Assembly (NCBI GenBank): GCA_964019055.1
Contig: OZ025211.1
Coordinates: 3,518,835-3,582,834, forward strand
Direction of reading: 5' to 3'
Length of the DNA stretch: 64,000 bases
Source: Anthopleura xanthogrammica
Lineage: Eukaryota > Cnidaria > Anthozoa > Actiniaria > Actiniidae
The notes beneath the pieces were generated by a model. That model was not told the origin of the DNA. It was given only the letters and a program-made list of their open reading frames with translations, and searched no databases. Numbering within the stretch: the first letter of the stretch is position 1; every line of letters starts with the position of its first letter. The position numbers and the translations under genes are program-made. Below are positions 1 through 64,000 of the stretch, in pieces.

Positions 1-571
1 CGTGGCAGTATAAATATGACCTATCTGATTTTATCCTTCACTTGACTCTGAAGATGACTTCCGCTCAGGTTGTCGAAACGTCACTCACAAACAGTCCTTC
101 TCAGGACTACATCCACCCGGATGATAATAATACAAATATTGTTTCTTCGACAAATATTGTTACTTCGATAATAAACATTCATCTGGGTTCAGACCTTTCT
201 TTACAATATTATTAAATATTTGAGGGCGGCGCTCTGGAAAAATCATAACAGTTGTACCATGAACTATACCAAGATAATGTTAGGAACAAAATAAACATGT
301 TTTAAATGTAATTCACTGTCTCAGTCTGACGATGCTTCGATGAAGCGCCGCATTGTTGTGAATGAATGCGGCACTTATTCGATGGTGGCGCTCTTAAATA
401 TTTTTGCTCTTCTATGCTGCGCTTAATCAGAGTCGGAACTTAATCGGGGTGGCACTTGATTGAGTCAATATGGTATGCAGGGGACCAAACCCAATGAGCA
501 TTCTCAAACAAACTACAGAACTAAAGAAATGAAAGGTTAACATTTTTTTAAGATTTCTGATGATGACTTAC
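1..571 (-). other. Gene A intron 4 with a shared dispersed repeat
   Basis: Intron sequence. About 190-490 holds a dispersed element with CG-rich GGCGCTCTTAAAT-type motifs. The same element sits in gene C's matching intron (about 47590-47890), and a 5'-only remnant occurs in each of gene B's three repeat copies (14270-14365 and equivalents). Nothing coding is seen in it. Confidence 0.5.
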
Positions 572-677
572 TTTCCACTTGCAATGCAGTAAAGGAACTT
601 CTCTTTTCCTTGGACTGCTGTTTCCATTGGCTTAGGTTCTCCGCCAGGGGCAAATTTAGGAGCAAAGGTTGAGTTAT
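572..677 (-). CDS. Gene A exon 4: first half of Ig3
   Basis: 106 nt, phase 1 in and phase 2 out. It encodes the N-terminal half of Ig3 up to the first cysteine (KFLYCIASG). The donor is GTAAGT, better than the GTGAGT of genes B and C. The partner exon for the second half lies outside the window to the left. Confidence 0.83.
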
Positions 678-2697
678 CTAATGGAAAAGGAAAGAAATAA
701 TATAATTATAGACGTTTACAGAGTATCTAGCTACATTCGTTCACTTAGATTCCAATAGGAATTTAGATGTTGAAGGAGAGAACCAACAAGGAACTCTACT
801 TACATACAACACCGAACCCACGTCGCATTGGTGAGTCATGATACTCAAGAGGCGAGCGCTTTTCGAATTAGGTATATAGCTAGAGATGTCACTGCTAAAT
901 CCCATTTGATTGATTTTTTTTTCCATTTCAGACCATCACTGTGTCCTGCATTACCAAGAGTATCATTTCTTTGTTTAACGGTTGTGCATTTGAAGACACA
1001 TGAATATGGATACAACTCAAACAAAGGGTGCACCAAGACAAATAAGGTCTAATTCGAAGGATTATACAGCTGTAGTAAACTCAGTAAAGTTACTAGAGTT
1101 GTTCTCTAATTAGGCTTCCTATGTTGTCAGGATCTCAAGGTATTTGCTTCAAAGTAGCGGAAATAGTTATAAAAAAGAAGGTTCCCTAAATAATACATAC
1201 CAGTTCCTATGACATTAAGTTTATGAATAAGCGAACGGTAGATTTCGTTACCAGACTCCACAACGCATTGCAGTTGTAATTGGGAAGGACGTTTTTCTAG
1301 CTTTTTAATGTCTTCCTGATCCACGTATGTGAAGAATAAACCACCATTGGGTAGTTGAGCTATGTTCTGTTTCATTTGCACTGTCATAAGCTTTCGTCCT
1401 CGCTTTCTTCCCCAAAAATATGAAGCTCCAAAGTTACTAAAAGCAGCACCAGTTTTTTGCTGTGGACATGGAATATACAAGGAACGGCCGACAGTGACAT
1501 TCACAGTCTTTTCTACAGTCTTTGGTATTATGAAATCTGAAGTTGCTGAAGCATAAAAACAAGTAAAAAAATGTCAGTACATTTATTTTAGAGTAGAGCA
1601 AAGCACATATTGCATGGAGATGAAGTCCTGATAACCTCAGGAACCGTAATTTACTGATTTAATTGACGGTAGACTCACTCTATGACCAATAAACCTGTTG
1701 TGACCTGTTTTGTCTTGTTCAACTCATAGCAATGAAAACAATTGTAAACAGAACCAACAGAACAAAACTCAAAATATCTTACCAGTTACTTTCAAGCGAA
1801 GCTTCCTTGAGAATGTTCCACCGGCAGAATTACTGACTAAACACTGATACTTTCCATCATTACGGGGTGAGAGTGTTTGAATAGTCAAATTAGAAGAATG
1901 CCCTGACGATGTTATTGTTTGGTAAGGGGGAAAATGTTTAAAATCTATACCAGATTTTTTCCACTTAAAGGTCAAGGGCAATGAACCAGTTGCTTTGCAA
2001 GAAAGGGTAAACCCATCTTGCTTGTCCACTGCTTGGTCTCGATCATCAAGGTCGTTGGGTGGAAAAATGATAGTAGGTGGGGTGAGACCAGCTGAAAGAA
2101 GATCAATAACTCAAAATTAGTGAATAATGAGATTCAGCAGTGGCATCTCTATACAGAGTAGCTTTTCATCCACTGAAATCTAATTTGAATTTAGAAGTCA
2201 AACAACACATGACTATGAAGAAATTGTGATTACGAAACAGTTCTTTTTGGTCGTGCAATCTTAATACCGATCGCCATTTGCCGTTCGCGTCTTCAACCTT
2301 TTTTTTAAATAATTGTTTTTTAAAAAGTTTTTTTTGAACTATACTGTTAAACAAGTAAAGAACTATATAGACCATGGATGATAGTTTTATAATAATATTA
2401 ATAAACTAATTTGTATAGCGTGTAACTCCGTTTAGCCCAAAGGCGCTGTTTACAGAAAATTTAAAAAAAAGAAAAGTTTTAAGTTTTTTTTTCTTGAAAA
2501 GTTCTAAACTGTTCTGCATTCTTAAATCAAGAGGAAGTTCGTTCCACAGCTTTAATGCACTAACGTGGAGCGAGGGATAAGGTTTTGTAATCGTAGGGCC
2601 TTTTAAGTCTAAATAAGCTTTGCTTACCTGTTAATGTCCATGAACAGACAAAGAGAAAGAATGCTGTGAATAACATCCTCAATAAGGCCTTGGACCA
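572..2697 (-). CDS. Gene A: L1CAM/neuroglian-like cell adhesion protein, 5' part only
   Basis: Spliced gene on the minus strand; coding exons 2628-2676, 1783-2091, 1201-1545 and 572-677 give the first 269 residues, and the rest lies left of the window. Seen: a hydrophobic signal peptide, a complete Ig1 with its cysteine pair, Ig2 and the first half of Ig3. Every junction has GT-AG ends, and exon lengths (49, 309, 345, 106) equal those of genes B and C. Family knowledge: L1-type proteins are neuronal surface receptors whose Ig1-Ig4 bind homophilically. It is head to head with gene B across an 8.7-kb spacer. Its Ig1-Ig2 intron is only 237 bp against 903 bp in B, because it lacks a repeat insertion. 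No disabling change is visible. Any Ig-FN3 receptor could start this way; the L1 call rests on near identity with gene C. Confidence 0.85.
735..1030 (-). mobile_element. Degenerate tRNA-derived SINE in gene A intron 3
   Basis: On the minus strand it shares AAGCGCTCGCCTCT and CACCAATGCGA with the better preserved gene B copies at about 13840-13990. Here the polymerase III B-box has decayed, and a TTGGTTCTCTCCTT tail typical of the same family follows it. A second dispersed block (956-1025) with TTTGTTTGAGTTGTATCC-like sequence adjoins it. Confidence 0.55.
1201..1545 (-). CDS. Gene A exon 3: Ig2
   Basis: 345 nt, phase 1 to 1. Ig2 with Cys in SLYIPCPQQ, a Trp in SYFWGRKRG and Cys in LQLQCVVESG. 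Flanked by a clear acceptor (CTTCAG) and donor (GTATGT). Confidence 0.87.
1783..2091 (-). CDS. Gene A exon 2: Ig1
   Basis: 309 nt, phase 1 to phase 1. One complete Ig domain with Cys in FTLSCKATG, Trp in FKWKKSG and Cys in GKYQCLVSN. The C'-D segment reads IDFKHFPPYQ, different from the B and C copies. Confidence 0.88.
2470..2605 (-). pseudogene. LINE ORF2 C-terminal fragment in gene A intron 1 (internally deleted)
   Basis: Inverted counterpart of 11437-11596. The part encoding KLWNELPLDLR survives. About 40 bp including the YGDIAF codons has been lost, and A-run changes break the frame. Confidence 0.6.
2628..2697 (-). CDS. Gene A exon 1: 5'UTR end and signal peptide
   Basis: Translation starts at 2676 (ATG read on the minus strand) and the exon ends at 2628 before GTAAGC. 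It encodes MLFTAFFLFVCSWTLT plus one base (phase 1), a short hydrophobic secretion signal. An acceptor (TTTTAACAG) just upstream of the exon means at least one untranslated exon lies further upstream. Confidence 0.8.
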
Positions 2698-3159
2698 CTG
2701 TTAAAACGCAAAAAAAAAACAAAAAAAAAACATCAAGATTAATCTAGCATACTTACTTTTCTAAGGTGCATATTAAACGGTAAAATTTACAATTAGGACG
2801 ATTGTTGCATTAAGGTATATCAGCCAACACAAATCGATCGTTTGCTTTTAGTTCGCGTAGAAGCTTGTGCTTAATATTCAATTCAATTTAACAAAGTATA
2901 CTTTTTCTTATTGCTCTTTTAAACTTAGAATTCGCAGTAGAGCGTAACTCGAATTCATTAAAACTTCTCACCGTGTTCGAGTTACGCGATGTACGGAAAA
3001 CTCGAACTCACAAACAACCTTTAGTGTCTTCGAGTTACACGCAGGGTGTGGCAAAGACAAATTTGGATGTGGTCGAGCGCGTAACTCGAAGAATACCCGA
3101 TCCCCTTGTAGTGGGAGCTTAACTTTTTCGTTCACTTGTTCCGGCACTCGATCCGGTCG
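2698..3159. promoter_or_regulatory. Upstream region of gene A (no defined promoter seen)
   Basis: 2698-2890 is the inverted copy of the sequence just upstream of gene B. It includes an intact TTAA at 2810-2813, where gene B carries a 636-bp insertion. Beyond 2890 it is unlike gene B and includes several CGAGTTACGC-type CpG motifs. No TATA box or transcription start can be assigned. Confidence 0.3.
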
Positions 3160-3594
3160 CTATTTCGCTCTTACTGTAAGGTACTCGTCTACTCTATTGG
3201 CGCACTTGCTGTCGACTAGGGCATTCATAAACGTCATGTTGTCGCTCTTGTACTTTGTATCTCTATAAAGTCGTTGTTTTAGCTTGTTGAGACGACGGAT
3301 TGCCTGTTCCTTGTTGTTCGGGAATACGCCATTTTCATTTTCGAAGTGGAACCGCGGCATTTCGTCATGACCATCTACACGCTGATGAATCCTCCCCGAC
3401 CTTCTGTAGGAATGATAATCTGTCGCCATGAGACGGAGTCTGGACTTACTTCGTCTCGCTGAAGTCGAGTTGAGCTGTACTAGTGTGAGCACTTTTTTGA
3501 TTTGCGTCTTTACATTGGTTTTTTGGTGCAACCACGCGCGACTTCGTACTTCGGTACGTACCATCATCGTTGAGGTCGCTCCTTTTGGTATCAA
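3160..3594 (-). pseudogene. BEL/Pao-type LTR retrotransposon polyprotein fragment
   Basis: An open frame on the minus strand whose second half reads like the reverse-transcriptase N-terminal region of BEL/Pao elements: a VDGHDEMPRFHF motif (family form close to DGHYEVPLPF), then PNNKEQAIRRLNKLKQRL, then FMNALVDS. The first half does not match and is probably frameshifted sequence. No LTRs, protease or catalytic YxDD motif are visible nearby, so this is a dead remnant. It is absent from the matching position upstream of gene B, so it was inserted on the gene A side or lost from B. Confidence 0.6.
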
Positions 3595-3654
3595 CGATCG
3601 ATGCCAACAATGCCCCGACCAAGTACTGTCCTTTTTCTGTATGGGTCGTCTTCT

Positions 3655-4520
3655 GACTCAAAAATCTGACTGCAAAATCTGACTCCAAAATCTGACACCA
3701 ACTTCACTCTAAATGGTTTTACTTAGCAAATGGAGTCATTTTGAAATTTGCAGCACGTAAGAACTAAATTAGGAATATTAATACTAGAATCAATTATAAG
3801 TTTCAGATGTAAGTCTAAAGATTTTATGATACTCCGATGCCGCATCTTATCTTGATTTCCATCTGCTGCGCTGCTTTGTGCACAATCAATACAATACACT
3901 GATAAGTGCATAGAGCATCGATACTAGAGCCATTTAAACCAGAAACGTCGGCGATTGACATATATAATCAACAAGAGCGACAGTTATAGGTATTATTATG
4001 ACTAACTTCGACTAATTATTTTGATTACAGTCAATATCTTACCTCTGTCCTCGCTATAAGAGTTGTCCGTAGAGCTTCTGTTCTTACAAGGGTCGAGTTT
4101 GATCAACAATAGCTTCAACAATTACCAACACCTATCCTGCGTGCACCCCTATTTAAGTCTTAACCAATGTTTATGTAATACGTTCCGGATGCACATTTAT
4201 GCTCTCTTGCCCTTGCCAACACCGGAACCCTCTGCTCGCAGGGTAGATTACTGGCCATTACTGGGTATGGGGATTAGCGCAGCGCGGTTATTCTAAATAA
4301 AGGATCAAACTATAGGGCGGGGGCTTTCATTGAAATTCAAGATCAATGCCAAGGGCGCAGCATGGATATCACGTAAAAATGGTGTATGCTGAGAGCTGTA
4401 AAAACCCATGAAAATTTATCTGCTTGGAAGGGGATTTCATAATCGAGCCATTTGCTGTAACGATATGCTCTGTTAGTGGCGTGACACAAAAAATCTGACT
4501 GCACCCAGGGATATTTCTTT
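3655..4520 (-). repeat. Dispersed AAATCTGAC repeat, copy L1 (about 0.87 kb)
   Basis: Begins with three AAATCTGAC motifs in short tandem and ends AAAAAATCTGACTGCACCC. The whole unit recurs inverted at 8728-10480 and in part at 7639-8020. It contains the empty target site GCTCGCAG (4234-4241) that is filled in the 8728-10480 copy. Short open frames inside (for example 3723-3911) recur only because the repeat recurs; no protein is recognised. Confidence 0.75.
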
Positions 4521-4930
4521 GTACTTGTATCATTGTGTAGGTACTTCAGTTTTGATATGGAAAACGCTAAGGACCGTAAATAAGGTAACCTCTGGCAGAT
4601 TACCTTAATAAAGGAATAGCGTGTGAACTATCGAATATTGTATTTTCATTGTTACGGTGTCTTGTTACCCAGTCAATCCAGCTTGCTTAAAAACTGCTCT
4701 ATACGGGCTCGTGGATTTGTTCTATATAACATAACTGATGAGTATACTATCTCAATGTTTGTATATAGTTATTTCTTTCTCACTGTAGATAGTTCAAAGA
4801 ATATTTATGTTGAATTAAAAGGGCTGTAACCTGATATTTGGAAGTAGTACTACTAAAGTATTCGTGGCACGAAGTCCCGTTGATCATGATAGTAGATAAT
4901 GGGTCGCGGTAAAACTCGGAAACTGAAACG

Positions 4931-4986
4931 GCGGAAAGCGGAAAGCGGAAAGCGGAAAGCGGAAAGCGGAAAGCGGAAAGCGGAAA
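4931..4986. repeat. GCGGAAA microsatellite, 8 units
   Basis: Eight perfect 7-bp units in the left arm of the 4900-5863 element. The right arm has only about two units, so the array grew after insertion or is a variable part of the element end. Confidence 0.9.
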
Positions 4987-5295
4987 TTCGATACATTTCA
5001 TTATACTCCAATTTCTAAGGTCTCAAGTTGTACATTTGAAACTGTGGTTTTTGTGCGGAACAACTCAACTCTTTGCACTCTAGCACAAATTAGTGAAGTA
5101 CGAAAGCTTTTTTAAGGTGCCTATAGTTACTATAGAGCAAAAATTATCATAAAAAGTTTTTGAATGTGGTTTCGATTCTAAACCCAAATTTAAGCAATTT
5201 ACTCAAATTTCCCCAAACGCCTTCCTATGTATGAGGATTTTGCCCCCGTTTTCAAGTTCTGTTTCACGTTGTAGATGCGTAGAGTAGTAGCTAGC

Positions 5296-5396
5296 GTAGT
5301 AGTTTCGTTTTTCAATAATAAGCAGCCACCAAAGGTTTACAAACTTTGTAAACCTTTGGTGCGTGGCTGCTTATTATTGAAAAACGAAACTACTAC
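5296..5396. repeat. Near-perfect hairpin, arms about 50 bp
   Basis: AGTAGTTTCGTTTTTCAATA through GGTTTACAAA is followed at once by its reverse complement with one or two differences and almost no loop. It lies inside the 4900-5863 element and is probably a small fold-back MITE or that element's own centre. Confidence 0.85.
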
Positions 5397-6055
5397 TACT
5401 ACTATGATTAACTTTAACATTTGATGATTTTAATTTGATTAGTTCATCGCCGATATAAAGGTGGTAGTGTGCTAAAGTCGTAAATTAAACCCATATCAAG
5501 GAAGAGAAACGATATGACTTCACGGTAAACTGAAAAATGCTAAGTAATTGTTTGTGCTAATTTGTCTTATGACACGCGATAAGGGACGTCCAAGTAGCAA
5601 AGACAGAATTAAAGAGACAAGTGAATACAGAAAGTAATTCATTGGATGAAAAGATATGTTTTCGATTCTTTATCGTAAAACATGAGTATTTCTGAAGTTT
5701 CAAACATTGATATTGATTTTCTTACGAAAATTTGAGTATTATAAAATGTATTAAATTTCAATTCATGTTGATTCTTGTACGAAATTGGAGTATAATGAAA
5801 TGTATCGAATTTCCGCTTTCCGTTTTCCGCCGTTTCAGTTTCCGCGTTTTACCCGCGCGACCCAGTAGATAACACAGCTCCAAAAAAATCTGAAACCGCA
5901 CTTTGTTTTCTTTTAAGTGATTGTTTCGATCTCCAAAGACCACCATTTTCAAGAACTGTCTTATATCTAAAGCGTTGTAAAGGTTTTATCTAGATTCGAA
6001 ACATTACTAAGAATACAGAGCACTTCGTAAATCAACTGATGTAACGCCCCCCGGA

Positions 6056-6135
6056 AAAAATCTGACAACAGATCCAAAAATCTGACTCAAAAATCTGATT
6101 CAAAAATCTGACACCAGCTTCACTCTGGTTTCGCG
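6056..6135. repeat. AAATCTGAC repeat, short partial copy
   Basis: Four AAATCTGAC motifs, then ACACCAGCTTCACTCTGG, matching the start of copy L1. The preceding GAGCACTTCGTAAATC resembles the outer flank of the copy ending near 10500. Confidence 0.6.
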
Positions 6136-6311
6136 ATCGCGTCTTACCGCATGGAGTATTTATTTTCATCTCTATATACAGTAACAGATGCATAGCTTAA
6201 AGATATCACAGAATGTGTTGTCTATCGATTCATCCATTGTTTGATATATAAAGACACTTGTAAACACAGCACAAAATAAGCTTACAATGGTGTTAAGCCC
6301 TGAAACACAGC

Positions 6312-6512
6312 AATAGACCTCATCGGCATGGGTGTAATGTTGTCCCATTTCAGACCACGTGTCATTCTCTTGAGAATAAGATTCTTTGTTTGAGTTGTAT
6401 CCATATTCATGTATCTTCTCGTGCGCAACCGTTAAACAATGAAATGATACTCTGGGGAATGACACGTGGTCTGAAATGGGACAACATTACACCCAAGCCG
6501 ATAATGTCTATT
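6312..6512. mobile_element. MITE with about 50-bp terminal inverted repeats
   Basis: Left AATAGACCTCATCGGC and right (reverse complement) AATAGACATTATCGGC; the arms pair through GGGTGTAATGTTGTCCCATT and on to ACACGTGGTCTG. The core contains GTTTGAGTTGTATCCATATT, also found in an intron of genes A, B and C, so this family has copies inside the adhesion genes. Confidence 0.75.
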
Positions 6513-6753
6513 CAATAGGACAATACAGATTATAACTACATAAATACACCGCGATGTCACCTTGAATTTGCGTGGATAACAATTTTTATTATCTGAACTC
6601 TGATGAAGATACATCTTGTCATAGATGGAAATATTCAACATGGCGTCTTGGCAGTTCGCTTTCTTGTAGATCACAATTTCATCCTCTCGGTCAGCTTCAA
6701 AGTTTTGTTTGTCAGTAGTTTCGTAGTTTGTCTCAGTATAGTTTGTATTTGAA

Positions 6754-6926
6754 ATCTGGTAAGATCTAGTTTGGCTAGATAGTTCTAATATTCTCATAGT
6801 TAGCTCATAGATTGTCATAGTTCTCTCTTTGAGTACGTAAGATCTGGTAAGATCTAGTTTGGCTAGATAGTTCTAATATTCTCATAGTTAGCTCATAGAT
6901 TGTCATAGTTCTCTCTTTGAGTACGT
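6754..6926. repeat. 88-bp direct tandem duplication
   Basis: The segment from ATCTGGTAAGATCTAG to TTTGAGTACGT occurs twice in a row with a period of 88 bp and almost no differences, so the duplication is recent. Nothing else is recognised between 6513 and 7191. Confidence 0.85.
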
Positions 6927-7191
6927 GGATGAACCCATTCCAAAATCGCTCAATAACATATTTTACTGTAGGTCTACCACGTACGGCGTGTGCGTTTGTA
7001 AGTAGTTTGAGCATAGCGATAAAAGAGCTAAAGACAATGGTAGGCCACATGTCTAAAGACAACAAACCTCGATCAAGAAAACAGCTCTAATAAGTAATTT
7101 TCTATCGACGAATCTCTAAGGAATGATGCAATGGCGACCGAGCAGACCGAGCAAAGACATACCTCATGCTCAACATCATCTTTTTAATTCT

Positions 7192-7482
7192 CAGGGTTCG
7201 TGCAGGTCCTTGAACTCCTTGAAAAGTGCTGGAATTTGAAAACTCATTTCAAGGGCACTTGAAACTCCTTGAAAAAAGAAAAAGTTCCTTGAAAATCGTA
7301 AATACTCCTTGAAAAATATTTAGAAAGGTTTTTGTAACCCAAAACGCCTGTTTTCCTCATCTAAAAGTTCGTAATCCCGATCGCACCCATCGTTATGTGG
7401 TCATTTAAAATTTTCATTTTGGTCCTTGAATACTCCTTGAAATGTCCTTGAATGTCTTCACAAGAAGCCTGCACGGACCCTG
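7192..7482. mobile_element. hAT-like MITE with CAGGG ends
   Basis: Ends CAGGGTTCGTGCAGG and CCTGCACGGACCCTG form a terminal inverted repeat. AATTCT flanks both sides (7186-7191 and 7483-7488). The interior repeats CCTTGAAA many times. The CAGGG terminus is typical of hAT elements; the visible duplication is 6 bp rather than 8, so the superfamily is not certain. Confidence 0.7.
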
Positions 7483-7638
7483 AATTCTGTCAACGTGTAT
7501 CCAATCATATTTGAGAAATAGACAAACCAAAACTCCATTGGACAGATAATTGCTATGGTTACGAGTTTTGTCCAATCTTGATCGCGACGGGGAAAAAGAA
7601 AAAAAAAACGAATCTCATTTTAAGAAATGAAGAAAAGA

Positions 7639-8020
7639 AAGAAATATCTCTGGGTGCAGTCAGATTTTTTGCGTCACCCCACTAACAGTGTATATCGTTA
7701 CAGCAAATGGCTCGATTATGAAATTCCTTTCCAAACAAATAAAATTTCATGGGTTTTTACAGCTCTCAGTATACACCATTCGTAAGTGATATCCACGCTG
7801 CGCCCTCGGCATTGGTCTTGAATTTCAATGAAAGCCCCCGCCCTATAGTTTGATCCTTTATTTAGAATAACCGCGCCCCCTCACGAGGGCCTGCTACGCT
7901 GCGCTAATCCCAATACCCAGTAATCTAACCTGCGAGCAGAGGGTTCCGGTATATTGGCAAGGGCAAGAGAGCATAAATGTGCATCCGGAACGTTGGTTAG
8001 AGTTAAATAGGGGTGCACGC
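7639..8020 (+). repeat. AAATCTGAC repeat, truncated copy R2
   Basis: Same orientation as the 8728-10480 copy. Starts AAAGAAATATCTCTGGGTGC and runs to GGGGTGCACGC, where a 20-bp minisatellite takes over. It keeps the empty CTGCGAGC site (7930-7937). Confidence 0.75.
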
Positions 8021-8445
8021 AATAGTAATCGATGGTAGTCAATAGTAATCGATGATACTCAATAGTAATCGATGACAGTCAATAGTAATCGATGACAGTC
8101 AATAGTAATCAATGATAGTCAATAGTAATCGATGATAGTCAATAGTAATCGATGATAGTCAATAGTAATCGATGATAGTCAATAGTAATCGATGATAGTC
8201 AATAGTAATCGATGATACTCAATAGTAATCGATGACAGTCAATAGTAATCGATGACAGTCAATAGTAATCAATGATAGTCAATAGTAATCGATGATAGTC
8301 AATAGTAATCGATGATAGTCAATAGTAATCGATGACAGTCAATAGTAATCGATGACAGTCAATAGTAATCAATGATAGTCAATAGTAATCGATGATAGTC
8401 AATAGTAATCGATGATAGTCAATAGTAATCGATGATAGTCAATAG
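8021..8445. repeat. 20-bp minisatellite AATAGTAATCGATGATAGTC, about 21 units
   Basis: Units are exactly 20 bp with a few recurring variants (GATACTC, GACAGTC, AATCAATG). The order of variants repeats, which implies block duplications of several units. Units adjoin with no spacers, so this is not a CRISPR array. Confidence 0.92.
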
Positions 8446-8503
8446 TGTTGATATTATCTCTCACGAGTGAGCGCAGCGAACGAGTGAGAGATAATATCAG
8501 CAC
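8446..8503. repeat. Palindrome GTGTTGATATTATCTCTCAC
   Basis: 20-bp arms (8446-8465 and 8484-8503) with one mismatch around an 18-bp loop. Probably the end of another small element that extends to about 8727; the TTATATGAAAT motif near 8555 is repeated inverted near 8717. Confidence 0.7.
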
Positions 8504-9039
8504 GAGAAGATAAAATTCGTATCTCCAAGCAGCCATGTAATGTTCTGTTTATTATATGAAATCTTCAATGAAAAATAATGAAAAATTTGAGAAGCTGAAA
8601 AAAAGTCGAAATTTGTCACCACCAGTGTTGATATAAATCGTATCCCCACTGGCCACTTGGTGGGAGTGGGGATATCAATTTTATCATTTTCATGTCACTC
8701 AATATCACACTCTATTTCATATAATAAAAAGAAATATCTCTGGGTGCAGTGAGATTATTTTGCGTCACGCCACTAACAGTGTATATCGTTACTGCGAACG
8801 GCTCGATTATGAAATTCCTTTCGAAACAGATAAATTTTCATGGGTTTTTACAGCTCTCAGCATACACCATTTGTACGTGATATCCACGCTGCGCCCTCGG
8901 CATTGATCTTGAATTTCGATGAAAGCCCTCGCCCTATAGTTTGATCCTTTATTTAGAATAACCGCGCTGCGCTAGCCTCCCCTCACGAGGGCCTGCTACG
9001 CTGCGCTAATCCCAATACCCAGTAATCTACCCTGCGAGC

Positions 9040-9916
9040 GGGTACCTGGAAACCGCGTTACAAGTTACGAAGTTACGAAGTTACGAAGTTACGAAGTTAC
9101 GAAGTTACGAAGTTACGAAGTTACGAAGTTACGAAGTTACGAAGTTACGAAGTTACGAAGTTACGAAGTTACGAAGTTACGAAGTTACGAAGTTACGAAG
9201 TTACGAAGTTACGAAGTTACGAAGTTACGAAGTTACGAAGTTACGAAGTTACGAAGTTACGAAGTTACGAAGTTACGAAGTTACGAAGTTACGAAGTTAC
9301 GAAGTTACGAAGTTACAGAATTACAGACCAAATGTTTGTCTGTCAGACACCGGTTGACCCGCAATACCAGCAAAACTCCAAAACGAGTATCAGTTTTAAT
9401 GCTTCATAGAAAAGAACCAATATTGACATAAACTAAGCATTTACGTCCTTAAACGTATCCTTTTGGAACCATGGGCTTTAAAGAAATCAATTATAATTTA
9501 CACCTTTTCTTCTGTGAGAATGTACTTTTCTTCGTGTGTTATCACAAAAGAAAAATCATACTGACTACCCTCAAAACTATCATATTACAGAATTTTGAAG
9601 ATTTTACTCAATTTAAGCAATTACAAGCAGCCCGGTCTCAATAGTTGTTAGAGAGTTCGTGTGTGTGGTTTTATGCGAGTTTCTCCCTTCCACTACCAAA
9701 AAAAAAAAAGATCTACAAGGCCTGAGCAACTACCTTATCAATAACACAACGGCAAAAATCCTGTTTGTAACTAGCATGCGTGACATCAATATCACGACAT
9801 GTTGACAGAAATTTGACAGACATTTGTTCTGTAATTCTGTAACTTTGTAACTCTGGAACTCTGTAACTCTGTAACTTTGTAACTTGGTAACTTGTAACGC
9901 GATTTCCAAGTAGCCC
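9040..9916. mobile_element. Non-autonomous DNA transposon with 8-bp target duplication (hAT-like)
   Basis: Left end GGGTACCTGGAAACCGCG and right end (reverse complement) GGGCTACTTGGAAATCGCG, both continuing GTTACAAGTTAC. CTGCGAGC flanks it at 9032-9039 and 9917-9924 and is single in the sister repeats at 4234-4241 (reverse complement) and 7930-7937, so insertion after repeat duplication is clear. Eight base pairs is the hAT target size. No transposase is seen. Confidence 0.82.
9063..9316. repeat. 8-bp microsatellite AGTTACGA, about 31 units
   Basis: Perfect GTTACGAA-type units filling the left subterminal part of the 9040-9916 transposon. The right end carries a short decayed inverted version (GTAACTCTG/GTAACTTTG, 9835-9895), so the array is an expanded inverted-repeat arm. 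Confidence 0.93.
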
Positions 9917-10581
9917 CTGCGAGCAGAGGGTTCCGGTGTTGGCAAGGGCAAGAGAGCATAAATGTGCATCCGGAACGTATTACATAAACATTGGTTAAGA
10001 CTTAAATAGGGGTGCACGCAGGATAGGTATTGGTAATTGTTGAAGCTATTGTTGATCAAGCTCGACCCTTGTAAGAACAGTAGCTCCACGAACCACTCTT
10101 ATAGCGAGGACAGAGGTAAGATATTGACTGTAATCAAAATAATTAGTCGAAGTTAGTCATAATAATACCTATAACTGTCGCTCTCGTTGATTATATATGT
10201 CAATCGCCGACGTTTCTGGTTTAAATGGCTCTAGTATCGATGCTCTATGCACTTATCAGTGTATTGTATTGATTGTGCACAAAGCAGCGCAGCAGATGGA
10301 AATCAAGATAAGATGCGGCATCGGAGTATCATAAAATCTTTAGACTTACATCTGAAACTTATAATTGATTCTAGTATTAATATTCCTAATTTAGTTCTTA
10401 CGTGCTGCAAACTCCATTTCCTAAGTAAAACCACTGTGAAGTTGGTGTCAGATTTTTGAGTCAGATTTTTGAGTTAGATTTTTTTGATCTACAAAGTGCT
10501 CCGATTCGATTGAATATTAAGCACAAGCTGCTACGCGAACTAAAAGCAAACGATCGATTTGTGTTGGCTGATATACCTTAA

Positions 10582-11217
10582 GGTGACTGACTACTTTTGA
10601 ACGTTCAATTTGAGCCCACGATGTGCCCGCGCACAAAATCCGCGCAAAACCGCATAACAACCTTCAATATTTTATTGAGGAACCATACACGTTTTGAACT
10701 TCAACAGGGCAAAAACCCCGAATTTTGCACGGGACTCTATATTTTTCTTTGATTTTCCTAAAACAACAGGTAAAAATCAATCTTTTGAGAAAGTTTGAGA
10801 AAAACGTAATTATTAGTACTTATAAAAAAAGCGTTTTATGTCTTTTTGTTGTTATCGTTTGAGTACGATTTTCGGTTTATTGAGTTAACAAGATGTTGAA
10901 TATTTAGCTTATTTTTAAAACTTTCTTCAAATATTCTTAGTTAGTCTTCGAAAATAATGTTTAAAGTAGATTTCCTGAGAAAATTGATTCCAAAGCTTTT
11001 TTAATTTTTGAGTTATGATTTTTTATGTGCAAAGCTTGATTTCCGCCATTTTTCTTACGAAAACTTGTCAAGATGGTTATATTCAAAATTCATTATCTCG
11101 AAAACGAGCTCGGTACACCCCATTTTTCTTTTCATTTTTGGAATTAGCGTTAAATTCTGTGTAAAATATCTTTCTAAGAACATTTTGTAATTATTCCTTG
11201 CTAAAGTAATCAGTCCC
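10582..11217. mobile_element. TTAA-target non-autonomous DNA transposon upstream of gene B
   Basis: TTAA occurs at 10578-10581 and 11218-11221. Inside it the ends are GGTGACTGACTACTTT and (reverse complement) GGGACTGATTACTTT. Gene A's inverted copy has one uninterrupted TTAA (2810-2813) at this exact point, so the 636 bp were inserted on the B side. The TTAA target fits piggyBac or Kolobok elements. It lies 114 bp before gene B's first visible exon and may affect its promoter. Confidence 0.82.
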
Positions 11218-11330
11218 TTAATGCAACAATCGTCCTAATTGTAAATTTTACCGTTTAATATGCACCTTAGAAAAGTAAGTATGCTAGCTTAATGTTGATA
11301 TTTTTGTTTTTTTCGTTTGCGTTTTAACAG

Positions 11331-11400
11331 TGGTCCAAGGCCTTATTGAGGATGTTATTCACAGCATTCTTTCTCTTTCTCTGTTCATGGACATTAACAG
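11331..11400 (+). CDS. Gene B exon 1: 5'UTR end and signal peptide
   Basis: Acceptor TTTTAACAG, ATG at 11352, donor GTAAGC after 11400. Encodes MLFTAFFLFLCSWTLT plus one base. This is the only ATG in a hydrophobic context, and genes A and C start at the same place. Confidence 0.83.
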
Positions 11401-14400
11401 GTAAGCAAAGCTTATTTAGACTTAAAGGGCCCTACAATTACAAAACCTTATCCCTCGCTCCAACACCAAGGGATATGGAGACATAGCGTTCTACGTTAGT
11501 GCACCAAAGCTGTGGAACGAACTTCCTCTTGATTTAAGAATGCAGAACAGTTTAGAACTTTTCAAGAAAAAACTTAAAACTTTTCTTTTTTTTTAATTTT
11601 CTGTAAACAGCGCCTTTGGGCTAAACGGAGTTACACGCTATACAAATTAGTTTATTAATATTATTATAAAACTATCATCCATGGTCTATATAGTTCTTTA
11701 CTTGTTTAACAGTATAGTTCAAAAAAAAACTTCTTAAAAAACAATTATTTAAAAAAAAGGTTGAAGACGCGAACGGCAAATGGCGATCGGTATTAAGATT
11801 GCACGACCAAAAAGAACTGTTTCGTAATCACAATTTCTTCATAGTCATGTGTTGTTTGACTTCTAAATTCAAATTAGATTTCAGTGGATGAATAGCTACT
11901 CTGTATAGAGATGCCACTGCTGAATCTCATTATTCACTAATTTTGAGTTATTGATCTTCTTTCAGCTGGTCTCACCCCACCTACTATCATTTTTCCACCC
12001 AACGACCTTGATGATCGAGACCAAGCAGTGGACAAGGAAAATGGGTTTACCCTTTCTTGCAAAGCAACTGGTTCATTGCCCTTGACCTTTAAGTGGAAAA
12101 AATCTGGTGAAGATTTAATACATATTCCCTATCACCAAACAATAACATCGTCAGGGCATTCTTCTAATTTGACTTTTAAAACACTCTCACCCCATAATGA
12201 TGGAAAGTATCAGTGTTTAGTCAGTAATTCTGCCGGTGGAACATTCTCAAGGAAGCTTCGCTTGAAAGTAACTGGTAAGATATTTTGAGTTTTGTTCTGT
12301 TGGTTCTGTTTAAAATTGTTTTCATTGCTATGAATTGACCAAGACAAAAAAGGTCACAACAGGTTAATGGGAAATAGACCATTTTCATACCATGGGAAGA
12401 CTGGGTACTGGAGGTATGGTATATCATTCACAGCAACAACTGCCATATTGAAAGTCCACAAAAGGAAATGTAGAGGTAGGCTAGAGAGTTGGAAATATCA
12501 AAATTATTGAGAATCATTGTGAAAGCTGCAGTCTACAACAAGATATATGTAATGGCCAAGGAATGGTGAGAATACCTCGAGTGCCCAGTCTCCCCAATGT
12601 ATAAAAAAGGTCTTTAGTTCACCATCAATCAAATAAATTGTTCTCGTACATGCTCATACGGTGATTGGTCAGGAGCCGTGGTAAATAAGAGGACATACTG
12701 ATAGAATGACGAATCCCTTGCACATGGAGCCAGCATGCGCTTGAAATAGTTTTCAACTTTTGACGTCATATCAAGAGGACATACCACGCTAAACCATCGG
12801 AAATTTGGCGAATAGATCTTAATTATGTACTTCACAGAGACAAATAATAGTTTTGGTATCATTACTCAGGTGATTATTCGAAAACATTGATTTATTTCTA
12901 AAATGTAGATAATTTTTGTATTTTGAAAAGAGGCCTGTATCAACAAACGAAACATGTGCAATCCAATATTCACCTGTAGCTGACTATAAAGAAATATTCT
13001 GAAGTTCTCGACCAATCAACACACTCAATTTTCTATAATCACATTGGAAATTATACAAAAATTAATTATTATTACTACATTTATTAGGTTATTACATGTA
13101 GGACTTTATGTCCTAGCAATTTGTGCTTTGCTTTACAAAGTAAATATACTGACTGTGTGCATCTTTTTATGCTTCAGCAACTTCAGATTTCATAATACCC
13201 AAGACCGTAGAAAAGACTGTGAATGTGACAGTCGGCCGTTCCTTGTATATTCCATGTCCACAGCAAAAAGCTGGTCCAGCTTTTAGTAACTTTGGAGCTT
13301 TATATTCTTGGGGAAGAAAGCGAGGGAAAGTCCAAATGACACTGCAAATGAAACAGAACATAGCTCAACTACCCAATAGTGGTTTATTCTTCACATACGT
13401 GGATAAGGAAGACATTAAAAAGCTAGAACAATATCCTTCCCTATTACAACTGCAATGCGTTGTGGAGTCTGGTTACTCAGTCTACCGTTCGCTTCTATAC
13501 AAACTTAATGTCATAGGAACTGGTATGTATTATTTAGGGAACCTTCTTTTTTATAACCATTTCCGCTACTTTGAAACAAATGCCTTGAGAGCCTGACAAC
13601 ACAGCCGGAAGCCTAATGCCATTAGAGAACAACTCTAGTAACTTTGCTGAGTTTACTACTGCTTTATAATCCTTGGAACTAGACCTTATTTGTCTTGGTG
13701 TACCATGTTAACCCTTTGTTTGAGTTGTATCCATATTCATGTGTCTTCAAATGCACAACCGTTAAACAAAGAAATGACACTCTTGGTAATGCCGGACACA
13801 GTGATGGTCTGAAATGAAAAAAAAGAATGAATGAAATGAGATTTAGCAGTGACATCTCTATTCATCTATTTCAACTTTGTGTAATGTTCTACTTGTTTTC
13901 CACTCGAGAAGCGCTCGCCTCTCGAGTATCACTCACCAATGCGATGCGGGTTCGAGTCCCGGCGCGATCGGTGCCCTGTGTAAGTAGAATTCCTATTGGA
14001 ATCTAAGTGAACGAATGTAGCTAGATACTCTGTAAACGTCCATAATCATATTATTTCTTTCCTTTTCCATTAGATAACTCAACCTTTGCTCCTAAATTTG
14101 CCCCTGGCGGAGAACCTAAGCAAATGGAAACAGCAGTCCAAGGAAAAGAGAAGTTCCTTTACTGCATTGCAAGTGGAAAGTGAGTCATCATCAGAAATTT
14201 TTTTTACATGTTAACCTTTCATTTCTTTAGTTCTGTAGTTTGTTTGAGAATGGTGATTGGGTTTGGTCCCCTACATACCATATTGACTCAATCAAGTGCC
14301 ACCCCAATTAAGTTCCGACTCTGATTAAGCGCAGCATAGAAGAGCAAAAATATTTAAGAGCGCCATTTTCTGATATATAGGTGTGATGATTTCAACCCTC

Positions 14401-17400
14401 TTACGTAATTTATGACCTCATTTTTATAGAAAATTAGAAAACAATTGTGCATTTTGTTGGTTTTACAAAAAGAAATAAGCGAAATCATAGCTGACATCAA
14501 TTGAAACAAAGTTAAGCATTATTTTTGAAAACGGTGAAAAGGCCAGCTTAACAACTCACGTTGTAAATTTAAAATCTAAATATTTTTCCACTCGCTTAAC
14601 TTGCGGTTAATATCGGTAGGTTAACGGTATGCAGTGGTTTTCAGGCAGATATCCCGTTAATAATAATTATTCTAAAATCATTTATTTTCAATAGCCCTGC
14701 TCCTCAAACTACATGGTATAGAGTACAGGATGGAAAAACCAAAGAAATTATTAATGGGAGAGATGGATTTCTTATCCCAACAGCCAATTATGGAAGGGTT
14801 CTGCATATCCCACAGGTCTCTAAGGAGCTGCATGAGCCTGGAAACTACAAATGTGAGGTTTCAAATGGTCAAGGAAAAACATTGGTTTCCAGACTTATCA
14901 AGATCACTGTTTATGGTAAGTCAACATTTATTTCATTACTGCAGATGAGATATTTAAGATATAATGTGGATAATTCTTGCCTGCTCACTTCAAAATCACC
15001 AAAAATAAAAGCTGATGTCTATACTCTACTAAAACTGTAATTACCGTAGACACTACCCTGGGGTTCCAGAGGGTTTTCTTCGCTGCTCTCTTGAGAAACG
15101 CAGAAAAAAACTCTGGAACCCAGGGTAAGTAGACAAATGTTAATCGACATTTGGCCAACTGTTTGCATGCTGATCTTTGCGGCTTGAAAGTTGCCGGATT
15201 GGTCCTCGGCTTGTTATAAGGTACAGTACATAAATATCCAATTCAATCATGTAAGCAATCTAGGAGTAAATGTAAAAAACATCAAAAAGGGAAAGAAATA
15301 TTTGGTTATTGGTTCCTATAATAAGCTTCCTTAGTGCTCTTCAGATCATTTGCATTGTTATCACACGATCAAACAGTTGCAATTGCTTCTTATCTGCTAG
15401 ATATATAACCTACTATGCATCAAACCATACACTCTGGACTGTTCTATAAATTTTGTTCTCAATTTTAATTGTCTTATTTGTTTTTCCTCAATAAGTTCCC
15501 CCTGTGTGGACTGTGAAACCTCCTCCAGTGAAAACAGTTGCTGTTCTTGGCGATGATGAGTTAGTCTGTGAAGCCTTAGGTACTCCTCCACCAAAGTACA
15601 AGTGGTATCACAATGGCATAGAATTCACATCCGACACAGAATTGTAAGTCGTAAAATAAAAACCTTGTACCAGCATTGTAATGTACTTGCCTCAGAATCA
15701 TGATTTGATAGGCGGAGTCGGCAAACTACCAAATGAAACATCCCCTTAATACATCTTTAATTTATTCCTTATCCCACCTAGGGCTCCAAACATCATAGTT
15801 GATGGGAATAAGCTGTTGATCAAGAAAATAGAGATGAAAAATGAAGGTGTATTCCAATGTGCTGTTGAAAACGACTTGGGTATGATTGTATCTTCAACTT
15901 GGCTCAAAGTGGAAGGTTAGTCTTGAAACTATTTCTTAAAATCTCGTTTATAGCTTCCATAACTGTGATATCAATAGTGTTTTTGATTTTAAAAGAATTT
16001 CGGTAATTCCTGTAAAAACTATGTGACTAATGAAAAAAACTTTATTATTATTATAATGTTTTACAAACATAACTGTAAACAGTAACAGTGGCGTAGCGAG
16101 GAGCCAGGATCTGGCGGGGGGGGGGGGGGGGGGAAGGGAGGGCACCGAGAATAAAAACCAATTATGGCAAAAATTTGGGGTGACCACGTGGCATTGACAG
16201 CATACATCAAAGAAAAAAAGGCTCGACCCGAACATTTTAGCCCCCCCCCCCCTCTTCATACACAACACAATAATAGTGAACTTGTGGTAAGGGAGAGAAT
16301 AACTCATCAAACCTGCAACCCCAGGCATGGAGTGGTTTAATTTTCAAGTTCATGTATTGAAGATTGACTGTACTCTGTATAGAGATGCCACTGCTGAATC
16401 TCATTATTCACTAATTTTGATTTATTTATCTTCTTTCAGCTGGTCTCACCCCACCTACTATCATTTTTCCACCCAACGACCTTGATGATCGAGACCAAGC
16501 AGTGGACAAGGAAAATGGGTTTACCCTTTCTTGCAAAGCAACTGGTTCATTGCCCTTGACCTTTAAGTGGAAAAAATCTGGTGAAGATGTTAAAAATGTT
16601 CCCCCTTACCAAACAATAACATCGTCAGGGCATTCTTCTAATTTGACTTTTAAAACACTCTCACCCCATAATGATGGAAAGTATCAGTGTTTAGTCAGTA
16701 ATTCTGCCGGTGGAACATTCTCAAGGAAGCTTCGCTTGAAAGTAACTGGTAAGATATTTTGAGTTTTGTTCTGTTGGTTCGGTTTACAATTGTTTTCATT
16801 GCTATGAGTTGACCAAGACAAAAAAGGTCACAACAGGTTAATGGGAAATAGACCATTTTCATACCATGGGAAGACTGGGTACTGGAGGTATGGTATATCA
16901 TTCACAGCAACAACTGCCATATTGAAAGTCCACAAAAGGAAATGTAGAGGTAGGCTAGAGAGTTGGAAATATCAAAATTATTGAGAATCATTGTGAAAGC
17001 TGCAGTCTACAACAAGATATATGTAATGGCCAAGGAATGGTGAGAATACCTCGAGTGCCCAGTCTCCCCAATGTATAAAAAAGGTCTTTAGTTCACCATC
17101 AATCAAATAAATTGTTCTCGTACATGCTCATACGGTGATTGGTCAGGAGCCGTGGTAAATAAGAGGACATACTGATAGAATGACGAATCCCTTGCACATG
17201 GAGCCAGCATGCGCTTGAAATAGTTTTCAACTTTTGACGTCATATCAAGAGGACATACCACGCTAAACCATCGGAAATTTGGTGAATAGATCTTAATTAT
17301 GTACTTCACAGAGACAAATAATAGTTTTGGTATCATTACTCAGGTGATTATTCGAAAACATTGATTTATTTCTAAAATGTAGATAATTTTTGTATTTTGA

Positions 17401-20400
17401 AAAGAGGCCTGTATCAACAAACGAAACATGTGCAATCCAATATTCACCTGTAGCTGACTATAAAGAAATATTCTGAAGTTCTCGACCAATCAACACACTC
17501 AATTTTCTATAATCACATTGGAAATTATACAAAAATTAATTATTATTACTACATTTATTAGGTTATTACATGTAGGACTTTATGTCCTAGCAATTTGTGC
17601 TTTGCTTTACAAAGTAAATATACTGACTGTGTGCATCTTTTTATGCTTCAGCAACTTCAGATTTCATAATACCCAAGACTGTAGAAAAGACTGTGAATGT
17701 GACAGTCGGCCGTTCCTTGTATATTCCATGTCCACAGCAAAAAGCTGGTCCAGCTTTTAGTAACTTTGGAGCTTTATATTCTTGGGGAAGAAAGCGAGGG
17801 AAAGTCCAAATGACACTGCAAATGAAACAGAACATAGCTCAACTACCCAATAGTGGTTTATTCTTCACATACGTGGATAAGGAAGACATTAAAAAGCTAG
17901 AACAATATCCTTCCCTATTACAACTGCAATGCGTTGTGGAGTCTGGTTACTCAGTCTACCGTTCGCTTCTATACAAACTTAATGTCATAGGAACTGGTAT
18001 GTATTATTTAGGGAACCTTCTTTTTTATAACCATTTCCGCTACTTTGAAACAAATGCCTTGAGAGCCTGACAACACAGCCGGAAGCCTAATGCCATTAGA
18101 GAACAACTCTAGTAACTTTGCTGAGTTTACTACTGCTTTATAATCCTTGGAACTAGACCTTATTTGTCTTGGTGTACCATGTTAACCCTTTGTTTGAGTT
18201 GTATCCATATTCATGTGTCTTCAAATGCACAACCGTTAAACAAAGAAATGACACTCTTGGTAATGCCGGACACAGTGATGGTCTGAAATGAAAAAAAAGA
18301 ATGAATGAAATGAGATTTAGCAGTGACATCTCTATTCATCTATTTCAACTTTGTGTAATGTTCTACTTGTTTTCCACTCGAGAAGCGCTCGCCTCTCGAG
18401 TATCACTCACCAATGCGATGCGGGTTCGAGTCCCGGCGCGATCGGTGCCCTGTGTAAGTAGAATTCCTATTGGAATCTAAGTGAACGAATGTAGCTAGAT
18501 ACTCTGTAAACGTCCATAATCATATTATTTCTTTCCTTTTCCATTAGATAACTCAACCTTTGCTCCTAAATTTGCCCCTGGCGGAGAACCTAAGCAAATG
18601 GAAACAGCAGTCCAAGGAAAAGAGAAGTTCCTTTACTGCATTGCAAGTGGAAAGTGAGTCATCATCAGAAATTTTTTTTACATGTTAACCTTTCATTTCT
18701 TTAGTTCTGTAGTTTGTTTGAGAATGGTGATTGGGTTTGGTCCCCTACATACCATATTGACTCAATCAAGTGCCACCCCAATTAAGTTCCGACTCTGATT
18801 AAGCGCAGCATAGAAGAGCAAAAATATTTAAGAGCGCCATTTTCTGATATATAGGTGTGATGATTTCAACCCTCTTACGTAATTTATGACCTCATTTTTA
18901 TAGAAAATTAGAAAACAATTGTGCATTTTGTTGGTTTTACAAAAAGAAATAAGCGAAATCATAGCTGACATCAATTGAAACAAAGTTAAGCATTATTTTT
19001 GAAAACGGTGAAAAGGCCAGCTTAACAACTCACGTTGTAAATTTAAAATCTAAATATTTTTCCACTCGCTTAACTTGCGGTTAATATCGGTAGGTTAACG
19101 GTATGCAGTGGTTTTCAGGCAGATATCCCGTTAATAATAATTATTCTAAAATCATTTATTTTCAATAGCCCTGCTCCTCAAACTACATGGTATAGAGTAC
19201 AGGATGGAAAAACCAAAGAAATTATTAATGGGAGAGATGGATTTCTTATCCCAACAGCCAATTATGGAAGGGTTCTGCATATCCCACAGGTCTCTAAGGA
19301 GCTGCATGAGCCTGGAAACTACAAATGTGAGGTTTCAAATGGTCAAGGAAAAACATTGGTTTCCAGACTTATCAAGATCACTGTTTATGGTAAGTCAACA
19401 TTTATTTCATTACTGCAGATGAGATATTTAAGATATAATGTGGATAATTCTTGCCTGCTCACTTCAAAATCACCAAAAATAAAAGCTGATGTCTATACTC
19501 TACTAAAACTGTAATTACCGTAGACACTACCCTGGGGTTCCAGAGGGTTTTCTTCGCTGCTCTCTTGAGAAACGCAGAAAAAAACTCTGGAACCCAGGGT
19601 AAGTAGACAAATGTTAATCGACATTTGGCCAACTGTTTGCATGCTGATCTTTGCGGCTTGAAAGTTGCCGGATTGGTCCTCGGCTTGTTATAAGGTACAG
19701 TACATAAATATCCAATTCAATCATGTAAGCAATCTAGGAGTAAATGTAAAAAACATCAAAAAGGGAAAGAAATATTTGGTTATTGGTTCCTATAATAAGC
19801 TTCCTTAGTGCTCTTCAGATCATTTGCATTGTTATCACACGATCAAACAGTTGCAATTGCTTCTTATCTGCTAGATATATAACCTACTATGCATCAAACC
19901 ATACACTCTGGACTGTTCTATAAATTTTGTTCTCAATTTTAATTGTCTTATTTGTTTTTCCTCAATAAGTTCCCCCTGTGTGGACTGTGAAACCTCCTCC
20001 AGTGAAAACAGTTGCTGTTCTTGGCGATGATGAGTTAGTCTGTGAAGCCTTAGGTACTCCTCCACCAAAGTACAAGTGGTATCACAATGGCATAGAATTC
20101 ACATCCGACACAGAATTGTAAGTCGTAAAATAAAAACCTTGTACCAGCATTGTAATGTACTTGCCTCAGAATCATGATTTGATAGGCGGAGTCGGCAAAC
20201 TACCAAATGAAACATCCCCTTAATACATCTTTGTTTTATTCCTTATCCCACCTAGGGCTCCAAACATCATAGTTGATGGGAATAAGCTGTTGATCAAGAA
20301 AATAGAGATGAAAAATGAAGGTGTATTCCAATGTGCTGTTGAAAACGACTTGGGTATGATTGTATCTTCAACTTGGCTCAAAGTGGAAGGTTAGTCTTGA

Positions 20401-23400
20401 AACTATTTCTTAAAATCTCGTTTATAGCTTCCATAACTGTGATATCAATAGTGTTTTTGATTTTAAAAGAATTTCGGTAATTCCTGTAAAAACTATGTAA
20501 CTAATGAAAAAAACTTTATTATTATTATAATGTTTTACAAACATAACTGTAAACAGTAACAGTGGCGTAGCGAGGAGCCAGGATCTGGCGGGGGGGGGGG
20601 GGGGGAAGGGAGGGCACCGAGAATAAAAACCAATTATGGCAAAAATTTGGGGTGACCACGTGGCATTGACAGCATACATCAAAGAAAAAAAGGCTCGACC
20701 CGAACATTTTAGCCCCCTCCCCCCCCCCCCCTGCTACGTCATTGAACAGTAAGGGGCTCTTCATACACAACACAATAATAGTGAACTTGTGGTAAGGGAG
20801 AGAACAACTCATCAAACCTGCAACCCCAGGCATGGAGTGGTTTAATTTTCAAGTTCATGTATTGAAGATTGACTGTACTCTGTATAGAGATGCCACTGCT
20901 GAATCTCATTATTCACTAATTTTGATTTATTTATCTTCTTTCAGCTGGTCTCACCCCACCTACTATCATTTTTCCACCCAACGACCTTGATGATCGAGAC
21001 CAAGCAGTGGACAAGGAAAATGGGTTTACCCTTTCTTGCAAAGCAACTGGTTCATTGCCCTTGACCTTTAAGTGGAAAAAATCTGGTGAAGATGTTAAAA
21101 ATGTTCCCCCTTACCAAACAATAACATCGTCAGGGCATTCTTCTAATTTGACTTTTAAAACACTCTCACCCCGTAATGATGGAAAGTATCAGTGTTTAGT
21201 CAGTAATTCTGCCGGTGGAACATTCTCAAGGAAGCTTCGCTTGAAAGTAACTGGTAAGATATTTTGAGTTTTGTTCTGTTGGTTCGGTTTACAATTGTTT
21301 TCATTGCTATGAGTTGACCAAGACAAAAAAGGTCACAACAGGTTAATGGGAAATAGACCATTTTCATACTATGGGAAGACTGGGTACTGGAGGTATGGTA
21401 TATCATTCACAGCAACAACTGCCATATTGAAAGTCCACAAAAGGAAATGTAGAGGTAGGCTAGAGAGTTGGAAATATCAAAATTATTGAGAATCATTGTG
21501 AAAGCTGCAGTCTACAACAAGATATATGTAATGGCCAAGGAATGGTGAGAATACCTCGAGTGCCCAGTCTCCCCAATGTATAAAAAAGGTCTTTAGTTCA
21601 CCATCAATCAAATAAATTGTTCTCGTACATGCTCATACGGTGATTGGTCAGGAGCCGTGGTAAATAAGAGGACATACTGATAGAATGACGAATCCCTTGC
21701 ACATGGAGCCAGCATGCGCTTGAAATAGTTTTCAACTTTTGACGTCATATCAAGAGGACATACCACGCTAAACCATCGGAAATTTGGTGAATAGATCTTA
21801 ATTATGTACTTCACAGAGACAAATAATAGTTTTGGTATCATTACTCAGGTGATTATTCGAAAACATTGATTTATTTCTAAAATGTAGATAATTTTTGTAT
21901 TTTGAAAAGAGGCCTGTATCAACAAACGAAACATGTGCAATCCAATATTCACCTGTAGCTGACTATAAAGAAATATTCTGAAGTTCTCGACCAATCAACA
22001 CACTCAATTTTCTATAATCACATTGGAAATTATACAAAAATTAATTATTATTACTACATTTATTAGGTTATTACATGTAGGACTTTATGTCCTAGCAATT
22101 TGTGCTTTGCTTTACAAAGTAAATATACTGACTGTGTGCATCTTTTTATGCTTCAGCAACTTCAGATTTCATAATACCCAAGACCGTAGAAAAGACTGTG
22201 AATGTGACAGTCGGCCGTTCCTTGTATATTCCATGTCCACAGCAAAAAGCTGGTCCAGCTTTTAGTAACTTTGGAGCTTTATATTCTTGGGGAAGAAAGC
22301 GAGGGAAAGTCCAAATGACACTGCAAATGAAACAGAACATAGCTCAACTACCCAATAGTGGTTTATTCTTCACATACGTGGATAAGGAAGACATTAAAAG
22401 GCTAGAACAATATCCTTCCCTATTACAACTGCAATGCGTTGTGGAGTCTGGTTACTCAGTCTACCGTTCGCTTCTATACAAACTTAATGTCATAGGAACT
22501 GGTATGTATTATTTAGGGAACCTTCTTTTTTATAACCATTTCCGCTACTTTGAAACAAATGCCTTGAGAGCCTGACAACACAGCCGGAAGCCTAATGCCA
22601 TTAGAGAACAACTCTAGTAACTTTGCTGAGTTTACTACTGCTTTATAATCCTTGGAACTAGACCTTATTTGTCTTGGTGTACCATGTTAACCCTTTGTTT
22701 GAGTTGTATCCATATTCATGTGTCTTCAAATGCACAACCGTTAAACAAAGAAATGACACTCTTGGTAATGCCGGACACAGTGATGGTCTTAAATGGAAAA
22801 AAAGAATGAATGAAATGAGATTTAGCAGTGACATCTCTATTCATCTATTTCAACTTTGTGTAATGTTCTACTTGTTTTCCACTCGAGAAGCGCTCGCCTC
22901 TCGAGTATCACTCACCAATGCGATGCGGGTTCGAGTCCCGGCGCGATCGGTGCCCTGTGTAAGTAGAATTCCTATTGGAATCTAAGTGAACGAATGTAGC
23001 TAGATACTCTGTAAACGTCCATAATCATATTATTTCTTTCCTTTTCCATTAGATAACTCAACCTTTGCTCCTAAATTTGCCCCTGGCGGAGAACCTAAGC
23101 AAATGGAAACAGCAGTCCAAGGAAAAGAGAAGTTCCTTTACTGCATTGCAAGTGGAAAGTGAGTCATCATCAGAAATTTTTTTTAAATGTTAATCTTTCA
23201 TTTCTTTAGTTCTGTAGTTTGTTTGAGAATGCTCATTGGGTTTGGTCCCCTGCATACCATATTGACTCAATCAAGTGCCACCCCGATTAAGTTCCGACTC
23301 TGATTAAGCGCAGCATAGAAGAGCAAAAATATTTAAGAGCGCCATTTTCTGATATATAGGTGTGATGATTTCGACCCTCTTACGTAATTTATGACCTCAT

Positions 23401-26400
23401 TTTTATAGAAAATTAGAAAACAATCCTGCATTCTGTTGGTTTTACAAAAAGAAATAAGCGAAATTCTAGCTGACATCAATTGAAACAAAGTTAAGCATTA
23501 TTTTTGAAAACGGTGAAAAGGCCAGCTTAACAACTCACGTTGAAAATTTAAAATCTAAATATTTTTCCACTCGCTTAACTTGCGGTTAATATCGGTAGGT
23601 TAACGGTATGCAGTGGTTTTCAGGCAGATATCCCGTTAATAATAATTATTCTAAAATCATTTATTTTCAATAGCCCTGCTCCTCAAACTACATGGTATAG
23701 AGTACAGGATGGAAAAACCAAAGAAATTATCAATGGGAGAGATGGATTTCTTATCCCAACAGCCAATTATGGAAGGGTTCTGCATATCCCACAGGTCTCT
23801 AAGGAGCTGCATGAGCCTGGAAACTACAAATGTGAGGTTTCAAATGGTCAAGGAAAATCATTGGTCTCAAAACTTATCAAGATCACTGTTTATGGTAAGT
23901 CAACATTTATTTCATTACTGCAGATGAGATATTTAAGTTATAATGTGGATAATTCTTGCCTGCTTACTTCAAAATCACCAAAAATAAAAGCTGATGTCTA
24001 TACTCTACTAAAACTGTAATTACCGTAGACACTACCCTGGGGTTCCAGAGGGTTTTCTTCGCTGCTCTCTTGAGAAACGCAGAAAAAAACTCTGGAACCC
24101 AGGGTAAGTAGACAAATGTTAATCGACATTTGGCCAACTGTTTGCATGCTGATCTTTGCGGCTTGAAAGTTGCCGGATTGGTCCTCGGCTTGTTATAAGG
24201 TACAGTACATAAATATCCAATTCAATCATGTAAGCAATCTAGGAGTAAATGTAAAAAACATCAAAAAGGGAAAGAAATATTTGGTTATTGGTTCCTATAA
24301 TAAGCTTCCTTAGTGCTCTTCAGATCATTTGCATTGTTATCACACGATCAAACAGTTGCAATTGCTTCTTATCTGCTAGATATATAACCTACTATGCATC
24401 AAACCATACACTCTGGACTGTTCTATAAATTTTGTTCTCAATTTTAATTGTCTTATTTGTTTTTCCTCTATAAGTTCCCCCTGTGTGGACTGTGAAACCT
24501 CTTCCAGTGAAAACAGTTGCTGTTCTTGGCGATGATGAGTTAGTCTGTGAAGCCTTAGGTACTCCTCCACCAAAGTACAAGTGGTATCACAATGGCATAG
24601 AATTCACATCCGACACAGAATTGTAAGTCGTAAAATAAAAACCTTGTACCAGCATTGTAATGTACTTGCCTCAGAATCATGATTTGATAGGCGGAGTCGG
24701 CAAACTACCAAATGAAACATCCCCTTAATACATCTTTGTTTTATTCCTTATCCCACCTAGGGCTCCAAACATCATAGTTGATGGGAATAAGCTGTTGATC
24801 AAGAAAATAGAGATGAAAAATGAAGGTGTATTCCAATGTGCTGTTGAAAACGACTGGGGAATGATTGTAACTTCAACTTGGCTCAGAGTGAAAGGTTAAT
24901 AGTCTTGAAATTATATTTCTTAAAATCTCGTTTATAGCTTCTATAACTGTGATATCAATAGTGTTTTTGATTTTAAAAGACCTTCAGTAATTCCTGTGAA
25001 AACTATGTAACTAATAAAAAACTTATTACAGTATTTAATAAACATAACTAATAAAAATAACTAAAACATAATATAAGGGCCAGATTCGAATAAAGACAAT
25101 GTTCTTTATCTGTTTAATAACCCTAATAAAGATTAATTGATTGATTGATTGAACTGTGAACAGTAATGAAAGGGGCTCTTCTGCAAGGTTTGCTCCACAC
25201 TCACTACCACACTACTCACTTAGGCTTTATATAATACACAAATACACAACACACTTACATACGAAGAGAGGAAGTAATAGTGAACTAACCCGGGGAAAAC
25301 CCTTGTTGCAAGGGAGAGAACAATTTAACTTATCAAACCTGCAACCCATGCAGGCATGAAGTGGTTAAATCTTCAAGTTGATGTATTACAAAGTAGTTAT
25401 CTTTTTTAAATATCTTTTTCCCTTCAGAAGATATTGTACTTTAAAAAATTGTGGCCTCAACACATGACTAGCATCAGATTACAAAAAGCTACTGTGTATC
25501 TCTGCCCAATTTCAATCAAAATTAACCAAATTAGCAGCATATATTACAGTATACTTTAGATCTGAAGCATGTTGAGGCCTGGGAAAGGCAACTTATATTA
25601 ATTATCAGCATAAAATGGTATTTTTAACATTTCAAGAGGTTATTCAAAATTTGGATCTTGTAACTTGGGGACATGTTAGACTTTAACAAGATTGCAAAAT
25701 TTTTGCTTTCAAAATGGCATACCCTTGGTCACGTGACCAACTATATGGTGCAGAAATTCTCGAACATTCAACACAAAATGGACCATATAGAGAAACTAGC
25801 CAGGGTGATAAAGAATATGTCATTAGATGACTTTTGTAAATGTGTTGCAAATCCTCATCAATTATTCAGGAGGTAATTAGCCAACCAACTGCCCCGATTT
25901 TTATCCCGTGACAATACTTGAAACCACGTAAAGTACTCCCAAACCAACTGGAAATCTGTTCTATTGTAATTCTAGACCAATTGCAACACTGTTCCAGTGT
26001 CCTTGGACTTGAACAAATTTCAAATCCAAGGACACTGGAACAGAGTTGCAATTGGTCTAGAAATACAATAGAACAGATTCCTCGTAAATAATTGATGAGG
26101 ATTTGAAGTCATCCGGCTACGCCTCGGACTGGAACTAATTGCGCGGACTTTGAAAACCCGTTAATTCCTCATTGTCGGACTTTAAACATTACTTCAAACT
26201 GGGTTTTGTATGGTTGGCCATCTTTGATTGTTAAGGAGATATTCAACAAAATAGGTCACTTGACCAAACCTGGTGTTTACAAATTTGCATATTTCTCCTC
26301 ACTGTTTATATAAGGTCATCCATACAAAGTCCAGGATTGTTTGCCTAGATGTCCTTAATAGCTTAACACCAAACAGAAACTTAAAATAATTCTCATCTGC

Positions 26401-28295
26401 CCATTTTTAAATTTCTGTTTTACAATATCCGACCATACACCTATAAAAATGTTAAGGAACCTAAATGCCACTATGAGTCCAAAATATACTTTTGTATTAT
26501 GAAATATTAGCAGAAATATTGCAATTAAAATTTTTTTTTTTGTTTTTTTTTTGGCAAAAGCCTAATGACCCAGGCCTTAATGCACTTGAGCTGTTCAGAA
26601 TTAACTATAGCAACAGCCTTAGTTCAGGGACCGCGGAGCACCCTAAAAGGTGGGAGGGCTATATAAGAGACTAGTGTGGGAAAAAGGGGGGGGGGCTGAG
26701 ATTGGAAAACGTAAGAGACTAGTATGGAAAAAGGAAAAAAGGTCACCCCTACCTAAAATTCTAGTTTTTGTCATTTCTACCTTTGAGAGAGGTTTGGTAA
26801 AAATAGATGTTATGGTCATACTGTAGGCAAAAATTTAATCAAATATTTTCTGCTGAAAAATAACAAAGCAATACTCCAGTTTCACATTCGGTGGAAACCG
26901 CTGTTTTTGAAGAACACAGACTCATTTGCACAGACTTAGCCTCGTTTATAAGTCATCTATTCAAATACACCATTAAACGTCCGTGGGATTGGTATTATTC
27001 GACTTGCACATTCTTTACCAGCGATTCACTCTGGCTCTTCGTTGACTAGGTCAACAACAGAGAAATAAACTGTACTGTACTGTACTGTACATTACAGTTG
27101 GCTGTTGCTAATGATTTGGAAAAGTCAACCGTAATGTAAAGAATGTGTAAGTTGAACAATACCAATGTTTTGAAATCCCACGGACTTTTAATGATGTATT
27201 TGAATAGATGACTTATAAACGAGGCTAAGCCTGTGCAAATGAGTGTCTTCTATAATCTTGATTTTTCTGATTTTTCTCGTGCAATATGATTGGTCTAGAA
27301 TTTTTTAATCAGTGCCATGACCATGCTATGCTTGTGCTGTTTTTGTTGTGACAGCATTCATACCATGAGCTTTTCACAGTCCTATGAGATCTGCTCTACC
27401 ATTCTTACTGTGCTTGTAATTCTTCAGTAGACTAAGAAAATGTACTACAATACTGTAAAACTTCTCAAAATACAGTATAAATAGGACCTTAATTTTCAAA
27501 ATCACGTATTGAAAATTCACTTTGCTCTTTTCTTTCAGCACGGCCTCCCAAAATCAAGAAATTTGGTCCTTTCTACATTTTCAGGGAAACAAAGGCAGTA
27601 TTGCAGTGTGATTCAAATGCGGCACCCGTTGCTACAAATCATTGGTACAAGAATGATCAACTCCTTACCATTGGTGGACGGTATTCTCTAGGTGCTAAAA
27701 ATTCACTCATAATCACTGATGTTGTCACTGCTGATGGAGGGAAATACACTTGTAAGGTAGCAAATGATCTTGGTATAAATGAGGCTTCCAATACTGCAAC
27801 CGTTTATGGTGAGTTTTGTACCTAGGATATTAGTAACATGCATTCCCTTCACATTTATTGTTGTTGTTTTTTTCTTTTCTATTTCCAAATAGATAAATAG
27901 CATTCTAATTAAATTTAAATGTAAAGTACCTGTCAGTGACTCACTGAGTTAAAAACAGGGTTCCCATGGTCAGGGGAAGTCAGTGAATTCTAAATCTTTT
28001 TCAAGGTCAGGGAATTTTGATTATGGTCAGTGAACTTTTGCAATTTAAACAAAAGTCAGTGAAAAGTCAGGGAATTTGTATCAAACTAAAAGCAAAATCT
28101 TTTTAAATTGGGAATTCTTAGTTGAGCTTCCCTTTTTTAACTACCATTTAGATATGATTTTTCTTAAAATAAGGGCACTTCGTAATCAATGAAAAATTTT
28201 TTTTGGTCAGGGAAAAGTCAGGGAATTTTATTTTTACCATGACTGTGAAATTTCTCGCGCGCTGATTGGTCGAGAGCCGTGGTAAATAAGAGAAC

Positions 28296-28329
<34 letters not shown>

Positions 28330-31300
28330 TAATATTAATAATAATAATGGTTTAATGGTTATTCCACTAGGTGGCTCTTACATGACCATAACTACTCTAA
28401 TAATCTGAACTGATTATAATACAAAAATATACATATATACATACTAAAAGACAAACTTATGAAAAAGCCAACCCCCCCCCCCCCCCCCCCCCCCACAAAG
28501 AAAAAATATATAATAATAATAGCTGAATAACTCTTAAATAGTTCTAGTAATAGCATACCCTCTCCCCTCCCTCCGAAATAATAATAATAATGAAGTCAAA
28601 TAAAAGAACACACCGATAGAATGGATGAATCGCTCGCGCACTGAGCCGGTGCACGCTCAAACGGTTTTTTTCTATTAAACTTTTTCTTCATTTTTGGATC
28701 TTTTATTTGACTTTGTTATGGTAAAAAAAACGGCTACGCCTCGTGAGTACATAACATTTTGATCAACTTTTGACGTCATATCGTGGTAAATAAGAGGACA
28801 TACCACGCTAAACCTTCAGAAATCTATTAATTTTCCAGATGAATGGGAACACTGAAAAACTAACATTGGCTCGAAGGAAAAAAAAAACAGTTAAAATATT
28901 CACAGTATTCTTAATGGGAAATTCAGAACATTTTCCCATGGTGGTAAAAAAAACATTTGGTAATGTAAAAGTGGAACTCTTACCATTAATTGTTTCTAGA
29001 TTGTTTCCATGATGGGAGATGTTAAAAGGAATATCCACTTTTGTTTTCCTGTGTATACTGTCAGTGTAATCTTTCCTAAAGATGTCATAGGAGATAAGCT
29101 ATGTCTTCAATTATAAATAATTCGTTTGAACTGTATTCTGTATTCCTAATACTAAATTCTAACATACTTGACTTTAAACAGACAGAACAGAGATTTTTAG
29201 ACCACCCAAGAAAAACTTGTTCATTGCACTCAAGAAAGCCTTGGATTTGCACTGTGAAGCAAGGACTGATCAAAGACTTGCGCAGTTCTTGACATACAAG
29301 TGGCTCAAAGATGGCAGGAAAATTGAATACGATTCTCGAGTACGCTGGATAGAAAACCAGAACATTCTGAAGATTGAAGATGCTAATGTTGATGATGGAG
29401 CCATGTACACTTGCATTGCATTCACCGATGCTCCCCAGAAATCCGAGGATAGAGCAACAGCCATTGCTGATGTAAAAGGTACTGACTAACATATTTAGGC
29501 CTTTTTAATGTTATTTTTAGACCTTGCTATCTTCTGGGTGTCTGTGTGTGTTTTGGCTTTGGTAAACAAAAAATCACAAAGGTGGTACAAAATCTCTAAC
29601 ATGTTTGGAAGTTTGATGGATCGAAACCACTCGTCTTTCAACAATGCGTCCCAGGTTTGAGTCTCACCAGACTTTGTGTAATGTGAGTAAAGTTTCTTGT
29701 TGGTTCTCTCCTGTGCTTTGAGGGTTTTTCTCTGGGTTCTCTGCCTTTCCTTTCTCCTCAAAAATCAAGTTCTGAATACCAGTTGAAATTTCAGTGGATG
29801 AAGAGCCACTCTGTGGAAATGCCACTGCTAAATCCTATTTATTTATTTATTTGTTTGTTTGTTTGTTTATCATGTCAATACATTCAATATTAAACCTTGT
29901 TTATTTCAGGTGTTCCATTCCCACCATCAGACCTCAAGATAACGGATTGTCGCAACCGAACTTCCACTATCACCTGGAAAAAGGGAAAAGAAAACGATGC
30001 GCCCATCACCCACTTTGTCGTTGAACAAGAATCCAGCTACTTTCCAGAGGAATGGCATATCATTGCAAATATCACTGACCCCACAAAAACATCTTATACT
30101 TTGCAACTGACAGCTTGGGCAAGCTTGACTTTTAGAATGCGAGCTATCAATAAGATTGGGCCCAGTCGAGCAAGCATGCCAACACCAAAAGGACAGTGCA
30201 TTACCAGCATGTACAGTAAGTTGGAATGATGTATTGTTGCTTATGGTGTTTTGTTGAAAATATATTCCATGCCAGTTGTTTAGAGTACTGTGAAAAGTTT
30301 ACTTAATAAATGGGTAAAAAACTGTGGATTCATTCCAACAGGACCAACTATGTATCCAGAAAATTTCAGAGGAGTGCCAGGAAAAGCTAACGAGCTTGAT
30401 ATTGCTTGGACGGTAAGAGTTTTTTTCTTAATTCAATAGTATTTTTGTATAACTGGATGCACATTTGTATTAAATACCATATCCACTATTCTTGGTTTAC
30501 TTTATTGCTGAGCTTTTTGCCATATGCCATCTTTTCGTATTTTATCCCTTCACAAATGTTTTGTGCTCCATTCTTGACCCTTCTTTCTGGGAAAATGGCA
30601 ACTTTTCACTTAAAATTGGGTAGCAATGAGCGGCCTCAACACACCACTATGGTTCCAAAAGTTCGGGTCACAGGTAACACCATATGTGAATGGAGTTTGT
30701 TTGATGTGTTGTTCTCTCCTATGCTACATTGGTTTTTTCCAGGTTCCTCAGTGTCCTCCCTCCGTAAAATTCAACATGTGAGTTGAGTGTTGTGTTCATA
30801 ACTATTATCAAATGTAGTGGTAGTGTGTGTGAGTGAAAAATATCTCCAACTAGTACAAAAGCACTAGAAGAACTAGATACTTGAATAAAGAGATGAGGTC
30901 ATCGTCATCATTGTCACCATCATCATCATCGTCGTCGTCATCATCGTCATCATTGTCATCGTCGTCATCATCATCATCGTCATCATTATTAATTCCTAAT
31001 ATGGATTACTGTTAAATCTCTATCTTATAGCCTATGACAAAGCTTCAAGCCAATGCCCCAGGATTAAATTACATCCTCAAGTACAATAAGATCCTAGATA
31101 ATGGCAGTAGAAAAAAATACAGAGTGCTAATCAGGAACCCAACTGATGCTAAATTCTCAATCCCAAATGCTGGTTACTACCAACTATGGGAGTTCCAGAT
31201 TACAGCAAAGAATAATGTTGGTGAAGGACCATCTAGCGATATTGTGAAATCATTCTCAGGTCAAGATGCACCAACATCCAAGCCAGAAAATGTGAAGATG

Positions 31301-33967
31301 GGCAAAATATCTGCTCGTTCTATTGAGTTTTTATGGCATCGTGTTTTGGTGGTAAGGGGAAGTGTCGATGGATACAATGTAAGTCATTTTTCAGTTTATA
31401 ATATTCAGGGTGCAATGGGGATCGAGGAGGGGGGGCGGTGGGACCCTCTGTCTGTTGTTGAATAAAAAATATTTTCCATACTTTTTATTGTGAAAGTGCT
31501 GTGCGCCTCGAATTTTTGTGTGCCCCCCCCCCCCCCCCCCCTCTTGAGCCTGATTTCTTTGCCCCTTTCCCCCCGTCAAATCCGATAATCTAGTCATCTG
31601 TAAATCACTTGTTTGTATTTGGTATAAGACCTGTCAAAACAGCAAAATTAACCTATCAGCGATAAGCTCGACTATGCATTCCAACCAGCCACGACTCCGC
31701 CCACGAAAGTAAAGGAAGGTGTTTATCAGTTCTTTTCTTTTTCTTTTTTCTCCATTTATTTTTTAGATCTATCATTGGGGTCAAAGCAAGCTAGTAAAAG
31801 ATCACCGTCGAAGAAGAGAGATCCCAGTAGGAGCTAAAGTCTTCAAGGCCATGTCAACCACTCAAGATGTTCAGAAACAAAAAGTCACTGGGCTTGAACC
31901 CTACACGAGCTACACCTTGGCAATTAAGGCCTTTAATAGTGGAGGAGAGGGACCACCGAGTGCTGAAGTCAAGTTTGATACTCTGCAAGATGGTGAGTAT
32001 ATAGGGCACTTTAGAAACGAGCAAGGGAATGGGGCGAGTTTTCAATTTTCAATCTAATTAGTAAAAAAGTCTGTAAGTCTGGCAAATTTGAACATGATTG
32101 AATGAAAAGTACCAGAATTATTGGCTTTCAAAAGTGCATGTCAAATGTTAGTGAAAATATCTAAATATTTTCTTTTTAAAGAAGTTTTGCTAAAATTTTG
32201 AGAACAGAATAAACGAATCAATTCTATAAATAAAACAAAAGTTAGTACGATCGTAAGGCAATTCAACAACGTCCGAACTTTTTGGTGACCGTAACACGAT
32301 TCACCACGTGAAAGCCTATCGTCGAAACGGTGGGTTGGCTGTTCATAAAATACACAATTTATGACAGTACAGCCATTTTATTCTTGCAGGTCTTTTCTCA
32401 GTGGCAAATCATTTTTATTTCATTGTTACATATACGTTGTACCATTGATAGATAACACTTTTGCAAAAATGGGGAGAACAAAGCTAATGAATGTTTATAT
32501 TTTGATATATCGTAGTACCTGGTCCAGTGTCTGACTTCAAGGCTCAAGCTTTCTCCAGCTACATCTTTGCAAACTGGAGTGAACCTGCCAAAAAGAATGG
32601 AATTCTTTTAGGATATTCCATTGGTGCAGTAAAACATGAAGATAAGGAGCCCATTAAACCTGTCAGCCAAGTGCAGTTTGTTGATGTGTCCATAGACAAA
32701 TTTGAACATCTTTTTAAAGATATGGAGCCTGAGACTCGCTTTGTTATATATCTCCAAGCCAAGACTGTTATTGGTCCTGGACCAGTGATGAAAGCCGATG
32801 TTAAGACTATTGCACCAGCTAGTAAGTATATTTTGATCTTGAAATTGGGGAAGATGGGTGTTGTGAACCAATGTGCTGCCTCTACAATACAATACAATAC
32901 AATACAATACAATACAATACAATACAATACAATACAATACAATACAATACAATACAATACAATACAATACAATACAATACAATACAATACAATACAATAC
33001 AATACAATACAATACAATACAATACAATACAATACAATACAATACAATACAATACAATACAATACAATACAATACAATACAATACAATACAATACAATAC
33101 AATACAATACAATACAATACAATACAATACAATACAATACAATACAATACAATACAATACAATACAATACAATACAATACAATACAATACAATACAATAC
33201 AATACAATACAATACAATACAATACAATACAATACAATACAATACAATACAATACAATACAATACAATACAATACAATACAATACAATACAATACAATAC
33301 AATACAATACAATACAATACAATACAATACAATACAATACAATACAATACAATACAATACAATACAATACAATACAATACAATACAATACAATACAATAC
33401 AATACAATACAATACAATACAATACAATACAATACAATACAATACAATACAATACAATACAATACAATACAATACAATACAATACAATACAATACAATAC
33501 AATACAATACAATACAATACAATACAATACAATACAATACAATACAATACAATACAATACAATACAATACAATACAATACAATACAATACAATACAATAC
33601 AATACAATACAATGCAATGCAATGCAATGCAATGCAATGCAATATTTATTTATACCAAAAAAGCTTTAAAAAAAATAGTAATAATTATATATCTATAATT
33701 ACAAAATTATGGTATTGGTTACCTAGAATAATTAATAAAGAGCTAATCTAGCTAGGTAACACGAATAAATGAAGTTACAAATTTTAGGGTGGAAAATGAC
33801 AATACTTGTGACCTAAAATAATAATAATAATAATAATAATTTTATTTCACAATAATAATGAAAATAGTAAAAAAGACACGAAAATATTAACAGTGATTTT
33901 GAAGAATAATAAAGATACTAATGATTTATAGAATCTAAAAAAAGAATTGATACTAAAAATAATAATA

Positions 33968-34026
<59 letters not shown>

Positions 34027-34210
34027 AATAATAATGATGGTAACTATCAAAAATTGCCTTTTGCATTAATGATCTTTAATGATACTTTTTTCAGCTACAG
34101 CACCTGGTAAGAGAGAAAATATTCCATTCTACCAAGCACCATGGTTCATTATCCTAATGGTTTTCAATGTTTTGTTCTTAACGTCAACTGCAGTAACACT
34201 GCTTAGATAA
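11331..34210 (+). CDS. Gene B: L1CAM-like adhesion protein with triplicated Ig1-Ig4 and no cytoplasmic tail
   Basis: 27 coding exons from ATG at 11352 to TAA at 34208-34210 add up to 5778 nt in one frame, 1925 residues. Predicted order: signal peptide 1-16; three Ig1-Ig4 blocks at 17-437, 438-858 and 859-1279; Ig5 1280-1369; Ig6 1370-1468; four FN3 domains 1469-1887; C-terminal hydrophobic segment 1904-1924 followed by a single Arg. Family plan (gene C): 6 Ig, 5 FN3, transmembrane helix, tail. B therefore gains eight Ig domains and loses one FN3 and the tail. All junctions are GT-AG and phase-compatible and no stops interrupt the copies. Splicing only one block, or a different block per transcript, would also be in frame. 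Polybasic RRRR near residue 1724 in FN3-3 is a likely furin-type site, as known in L1. Function inferred: homophilic cell adhesion at the surface. Confidence 0.85.
11437..11596 (+). pseudogene. LINE (CR1/L2-like) ORF2 C-terminal fragment in intron 1
   Basis: Reads PRSNTKGYGDIAF, then KLWNELPLDLR, then LFKKKLKTFLFF and a stop at 11594-11596. This is the characteristic C-terminus of non-LTR retrotransposon reverse transcriptases (YGDRAF...LWNSLP...FKKKLKTYLF). It is the 5'-truncated tail of an old insertion, also present in gene A, so it predates the A/B duplication. Confidence 0.8.
11966..12274 (+). CDS. Gene B exon 2: Ig1, copy 1
   Basis: 309 nt, phase 1-1. Ig fold residues FTLSC, FKWKKSG and YQCLVSN. 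The variable segment reads EDLIHIPYHQ, closer to gene C (KDLIHIDPYQ) than to copies 2 and 3. Confidence 0.88.
12275..13177. repeat. Intron with dispersed repeat GATTGGTCAGGAGCCGTGG
   Basis: About 650 bp of this intron (12340-13000) is missing in gene A but present in B copies 2 (16815-17470) and 3 (21320-21980) and in gene C (44110-44770). A related sequence (GTGGTAAATAAGAGGACATA, TTTTGACGTCATATC) also sits in gene B at 28262-28830. It is a mobile element fragment of unknown class; no coding is seen. Confidence 0.55.
13178..13522 (+). CDS. Gene B exon 3: Ig2, copy 1
   Basis: 345 nt, phase 1-1. SLYIPCPQQ and LQLQCVVESG carry the disulphide cysteines. The protein sequence equals copy 2 exactly and differs from copy 3 by one Lys/Arg (KKLEQ/KRLEQ). 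Confidence 0.88.
13840..13995 (+). mobile_element. tRNA-derived SINE (copy 1)
   Basis: AAGCGCTCGCCTCTCGAG, CACCAATGCGATGCGGG and the B-box-like GGTTCGAGTCCCGG identify a tRNA-headed SINE. It is not a functional tRNA: no cloverleaf can be completed. Identical copies follow at 18314-18469 and 22819-22974, carried by the tandem duplication. Confidence 0.65.
14074..14179 (+). CDS. Gene B exon 4: Ig3 first half, copy 1
   Basis: 106 nt, phase 1 to 2, ending before GTGAGT. Contains the first Ig3 cysteine (KFLYCIASG). Confidence 0.86.
14695..14915 (+). CDS. Gene B exon 5: Ig3 second half, copy 1
   Basis: 221 nt, phase 2 to 1. PAPQTTWYRVQDG gives the core Trp and NYKCEVSNGQG the second Cys. The spliced codon AAC joins exon 4 to this exon as GNPAPQ, the usual Ig motif. 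Confidence 0.87.
15496..15643 (+). CDS. Gene B exon 6: Ig4 first half, copy 1
   Basis: 148 nt, phase 1 to 2. VPPVWTVKPPPVK, then ELVCEALGTPPPKYKWYHNG: first Cys and Trp of Ig4. Confidence 0.86.
15782..15915 (+). CDS. Gene B exon 7: Ig4 second half, copy 1
   Basis: 134 nt, phase 2 to 1. GVFQCAVENDLG holds the second Cys. It ends VE plus one base, so it joins in frame either to the next Ig1 copy (VEAGLTPP) or to Ig5 (VEARPPK). Confidence 0.86.
16111..16134. repeat. Poly-G tract, copy 1/2 boundary intron
   Basis: A run of about 18 G ending GGGAAGGGAGGG. The matching tract in the next copy is at 20590-20605. A poly-C tract on the same strand lies about 115 bp downstream of each. Slippage-prone; one run length differs between copies. 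Confidence 0.85.
16440..16748 (+). CDS. Gene B exon 8: Ig1, copy 2
   Basis: 309 nt, phase 1-1. Same as copy 1 except the variable segment EDVKNVPPYQ. Confidence 0.87.
17652..17996 (+). CDS. Gene B exon 9: Ig2, copy 2
   Basis: 345 nt, phase 1-1. Encoded protein identical to copy 1. Confidence 0.87.
18548..18653 (+). CDS. Gene B exon 10: Ig3 first half, copy 2
   Basis: 106 nt, phase 1 to 2, identical to copy 1. Confidence 0.85.
19169..19389 (+). CDS. Gene B exon 11: Ig3 second half, copy 2
   Basis: 221 nt, phase 2 to 1, same sequence as copy 1 (GKTLVSRLIKITVYG end). Confidence 0.86.
19970..20117 (+). CDS. Gene B exon 12: Ig4 first half, copy 2
   Basis: 148 nt, phase 1 to 2, same as copy 1. 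Confidence 0.85.
20256..20389 (+). CDS. Gene B exon 13: Ig4 second half, copy 2
   Basis: 134 nt, phase 2 to 1, same as copy 1 (ENDLGMIVSSTWLKVE). Confidence 0.85.
20945..21253 (+). CDS. Gene B exon 14: Ig1, copy 3
   Basis: 309 nt, phase 1-1. Variable segment EDVKNVPPYQ as in copy 2; one His to Arg change (SPRNDG) shared with gene A. Confidence 0.87.
22157..22501 (+). CDS. Gene B exon 15: Ig2, copy 3
   Basis: 345 nt, phase 1-1, one residue different from copies 1 and 2. Confidence 0.87.
23053..23158 (+). CDS. Gene B exon 16: Ig3 first half, copy 3
   Basis: 106 nt, phase 1 to 2. Downstream of this exon copy 3 begins to diverge from copies 1 and 2. Confidence 0.85.
23674..23894 (+). CDS. Gene B exon 17: Ig3 second half, copy 3
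   Basis: 221 nt, phase 2 to 1. The end differs from copies 1 and 2: GKSLVSKLIK instead of GKTLVSRLIK. Confidence 0.86.
24475..24622 (+). CDS. Gene B exon 18: Ig4 first half, copy 3
   Basis: 148 nt, phase 1 to 2. One Pro to Leu change (KPLPVK). Confidence 0.85.
24761..24894 (+). CDS. Gene B exon 19: Ig4 second half, copy 3
   Basis: 134 nt, phase 2 to 1. ENDWGMIVTSTWLRVK differs from copies 1 and 2 at four or more sites and ends VK, giving VKARPPK when joined to Ig5. Confidence 0.86.
25849..26105. mobile_element. Fold-back MITE, nested hairpin, in gene B intron 19
   Basis: Outer arms AAATCCTCATCAATTATT and (inverted) AATAATTGATGAGGATTT. Within it, 25953-26079 is a near-perfect hairpin from AATCTGTTCTATTG to CAATAGAACAGATT with the CCAGTGTCCTTGGA centre. 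Gene C lacks this whole block. Confidence 0.78.
26911..27250. mobile_element. MITE with about 100-bp inverted arms, gene B intron 19
   Basis: Left ACTCATTTGCACAGACTTAG, right CTAAGCCTGTGCAAATGAGT; the arms continue through GATGACTTATAAACGAGG and ACGGAC. The centre has a TGTAC microsatellite. Gene C has the right flank (GTGTCTTCTATAATCTTGAT) without the element. Confidence 0.8.
27539..27808 (+). CDS. Gene B exon 20: Ig5
   Basis: 270 nt, phase 1-1. Complete Ig domain: AVLQCDSNAAP, HWYKNDQ, GGKYTCKVANDLG. Four residues or fewer differ from gene C. Confidence 0.9.
27955..28245. mobile_element. GTCAGGGAA-rich degenerate MITE
   Basis: Starts CAGGGTTCCCATGGTCAGGG and repeats GTCAGGGAATTTT, ending near TACCATGACTGTG. 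It resembles the CCTTGAAA-rich hAT-type element at 7192-7482 in style. A shared, partly deleted copy is in gene C at 53276-53510, so it predates the B/C duplication. Confidence 0.5.
28295..28600. repeat. AAT microsatellites and a poly-C tract
   Basis: (AAT)n at 28297-28350 and about 28580-28600, and a run of about 24 C near 28470-28494. Present in gene B only; gene C's matching intron is shorter. Confidence 0.85.
29182..29478 (+). CDS. Gene B exon 21: Ig6
   Basis: 297 nt, phase 1-1. ALDLHCEART, YKWLKDGRK and AMYTCIAFTD mark the last Ig domain before the FN3 region, as in L1 proteins. Confidence 0.9.
29620..29850 (+). mobile_element. tRNA-derived SINE, gene B intron 21
   Basis: B-box-like GGTTTGAGTCTCACC, then TTGTTGGTTCTCTCC, GGGTTTTTCTCTGGGTTCTC and a 3' end TTTCAGTGGATGAAGAGCCA. 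A (TTTATTTG)n-like tail follows at 29838-29870. Gene C carries the same insertion (54320-54560). Confidence 0.68.
29910..30215 (+). CDS. Gene B exon 22: FN3-1
   Basis: 306 nt, phase 1-1. PPSDLKITDC, TITWKKGKENDAPITHFVVE and LTFRMRAINKIGPS fit an FN3 domain (Trp in strand B, Arg-Ala-x-Asn at strand F). Confidence 0.9.
30342..30412 (+). CDS. Gene B exon 23: FN3-2 first part
   Basis: 71 nt, phase 1 to 0. RPTMYPENFRGVPGK, then DIAWT up to the strand B Trp. Confidence 0.87.
30895..30990. repeat. CAT/CGT trinucleotide array
   Basis: Mixed TCATCG/TCATCA array in intron 23. Gene C has a shorter version at 55690-55757. Confidence 0.85.
31031..31378 (+). CDS. Gene B exon 24: FN3-2 end and FN3-3 start
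   Basis: 348 nt, phase 0-0. YYQLWEFQITAKNNVGEGPS closes FN3-2; APTSKPENVKMGKISARSI opens FN3-3 and the exon ends GSVDGYN. Confidence 0.89.
31767..31992 (+). CDS. Gene B exon 25: FN3-3 end with polybasic site
   Basis: 226 nt, phase 0 to 1. Begins IYHWGQSKLVKDHRRRREIP, then SYTLAIKAFNSGGEGPPS. RRRR sits in the C-C' region of FN3-3, where L1 and NrCAM are known to be cut by proprotein convertases. Confidence 0.89.
32516..32821 (+). CDS. Gene B exon 26: FN3-4
   Basis: 306 nt, phase 1-1. VPGPVSDFKAQAFSS, FANWSEPAKKNGILLGYSI and RFVIYLQAKTVIGPG. This is the last FN3 of gene B; gene C has one more. Confidence 0.9.
32886..33641. repeat. AATAC pentanucleotide array, 145 units, with 6 AATGC units
   Basis: Perfect (AATAC) from 32886 to 33610, then (AATGC) to about 33641. 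The repeat is open in several frames and makes long false ORFs on both strands. It adjoins a 160-bp block (33641-33800) that may be the 3' end of a LINE on the minus strand, for which the array would be the microsatellite tail. It lies in the last intron, where gene C carries the fifth FN3 exons. Confidence 0.95.
33820..34036. repeat. AAT and ATG trinucleotide arrays
   Basis: (AAT)n at 33820-33841, and (ATG)n flanked by (AAT)n at 33958-34036, just before the last exon of gene B. Confidence 0.9.
34095..34210 (+). CDS. Gene B last exon: C-terminal hydrophobic segment and stop
   Basis: 116 nt including TAA, phase 1 in. GKRENIPFYQAPWFIIL matches the gene C membrane exon (GKRESSPFYKAPWFIIL), then runs MVFNVLFLTSTAVTLLR and stops. 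No basic stop-transfer cluster and no cytoplasmic tail follow. It could be a tail-less anchor or a GPI-attachment signal; sequence alone does not decide. Confidence 0.85.
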
Positions 34211-35754
34211 GTTTGACGAACAAATACAGCTGAACTTGTTACTGGATCTGGTTTACATTATTTTTGCTTATCTTGCTTAATTTTTTCACCCCCCCCCCCC
34301 CCCCCTCCCTTGACTAGTATGGGAAAAGGGCTATAGCCCTACCAACCCCTCCCCCTCCGCGTTCCATGCAATAACCCAAAAAATTGGGATTTTGGTAATA
34401 AAATTCAACGTAGAAGAAACGAAAATATACTGATTTAAAATGTGTTCTCGTGATTATTTTTCAATTATTTGAAATTGCTTCGCTCGTGCTTAGGGTTTTC
34501 TTGTGACTCTGTATGATCGGTGACAGCGCATGTGTTTCGTACACAACAGTTGTGAGAAAGATGTAGACTGAGTTGATTTACCCGAAACGCAGTTCGTGTT
34601 GTAAGCGTGGTGTAAGCAGATTGCATGCGACAGTCGTAACCAAAAGTTGTACCGTGGAAATCGGCCTTTAGAAATACGAAAAAACAAGTCGACTTTTCGC
34701 GACTTCGACGTTCGCTTTTTTTCTCCTCGATCACTTGCGTAGTTCGTGACTCTGTTTATTATGCCGGTCTGGTGAATGGCTCATGGTCATACGGCTGCAG
34801 GGCTGGCAGAAATAAAAAACATATCCAGTATAATAAAAACCCAGGCGCTAGAGACATCAATATAAGTTAATAGAGACCCGATAAAATAATAACCAATACA
34901 GAAAATCAGTAGACCATTTGTTGGGTTGTCTACATCAAGACAAAACATTGTTCCTAATTATCTGTTTTATAATTTATAAGCGGATGTTTTTGTCTTGCCC
35001 ATAAGTCCCATAACAGGCAGCTCCTATATTTTTCTCGTTATCTTGCTATTGCCCTTGCAGCTTCTGCTCGATTAACTTCAGTGAGAGAAAGCTTCTTTTT
35101 CGTATCAATACAGTCCAACTCGTGCTCAAATGTCCAACCCGTTACTTCTGACTAGTTCTTGGTCCGTTTTTGCCATCATTGTTTCAGACTATTGCGCTCG
35201 ACAGTGCTTATTTTCCCAGTGAAGGAAAGCCTTAGATAGACTTCGGAACTTGCTTCATTTTTTGCATAGTGAAAATGGGATTTGATGTGCTGAGAATGGG
35301 ATTTATATTTAGCTACAAAAATGGCCCGGGAAATCGAGTCACGATACCTGAAGTAGGACACGTCATTCAGTTTTCCCTGGAAGAAAAGTCACAGTTTTTC
35401 TCCGCGGTTTTCTTCCCTCCACAAAAATCACCTTTCAAATTCTAATTCGATCCATCGGTTGCCTTGTAATTAGGTCCTAGACCTGTAAAAACTTTCAGTC
35501 CACTTCAGATTTCAAGTTAAATTTTTTCTGTACAAGCGTTACCGTTGCGAGAAAGTAGACGAAAACCAAAATTAAAGAACACCGACATGCTGCACATCCG
35601 TTTACAAAGTAATTTAAAATATGGCTCCTTCTTGTGACATCTTATTGAAGCACAACTCGTACGTTCTAGCACTCCATGACTTTGACTTCCGTTGCGAGAG
35701 AGCATGGACGAAAAACAAAATTATTCTATACTCTTGGTACGGAAAGCTAATAAA
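34211..35754. other. Gene B 3' flank
   Basis: Probable 3'UTR, then a poly-C run (about 34290-34307) and an AATAAA at 34398-34403 that could be a polyadenylation signal. Around 35540-35575 and 35688-35725 a CCGTTGCGAGA...GACGAAAACCAAAATTA-like motif occurs twice. No gene was recognised. Confidence 0.35.
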
Positions 35755-38296
35755 GCCTGGTTCTCACGGCCGGCGTCGTAGTCGTAAAAATAAGAGGCAT
35801 GTGAACGACAAGATCATAGTCAGTCCGTATCATCACGCAGAATCGCCGGACATTTGGAAGCATTAACTTAATTACCAACACCCTTGTCCCGCTCTGTTGC
35901 GCGTGAAGTTCAAATATCAAGCTTGAATTAACAAAGAAAACGACCAAAATCACGTCAGTACTGGTAGTTTATCCGCTTCTAACTATCAAAGCTTTTGAGA
36001 ATTCACTCTGTTCGAACCGGGTTCTGGCAGTTGAAATGTCTATCTAAGCATTGACATGTTTGGCTTTTCTTTAAACTTAGGAGATCATACTCTAAATCGA
36101 TATCAAAGTTGGGTAAATTTGATGTCTCTAGTATGGGAGAGCAACTTTTCGACATCAATAACGCGAAAATTTTATATAGAACTTTGTCTGTTATATCCGG
36201 GTTATGTCTAGTATACATCTAAATTCAGTAATGAGAAATGATGTACTCAAATAAATGGCCGGCACATATTGAAAACCTCGTATGGTTCCACAATAATGAG
36301 CAAATACCTAATTAGTATTCATAAATTCTTGATTCGTACTCATTAGAATTCAAATTCGTATTTCCCACTTCATCTTAGCTCCGCCTCTTTGAACCCTCTT
36401 GGGAATTTCCAAGCAATGTCGATGGATTTCCGACATGTTTCACGATGAACCCGAACGAACTCGTAATCTCGAAGTCTGTGTGATTGTCCATGAGTTCCCG
36501 AGCTTCTTGATATGGATTAAAATGGCAATACAAACAATATTTCAAACACATCCCAGTATACTGTTTGATCACTTTGTTTTGTTTTAAATGGTTGTTTTAA
36601 AAACACTATTTTTAAGAAAAAAATTTGAAACTCACAAAATCAACCCTGTTTCTATTTCACTTGACAACCAGAGTTGAGAAATAAACTTAATCGTCTTTAT
36701 TCGACTGTGAGTCAAAGTTTCACTGAATGATTACAAGAATCACAAAGTTGTTTGTCGGTTTCACTGGACAACCAGAGTTGAGAAATAAACTAACTTAAGC
36801 GTCTTTATTCGGCTGTGAATTAAAGTTTCACTGAATGATTACAAGAATCACAAAGTTGTTTGTCAGTTTCACTTGACAACCAGAGTTGAGAAATATACTC
36901 AAGCGTCTTTATTCGGCTGTGAATCAAAGTTTCACTGAATGATTACTTGAATCACAAAGTTGTTTGTCAGTTTCACTTGACAACCAGAGTTGAGAAATAA
37001 ACTAACTTAAGCGACTTTATTCGACTGTGAGTCAAAGTTTCACTGAATGATTACAAGAATCACAAAGTTGTTTGTCGGTTTCACTTGACAACCAGAGTTG
37101 AGAAATAAACTAACTTAAGCGTCTTTATTTTGCTGTGAATTCAAGTTTCACTGAATGATTACAAGAATCACAAAGTTGTTTGTCGGTTTCACTTGACAAC
37201 CAGAGTTGAGAAATATACTCAAGCGTCTTTATTCGGCTGTGAATCAAAGTTTCACTGAATGATTACAAGAATCACAAAGTTGTTTGTCAGTTTCACTTGA
37301 CAACCAGAGTTGAGAAATAAACTAACTTAAGCGTCTTTATTCGGCTGTGAGTCAAAGTTTCACTGAATGATTACAAGAATCACAAAGTTGTTTGTCGGTT
37401 TCACTTGACAACCAGAGTTGAGAAATAAACTAACTTAAGCGTCTTTATTTTGCTGTGAATCAAAGTTTCACTGAATGATTACAAGAATCACAAAGTTGTT
37501 TGTCGGTTTCACTTGACAACCAGAGTTGAGAAATAAACTAACTTAAGCGTCTTTATTTTGCTGTGAATCAAAGTTTCACTGAATGATTACAAGAATCACA
37601 AAGTTGTTTGTCAGTTTCACTTGACAACCAGAGTTGAGAAATATACTCAAGCGTCTTTATTCGGCTGTGAATCAAAGTTTCACTGAATGATTACAAGAAT
37701 CACAAAGTTGTTTGTCAGTTTCACTTGACAACAAGAGTTGAGAAATAAACTAACTTAAGCGTCTTTATTCGACTGTGAGTCAAAGTTTCACTGAAAGATT
37801 ACAAGAATCACAAAGTTGTTTGTCGGTTTCACTTGACAACCAGAGTTGAGAAATAAACTTAAGCGACAATTTTCGGGGCTCATTCGGAATACGTAAACAA
37901 TCTTCGTTGAAGTTTCGTAAGAGTTTGATTGACGTTTTTTGTATTCCCTAAAGAGTACTCATATATGATTGACAGCATACACTTAATCCCGGGAGGCCGC
38001 CAGACAAACCAATCACAGCTTTGATAGTTCATGCATAAATTTTCGCTCTCTGGGTTGGGTTATAATTTGATTGATCATTGATGTCCGTAAAACAATAGCG
38101 ATTCTGCGTGATGATAATCAGGCATAAAAATCATTGAAACTTTTCTATTTTCTTATGATTATGAGTGACTATGATTCCACGGTTCACACTTATGACGGCT
38201 GTTATAGTTATGATTATGACTATAATCATTATGATTTTGTGGTTCACACGTCTTGTTATGGTTATGACTACTATTGCGACGCCGTGTTAACCAAGC
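35755..38296. mobile_element. 2.5-kb terminal-inverted-repeat element carrying a satellite array
   Basis: Left GCCTGGTTCTCACGGCCGGC, right (reverse complement) GCTTGGTTAACACGGCGTCG; both continue through GTAGTCGTAA/GTAGTCATAA and AGGCATGTGAACGAC/AAGACGTGTGAACCAC, and further in ATCATCACGCAGAATCGC occurs inverted at both ends (about 35830 and 38100). No target duplication is clear and no transposase is seen. Confidence 0.65.
36625..37862. repeat. Satellite of 104- and 108-bp units, about 12 copies
   Basis: Each unit contains TTTCACTGAATGATTACAAG, ACAAAGTTGTTTGTC and GACAACCAGAGTTGAGAAAT. Spacing of GAGTTGAG runs 104, 108, 104, 108, 108, 104, 108, 108, 108, 104, 108. The short form has AAATATACTCAAGCG and the long form AAATAAACTAACTTAAGCG. 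The mixed order implies block duplication. Confidence 0.93.
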
Positions 38297-40787
38297 TCAA
38301 GATCTTAAAAAACGCGAGTCACAGACGTTGCACTGAAAAGTGCATACTTAATTTCTTTTTCAAGCTGAAATTCAAAAGTATTCAGTGAACCGATCTTTAA
38401 GACTCAAGGCTCAGATACACGGTGCAACATTCCCTGCAACATTGCTTGCAATATTATGATTACAGTACTATTTCAGCAGCCAAATCAGAGAAATTCTCGA
38501 TTTTCCCGCTTAATTTACAAGGATAATACAAATCACATACATAAAAATGATAAAACAGACGTTCAAATTTTTATATTTTAGTGTGATGTTGCACGCAATG
38601 TTGCACCGTGTGTCGGGGCCTTTAGACTTCTAATGAAGGCAGGTCTGAAGCAGAGCAAAATTTTGCCCTCTATTTCTCACACCATTTGTGTATCAAAAAT
38701 GACCGAAAAATTGCCTCGAGCGATAAGCAGTAAACATGAATCGATGTGAGCTAACTTTTTCCCCTTTATTCATTCATTTATTTAATTTCGTATTCAGAAA
38801 TAAGCCAAGGTCAATCTTCGCAATATTATCATCTTTACTTCTGCTGAGAAAACAATTCATAACATTTTTGTTAAAAGATAAAATATTTATTAATCTTGAT
38901 CTGAAATCAAATCATTAATTTCTTGGCTCGTGTTCAACAGTTATTCGTCATATGTCTGCATATAACTGTTTTCGTGACATATGCCTGCTAATGATTTATG
39001 AATGAGCGCGCGGTGGACATCGTGCTCGACGGCCTTGTTACCTTGGTTACGATGGATCAATGTTGAAATTTCATCAGTACCAAAGCCACGCAAAGTATAA
39101 TCCAGAACTGGTTACCCTGGTTACAATCGATGGCTCTGAGTTGAGTCAATGTTAAAATCGCGGCAGTAAAGCCACGCAAAGTACAATCCAGCCCTGAGTA
39201 CGATGGATGGCTCCCAGCTGGTCAATGTACGCAAAGTACAATCCAGAACTTTGTCGATCTGTGGTTGCTGTGGTAACAAGATTAGAGTATGCATGCCCCA
39301 TGGAGCGCGCTCAGCAATATTACACTAGTTACTCATCGGGAAACCATTGAGCTGAATCGAAGCAGAGTACGGAGCAGAGTCTTCAATAAATATTGGTTAT
39401 TAGATTAAAATGATAGTTTTTCGCTGTCGGATCGAAAAACATACCCATTGTAGGCACCATTACCCCATCCCCCCTCTCAAACACACGTACACACACACAC
39501 ACAAGTACCAGACTGAGTACCGTTTTACATTTGTAATTGATTTATAACATCTACCACACCCAGCTACCGGTTCTTCTCTGCATGATCGCTCGACTGTGAC
39601 CGAAGCATCTTTTGAAACATAACGTTGAAAAGCCTGTAACCACAATATGTCTAACAAAATGGGCTCCCTCTGTTTTTCAGCGGCTTCGCTGTTGGAGGCG
39701 GAACTGGAACTTCGTAGTTTACGCCATTATTTTAGAATGTTTAGGGAGCAAAAAGTTCTGGAAAATAATCTCTTTGTCTCTTGTCTATTTTTTTTTTTTT
39801 TTTTTACTTCTGGCTCGTAAACTATTATATCCCTCGCTATAATATCACAAATCCGGCCGGAGCCAGGTACTTTGAGAGAAATTGTAAATCGATATTATCT
39901 TTATAAGCGTTTAGTGTTGATGAATAATCTTCTCAAAACGTTAAGGATAATCTTGACGCCAATCCATTATATGTTGATGGATTTGTACTTCACGTTTACG
40001 GCTTTACCACTGGTGATTTTTAGAGTAACGGACGATATTGCTAGCGGCTCTCTAAAAAACAGAGTCTAATATATTACAAGTTCCTGGAGAGTTCAAGCCT
40101 TTAGGTATGAAACTACAACTAGTGTAAACAAACGAGAATGACACAAAAATACAACGGTATATTTTAAATATTCCAGATTTACTCTACTGATGTCAGAGAT
40201 TAGGTCAATTTAACCGGCCAGGTCCTATAACGTCAACAGATGGATCGGAAAAAGAGGAATGTTATCAACCACATGTCAAACTCTAAGAACGATACTTTTT
40301 AGATTTGCGTGACATGACTGATGCGATAGAGACCCAGTGCTGAACAAAATTTGCTGAGTTTTTTTAAGTCTGAATATGAATCATTACCACACGGTATAAA
40401 ATATATGGTTATCATTGTTTGTAAACACGGTTATTTCGGAATTCAAGTTCATAACAGTATACTTCAGTTCTTGGTTTCATCATTTTTTAAATTGTATGAA
40501 GAAGAGAGTTAAAAATAATCTTAAAAATGAAAAGGAAAAAAAATTACAATCAACTAAATCAGTCTAAGCTTTTCTTTACGATATTAGGAAATATCTGATG
40601 TTAATTCTTACATTTTCTGTTTTCTGTTTCGATTCAACGGATAGAAAAACCTAAGGGGATTCACTGATATTTTTAGTTTTTTTGAAGAAGTTACTTATAT
40701 AGTCTGATTACTTATTTGACAATGAAAGGAAACTTCTTCAAAATACTCTTTTGTTTTCGAATCTTATTTTCAAGTAAGAAGCTCTCA
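38297..40787. other. Intergenic, no gene recognised
   Basis: Contains a possible small inverted element (TGCAACATTCCCTGCAACATTG at 38421 and ATGTTGCACGCAATGTTGCACC at 38585) and three degenerate direct repeats around CACGCAAAGTACAATCCAG at about 39088, 39172 and 39230. A poly-T run is at about 39788. Open frames are short and lack family features. Confidence 0.4.
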
Positions 40788-40971
40788 CTGCGATTCTCAA
40801 TATTCTGCGAACTCAGACATTTCAACGGCTTGTTGTGAAATTGGTTTTTCGCTGCCGTCAATCAAAACTAATCAGTCGGTACCTTTTATATTTTTGACTG
40901 GCGGCAGTGAAAAAACAAATTCCAACGGCAAACTCGCTACTACCGAGTTCGCAGAATATTGAGAATCGCAG
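40788..40971. mobile_element. 184-bp MITE
   Basis: Ends CTGCGATTCTCAATATTCTG and CAGAATATTGAGAATCGCAG are perfect inverted repeats extending through CGAACTC; the inner arms also pair (CTGCCGTCAATCAAAA with TTTTTGACTGGCGGCAG). Confidence 0.85.
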
Positions 40972-41219
40972 TAAGACGCTACAACTCTTTCATAAATGTT
41001 TTTAGGACACTTGAAAAGTCTCATTACTTCTCGAAAGAAATATCATTCATGACAGACTTCAAAAATAAATGTTTAAAGATGACTCACTATCATCATCATC
41101 GTGACGAATAATATCATACCAATCTGTTGAGAAAATCTCACGGCCTATCCCAGCTTAAGACAGGTCCAAAATCTAAAATTAGAAAGTGAAAAACTCTTGA
41201 AAAATGAATAATTGCTCTA

Positions 41220-41394
41220 GTTTCCAGTAGATGACGTCATATCTGGTCACGTGGTCCAGTGGATACCGCCCAAAATTCCCTTGTCTTATAACTGCCTTCC
41301 AAATGACCGTTGCACGAAGCTAAGGAAAAAACCCAAGCACTTTACTCTAGTGTTTTAAGTATTTTCTGCGATCCAGGAGCATCTAACTTTACAG
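41220..41394 (+). promoter_or_regulatory. Candidate promoter and untranslated first exon of gene C
   Basis: A TGACGTCA (CRE-type palindrome, 41232-41239) and a CACGTG E-box (41248-41253) sit close together, followed about 140 bp later by a strong donor, ACAG|GTACGT after 41394. Gene C's first coding exon has an acceptor, so an upstream untranslated exon must exist. Position is an inference; no TATA box is convincing. Confidence 0.25.
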
Positions 41395-43104
41395 GTACGT
41401 CGATGTATAGGATAATTTTTTAGCAAGGGAATCATTTTTATTCGGCTGCGGTCTGAAGACATGTTGGTTTGGCGTTCGTATAAAACAGCCGTATTCAGCT
41501 TGGTGTTTTTATCAATAGCTTCTTGTCCTTTTAAAAAAAAACAAAGCTCCGAGGCTTTCGGTTTTGTTTAAGCAGTACACTGATTCAGGTTTGATATGAT
41601 TTGGCGTTAGGAGCTAGAACTGTCTGTTGTTTTGAAAGAGTATACCTCGAGTGTTAGCTTGACTTGGCGTGACTTGACTGGGAGCGTTCACTCTGAATCA
41701 TTACTGCTAAAACATTATTTTATGCGGTTAAAATGAACTCCTAAAGAACTTGAGAGAACATCTAAGGTTTATGTGAGGTCCTGACAAGTGGTATTGGGTT
41801 GAATTTCTAGAGTGGCTGCTCTCGAGGTAAAACAAACTCGTTTCGTTCGCTGTTCTTGAACCTCATGATGCCTGACCTTTCACAAGACAAAGCTCCAGGA
41901 ACGCGAAGATGTTCAAAAAAATGTGATTTTGTCTATCCTATGGTCTTTAGTCAAGTAAATTGTGAAGTTAAAAGTCATAAATAGGAATTTTTCATCTTAT
42001 TTTTCGAGATATTTTGCCCTAAACCAGGTTGTATGCTAATTAATAATGGTACAGTCATTGCACATGTTGTCCTACCTTAACAAGACATATTCACAGCCAG
42101 ACGCTGTGACTGTTTCCTATTTATTTCTGAGCTTTTGTGCCTAGTTTTCAGGCGCTAACCCTTTTATTTGACGCATTTTCAATAGCTAAAGGCCTGAACA
42201 ATATCAAACTCCATTGTCTTTTTAGTTCAAACGCTTCCTTCTCATGAAGAACTCGATTGGTCACGGATTTATTCCTTGGCTCAAAAACTACGCCTAAAAA
42301 CTGTTAATCCAAATAAAGCTTAGTTGTAAAGCTTATTAATAAAGATTCAAGACTGTGTTCTCAATTGAATGAAAAATCACGATGCTAACATGATTTTCAT
42401 ATATTTGGAGTGAAAATGTCTGTAGTTTACAGAAGAGGTTTCCGTGTCGTAGGAGTGATCATCAGTAGATGGAGTATGATTTGTATATTTACAGAAGCAA
42501 AGCCCTTTGAAAGTATTAAGGTTGCAGACACTTTTGGACACGGGTGATCGCTTTTCAATTTTGCCTCGATTAACTCTTGGTTTCCCTTCATAACTAGACC
42601 ATCAAGTTGAAAACCTCTTTGCCTTTATTCTGCATTGTTTATCATCATTGCTATTATTACCATAACAATTTTCGCGACTTGAAGATTATTTCTGCAGGTC
42701 CAAAATATTTTTAATGCACTGTCTTCTATTGTAAACAAAGTCCCAAAATATTCAATTTTGTTTATGTCTGTTATGTACAGTTTCTATACAATTATGTTTA
42801 TCTTCCAATCTAGAAAATATAGACTCTGAATATATTATTTTGCCCAGTTGGGTGCTTGTCAAATTTAATTTTGGTACCCTCGTTCAGAGTAGTGCATATT
42901 AAAATTACCCTTCTAATCCATCATTCTAACAACTTATTGAGAAATTCTTAAACTGTTACGACAATAGCCACATCTAAATAAGTTTTCATCACTACTTTCA
43001 TATTATAATCGTTAATGTAACATCTTCCTAATTGTGAAATTATGCTGTCATGCACCTAAGTATGTTAGCTTGTTTTGATGTATTTTTACATTTTCATTTA
43101 ACAG
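41395..43104. other. Sequence upstream of gene C coding region (possible intron 1)
   Basis: AT-rich, no recognised gene, RNA or clear transposon. The last 80 bp before 43105 share a weak match with the sequence ahead of exon 1 in genes A and B. Confidence 0.35.
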
Positions 43105-43174
43105 TGCTCCAAGGGCTTATTAAGGATGGTGATCTCAATTTTGTTTCTCATCGTCTGCTCATGGACCTTATCAG
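43105..43174 (+). CDS. Gene C exon 1: signal peptide
   Basis: ATG at 43126, donor GTAAGC. Encodes MVISILFLIVCSWTLS plus one base, a secretion signal diverged from A and B. Confidence 0.83.
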
Positions 43175-46100
43175 GTAAGCATACCTTACCGTAAGTTGAA
43201 CACTAGTAAATAATTATTGTGAGTGAATTATTTTCATTTTATAAAGTTAAGAATGAAATGAATTTCTGGTGGTTTTCATTGTTTAATGCATGATGACATC
43301 ACTATTTCAATATTTCACCATTCAACTTTTCACTTCGTGTAGTATCAATAGTGAAAGTATTGTATCAGGGGTTAGGTGCACTTTAACAATATACAGTAGC
43401 TCAAAAGTAATTATTTCTATAAAGAATATGTTTTCATCAGAAATTGTGGGCAATTATCTGTATTGTAGTAAGTGCTTTGTTATTAATAATCATATCATAT
43501 AATGCTCCCTTCTCAACAGTGGGGTCTGGGTGGCATTCCTCCTAAACTCAAGGACATATAGAGTTGCCAGCTTGTGCTTGTTTCTTGTCCTTCAAGGGTT
43601 TTTCTCCAGGTTCTCTGGCTTCCCTTCCTTAGATTTCAGTGGATGAATAGCTACTCTGTATAGAGATACCACTGCTGAATCTCATTATTCACTAATTTTG
43701 AGTTATTGATCTTCTTTCAGCTGGTCTCACCCCACCTACTATCATCTTTCCACTCAATGACCTTGATGATACAGACCAAGCAGTGGACAAGGAAAAATAT
43801 TTTACCCTTTCTTGCAAAGCAACTGGTTCATTGCCCTTGACCTTTAAGTGGAAAAAATCTGGTAAAGATTTAATACATATTGACCCTTACCAAACAATAA
43901 CATCGTCAGGGCATTCTTCTAATTTGACTTTTAAAACACTCTCACCCTATTATGATGGAAAGTATCAGTGTTTAGTCAGTAATCCTGCCGGTGGAACATT
44001 CTCAAGGAAGCTTCGCTTGAAAGTAACTGGTAAGATATTTTGAGTTTTGTTCTGTTGGTTCTGTTTAAAATTGTTTTCATTGCTATGAGTTGACCAAGAC
44101 AAAAAAGGTCACAACAGGTTAATGGGAAATAGACCATTTTTATACCATGGGAAGACTGGGTACTGGAGGTATGGTATATCATTCACAACAACAACAACTG
44201 CCATATTGAAAGTCCACAAAAGGAAATATAGAGGTAGGCTAGAGAGTTGGAAATATCAAAATTATTGAGAATCATTGTGAAAGCTGCAGTCTACAACAAG
44301 ATATATGTAATGGCCAAGGAATGGTGAGAATACCTCGAGTGCCCAGTCTCCCCAATGTATAAAAAAGGTCTTTAGTTCACCATCAATCAAATAAATTGTT
44401 CTCGTACATGCTCATACGGTGATTGGTCAGGAGCCGTGGTAAATAAGAGGACATACTGATAGAATGACGAATCCCTTGCACATGGAGCCAGCATGCGCTT
44501 GAAATAGTTTTCAACTTTTGTCGTCATATCAAGAGGACATACCACGCTAAACCATCAGAAATTTGTTGAATAGATCTTAATTATGTACTTTACAGAGACA
44601 AATAATAGTTTTGGTATCATTACTCAGGTGATTATTCGAAAACATTGATTTATTTCTAAAATGTAGATAATTTTTGTATTTTGAAAAGAGGCCTGTATCA
44701 ACAAACGAAACGTGTGCAATCCAATATTCACCTGTAGCTGACTATAAAGAAATATTCTGAAGTTCTTGACCAATCAACACACTCAATTTTTTTATAATCA
44801 CATTGGAAATTATACAAAAATTAATTATTATTATTACATTTATTAGGTTATTACATGTAGGACTTTATGTCCTAGCAATTTGTGATTTGCTTTACTGACT
44901 GTGTGCATCTTTTTATGCTTCAGCAACTTCAGATTTCATAATACCCAAGACTGTAGAAAAGACTGTGAATGTGACAGTCGGCCGTCCCTTGTATATTCCA
45001 TGTCCACAGCAAAAAACTGGTCCAGATTATAGTAACTTTGGAGCTTTATATTCTTGGGGAAAAAAGCGAAGGAAAGTCCAAATGACACTGCAAATGAAAC
45101 AGAACATAGCTCAACTGCCCAATGGTGGTTTATTCTTCACATACTTGGACAAGGAAGACATTAAAAAGCTAGAACAATATCCTTCCCTATTACAACTGCA
45201 ATGCGTTGTGGAGTCTGGTACCTCAGTCTACCGTTCGTATATTCACAAATTTAATGTCATAGGAACTGGTATGTATTATTTAGGGAACCTTCTTTTTATA
45301 ACCATTTCCGCTACTTTGAAACAAATGCCTTGAGAGCCTGACAACACAGGAATGCCCATTAGGAAGCAACTCTAGTAATGGTTTTACTGAGTTTACCACA
45401 GCTGTATAGGTGGGATACCAATATGGCCACTATTGACTTTTAGAAATAAAAACCTAATCTTAAAAAATAAGTACCACTACCAGAAAGAGGAAACAGAAAT
45501 ATTAGTCCATCAGCTGAGACCAGAAAATTTGAGTTTATGGCTCACTTAAGGGGAACAAACGAAACTTAGTCAATCTTAATCCTTGACTATTTGGCATCAT
45601 AAAAATGTATGATAGCAAGTATTGAGCGGTAGCTTTCACTTTGTAATACAATTTTTAAATTTGTCCTTATACCCTCCTCTTGGCCGCCATCTTGGATTTT
45701 TTAAATCCTTCCAATTTTTCTTTCTTTTTGAAATGCACACGATTCATTGCATATATGTGCAAATGGAATCATAATTTTCTAATAACCTTCTAAAATATTA
45801 TCAATTTCAGCATTGCTTACAGATATCTATGCTATGATGACGTCACAAATGACTGCCATTTTGTTTCTTAGTTTCTGTATTCGACTGCTATCTCAAACAT
45901 CTGAATTAACAATTAATTTGAATTTGCTGCTCTCTACATTAAACTGCTAAAACTGTTTAGTTGAGCATACCATGAATAAATATGTCACAAGTCAAGTACA
46001 CTTGAGTCTAGAGCTCATATAAGCACAAAAGCACCTATCGCCACAAACAGTCTTTTTCATTGCTGTGACTTGCTTGCGAGATCTTTCATGTACTGCTGTT

Positions 46101-47167
46101 GTATCTCTAACATTAAGTAGCAGCAAAACGTCTATAGGGGGCTGCAGAAAGATTTGTGTGATATGCGCTATATGAACAAGGCCAACAAGACTGAAGAAAA
46201 AAACGACAAAATGTTATAACCATTTTTCTGCTTTCCTTTCCAAGTAATCCAAAAGTGTGAGTGAACCTACCCTTTTCAATCCTCTTCACCTTCAGAGTCA
46301 CTATCCCCACTCTTGTACTCATTGTCATTATCAGTCGCCATGTTATCGCATTCGATGCTGCACATGTCGGTGCACTTCAGACCAGCCTTCAGACAGCAGC
46401 AGTTCTCGGCCGTGCATTTTTTCTTTGCACGTACAGGACAGCAGTTTCAGGACCTCTTCTGGAGCAGGCTTAGAACCAAGCCAAACAAATTTAACAATGT
46501 GAAAGATATTTTCATACGACCCCCCTAGCTGATGGACTATATGTATTCGGAAAGTTTCATTGCTATAAATTGAATTCAAGTGAAGTTATTTGGAATCAAA
46601 ATTACAGAGATTTGTATGTTTTAAGTGATCTGTTTCCTTGCTAGCCTCGTTGTGGTGTTTTTCACGTTTTTAAAATTAGCTGAAATTCTCATAACTTCTT
46701 AAGAATTTAATATTTTTTATGCTCAAACTTCCTAACTTTGTTGTTTTTATTATAATCTATGATTTTAATGTAGTGGTCAACTAAAATATGAATTTAACAA
46801 ATTATTATAATGAAGTGGCGGCCATACTGGTATTCAGTCAATAAACCTTGGAATTAGACCTTATTTGTCTTGGTGCATCATTTCACACCACATGACATTC
46901 CATTGAGAATAAGATTCTTTATCATTCAAATTATTTTTTCCATCGTTTTGATTGGCCGAGAGAACTGCAAATAACTGCCTACAAATAACGGTCTGTTCAT
47001 GCACATTACGGTGCAGAGCCATCTTACTGCAAATAACGGTCTGCTCATGCGCAGTAACGCTGTATTTGACAATGGCTCGCTTCCCTGAAAAAATGAACTG
47101 ACTTCTTTGTTATTGTTTGACTCGTGCACACTGCCCCTCAAAGATTAGAAAAAATAATTTGAATGAT

Positions 47168-47201
<34 letters not shown>

Positions 47202-49319
47202 CGAGATTTGTTGTTAGTGTCTTGCAAGCAATTATTTTTGCTCGCCACTAACAAATCACGATATTTTGCTCAACCTCGTCCAATAATTGCTTATTGTTTG
47301 AGTTATATCCATATTCATGTATGTTCTCATGGGAAAACAAGGTAAAGAGGTCTATTCCAATAAAGGTCCACATAAATCATTTCTTTCCTTTGCCATTAGA
47401 TAGCTCAACCTTTGCTCCTGAATTTGCCCCTGGTGGAGAACCTAAGCCAATGGAAACAGCAATCCAAGGAAAAGAGAAGTTCCTTTACTGCATTGCAAGT
47501 GGAAGGTGAGTCATCATCAAAAATTTTTAAAAAAATGTAACCATTTCATTTCTTTAGTTCTGTAGTTTGTTTGAGAATAGTGATTGGATTTGGTCCCCTG
47601 CATACCATATTGACTCAATCAAGTGCCACCCCGATTAAGTTCCGACTCTGATTAAGCGCAGCATAGAAGAGCAAAAATATTTAAGAGCGCCACCATCGAA
47701 TAAGTGCCGCATTCATTCACAACAATGTGGCGCTTCATCGAAGCATCATCAGAGTGAGACAGTGAATAACATTTAAAACATGTTTATTTTGTTCCTAACA
47801 TTATCTTGGTATAGTTCATTATACAAATGTTACGATTTTTCAAGAGCGCCGCCCTCAAATAAGCGCTGCCCTCAAATAAGCGCTGCCCTTAAAGTTCCTT
47901 TACTGCATTGCAAGTGGAAAGTGAGTCATTAAGTCATGGTGACTCGACCCAATATTTTTGCATGCGCACCTTCCAACTTTGAACCTCATATGCCTAAAGA
48001 GATTGATTCTAATTTCATATCCACTACGTGTAGAACACAGTCATATGTTACATAATGTATAATATATTATAGACTAAACTATGAAAGGATATTTTTTTCG
48101 AGGAGATCGGATCGCATATCACGTGGTAATGACGTCACACCTGTTTTAACTCCAAAACGAATTTTATCTCTTGGCCGCATTTTCTAGGGAATGCTTTATT
48201 CTGCCTATACCTTGAGTGTTTGTCTTCCTCTGGGCGACGTTTCATCAAAATCTATAAGACGAATTTGTAGATATTTGGGGATTTGTATAGGTAATAGCAT
48301 GGTTTGGAGTGATATACGAGGTGGTATTTATGCCAAATATCACTTCAAACCATGCTATTATTTTGTTTATCATATGGCCTAAGAAATTACTGAAAAATCT
48401 TGTTTGTTCGTCATTTGAGTGGCTGCTTCATCACGTACAAGGCACAAGATTTAATGATAAGCTTAAGCTTAAATAATAAGAAACAACCAAAAATGTTACT
48501 TTTTAGCCTATTTCAATGGACTTCCTATACCCAAAATTACTACTTCTTAGGTATATGTTTACCAAAAAAAAAAAGTAATACTTCATTGAAAAATTAGAAA
48601 GTAATCCAGTAACGCGATCTCGCCAAAACTGAAAATATACGATTCAAGATTATGTAATGTTTACCATTCACGCTGTCATTTTACAGACAAATTCATGAAA
48701 AGTATGATCATGCAAAATTTGTCGAATTTTTTTTCTTGGTTTCTTTTCAGGACTACAACTGATCAATACACAACACTTTCTCCAAATTTCATGCTCATTA
48801 GTTTTGTTCCACTATCAGCGAAAAAGGCCGGTTTTGAAAGCAAAAACAAATGGCAAAAACAATCATTTAATGGCAAAAAAATCATATATTTGACCAATTA
48901 GTAGGTTTATACTAAGACAATAGGATCTCTCTCCCTTATTCAGGCTGCATGTCTAATTGTTAATTATTAATCATTCATTTTCAATAGCCCTGCTCCTAAA
49001 ACTAAATGGTATAGAGTACGAGATGGAAAAACCAAAGAAATTATCAATGAGAAAGATGGATTTCTTATCTCAGGAACCAATTTTGGAAGGATTTTGCATA
49101 TCCCACAGGTCTCTAAGGAGCAGCATGAGCCTGGAAACTACCAATGTGAGGTTTCAAATGGTCAAGGAAAGCTATTGTTCTCCAAACTTATCAAGATCAC
49201 TGTTTATGGTAAGTCAACATTTATTTCTTTACTGTAGATGAGATATTTAACTGCCGCCCGGTTGGCTCAGTTGGTTGAGCACTGGACCTTGGTGCGGGAG
49301 GTCTTGGTTCAAGGTTCGG

Positions 49320-49381
<62 letters not shown>

Positions 49382-52300
49382 TACAAACGGTTAGACTTTC
49401 AAGTGGCTCAGATGAACACTTTAAATGGCAGTCCTGTCTCTCCTCACTTCATTACTAACCAATACACACATCAAGCATTCCGCGCTACTGCTCTAAGCGC
49501 ATGCACAGGGGATTAAAAAGTGGGATAATATTTTGTAAAATATGCAATTTTTTGGTATATTTGACTCAAAATTTGCTTAACGGTACGTGATCTTGAATAT
49601 TTAATGAAAATTGTGTTAGACAAGAAAAATACAACTAAAATATAACATGTTTTTACAAAATATTATCTCACTTTTTAATCCCCTGAGCATGCGCTTAGAG
49701 CAGTTGCACGGAATGCTTGATGCGTGTATATATCGGAGGGACATAAAAGAACCTTTGAGGACATAAAGAAACCCTGGCAGTGACCACCCTCAGTGCCTAC
49801 ACCTCATGCTAACCACCTCTCATGATTGTAAAGTACCTTTGATTATATCCAAATAGAAAGGGCACTATATAAATCATAAATCATCAAAAAATCATCATTA
49901 ATTTTAAGATATGTGGGTAATTCTAACATTGTCATTCAAAATCACCAAAAATAAATATCTAACACTGTCTCTGTAATATACTATGAACTAACTAAAGATT
50001 GGCCGAAAGTGAAGTGCTGGAAAATTGTTCCTAAAAAGTTGACAGACTATCGACCAACTATTGGTTGATTGTCAATCAACACATGTTGGCTGGTTATAAA
50101 GTACAGTAAATGAATATCCATATTAGCAATCTAGGAGTAACTAAAAACTCAAAAGGGAAAGAAAAATATTTGGTTATTGGTTCCTAATGTTATCATTTGG
50201 TCAATCGGTTGCTGCTTATCTGCTAGAAAGTCTACTTTGCATCAAACCATACACTCAGTATTCTCAATTTTAATTGTCTTATTTGTTTTTCCTCAATAAG
50301 TTCCCCCTGGCTGGACTGTGAAACCTCCTCCAGTGAAAACAGTTGCTGTTCTTGGCGATGATGAGTTAGTCTGTGAAGCCTTAGGTACTCCTCCACCAAA
50401 GTACAAGTGGTATCACAATGGCACAGAATTCTCATCTGACACAGAATTGTAAGTCGTAAAATAAAAACCTTCTACAGGGCTTGAAATAATGGCCAGTCAT
50501 CGGACAATGTCTGGCCAGAATTGGAACTTGTCTGGTAAAATCTTTGCCTTGCAAGTCTTTTTGACCAGTAACATTGATCCAGATACTAGGTATTACCAAG
50601 CTAAAACTTGTGGTTATGGTTACTGGTGACTGACTGGCCATGTAGCAGTGTAGTGCACTCGTCTCTCACTCAGAACCATGAACAGGCAGAGCCTACATGA
50701 ACAAAAATGAAGGAACCCAGAGATTTAATTAAAAATTAGGCGGTGGATTGTTTACTTATTTAGGTAGCTATATCAAAAAATAGAAATCTTCATTAACAAG
50801 TACATGGATTGACAAAAGTAGGTGACTTAGATATGGAAAGTGGATGGAGTTTGCCGGTTGCCAGCTTCAAACAAAATCCTTGAGCGACCCCTTACATCTT
50901 TGTCTCTTCCATATCTTATCTAGGCAACCAGAAATCACAGTTGATGGGAATAAGCTGCTGCTCAAGAAAATAAATCGAAAAAATGAAGGTGTATTCCAAT
51001 GTGCTGTTGAAAACAATTATGGTATGCTTGTGTCTTCAACTTGGCTCAGAGTGGAAGGTTAGTCTTGAACTTATTTCTAAAGCCCCCTTAGCTACTGTAC
51101 AATAACTGATAGATAATAACTAGAGTGAGAAATTTCTTTAATTTTATGTGATAAAGTGCTACTCTGATCAAAGTTTTGACTTGCTACTTTTTGCTTGGAT
51201 TGAAAGGTCTTTGATAGAGAAGTGAAATGTCACTTTTCTTTTTCAAATATCTTTTTCCCTTCCGAAGATATTGTACTGTACTTTAAAAAATGGTGGCCTC
51301 AACACATGACTAGCATCAGATTACAAAAAGCGACTGTGTATCTCTGCCCAATTTCAATCAAAATTAACCAAATTAGCAGCATATATTATAGTACTTTAGA
51401 TCTGAAGCATGTTAAGGCCTGGGTAAGGCGACTAATCAGCATAAAATGGTATTTTTAACATTTCAAGAGGTTATTCAAAATTTGGATCTTGTAACTTGGG
51501 GACATGTTAGACTTTAACAAGATTGCAAAATTTTTGCTTTCAAAATGGCATACTCTTGGTGCAGAAATTCGCAAACATTCAACACAAATTTTTAAATTTC
51601 TGTTTTCCAATATCCGACCATACACCTATAAAAATGTAAAGGAACTTAAATGCCACTATGAGTCCAAAATATACTTTTGTATTATGAAATATTAGCAGAA
51701 ATATTGCAATTTTAATTTGTTTGGCAAAAGCCTAATGCACTTGAGCTGTTCAGAATTAACTATAGCAACAACCTTACTTCCAGGTCACCCCTACCTAAAA
51801 TTCTAGTTTTTGTCATTTCTACCTTTAAGAGAGGCTTGGTAGAAATACACTGTAGATGTTATGGTCATAATGTAGGCAAAAATTTAATCAAACATTTTCT
51901 GCTGAAAAATAACAAAGCAATTGCTGGAAAGCAAAGAATGTTGTCATTAGGGCCTGAACACAAGGCATGAACTACAATGAGACAGTAACACCATAGTACT
52001 CATTTCACCTATGCCACCCATTACTGTTATGTTGTGAAATATTTCTTAATGAATGATCACTATAGAATAGGATCCTTCCCATTCCACCTGATCTCTCAGC
52101 GATCATTCATTTTAATTAATTAATTAAAAGTATTCATGCCCTGTCATAGAGCAGATTTTGTATGACTGAAAAGTTACAATACAATAAAATACAATAGTCT
52201 TTATTTACCCAGCAATTAATCAATTATAAAGGCTGGTATCACAGCATTTTCCTATTTCTGCGACCTACTGACTCCAGACGTTTGGCATTTTAGCTTCCGT

Positions 52301-55300
52301 CAATCAAATTTACAATGGGCCAAGTTCATTCCAATCACAAATGATAAAGATATAAGGAAATGGCTTTCTAATCAAGGGAATTTCCTTATCGCTCAATCAG
52401 AATGAACTCGGCTCAACGTAAATTAAATGTATCAATTTTTAATTTAGCGATTTTGATCGACGGAAGCAAAAACACCAGACGTCTTGAGTCAATTAGGTCG
52501 CGGAAATATGAAAATTGTTGTAACTCATGTGCCTTGCTGCAACTGTGACCAGTGTCTTCTATAATCTTGATTAGCTGATTTTTCTCATGCAATATAATTG
52601 GTCTAGAATTTTTTAAGCAGTGACATAACCATGCCATGCTTGTGCTGTTTTGTTTTTTTTCTTGCGACAGTATTCGTACCATGAGCTTTTCACAGTCCTA
52701 TGAGATCTACTCTACCATGCTTACTGTGCTTGTAATTCTTCAGTAGACTAAGAAAATGTACTACAATACTGTAAAACTTCTCAAAATATAGTATAAATAG
52801 GACCTTAATTTTCAAAATCATGTATTGAAAATTCACTTTGCTCTTTTCTTCCAGCACGGCCTCCCAAAATCAAGAAATTTGGTCCTTTCTACATTTTCAG
52901 GGAAACAAAGGCAGTATTGCAGTGTGATTCAAATGCGGCACCCGTTGCTACAAATCATTGGTACAAGAATGATCAACTCCTTACCATTGGTGGACGGTAT
53001 TCTCTAGGTGCTAAAAATTCACTCATAATCACTGATGTTGTCACTGCTGATGGAGGGAAATACACTTGTAAGGCAGAAAATGATCTTGGTAAAAATGAGG
53101 CTTCCAATACTGCAACCGTTTATGGTGAGTTTTGTACCTATGTAGGATATTAGTAACATGCATTCCCTTCACATTTATTGTTGTTTTATTTTATTTTCTA
53201 TTTCCAAATAGATAAATAACATTCTAATTAAATTTAAATGTAAAGTACCTGTCAGTGACTCACTGAGTTAAAAACAGGGTTCCCATGGTCAGGGGAAGTC
53301 AGTGAATTCTAAATCTTTTTCAAGGTCAGGGAATTTTGATTATGGTCAGTGAACTTTTGCAATTTAAACAAAAGTCAATGAAAAGTCAGGGAATTTGTAT
53401 CAAACTAAAAACAAAATGCCATTTACGGTAGATATGATTTTTCTTAAAATAAGTGTACTTCGTAGTCAATGAAAAATGTTTTTTGGTCAGAAAAGTCAGG
53501 GAATTTCATTTTTCCAGATGAATAGGAACACTGAAAAACTAACATTGGCTCGAAGAAAAAAAAACAGTTAAAAATATTCACAGTATTCTTAATGGGAAAT
53601 TCAGAAAATTTTCCCATGGTGGTAAAACAACATTTGGTAATGTTGGTAAAGTGGAACTCTTACCATTAATTGTTTCTAGATTGTTTCCATGATGGGAGAT
53701 GTTAAAAGGAATATCCACTTTTGTTTTCCTGTGTATACTGTGTAATCTTTCCTAAAGATGTCATAGGAGATAAGCTATGTCTTCAATTATAAATAATTTG
53801 TTTGAACCGTATTCAGTATTCTTCAATTATAGATATTCGTTTCAAACTGTATTCTGTATTCCTAATACTAATCCTAGCATACTTGACATTAAACAGACAG
53901 AACAGAGATCTTTAGACCACCCAAGAAAAACTTGTTCATTGCACTCAAGAAAGCCTTGGATTTGCACTGTGAAGCAAGGACTGATCAAAGACTTGCGCAG
54001 TTCTTGACATACAAGTGGCTCAAAGATGGCAGGAAAATTGAATACAATTCTCGAGTACGCTGGATAGAAAACCAGAACATTCTGAAGATTGAAGATGCTA
54101 ATGTTGATGATGGAGCCATGTACACTTGCATTGCATTCACCGATGCTCCCCAGAAATCCGAGGATAGAGCAACAGCCATTGCTGATGTAAAAGGTACTGA
54201 CTAACATATTTAGGCCTTTTTAATGTTATTTTTAGACCTTGCTATCTTCTGGGTGTCTGTGTTTGTTTTGGCTTTGGTAAACAAAATCTCTAACATGTTT
54301 TGAAGTTTGATGGATCGAAACCACTCGTCTTTCACCAATGCGTCCCAGGTTTGAGTCTCGCCAGACTTTGTGTAATGTGAGTAAAGTTCCTTGTTGGTTC
54401 TCTCCTGTGCTTTGAGGGTTTTGCTCTGGGTGTTCTGCCTTTCCTCCCTCCTCAAAAATCAAGTTCTGATAGCAGTTGAAATTTCAGTGGATGAAGAGCC
54501 ACTCTGTGGAAATGCCACTGCTAAATCCTATTTATTTGTTTGTTTGTTTGTTTGTTTATCATGTCAATACATTAAAAAAATATATATTTAATATTAAACC
54601 TTGTTATTTTCAGGAAAAGATTCATTTTTTGTGTGTGTATATTTCAGGTGTTCCATTCCCACCATCAGACCTCAAGATAACGGATTGTCGCAACCGAACT
54701 TCCACTATCACCTGGAAAAAGGGAAAAGAAAACGATGCGCCCATCACCCACTTTGTCGTTGAACAAGAATCCAGCTACTTTCCAGAGGAATGGGATATCA
54801 TTAAAAAAATCACTGACCCCACAAAAACATCTTCTACTTTGCAACTGACAGCTTGGGCAAACTTGACTTTCAGAATGCGAGCTATCAATAAGATTGGGCC
54901 CAGTCGAGCAAGCATGCCAACACCAAAAGGACAGTGCATTACCAGCCAGTACAGTAAGTTGGAATGATGTATTGTTGCTTATCCAGGTGTTTTGTTGAAA
55001 ATATATTCCATGCCAGTTGTTTAGAAGACTGTGAAAAGTTTACTTAATAAATGGGTAAAAAACTGTGGATTCATTCCAACAGGACCAACTATGTATCCCA
55101 AAAATTTCAGAGGAGTGCCAGGAAAAGCTGAGGAGCTTGATATTGCTTGGACGGTAAGAGTTATTTTCTTAATTCAATAGTATTTTTGTATAACTGGATG
55201 CACATTTGTATTAAATACCTTATCCACTATTCTTGGTTTACTTCATTGCTGAGCTTTTTGCCATATGCCATCTTTTCGTATTTTATCCCTCCACAAAGGC

Positions 55301-58300
55301 AACTGGTTTCCAAAAAGGGGGACATTTCACAAATGTTTTGTGCTCCATTCTTGACCCTTCTTTCTGGGAAAATGGCAACTTTTCACTTAAAATTGGGTAG
55401 CAATGGGTGGCTTCAACACACCACTATGGTTCCAAAAGTTGGGGTCACAGGTTTGAGTTCTGCATACACCATATTTGAATGGAGTTTGTTTGATGTGTTG
55501 TTCTCTCCTATGCTACATTGGTTTTTTCCAGGTTCCTCAGTGTACTCCCTCCGTAAAAATCAATATGTGAGTTGAGTGTTGTGTTCATAACTATTATCAA
55601 ATGTAGTGGTAGTGTGTGTGAGTGAAAAGTATCCCCAACTAGTACAAAAGCACTAGAAGAACTAGATACTTGAATAAAAAGATGAGGTCATTGTCATCAT
55701 CATCATCATCGCCGTCGTCATCATCGTCATCATTGTCTTCATCGTCATCATCATTATTAATTCCTAATATTGATTACTGTTAAATCTCTATCTTATAGCC
55801 TATGACAAAGCTTCAAGCCAATGCCCCAGGATTACATTACATCCTCAAGTACAATAAGATCCTAGATAATGGCGGAAAAGAAAAACACAAAGTAGATATC
55901 CAGAACCCAAATGATGCTAAATTCTCAATCCCCAATGCTGGTTACTACCAACTATGGGAGTTCCAGATTATAGCAAAGAATAATGTTGGTGAAGGACCAT
56001 CTAGCGATATTGTGAAATCATTCTCAGGTCAAGATGCACCAACGTCCAAGCCAGAAAATGTGAAGATGGGCAAAATATCTGCTCGTTCTATTGAGTTGTT
56101 ATGGGATCGTGTTTTGGTGGTAAGGGGAAGTGTCGATGGATACAATGTAAGTTATTTTTTCAGTTTATAACATTCAGGGGCCCATGAGGATCAAGGAGGG
56201 GAGCGGTGGGATTTGCTGACCCCAACTTTCTTCCTTGTTAAATATGAATCCTCTCCCCCATTTTATTCGAAGATTATCTAGTGGGAGATTATATTTCGTC
56301 AGATGTATAATATCAGCAAAGAAAGCCACCCAGTTGGTAATGTCGTCCGAGTGAGAGTCTCTTCTTCTTCTTCCTCCTCTTAGCTCCTCTTCCTCCTCTT
56401 AGCTCCAGATCTTTCCGACTTTTTCTATCCATGGCAGCACTTTCTGCTTCCTTCCAACTTCACCACCCCATTCTGTTCCTTTCTCTTTCCGCCATTCTTC
56501 TTCACATTCTCTAAACACATCTCTGCTTCTGATGTCATTATTATTGCAACTCCTCTCTGGTGTTCTTCCTCACAACCTGAATACACAACAGTTTCACCTG
56601 ATTTTAACTTCACTTTTCCAGATTTTGTCCATCTACATTCGCTAACCCTGCATATATCAATCTTGTAGCTGTTGCACCTTCCGTGTTTGGTACAGGTCCT
56701 CGCAATCCAGCATGTTATTCTTGCTGTGTGTTACGGTCCATTTAATGATGTTATCAGATCCCTGGCTTCCTTTTCAGCTTTTACCAAGTTCCGTCTTATT
56801 TCCATCTTTAAGGTGGCCCATCACTTCTTGCACCAATTTATTCGATCTCAATCTGTCCCTTGTTTCTTGTTTCTCATTGCCCAATCCTCCTTTATAAACT
56901 GGGATTGGGACCAGCTATGGCAGTGATCTGAGTGAGAGTATCTCCAATTAAAACACTAAAATATTGAAATAATAAGATTGTCTAAACCATCCATCCATTC
57001 CTTGTCTAATGATCCACATATAATACCCATCCATCCATATACTTTTTAGGTCTATCATTGGGGTCAAAGCAAGTTAGTACGAGCTCGTCGTCGAAGAAGA
57101 GAGATCCCAGTAGGAGCTAAAGTCTTCAAGGCCAATTCAACCACTCAAGATGTTCAGGAACAAAATGTCACTGGGCTTACACCCTTCACAAGCTACACCT
57201 TGGCAATTAAGGCCTTTAATAGTGGAGGAGAGGGACCACCAAGTGATGAAGTCAAGTTTGATACTTTGGAAGATGGTGAGTATATTGTTGTATGATTAGA
57301 GACTTTTCATTATTTATGCCTTCAGCTGGATTCGGCATTCAGAAATCCCCTGAGATCCTTAAACATTTACCTTTACCCTAATTACGCTAATGTTTTTACA
57401 GCTCAGTGTCATCATGCCAATGTGTTGGCTGTTCATAAAAATACAGGACAGCCATTTTATTCTTGCAGTTCTTTTCTCAGTGTCAATGCAGTTTTATATA
57501 ATTATTTTAATTACAAAAAAAATTAAAGTACTACTCTGATCAAATTTTTGACTGGCTGTTTTTTTTGCATGAATTGAAAGACCTTTGATAGTGAAGTGAA
57601 GTGAAATGCTGCTTTCCTTTTTCAAATATCTTTTTCAAATATCTTTTTTGCTTCCAAAGATATTGGAGTTTATTCCTGATGATGTCATAGTCTCAATACT
57701 GGACCAGCCTAGGATTATGATAAGCAGAATCTCAGCTCAATTCCAATCAAAATCAACCAAATTTAGCAGTATTAGAGTAATAATTTAGATATTCTTGAAA
57801 ATTAATCATACAGATCAGTTGTTATAGCAACAGCCTTGGTTCTAGGCCATCCCTACCTAAAATTCAAGATTTTGACATATAAACATATCTGTTATGGTCA
57901 TAGGCAAAATTTTAGTCAAACAATTTCTGATCAACTTGAAAAATAACAAAGCAAAGGAAAGCTAAAAATGTTGTTAGGGGCTGGACCCCAGTAAGTTGCC
58001 ATAGCAACCACAGTTTGTGCTTTTTCACAATTTCATATTTTTTTTAAAGTGCAAAGTTTGAATGACATTCATCTAATACTCTCAGAAATATACTGAAATC
58101 TATACTGCAGCAAACTGTGAGTTGAGAGTATGATATCATCACAGTCCAAATTAGCATAAACTTGAAACTAAAAATGCTAACAAAAAATGGTAAACAGTTT
58201 TCTTCTTTTGTAAAGTACTTTAACCCTTTGACTCCTGGAGGTTTTTGAGGTTTTTGAGTGTTTTTCTGGACCTAAACGTTCTCCAAGCCCTAGCAAGACC

Positions 58301-61122
58301 ATATTTGGAGTTTTGATTGACACTGTCAGTGTTTTATGTAAATGAGGGATGACGTTTACTGGCTGCATAATTAGTTCCCGCTTGAAGCCATTATTCTTGG
58401 AATTCTGCTGCCTTGTTTTCGACTATTTTCGAAAACCAGAGATTTTGAGAGCCATTTTGTTCATCTATGGAGTGCTGGAGGGCATCATTAAGCCCTAAGA
58501 CAGCTTAAATCAGCATGATCTCGAAGAACTGAGAGTATGCAAGGGATTTTAGCGTCAAAAGTTCGTAGATCATGTACATTCGTACGAGTTAGAATTTTTG
58601 GCGCGATTATCCTATGAGCTCTGAAACGATGAACAGCCAGGACCTACCGAGGCATTTTATTTAATATTTGGCTTGTGGAGAATGGTGTGAAGCTGATATT
58701 TGGGCAGTAGGACCTAGTGGCTCTATTTTGAGAAAAAAATTCTTGAAATGTGGGGGCGGACAACTGTCCTGTTGAAAAAATGGCACTTTTCCCAGAATGC
58801 ATTGCGAAAGAGAGTAGTGAAAATCGATAAGCGATGAAATGGGTCGAAGAAAAGGGATGTCGCTCGCTGTGTGGAAGGAATTGATGAAAAAAAAAAGCAC
58901 TAAAAGCCAAGTACTAGGTCCAAACTATCCTGTGTAAGAGTATTGTTTGAGTAGAAATAAAAATTGCATGAAAAAAAATGTGATGAAAAAGCGTGATTTT
59001 TGGCTTTGGGAAATGATGTCAAAAACAGTGGTTTTTGGTTTTCCCAAAATGTTTAAAGTTTTTTTCGTTATAATTTTGGACATTTGTGCAGGTTTTTTGA
59101 TTTTAAAAGTTGTTCTGTTTGCTAGTTAAAATTTTAGACTGGTATTTAGGTCAACTTGATCAAAATTGTTGAAGCTGAAATTTTTCATTTAAGGTGCGTT
59201 TTTTATGGGCGGTTTCGGGCGCCGTAGGAGTGAAAGGGTTAACATGTGTTGAAATAGTAAAAATTGGAGACATTGAAATTTGATCAGAGTAGCACTTTAA
59301 CATGTGTTGTGTCATTGATAGATAATGCTTTTGCAAAAAAAAAGGGGGGGATAAAAGCAAATAAATGTTTATCCAGTTAATCCATATTATATTTTGATAT
59401 ATCGTAGTACCTGGTCCAGTGTCTGACTTCAAGGCTCAAGCTTTCTCCAGCTACATCTTTGCAAACTGGGGTGAACCTGCCGAAAAGAATGGAATTCTTT
59501 TAGGATATTCCATTGGTGCAGTAAAACATGAAGATAAGGAGCCCATTAAACCTGTCAGCCAAGTGCAGTTTGTTGATGTGCCCATAGACAAGTATGAACA
59601 CCTTTTTAAAGATATGGAGCCTAAGACTCGCTATGTTATATATCTCCAAGCCAAGACTGTTATTGGTCCTGGACCAGTGATGAAAGCCGATGTTAAGACT
59701 ATTGCACCAGCTAGTAAGTACTTTGATCTTGAAATTGGGGAAGATAGGTGAATCAACGTGGTAGTGGGGGTTGTATGTTGACCTGCTGCTTATTGGAATA
59801 CAAGATCTAGTTAAATTTAGTTTATGGTCATACTGATTATATGTTTTTCCTTCTCATTTCCAGAGCCAGCTAAGCCAAGAGCACCACTAGCTGATGCTCA
59901 CTCAACTACAGCTGTCAACATTACTTTCTTGTTTGGCGATACAGCTGGTGGATATCCTTTAGAGTTTATGGTCAAATACAGGGAAAAGGGTGAGTTGGTA
60001 CAGCCTAGGGCACCTTACAGCCAATCCATTGACACTCTACCACCAACCTGCTGACACCCTACCATCAACCTACTGACACCCTACCACCAACCTACTGACA
60101 CCCTACCACCAACCTACTGACACCCTACCACCAACCTACTGACACCCTACCACTAATCTACTGACACCCTACCACTAATCTACTGACACCCTACCACCAA
60201 CCTACTGACACCCTACCATCAACCTACTGACACCCTACCACCAACCTACTGACACCCTACCACCAACCTACTGACACCCTACCATCAACCTACTGACACC
60301 CTACCATCAACCTACTGACACCCTACCATCTACCTACTGACACCCTGTAGAGGCCACAAATGTAATAACTGGCCTCAAACGTAATAACTGGCTTCAAATG
60401 TAATAACTGTTGGCTTCAAATGTAATAACTGGCTTCAAATGTAATAACTGTTGGCTTCAAATGTAATAACTGGCTTCAAATGTAATAATTGTTGGCCTCA
60501 AATGTAACAACTATAAATTGAGAAAAACAAACATGAAAACAAAGCAAAAAAACAGTTGACATATTTATAGAAGCGTAGGAACGAATTATTGTAAGGGGTC
60601 ACCCACTCAGTCACTGAGGTGTTAGCAGATCGATATTTAAACAACTATGCATCGTCTTACGTTATTTGCTTACGAACGCTACACGAAATTTACTTTCGGA
60701 TTTTGTACGAATACGAATTTTATGTTTCTCGAAGCTTTAGTGCACAATAAGTTATTAATAATAGGAATCTGTATTTTTCTCTTCTATATGCGGGATGATA
60801 TTGGCATTGGACATGACCTAGAATTATGATCGCGCGCACACGCACACATAGGCCTTTATCGTGTCCCATTCAGTTAACATACAGATTCAAGAAATGAACA
60901 TCAAAAGCATATAATTATAAAGTCATAATTCAATCTTTATTTGGTTAGAACGACTGAACTGAAAACTATACGGAAATTTGCACGGAATATAATACTTGAT
61001 GGCTTGCGTTCAAAAATTCGTAAGTCATAAGATAGTTTAAGCATCACGTTAACGGCGAACCGGCAAAACACTACAGATTATTGACTTTTGCATTAAAGAC
61101 GTTGAGCAGCAGCAGCAGCAGC

Positions 61123-61159
<37 letters not shown>

Positions 61160-63074
61160 GTAACAACATTTTATAGGGGGGATTTCCAAACAAACACTTA
61201 TGTTTTCAATTACATCTGAGGCCAGTTATTACATTTGAGGCCAACAGTTATTACATTTGAAGCCATTTATTACATTTGAGGCCAACAGTTATTACATTTG
61301 AAGCCAGTTATTACATTTGAGGCCAACAGTTATTACATTTGAAGCCAGTTATTACATTTGAGGCCAGTTATTACATTTGTGGCCTCTACAACCCTACCAT
61401 CTACCTACTGACACCCTACCATCAACCTACTGACACCCTACCACTAACCTACTGACACCCTACCACCAACCTACTGACACCCTACCATCAACCTACTGAC
61501 ACCCTACCACCAACCTACTGACACCCTACCACCAACCTACTGACACCCTACCCTATATTGTAATTGCAGCTACCAATGAAAGCTTCAAGGAGACAGGCTG
61601 GTTTGACCATCTAGAGAAGAGATGGGCTATTGTAGATGATTTGGCAGAAAATCGTCTTTATCAGTTTGTTACTGTGGGCAGAAATAAGCTGGGAAGCAGT
61701 CCTGATAGCCCCCCTACAGATGCCCGTCCTGTTCCTGCAGTGGGTAAGATACTTATTTTAAATCATTTAGATCACTAAATGGGCATGAGTGGTTTATACC
61801 TGACTTTATATGTCAAAAACATTCCACATATAGTTGGGTACCATTGTATAATTATTTGTTCCTAATCAATAAAAAAATTGAAGGAATTTGACTATTACTA
61901 TCTGAAACAAAACCTAATATTTTATGCTCTTTAAGAAGGAACTGAAAAATAGCCTGCTGGAGTCTTATAAAAGCTAATTCATGTTTCCTCATATATTCTC
62001 ATTTATCATATACATACCGAGATTTACTCAGTAAAATCCTGTGTAATAAATGTTTGTTCATTCACTTTTCCCAACCAATCACAATGTGCGTATCGCTTTT
62101 TCACGTGTGAGAAAAACGATACGTCCAATCAGAAGACACGTACCGCTTTTCTTCACGTGTGAGTAAAACGATACGTCCAATCAGAAGCCGGCAGCAACGG
62201 GCTGTTCTTTTGTGTGAGACTTTCGACTATACTAGAAAGTTTGAGTTCAAAACATGAATGAAACTATATTTTAGACGACAAAACCAAAGAGAAAATCAAT
62301 GAATTACCTCTAGTAAAGCAGAGAAAAAGCTGACTGAGATGTAAATCTATTTGAAAAGTTCTTAAAAAGTATTAAACAACGAGGAATTGAAAGGCAGCTT
62401 TGTCATGTAAGAAGAAGGCGACTAAACTAAAGAAACTTCAGTAAGCTTTCTCGATCATTTATGGTGTAAACTAAAAGCCTAGACGTTGAAAATATTGAAA
62501 TTAGATACCGAATTAGAAGTTAATAAGAATAAGTTTTTATTATGCTTGTAAAACAGCATTGTAAAATAAAGAATTGAAAAAGCATTTCAGCAATATAATT
62601 TCTAGTTTGCAAAATGAGCTTTGTTTACAAACTTTGTAAACTGAAATAGTGTCTAATTCAAACCAAATTGATAATCACGGTATGAATAAAGTAAAAAGAA
62701 AACACCATGGAAAGTGCTTTGTACAGTTTTTATTCACTCGTTTCGTATCATAAAACGGGCTCGAAGACTTGCTTGTTCGTTTTATGATACTTCACAACTC
62801 GTGAATAAAAACCGTACGCGCGCACTTTCCATGAAGTAATCTCTATATATCATATTCATGATATATAGCTCTTATTAACCAAGTTCAAGGTCCATACTGT
62901 AAGTTATGGATTGAGTTTTTCCACTGCCTTATGGCCCCCATTTTAGCTGCAATTACAATATAGGGTAGGGTGTCAGTAGGTTAGTGGTAGGGTGTCAGTA
63001 GGTTGGTGGTAGGGTGTCAGTAGATTAGTGGTAGGGTGTCAGTAGGTTAGTGGTAGGGTGTCAGTAGGTTATAC

Positions 63075-63161
<87 letters not shown>

Positions 63162-63872
63162 ATATTATTATATTATTTATTGTTTTATTTTATATTATTG
63201 TAATTATATTTTTCATTGTATTATCCCTCCTTTTTTGCTAGTTAAATTAATATGTTATAATATTTATATTATCTTCCTAATTGAGTATAGTCAAGTTATT
63301 TACTTTTTCATTATCGTACTGTATGTATTTTTTATTTCTTTTTCTATATATATATTTTTTTCCTTTTGACTGTAATATTGTAAATAAGAAAAAATTAGCT
63401 AACTGTCCTGTCTAGCCTCTGGCTATTACGGTTAACTCACTGGTGTATCTTATGAATGAATGAATGAATGAATGAATGAATGAATGAATGAATGAATGAA
63501 TGAATGAATGAATGAATGAATGAATGAATGAATGAATGAATGAATGAATGAATGAATGAATGAATGAATGAATGAATGAATGAATGAATGAATGAATGAA
63601 TGAATGAATGAATGAATGAATGAATGAATGAATGAATGAATGAATGAATGAATGAATGAATGAATGAATGAATGAATGAATGAATGAATGAATATAATTT
63701 AACATGATAGTAACAATTGTTTGTTTTGGGGTTTTAGCATCTGGCAAGAGAGAAAGTTCTCCATTCTACAAAGCACCATGGTTCATTATCCTAATCGTCC
63801 TCATTATTCTTCTTGTATTGGTTGTTCTGATTGTTCTTCTTTATCGAAGACGTCGTGGTGCTAAGTATCCTG
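43105..63872 (+). CDS. Gene C: L1CAM/neuroglian-like protein with 6 Ig, 5 FN3 and transmembrane helix (3' end outside)
   Basis: 17 coding exons in the window give 1190 residues: signal peptide 1-16, Ig1-Ig4 17-437, Ig5 438-527, Ig6 528-626, FN3-1 627-728, FN3-2 and -3 729-943, FN3-4 944-1045, FN3-5 1046-1145, membrane exon 1146-1190 with a helix at about 1160-1181 and a basic RRRRGAKYP start of the tail. This is the classic L1-family order. In that family the tail binds ankyrin through a FIGQY-type motif, which would lie beyond the right edge. R-A-RRRRR near residues 879-885 in FN3-3 is a probable furin-type site. If the last donor (GTAGGT at 63873) is not used, the frame reads GRFFKQ and stops at 63890-63892, giving a tail-poor form. 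Likely a surface adhesion receptor of nerve-like or epithelial cells. Confidence 0.87.
43555..43700 (+). mobile_element. SINE 3' portion just before gene C Ig1 exon
   Basis: TTCAAGGGTTTTTCTCCAGG, then TTTCAGTGGATGAATAGCTA and ATACCACTGCTGAATC match the 3' half of the SINE at 29620-29850. Genes A and B keep only the final part at the same place. Confidence 0.6.
43721..44029 (+). CDS. Gene C exon 2: Ig1
   Basis: 309 nt, phase 1-1. FTLSC, FKWKKSG and YQCLVSN as in B; variable segment KDLIHIDPYQ. Confidence 0.88.
44924..45268 (+). CDS. Gene C exon 3: Ig2
   Basis: 345 nt, phase 1-1. SLYIPCPQQ is PLYIPCPQQ here; KKRRKVQMTLQ differs from B (RKRGKVQ). Confidence 0.88.
46276..46580 (-). pseudogene. 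Cysteine-rich CXC-like (tesmin/TSO1-like) protein fragment, frameshifted
   Basis: Minus strand reads FVWLGSKPAPEEVLKLLSC and CTCKEK, then after a one-base excess in an A run continues CTAENCCCLKAGLKCTDMCS, IECDN and an acidic tail ending in TGA at 46276-46278. The CxC...CxCxKxGLxC pattern resembles CXC zinc-binding repeats found in many cnidarian open frames, often near transposons. The frameshift makes it a pseudogene. Its source gene is unknown. Confidence 0.55.
46919..47169. mobile_element. 251-bp MITE with 21-bp perfect inverted ends
   Basis: TTATCATTCAAATTATTTTT at the left and its reverse complement at the right, inside gene C intron 3. Confidence 0.85.
47172..47289. mobile_element. 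118-bp fold-back element adjoining the previous MITE
   Basis: CAATTATTG...CAATAATTG ends; CAAAATATCG and GTTAGTG pair with CGATATTTTG and CACTAAC. It splits the older TTTGAGTT repeat, which resumes at 47297. Confidence 0.72.
47400..47505 (+). CDS. Gene C exon 4: Ig3 first half
   Basis: 106 nt, phase 1 to 2, ending AGTGGAAG before GTGAGT; the junction codon becomes AGC (Ser), where B has Asn. Confidence 0.86.
47590..47891. mobile_element. Dispersed element with GCGCC-rich ends
   Basis: Same family as 190-490 (gene A, opposite strand). Contains AGAGCGCCACCATCGAATAA, AACATTATCTTGGTATAGTT and three repeats of AAATAAGCGCTGCC at its right end. Gene B has only the first 100 bp, followed by different sequence. 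Confidence 0.55.
47892..47929 (+). pseudogene. 38-bp duplicate of the gene C exon 4 end and donor
   Basis: AAGTTCCTTTACTGCATTGC through GGAAAGTGAGTCAT repeats the end of the preceding exon with its splice donor, directly after the 47590-47891 element. It has no acceptor, so it is not a usable exon. Confidence 0.75.
48293..48359. repeat. Hairpin, 23-bp arms
   Basis: AATAGCATGGTTTGGAGTGA pairs with TCACTTCAAACCATGCTATT around a 21-bp loop. Confidence 0.85.
48988..49208 (+). CDS. Gene C exon 5: Ig3 second half
   Basis: 221 nt, phase 2 to 1. PAPKTKWYRVRDG and NYQCEVSNGQGKLLFSKL. Confidence 0.87.
49253..49905 (+). mobile_element. tRNA-derived SINE interrupted by a MITE
   Basis: Starts GCCGCCCGGTTGGCTCAGTT (A-box-like TGGCTCAGTTGG), with GGTTCAAGG in B-box position. 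The 3' part resumes after the MITE and ends GGGCACTATATAAATC, then ATCATC. The head resembles a tRNA gene but is a SINE: the stems do not close and the body continues. Confidence 0.7.
49462..49729. mobile_element. MITE with about 75-bp inverted ends nested in the SINE
   Basis: ATACACACATCAAGCATTCC at the left and GGAATGCTTGATGCGTGTAT at the right; the arms extend through GCTCTAAGCGCATGC, GGGGATTAAAAAGTG and ATATTTTGTAAA. Confidence 0.87.
50301..50448 (+). CDS. Gene C exon 6: Ig4 first half
   Basis: 148 nt, phase 1 to 2. VPPGWTVKPPPVK, ELVCEALGTPPPKYKWYHNG. Confidence 0.86.
50470..50655. mobile_element. Possible MITE (ACAGGGCTTGAAATAATGGC)
   Basis: Present only in gene C's intron. Starts CAGGGCTTGAAATAATGGCC and ends with a loosely inverted ACTGGCCATGTAGCAGTG; inner TGGCCAGTCA/TGACTGGCCA pairs. 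Ends are imperfect. Confidence 0.4.
50924..51057 (+). CDS. Gene C exon 7: Ig4 second half
   Basis: 134 nt, phase 2 to 1. GVFQCAVENNYGMLVSSTWL, ending VE plus one base. Confidence 0.87.
51058..52854. other. Gene C intron 7
   Basis: Shares blocks with gene B intron 19 (51240-51590 and 52545-52854) but lacks the B-specific insertions. It has its own AATAC-like tail followed by TCTTTATTTACCCAGC (52185-52215, a LINE 3' end type) and a MITE. Confidence 0.5.
52252..52509. mobile_element. MITE with imperfect inverted ends
   Basis: TATTTCTGCGACCTACTGAC and (inverted) ATTTCCGCGACCTAATTGAC; inner CAGACGT and GCTTCCGTC..ATCAAA pair too. A further inner pair is GCCAAGTTCATTCC with GAATGAACTCGGC. Confidence 0.78.
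52855..53124 (+). CDS. Gene C exon 8: Ig5
   Basis: 270 nt, phase 1-1, nearly identical to B: KYTCKAENDLGKNEAS instead of KYTCKVANDLGINEAS. Confidence 0.9.
53897..54193 (+). CDS. Gene C exon 9: Ig6
   Basis: 297 nt, phase 1-1, one residue different from B (Asn for Asp in IEYNSRVRW). Confidence 0.9.
54320..54560 (+). mobile_element. tRNA-derived SINE, gene C copy
   Basis: Counterpart of 29620-29850, with GGTTTGAGTCTCGCC and a TTTG-repeat tail. The shared position shows the insertion predates the B/C split. Confidence 0.68.
54648..54953 (+). CDS. Gene C exon 10: FN3-1
   Basis: 306 nt, phase 1-1, as in B with small changes (WDIIKKITDP). Confidence 0.9.
55083..55153 (+). CDS. Gene C exon 11: FN3-2 first part
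   Basis: 71 nt, phase 1 to 0, RPTMYPKNFRGVPGKAEELD up to the strand B Trp. Confidence 0.87.
55799..56146 (+). CDS. Gene C exon 12: FN3-2 end and FN3-3 start
   Basis: 348 nt, phase 0-0. GGKEKHKVDIQNPN replaces GSRKKYRVLIRNPT of B; the rest is almost the same. Confidence 0.89.
56425..56800 (-). pseudogene. LINE endonuclease-domain fragment (RTE/craniofacial-development-protein-2-like)
   Basis: Minus strand, gene C intron 12. ARITCWIARTCTKHGR (compare GTWNVRTL), IDICRVSECRWTKSGKVKLK and VVYSGCEEEHQRGVAIIMTS match the start of the endonuclease domain of RTE-type LINEs. An in-frame stop precedes it and later motifs are missing, so it is dead. Confidence 0.65.
57050..57275 (+). CDS. Gene C exon 13: FN3-3 end with polybasic site
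   Basis: 226 nt, phase 0 to 1. VYHWGQSKLVRARRRRREIP has a stronger furin consensus (RARRRRR) than gene B. Confidence 0.89.
58224..59238. mobile_element. TTAA-flanked piggyBac-like non-autonomous element
   Basis: TTAA at 58220-58223 and 59239-59242; ends CCCTTTGACTCC and GGAGTGAAAGGG. TTAA plus CCCT/AGGG termini are the piggyBac signature. Absent from the matching gene B intron. No transposase frame is seen; the interior contains G/T-rich segments and short ORFs without known motifs. Confidence 0.75.
59408..59713 (+). CDS. Gene C exon 14: FN3-4
   Basis: 306 nt, phase 1-1. VPGPVSDFKAQAFSS, FANWGEPAEKNGILLGYSI and RYVIYLQAKTVIGPG. Confidence 0.9.
59864..59989 (+). CDS. Gene C exon 15: FN3-5 first half
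   Basis: 126 nt, phase 1-1. KPAKPRAPLADAHSTTAVNI, then FMVKYREK. Gene B has no counterpart. Confidence 0.85.
60028..60345. repeat. 22-bp minisatellite CCTACTGACACCCTACCACC, left block
   Basis: About 14 units with CACCAA/CATCAA/CACTAA variants, in gene C intron 15 directly after the exon. Continues after the inserted element at 61391. Confidence 0.93.
60346..61390. mobile_element. Fold-back DNA element with tandem-repeat inverted ends
   Basis: Termini TGTAGAGGCCACAAATGTAA and its exact reverse complement. Inside each end, 150-170 bp consist of AAATGTAATAACTGGCTTC-type units in opposite orientation. ACCC flanks both sides (60342-60345, 61391-61394), so a 4-bp target duplication is likely, though the repeat host makes this ambiguous. 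The middle has CAG/CAA repeats and no transposase. Confidence 0.82.
61107..61162. repeat. CAG/CAA trinucleotide run
   Basis: AGCAGCAGCAGCAGC then (AAC)n inside the fold-back element. Confidence 0.88.
61391..61558. repeat. 22-bp minisatellite, right block
   Basis: About 7 units, the continuation of 60028-60345 split by the fold-back element, ending 11 bp before the splice acceptor of the next exon. Confidence 0.92.
61570..61743 (+). CDS. Gene C exon 16: FN3-5 second half
   Basis: 174 nt, phase 1-1. ETGWFDHLEKRWAIVDDLAE, then RLYQFVTVGRNKLGSSPDS. Acceptor TAATTGCAG. Confidence 0.86.
62080..62190. repeat. Duplicated 50-bp CACGTG/CGATACG unit
   Basis: ATCGCTTTTTCACGTGTGAG, then AAAACGATACGTCCAATCAG, twice in tandem with small changes; each half is itself partly palindromic. 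Confidence 0.75.
62707..62832. mobile_element. 126-bp hairpin element
   Basis: ATGGAAAGTGC...GCACTTTCCAT ends; TTTTTATTCACTCGT and TATCATAAAACG pair with ACTCGTGAATAAAAA and CGTTTTATGATA. Confidence 0.83.
62945..63073 (-). repeat. Inverted duplicate of the minisatellite and splice-acceptor region
   Basis: AGCTGCAATTACAATATAGG and the following GGGTGTCAGTAGGTTAGTGG units are the reverse complement of 61444-61571, including the acceptor and first two bases of exon 16. Confidence 0.9.
63079..63157. repeat. (TA)n microsatellite
   Basis: About 39 TA units, followed by AT-rich ATT repeats. Confidence 0.95.
63452..63693. repeat. GAAT tetranucleotide array, about 60 units
   Basis: Perfect ATGA/GAAT units ending 44 bp before the acceptor of the membrane exon. 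Confidence 0.95.
63738..63872 (+). CDS. Gene C exon 17: membrane helix and start of cytoplasmic tail
   Basis: 135 nt, phase 1-1. GKRESSPFYKAPW, a helix FIILIVLIILLVLVVLIVLL and the stop-transfer run YRRRRGAKYP. L1-family genes also have an exon border just after RGGKYPV-like residues, which supports the donor at 63873. Further tail exons lie outside. Confidence 0.87.
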
Positions 63873-64000
63873 GTAGGTTCTTCAAACAGTGATGTTGAAT
63901 CTTCACAAAGTTATTACACAAAATCCTAGTGAATGACTCACTCACAGATCGAGCCCTGAAACAACCTCTGGGCTGATCTAAGTCAGGGCATGGCTAACTC

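Follow-up and report, generated by a model that had tools for sequence, protein, structure and literature searches.

A tandemly tripled Ig1-Ig4 module in a gene of apparent L1-type descent from Anthopleura xanthogrammica

The window analyzed here, a stretch of 64,000 nucleotides of contig OZ025211.1 from Anthopleura xanthogrammica, contains three genes for Ig-domain proteins, termed A, B, and C. At positions 11897-25049 of the plus strand, gene B contains a six-exon module, encoding Ig1-Ig4, in three copies arranged head to tail. In L1-type proteins, these four domains fold into a horseshoe that mediates homophilic binding. The features of the locus are as follows.

572-2676, minus strand: gene A, comprising a signal exon (2628-2676) together with Ig1-Ig3a; its single block is completed in L006
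11352-11400, plus strand: first exon of gene B, with the ATG and the signal peptide MLFTAFFLFLCSWTLT, ending in phase 1; genes A and C each have a homologous exon
11897-16370, plus strand: repeat unit 1, with block 1 exons at 11966-12274, 13178-13522, 14074-14179, 14695-14915, 15496-15643, and 15782-15915 and junction segment 16075-16370
16086-16252, plus strand: stem within junction intron 1, with a G-run at 16116-16133 and a C-run at 16241-16252
16371-20875, plus strand: repeat unit 2, recombinant, with block 2 exons at 16440-16748, 17652-17996, 18548-18653, 19169-19389, 19970-20117, and 20256-20389 and junction segment 20549-20875
20560-20731, plus strand: second copy of the stem, within junction intron 2, with a G-run at 20590-20605 and a C-run at 20719-20731
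20876-25387, plus strand: repeat unit 3, with block 3 exons at 20945-21253, 22157-22501, 23053-23158, 23674-23894, 24475-24622, and 24761-24894; its right flank is diverged and extends to ~25387
27539-27808, plus strand: gene B Ig5
29182-29478, plus strand: gene B Ig6
29910-30215, 30342-30412, 31031-31378, 31767-31992, and 32516-32821, plus strand: gene B FN1-FN4 exons
34095-34210, plus strand: gene B last exon, hydrophobic C-terminus ...TAVTLLR, then stop
43126-63872, plus strand: gene C, with one block, Ig5-6, FN1-5, and a membrane exon
L010, about 690-765 and 1101-1299: gene C cytoplasmic exons, carrying FKEDGSFIEEYG

When the window was compared with itself by blastn, 11897-20548 aligned with 16371-25049 at 98.7% identity and 11897-16074 aligned with 20876-25049 at 98.2% identity; the length and identity of these repeats exclude a chance resemblance. 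Self-alignment, exon lengths, and phases confirm, in the assembled sequence, the tandem triplication of the Ig1-Ig4 module that the original prediction had put forward. The exon lengths given there (309, 345, 106, 221, 148, and 134 nt) are exact in 3/3 blocks and sum to 1,263 nt, or 421 codons, per block. The phases are compatible as claimed, each block entering and leaving in phase 1, and the borders are also as described, VE/AGLTPP between copies and VK/ARPPK into Ig5. All introns inside and exiting the three blocks are GT-AG. The two junction segments originate in the right flank of the repeat (82.6% over 86 columns). Since the right part of the unit, which reaches ~25387 and so fits the predicted repeat end of 25390, is recognizable in both segments, the unit is larger than its exons. 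A DNA search of the 289.8-Mb assembly with the Ig2 exon matched at least five places, namely, the three blocks of gene B, gene C, and gene A, where only the best candidates were scored and a DNA query leaves room for diverged L1 genes elsewhere.

Exon 1, the three blocks, and eight tail exons of gene B join into 5,778 nt encoding 1,925 amino acids with a single terminal stop; the three-block frame is open throughout and serial splicing is possible, as had been claimed. A splice containing any one block (3,252 nt, 1,083 amino acids) is equally open. Homology bears out the predicted count of 14 Ig domains; Pfam recognizes 3/4 Ig domains of one block, and Ig2 was assigned by alignment to contactin-2 and a Nematostella protein. 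The one-block Ig1-Ig6 form aligns to contactin-2 and neurofascin chains, and the homology of Ig1-4 to the horseshoe holds at the level of sequence. The tail exons match a Nematostella L1-type protein at 45 to 60%, with FN1-4, of the five FN domains usual in L1-type proteins, present and in order. FN5 of gene B yielded no tblastn match with the Nematostella protein, although the same query matches FN5 of gene C, and a stop directly follows the hydrophobic segment, with no Bravo_FIGEY or FIGQY-like motif. To judge from these homologies, gene B descends from an L1-type cell adhesion gene. The L1-type assignment in the original prediction therefore stands for the origin of gene B but not for its present form, which is no longer a complete L1-type gene; because gene B has neither an FN5 match nor a cytoplasmic tail, what was said there of "this family" applies to the ancestor of gene B and to gene C.

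The last exon of gene B runs into a fragment of the SHQ1 gene: 34099-34161 is homologous to the membrane exon of gene C, and 34186-34271 is homologous to the SHQ1 exon region. The C-terminus is a chance fusion with sequence beside an SHQ1 exon. Its hydrophobic segment is the weaker of the two (mean of 2.29 versus 4.13 in gene C). The hydrophobic end is followed by one residue, and such an end could act as a GPI signal, as expected of contactins, which are GPI-anchored proteins with six Ig and four FN domains; the best protein matches, however, are L1-type, although the best solved structures are those of contactin-2. A 762-nt TACAA array and other repeats also lie inside gene B.

Gene C has all the parts of an L1-type gene: six Ig domains, five FN domains, a membrane segment, and a Bravo_FIGEY tail (66.7 bits versus a cutoff of 23.8). 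The open frame of gene A stops at 448 amino acids, after Ig4, and its product is a single, probably secreted, block. Across the five blocks (three in gene B and one each in A and C), exon lengths are identical and splice dinucleotides are intact; the last donor of gene A is altered, with GT retained. The blastn alignment of the gene A Ig2 exon contained compensating 2-nt gaps, none of which are needed in a global alignment.

Blocks 1 and 3 of gene B have diverged by ~1.4%, and copy 2 is a hybrid, as unequal crossing-over predicts, with a 5′ part like copy 3 and a 3′ part like copy 1. In the 5′ segment, blocks 2 and 3 differ at 2/1,204 positions and blocks 1 and 3 at 16/1,204; in the 3′ segment, blocks 1 and 2 differ at 2/2,115 and blocks 1 and 3 at 31/2,115. 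In the 5′ part, block 1 alone differs at 14 sites and block 3 alone at 3; in the 3′ part, the corresponding counts are 3 and 40. This contrast has a Fisher P value of 2e-8, or 8e-5 with an 8-site cluster counted once, for a boundary picked after the data were seen and with one block-2-only site and gapped columns left out. Genes A and C were considered as gene conversion donors of the cluster of eight changes at 12115-12133; each shares only part of it, with either version, and thus no donor was found. Because the last copy has diverged so little, the number of blocks may well differ from one individual to another. The Ig1 exon gave a predicted fold with a mean pLDDT of 71 from five near-identical rows, in which most of the variable residues 48-56 fall in the gap separating predicted strands 39-45 and 57-62. 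The PDB entries that it matches best are Ig domains of a generic kind, with sDscam Ig1 first, and the fold is therefore no test of the horseshoe. Amino acid divergence among the copies in this one assembly is rapid, which is compatible with an allorecognition locus but is nonspecific.

We consider it fairly probable (about 0.6) that gene B is genuine and arose by recent remodeling of an L1-type gene, in which duplication and crossing-over would have led, through serial splicing, to multivalent adhesion without a link to the cytoskeleton. The anatomy of the repeat shows a tandem duplication of the DNA that starts ~70 nt ahead of the Ig1 exon and ends ~500 nt past the Ig4 exon; the two resulting ancestral blocks, A and B, diverged by ~1.4%. 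An unequal homologous crossing-over between these two blocks, at ~12.8 to 13.8 kb of block 1, would then have produced the middle hybrid and a total of three copies, as the mosaic indicates. Inclusion of all three blocks in one mRNA is the default reading of the sequence, because the unit is phase 1-1, shows no first exon of its own, and has kept its splice sites; the default transcript would splice the 18 module exons in series. Its predicted product is a secretory-pathway protein with three Ig1-4 modules, Ig5-6, FN1-4, and a short hydrophobic C-terminus but no ankyrin-binding tail. The ectodomain of such a protein would be long, adhesive, and multivalent, with no coupling to the cytoskeleton, and it may bind or mask the canonical neighbor, gene C, as well as other molecules like itself.

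A choice among the three blocks, as envisaged in the original prediction, would instead place one or two blocks in each mRNA, with duplicated intronic stems competing and a whole block looped out. We regard such regulated choice as possible but rather unlikely. Its alternative-promoter form is disfavored, since neither junction intron contains a signal-peptide exon at the thresholds used, in a scan that does recover those already known in genes B and C; this differs from chelicerate sDscam as depicted in the accessible text (PMC4835542). Skipping of blocks may nevertheless occur, given the duplicated stems and the exit donor of block 3 (AAG/gttaat), which by eye is weaker than those of blocks 1 and 2 (AAG/gttagt). 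Both junction introns contain strong stem arms, with CAGTGGCGTAGC, which we take to be a TE-like end, beside the first stem at 16086 and a 33-nt insert after the stem in junction intron 2 relative to junction 1. The cross duplex between the G-arm of junction 1 and the C-arm of junction 2 (−61.0 kcal/mol) is as strong as the local pairs (−43.5 and −58.0 kcal/mol), and the G/C stems could loop out block 2; every one-block splice would stay in frame. Duplicated stem-loop arms have been proposed to create competition automatically, according to the available part of one report (PMC9013439). However, whole-intron duplexes between unique and repeated introns showed no clear excess: the I1-J1 pair was weaker than shuffles, and the last intron paired with J1 and J2 only slightly more strongly than the best of 20 shuffles. 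The blocks also differ at few residues, so that choosing among them would yield little protein diversity.

It is unlikely that gene B is simply a decaying duplicate, tripled neutrally, shorn of its tail, and making nothing useful. The unmatched FN5, the missing cytoplasmic tail, the fusion to the SHQ1 fragment, and the TACAA array with the other repeats would suit decay, as would dN/dS values that are near 1 in most comparisons (0.53 to 1.47 over ten block pairs and 0.9 in the tail), which would also fit relaxed constraint. Against decay, 1,925 codons are open, and nonsense changes, expected in ~4.2% of random changes, number 0 among 64 B-C tail differences and 0 among 21 block 1-3 differences. 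Unequal exon lengths are absent in 4/4 comparisons: introns gained gaps while exon lengths stayed, with zero length changes where the rate seen in introns would predict 15.2, 14.1, and 21.8 gaps (block 1-A, block 1-C, and B-C tail, respectively), a comparison of equal exon lengths rather than of gaps. Only part of the B-C changes and expected gaps falls on the branch of gene B, and the block 1-3 pair is uninformative on frame constraint because its introns have no gaps. An assembly artifact, in which one or two real copies, or two haplotypes, had been joined into a false tandem, is very improbable. Copies 1 and 2 and copies 2 and 3 are nearly identical over long stretches, as an artifact would leave them, but copies 1 and 3 differ by tens of substitutions in an ordered mosaic. 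The junctions differ from the outer flanks on either side and, by the 33-nt insert, mutually, and the left flank of block 1 is not repeated at the junctions, its sole long match in the searched stretch being gene A. The assembly has 125 contigs, with OZ025211.1 at 16.4 Mb, and is thus probably based on long reads.

With its three in-frame and very recent module copies, gene B could encode a protein bearing three binding heads. Three Ig1-4 modules in series would let the dependence of adhesion strength or spacing on module number be asked directly, as well as what an L1-type ectodomain does without ankyrin, and the locus is also a very early-stage example of how unequal crossing-over alters the number of modules. 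A further reading, speculative and quite improbable, takes the A-B-C cluster as a fast-evolving recognition locus derived from one Ig1-4 cassette, with A a soluble single module, B a module array whose count differs between individuals through unequal crossing-over, and C a signaling receptor. Were it true, individuals or cells would be told apart by both module sequence and module count.

The closest protein match to gene C is the Nematostella vectensis L1-type cell adhesion molecule P0001 (1,295 amino acids; 51% identity over 100% of the query). P0001 shares with gene B the order of Ig1-6 followed by FN domains; however, it has one Ig1-4 block and a Bravo_FIGEY tail, whereas gene B has three blocks, no FN5 that was found, and no cytoplasmic tail. 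A single Ig1-4 module is present in 3/3 ordinary-length cnidarian-type L1 proteins examined. The anthozoans among the protein matches listed were Nematostella, Orbicella, Pocillopora, Dendronephthya, and a close relative (P0012), so that little weight attaches to the lack of three-block proteins elsewhere. In the open-licence literature, cnidarian L1 genes with repeated Ig1-4 modules were not named in the titles or abstract openings among the matches listed, which is likewise a weak negative. The L1CAM passages of two reports (PMC6374515 and PMC9729800) deal with matters other than cnidarian L1 genes, and none of five L1 terms occurs in a third (PMC5135030). In C. elegans, the L1-type protein SAX-7 (SAX-7L and SAX-7S) changes in adhesiveness, according to the available text, when Ig1-2 or the hinge of the horseshoe is lost (PMC3400552); SAX-7 varies by removing Ig1-2, not by adding Ig1-4 modules. 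The FIGQY motif is described in fly, worm, and vertebrates in the accessible portion of another report (PMC2597720). Like gene B, the sDscam genes of chelicerates have tandem multiexon cassettes coding for N-terminal Ig domains of an adhesion molecule; each cassette, as described in the text available, has its own promoter and leader, and generally just one is used (PMC4835542), whereas the blocks of gene B follow one common signal exon, with no leader exon found per block. The architecture had been called unusual, which holds for the tripling of a four-Ig module, but a parallel exists in corals. Orbicella faveolata P0011 (2,837 amino acids, annotated "hemicentin-1-like," with 22 to 24 Ig stretches under the three main models) and Pocillopora damicornis P0013 (1,982 amino acids, "hypothetical") are both L1-type proteins whose Ig ectodomain has been lengthened; L1-like Ig5-6, FN1-4, and a Bravo_FIGEY tail follow it. 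These database gene models, compared as proteins, contain single-Ig arrays rather than the four-Ig module of gene B, and they have kept the tail. The comparison suggests that at least two different routes to a longer L1-type ectodomain have been taken in hexacorals, by the module of gene B and by the single-Ig arrays of corals.

The window occupies positions 3518835 to 3582834 of a 16.35-Mb contig (C6) in an assembly totaling 289.8 Mb in 125 contigs. Self-comparison of the window resolved three head-to-tail units with starts at 11897, 16371, and 20876. Each unit contains six exons of 309, 345, 106, 221, 148, and 134 nt, which are separated by GT-AG introns, comprise 421 codons, and have phase 1 at both ends; together with an exon-by-exon check, the comparison reproduced the exon sizes, borders, and coordinates of the original prediction. 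Splicing the signal exon, the three blocks, and the eight tail exons in silico yielded 5778 nt encoding 1925 aa, with the terminal stop as the sole stop. The open frame across all blocks and the phase 1-1 units bear out the claim that gene B carries three in-frame tandem copies of the Ig1-Ig4 module. The tripling is a real and recent variation on the architecture of a known adhesion family, and its recombination history is clear. The features needed to place it are as follows.

11352-11400, + strand: signal exon of gene B
1-2676, continuing into about 8000-9999 of the neighboring stretch to the left (L006), - strand: gene A, a single Ig1-Ig4 block with a signal peptide
2717-2911 of L006: exon of the SHQ1 gene, lying to the left of gene A

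The order of the differences between copies indicates how the units arose. In an alignment starting at 11874, just left of the unit start, 97 of 4212 columns differ, part of them in the left flank. In the 5′ part, to ∼12.8 kb, block 1 is usually the odd one out, with blocks 2 and 3 matching each other; this pattern is broken at three sites where only block 3 differs and at one where only block 2 does. In the 3′ part, from ∼13.8 kb, block 3 is usually the odd one out, apart from three sites where only block 1 differs. In segment 11897-13100, blocks 1 and 2, 2 and 3, and 1 and 3 differ at 14, 2, and 16 of 1204 positions, and in segment 13801-15915, at 2, 29, and 31 of 2115. For a split point picked post hoc, Fisher's P is 2e-8, or 8e-5 if a cluster of eight changes at 12115-12133 is counted once. 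This ordered mosaic indicates that block 2 is a hybrid copy, as expected if two tandem copies underwent unequal crossing-over, although later gene conversion could mimic the pattern. The junction segments, 16075-16370 and 20549-20875, differ by two substitutions and two gaps, and they match the right flank at 25302-25387, implying that the first duplicated unit extended to ∼25387. At 0.1 to 0.2% divergence, the last duplication step appears very young, and, given typical animal diversity, members of the population may still differ in block number. The eight substitutions within 19 nt at 12115-12133 separate block 1 from blocks 2 and 3 and turn EDLIHIPYHQ into EDVKNVPPYQ; genes A and C hold further versions of this patch, and a search for a donor sequence found none.

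Exon lengths were identical in four comparisons (block 1 with gene A, gene C, and block 3, and the tails of genes B and C), where intron rates would give 15.2, 14.1, 0.0, and 21.8 gaps, respectively, the 0.0 being uninformative. Equal lengths despite the expected gaps, which are split between two branches, indicate that reading frames are kept in all three genes. The test compares lengths; compensating 2-nt gaps placed by blastn in the Ig2 exon of gene A were unneeded in a global alignment. In the same order, dS was 0.048, 0.073, 0.016, and 0.039 and dN was 0.045, 0.076, 0.017, and 0.035. The dN/dS ratio is thus near 1, and 10 block pairs span 0.53 (blocks 2 and 3) to 1.47 (blocks 1 and 2). 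Between block 1 and gene C, block exons differ more (90/1263) than the introns (63/1526, unalignable parts excluded; P = 6e-4) or the tail exons (64/1824; P = 7e-6). Two points count against positive selection alone: the block dS (0.073) is also elevated over the intron value (0.041), and the intron figure excludes the unalignable parts. Between block 1 and gene A, exon divergence (56/1263) is no higher than intron divergence (90/1657). Across five blocks, 84 of 421 residues are variable, and a further 17 codons show silent changes only. Residue variation is clustered (dispersion P = 0.0013; neighbor count P = 0.019; for silent codons, P = 0.22 and 0.28), and one Ig1 cluster, residues 48-56 of the folded exon, falls largely in the stretch separating predicted strands 39-45 and 57-62.

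Among the best 60 of 191 distinct PDB sequences (E up to 0.001), the closest alignments of a one-block Ig1-6 protein were contactin-2 and neurofascin chains. Pfam detects three of the four Ig domains within a block; Ig2 was assigned from these alignments and from 32% identity to Nematostella Ig2. The Ig1-Ig4 modules may, by analogy, adopt the horseshoe shape that work cited in PMC3400552 describes for hemolin, axonin-1, and L1. In PMC3400552 itself, the short form of SAX-7 is reported to be more adhesive than SAX-7L, which is likely horseshoe-shaped; added horseshoes therefore need not raise adhesion.

Gene B, judged by its sequence, is not a whole L1-type gene: a tblastn search for FN5 found none, and the stop directly follows a hydrophobic stretch. 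The intron where FN5 is expected contains a TACAA array (32883-33644, 152 copies, 99% matches). The last exon matches the gene C membrane exon over 34099-34161 only, and from 34186 it matches window positions -7285 to -7200, which encode an SHQ1 exon (Pfam, 26.8 bits; cutoff, 22). The segment 34186-34271 is an SHQ1 exon fragment, 87% identical, at the gene B 3′ end; exon and fragment are traces of a rearrangement that created the C terminus. The protein ends one residue past the moderately hydrophobic stretch, which could be a GPI signal or short anchor. Intron 1 of gene B holds an open stretch (11426-11593) that we take to resemble the C terminus of a LINE reverse transcriptase.

Located 9 kb downstream, gene C is a complete gene that has a single block, FN5, and a tail that includes FKEDGSFIEEYG; its top match (first of 10 among 7999 scored candidates) is a 1295-aa Nematostella vectensis protein with 51% identity and full query coverage, which points to a hexacoral source that most resembles a sea anemone. 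Minisatellites at 60030-60512 (22 nt) and 61209-61552 (41 nt) recur inside the intron splitting its FN5. Gene A lies head to head with gene B, and its sixth exon (Ig4) has an altered donor, so that the frame runs on beyond Ig4 and ends at 448 aa; no Ig5 or later exons were found in 40 kb to the left, and the product is probably a secreted four-Ig protein. Other arrays lie at 8020-8446 (20 nt, 21 copies), 9057-9316 (8 nt, 33 copies), 36655-37859 between genes B and C (∼108-nt satellite, 11 copies), and 63452-63693 (perfect ATGA, 60 copies). Exons downstream of gene C (82353-84000 in window numbering, in the stretch L011) presumably resemble endoplasmin/HSP90B1.

Near-identical block splice sites and the single signal exon make serial inclusion the default splicing reading, and all three modules are likely used in series. 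Room is left for block skipping by the last donor of block 3, gttaat instead of gttagt, and by a G-run/C-run stem in both junction introns, whose arms could also pair across block 2 (-61.0 versus -43.5 and -58.0 kcal/mol, with homopolymer lengths that may be unreliable). Serial use, the favored reading, differs from the chelicerate sDscam arrangement, in which, as described in PMC4835542, each cassette carries its own promoter and leader. A scan that recovers the known signal exons of genes B and C found none in the junction introns, which sets gene B apart.

A protein search gave 120 matches among 7998 scored candidates, of which five cnidarian-type proteins were compared by domain order and the other 115 by name only. 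The five, P0001 (Nematostella), P0011 (Orbicella faveolata), P0012 (a close relative), P0013 (Pocillopora damicornis), and P0015, showed no repeated Ig1-Ig4 block, in keeping with the proposed unusual architecture, but two coral L1-type ectodomains are also lengthened, by a different unit. Although filed as "hemicentin-1-like" or uncharacterized, both P0011 and P0013 are of the L1 type and carry a long Ig array and a Bravo_FIGEY tail. In P0011, Ig1-4 and Ig5 are followed by many similar Ig domains arrayed singly, then by another Ig5-Ig6 pair, the FN domains, and Bravo_FIGEY, with 22 to 24 Ig stretches counted by the three main models; P0013 has 15 to 16 and starts inside such a single-Ig array. 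Lengthening of L1-type ectodomains therefore occurs in hexacorals by a unit other than the Ig1-Ig4 module: the two coral proteins are extended by single-Ig arrays, whereas gene B is extended by a four-Ig module.
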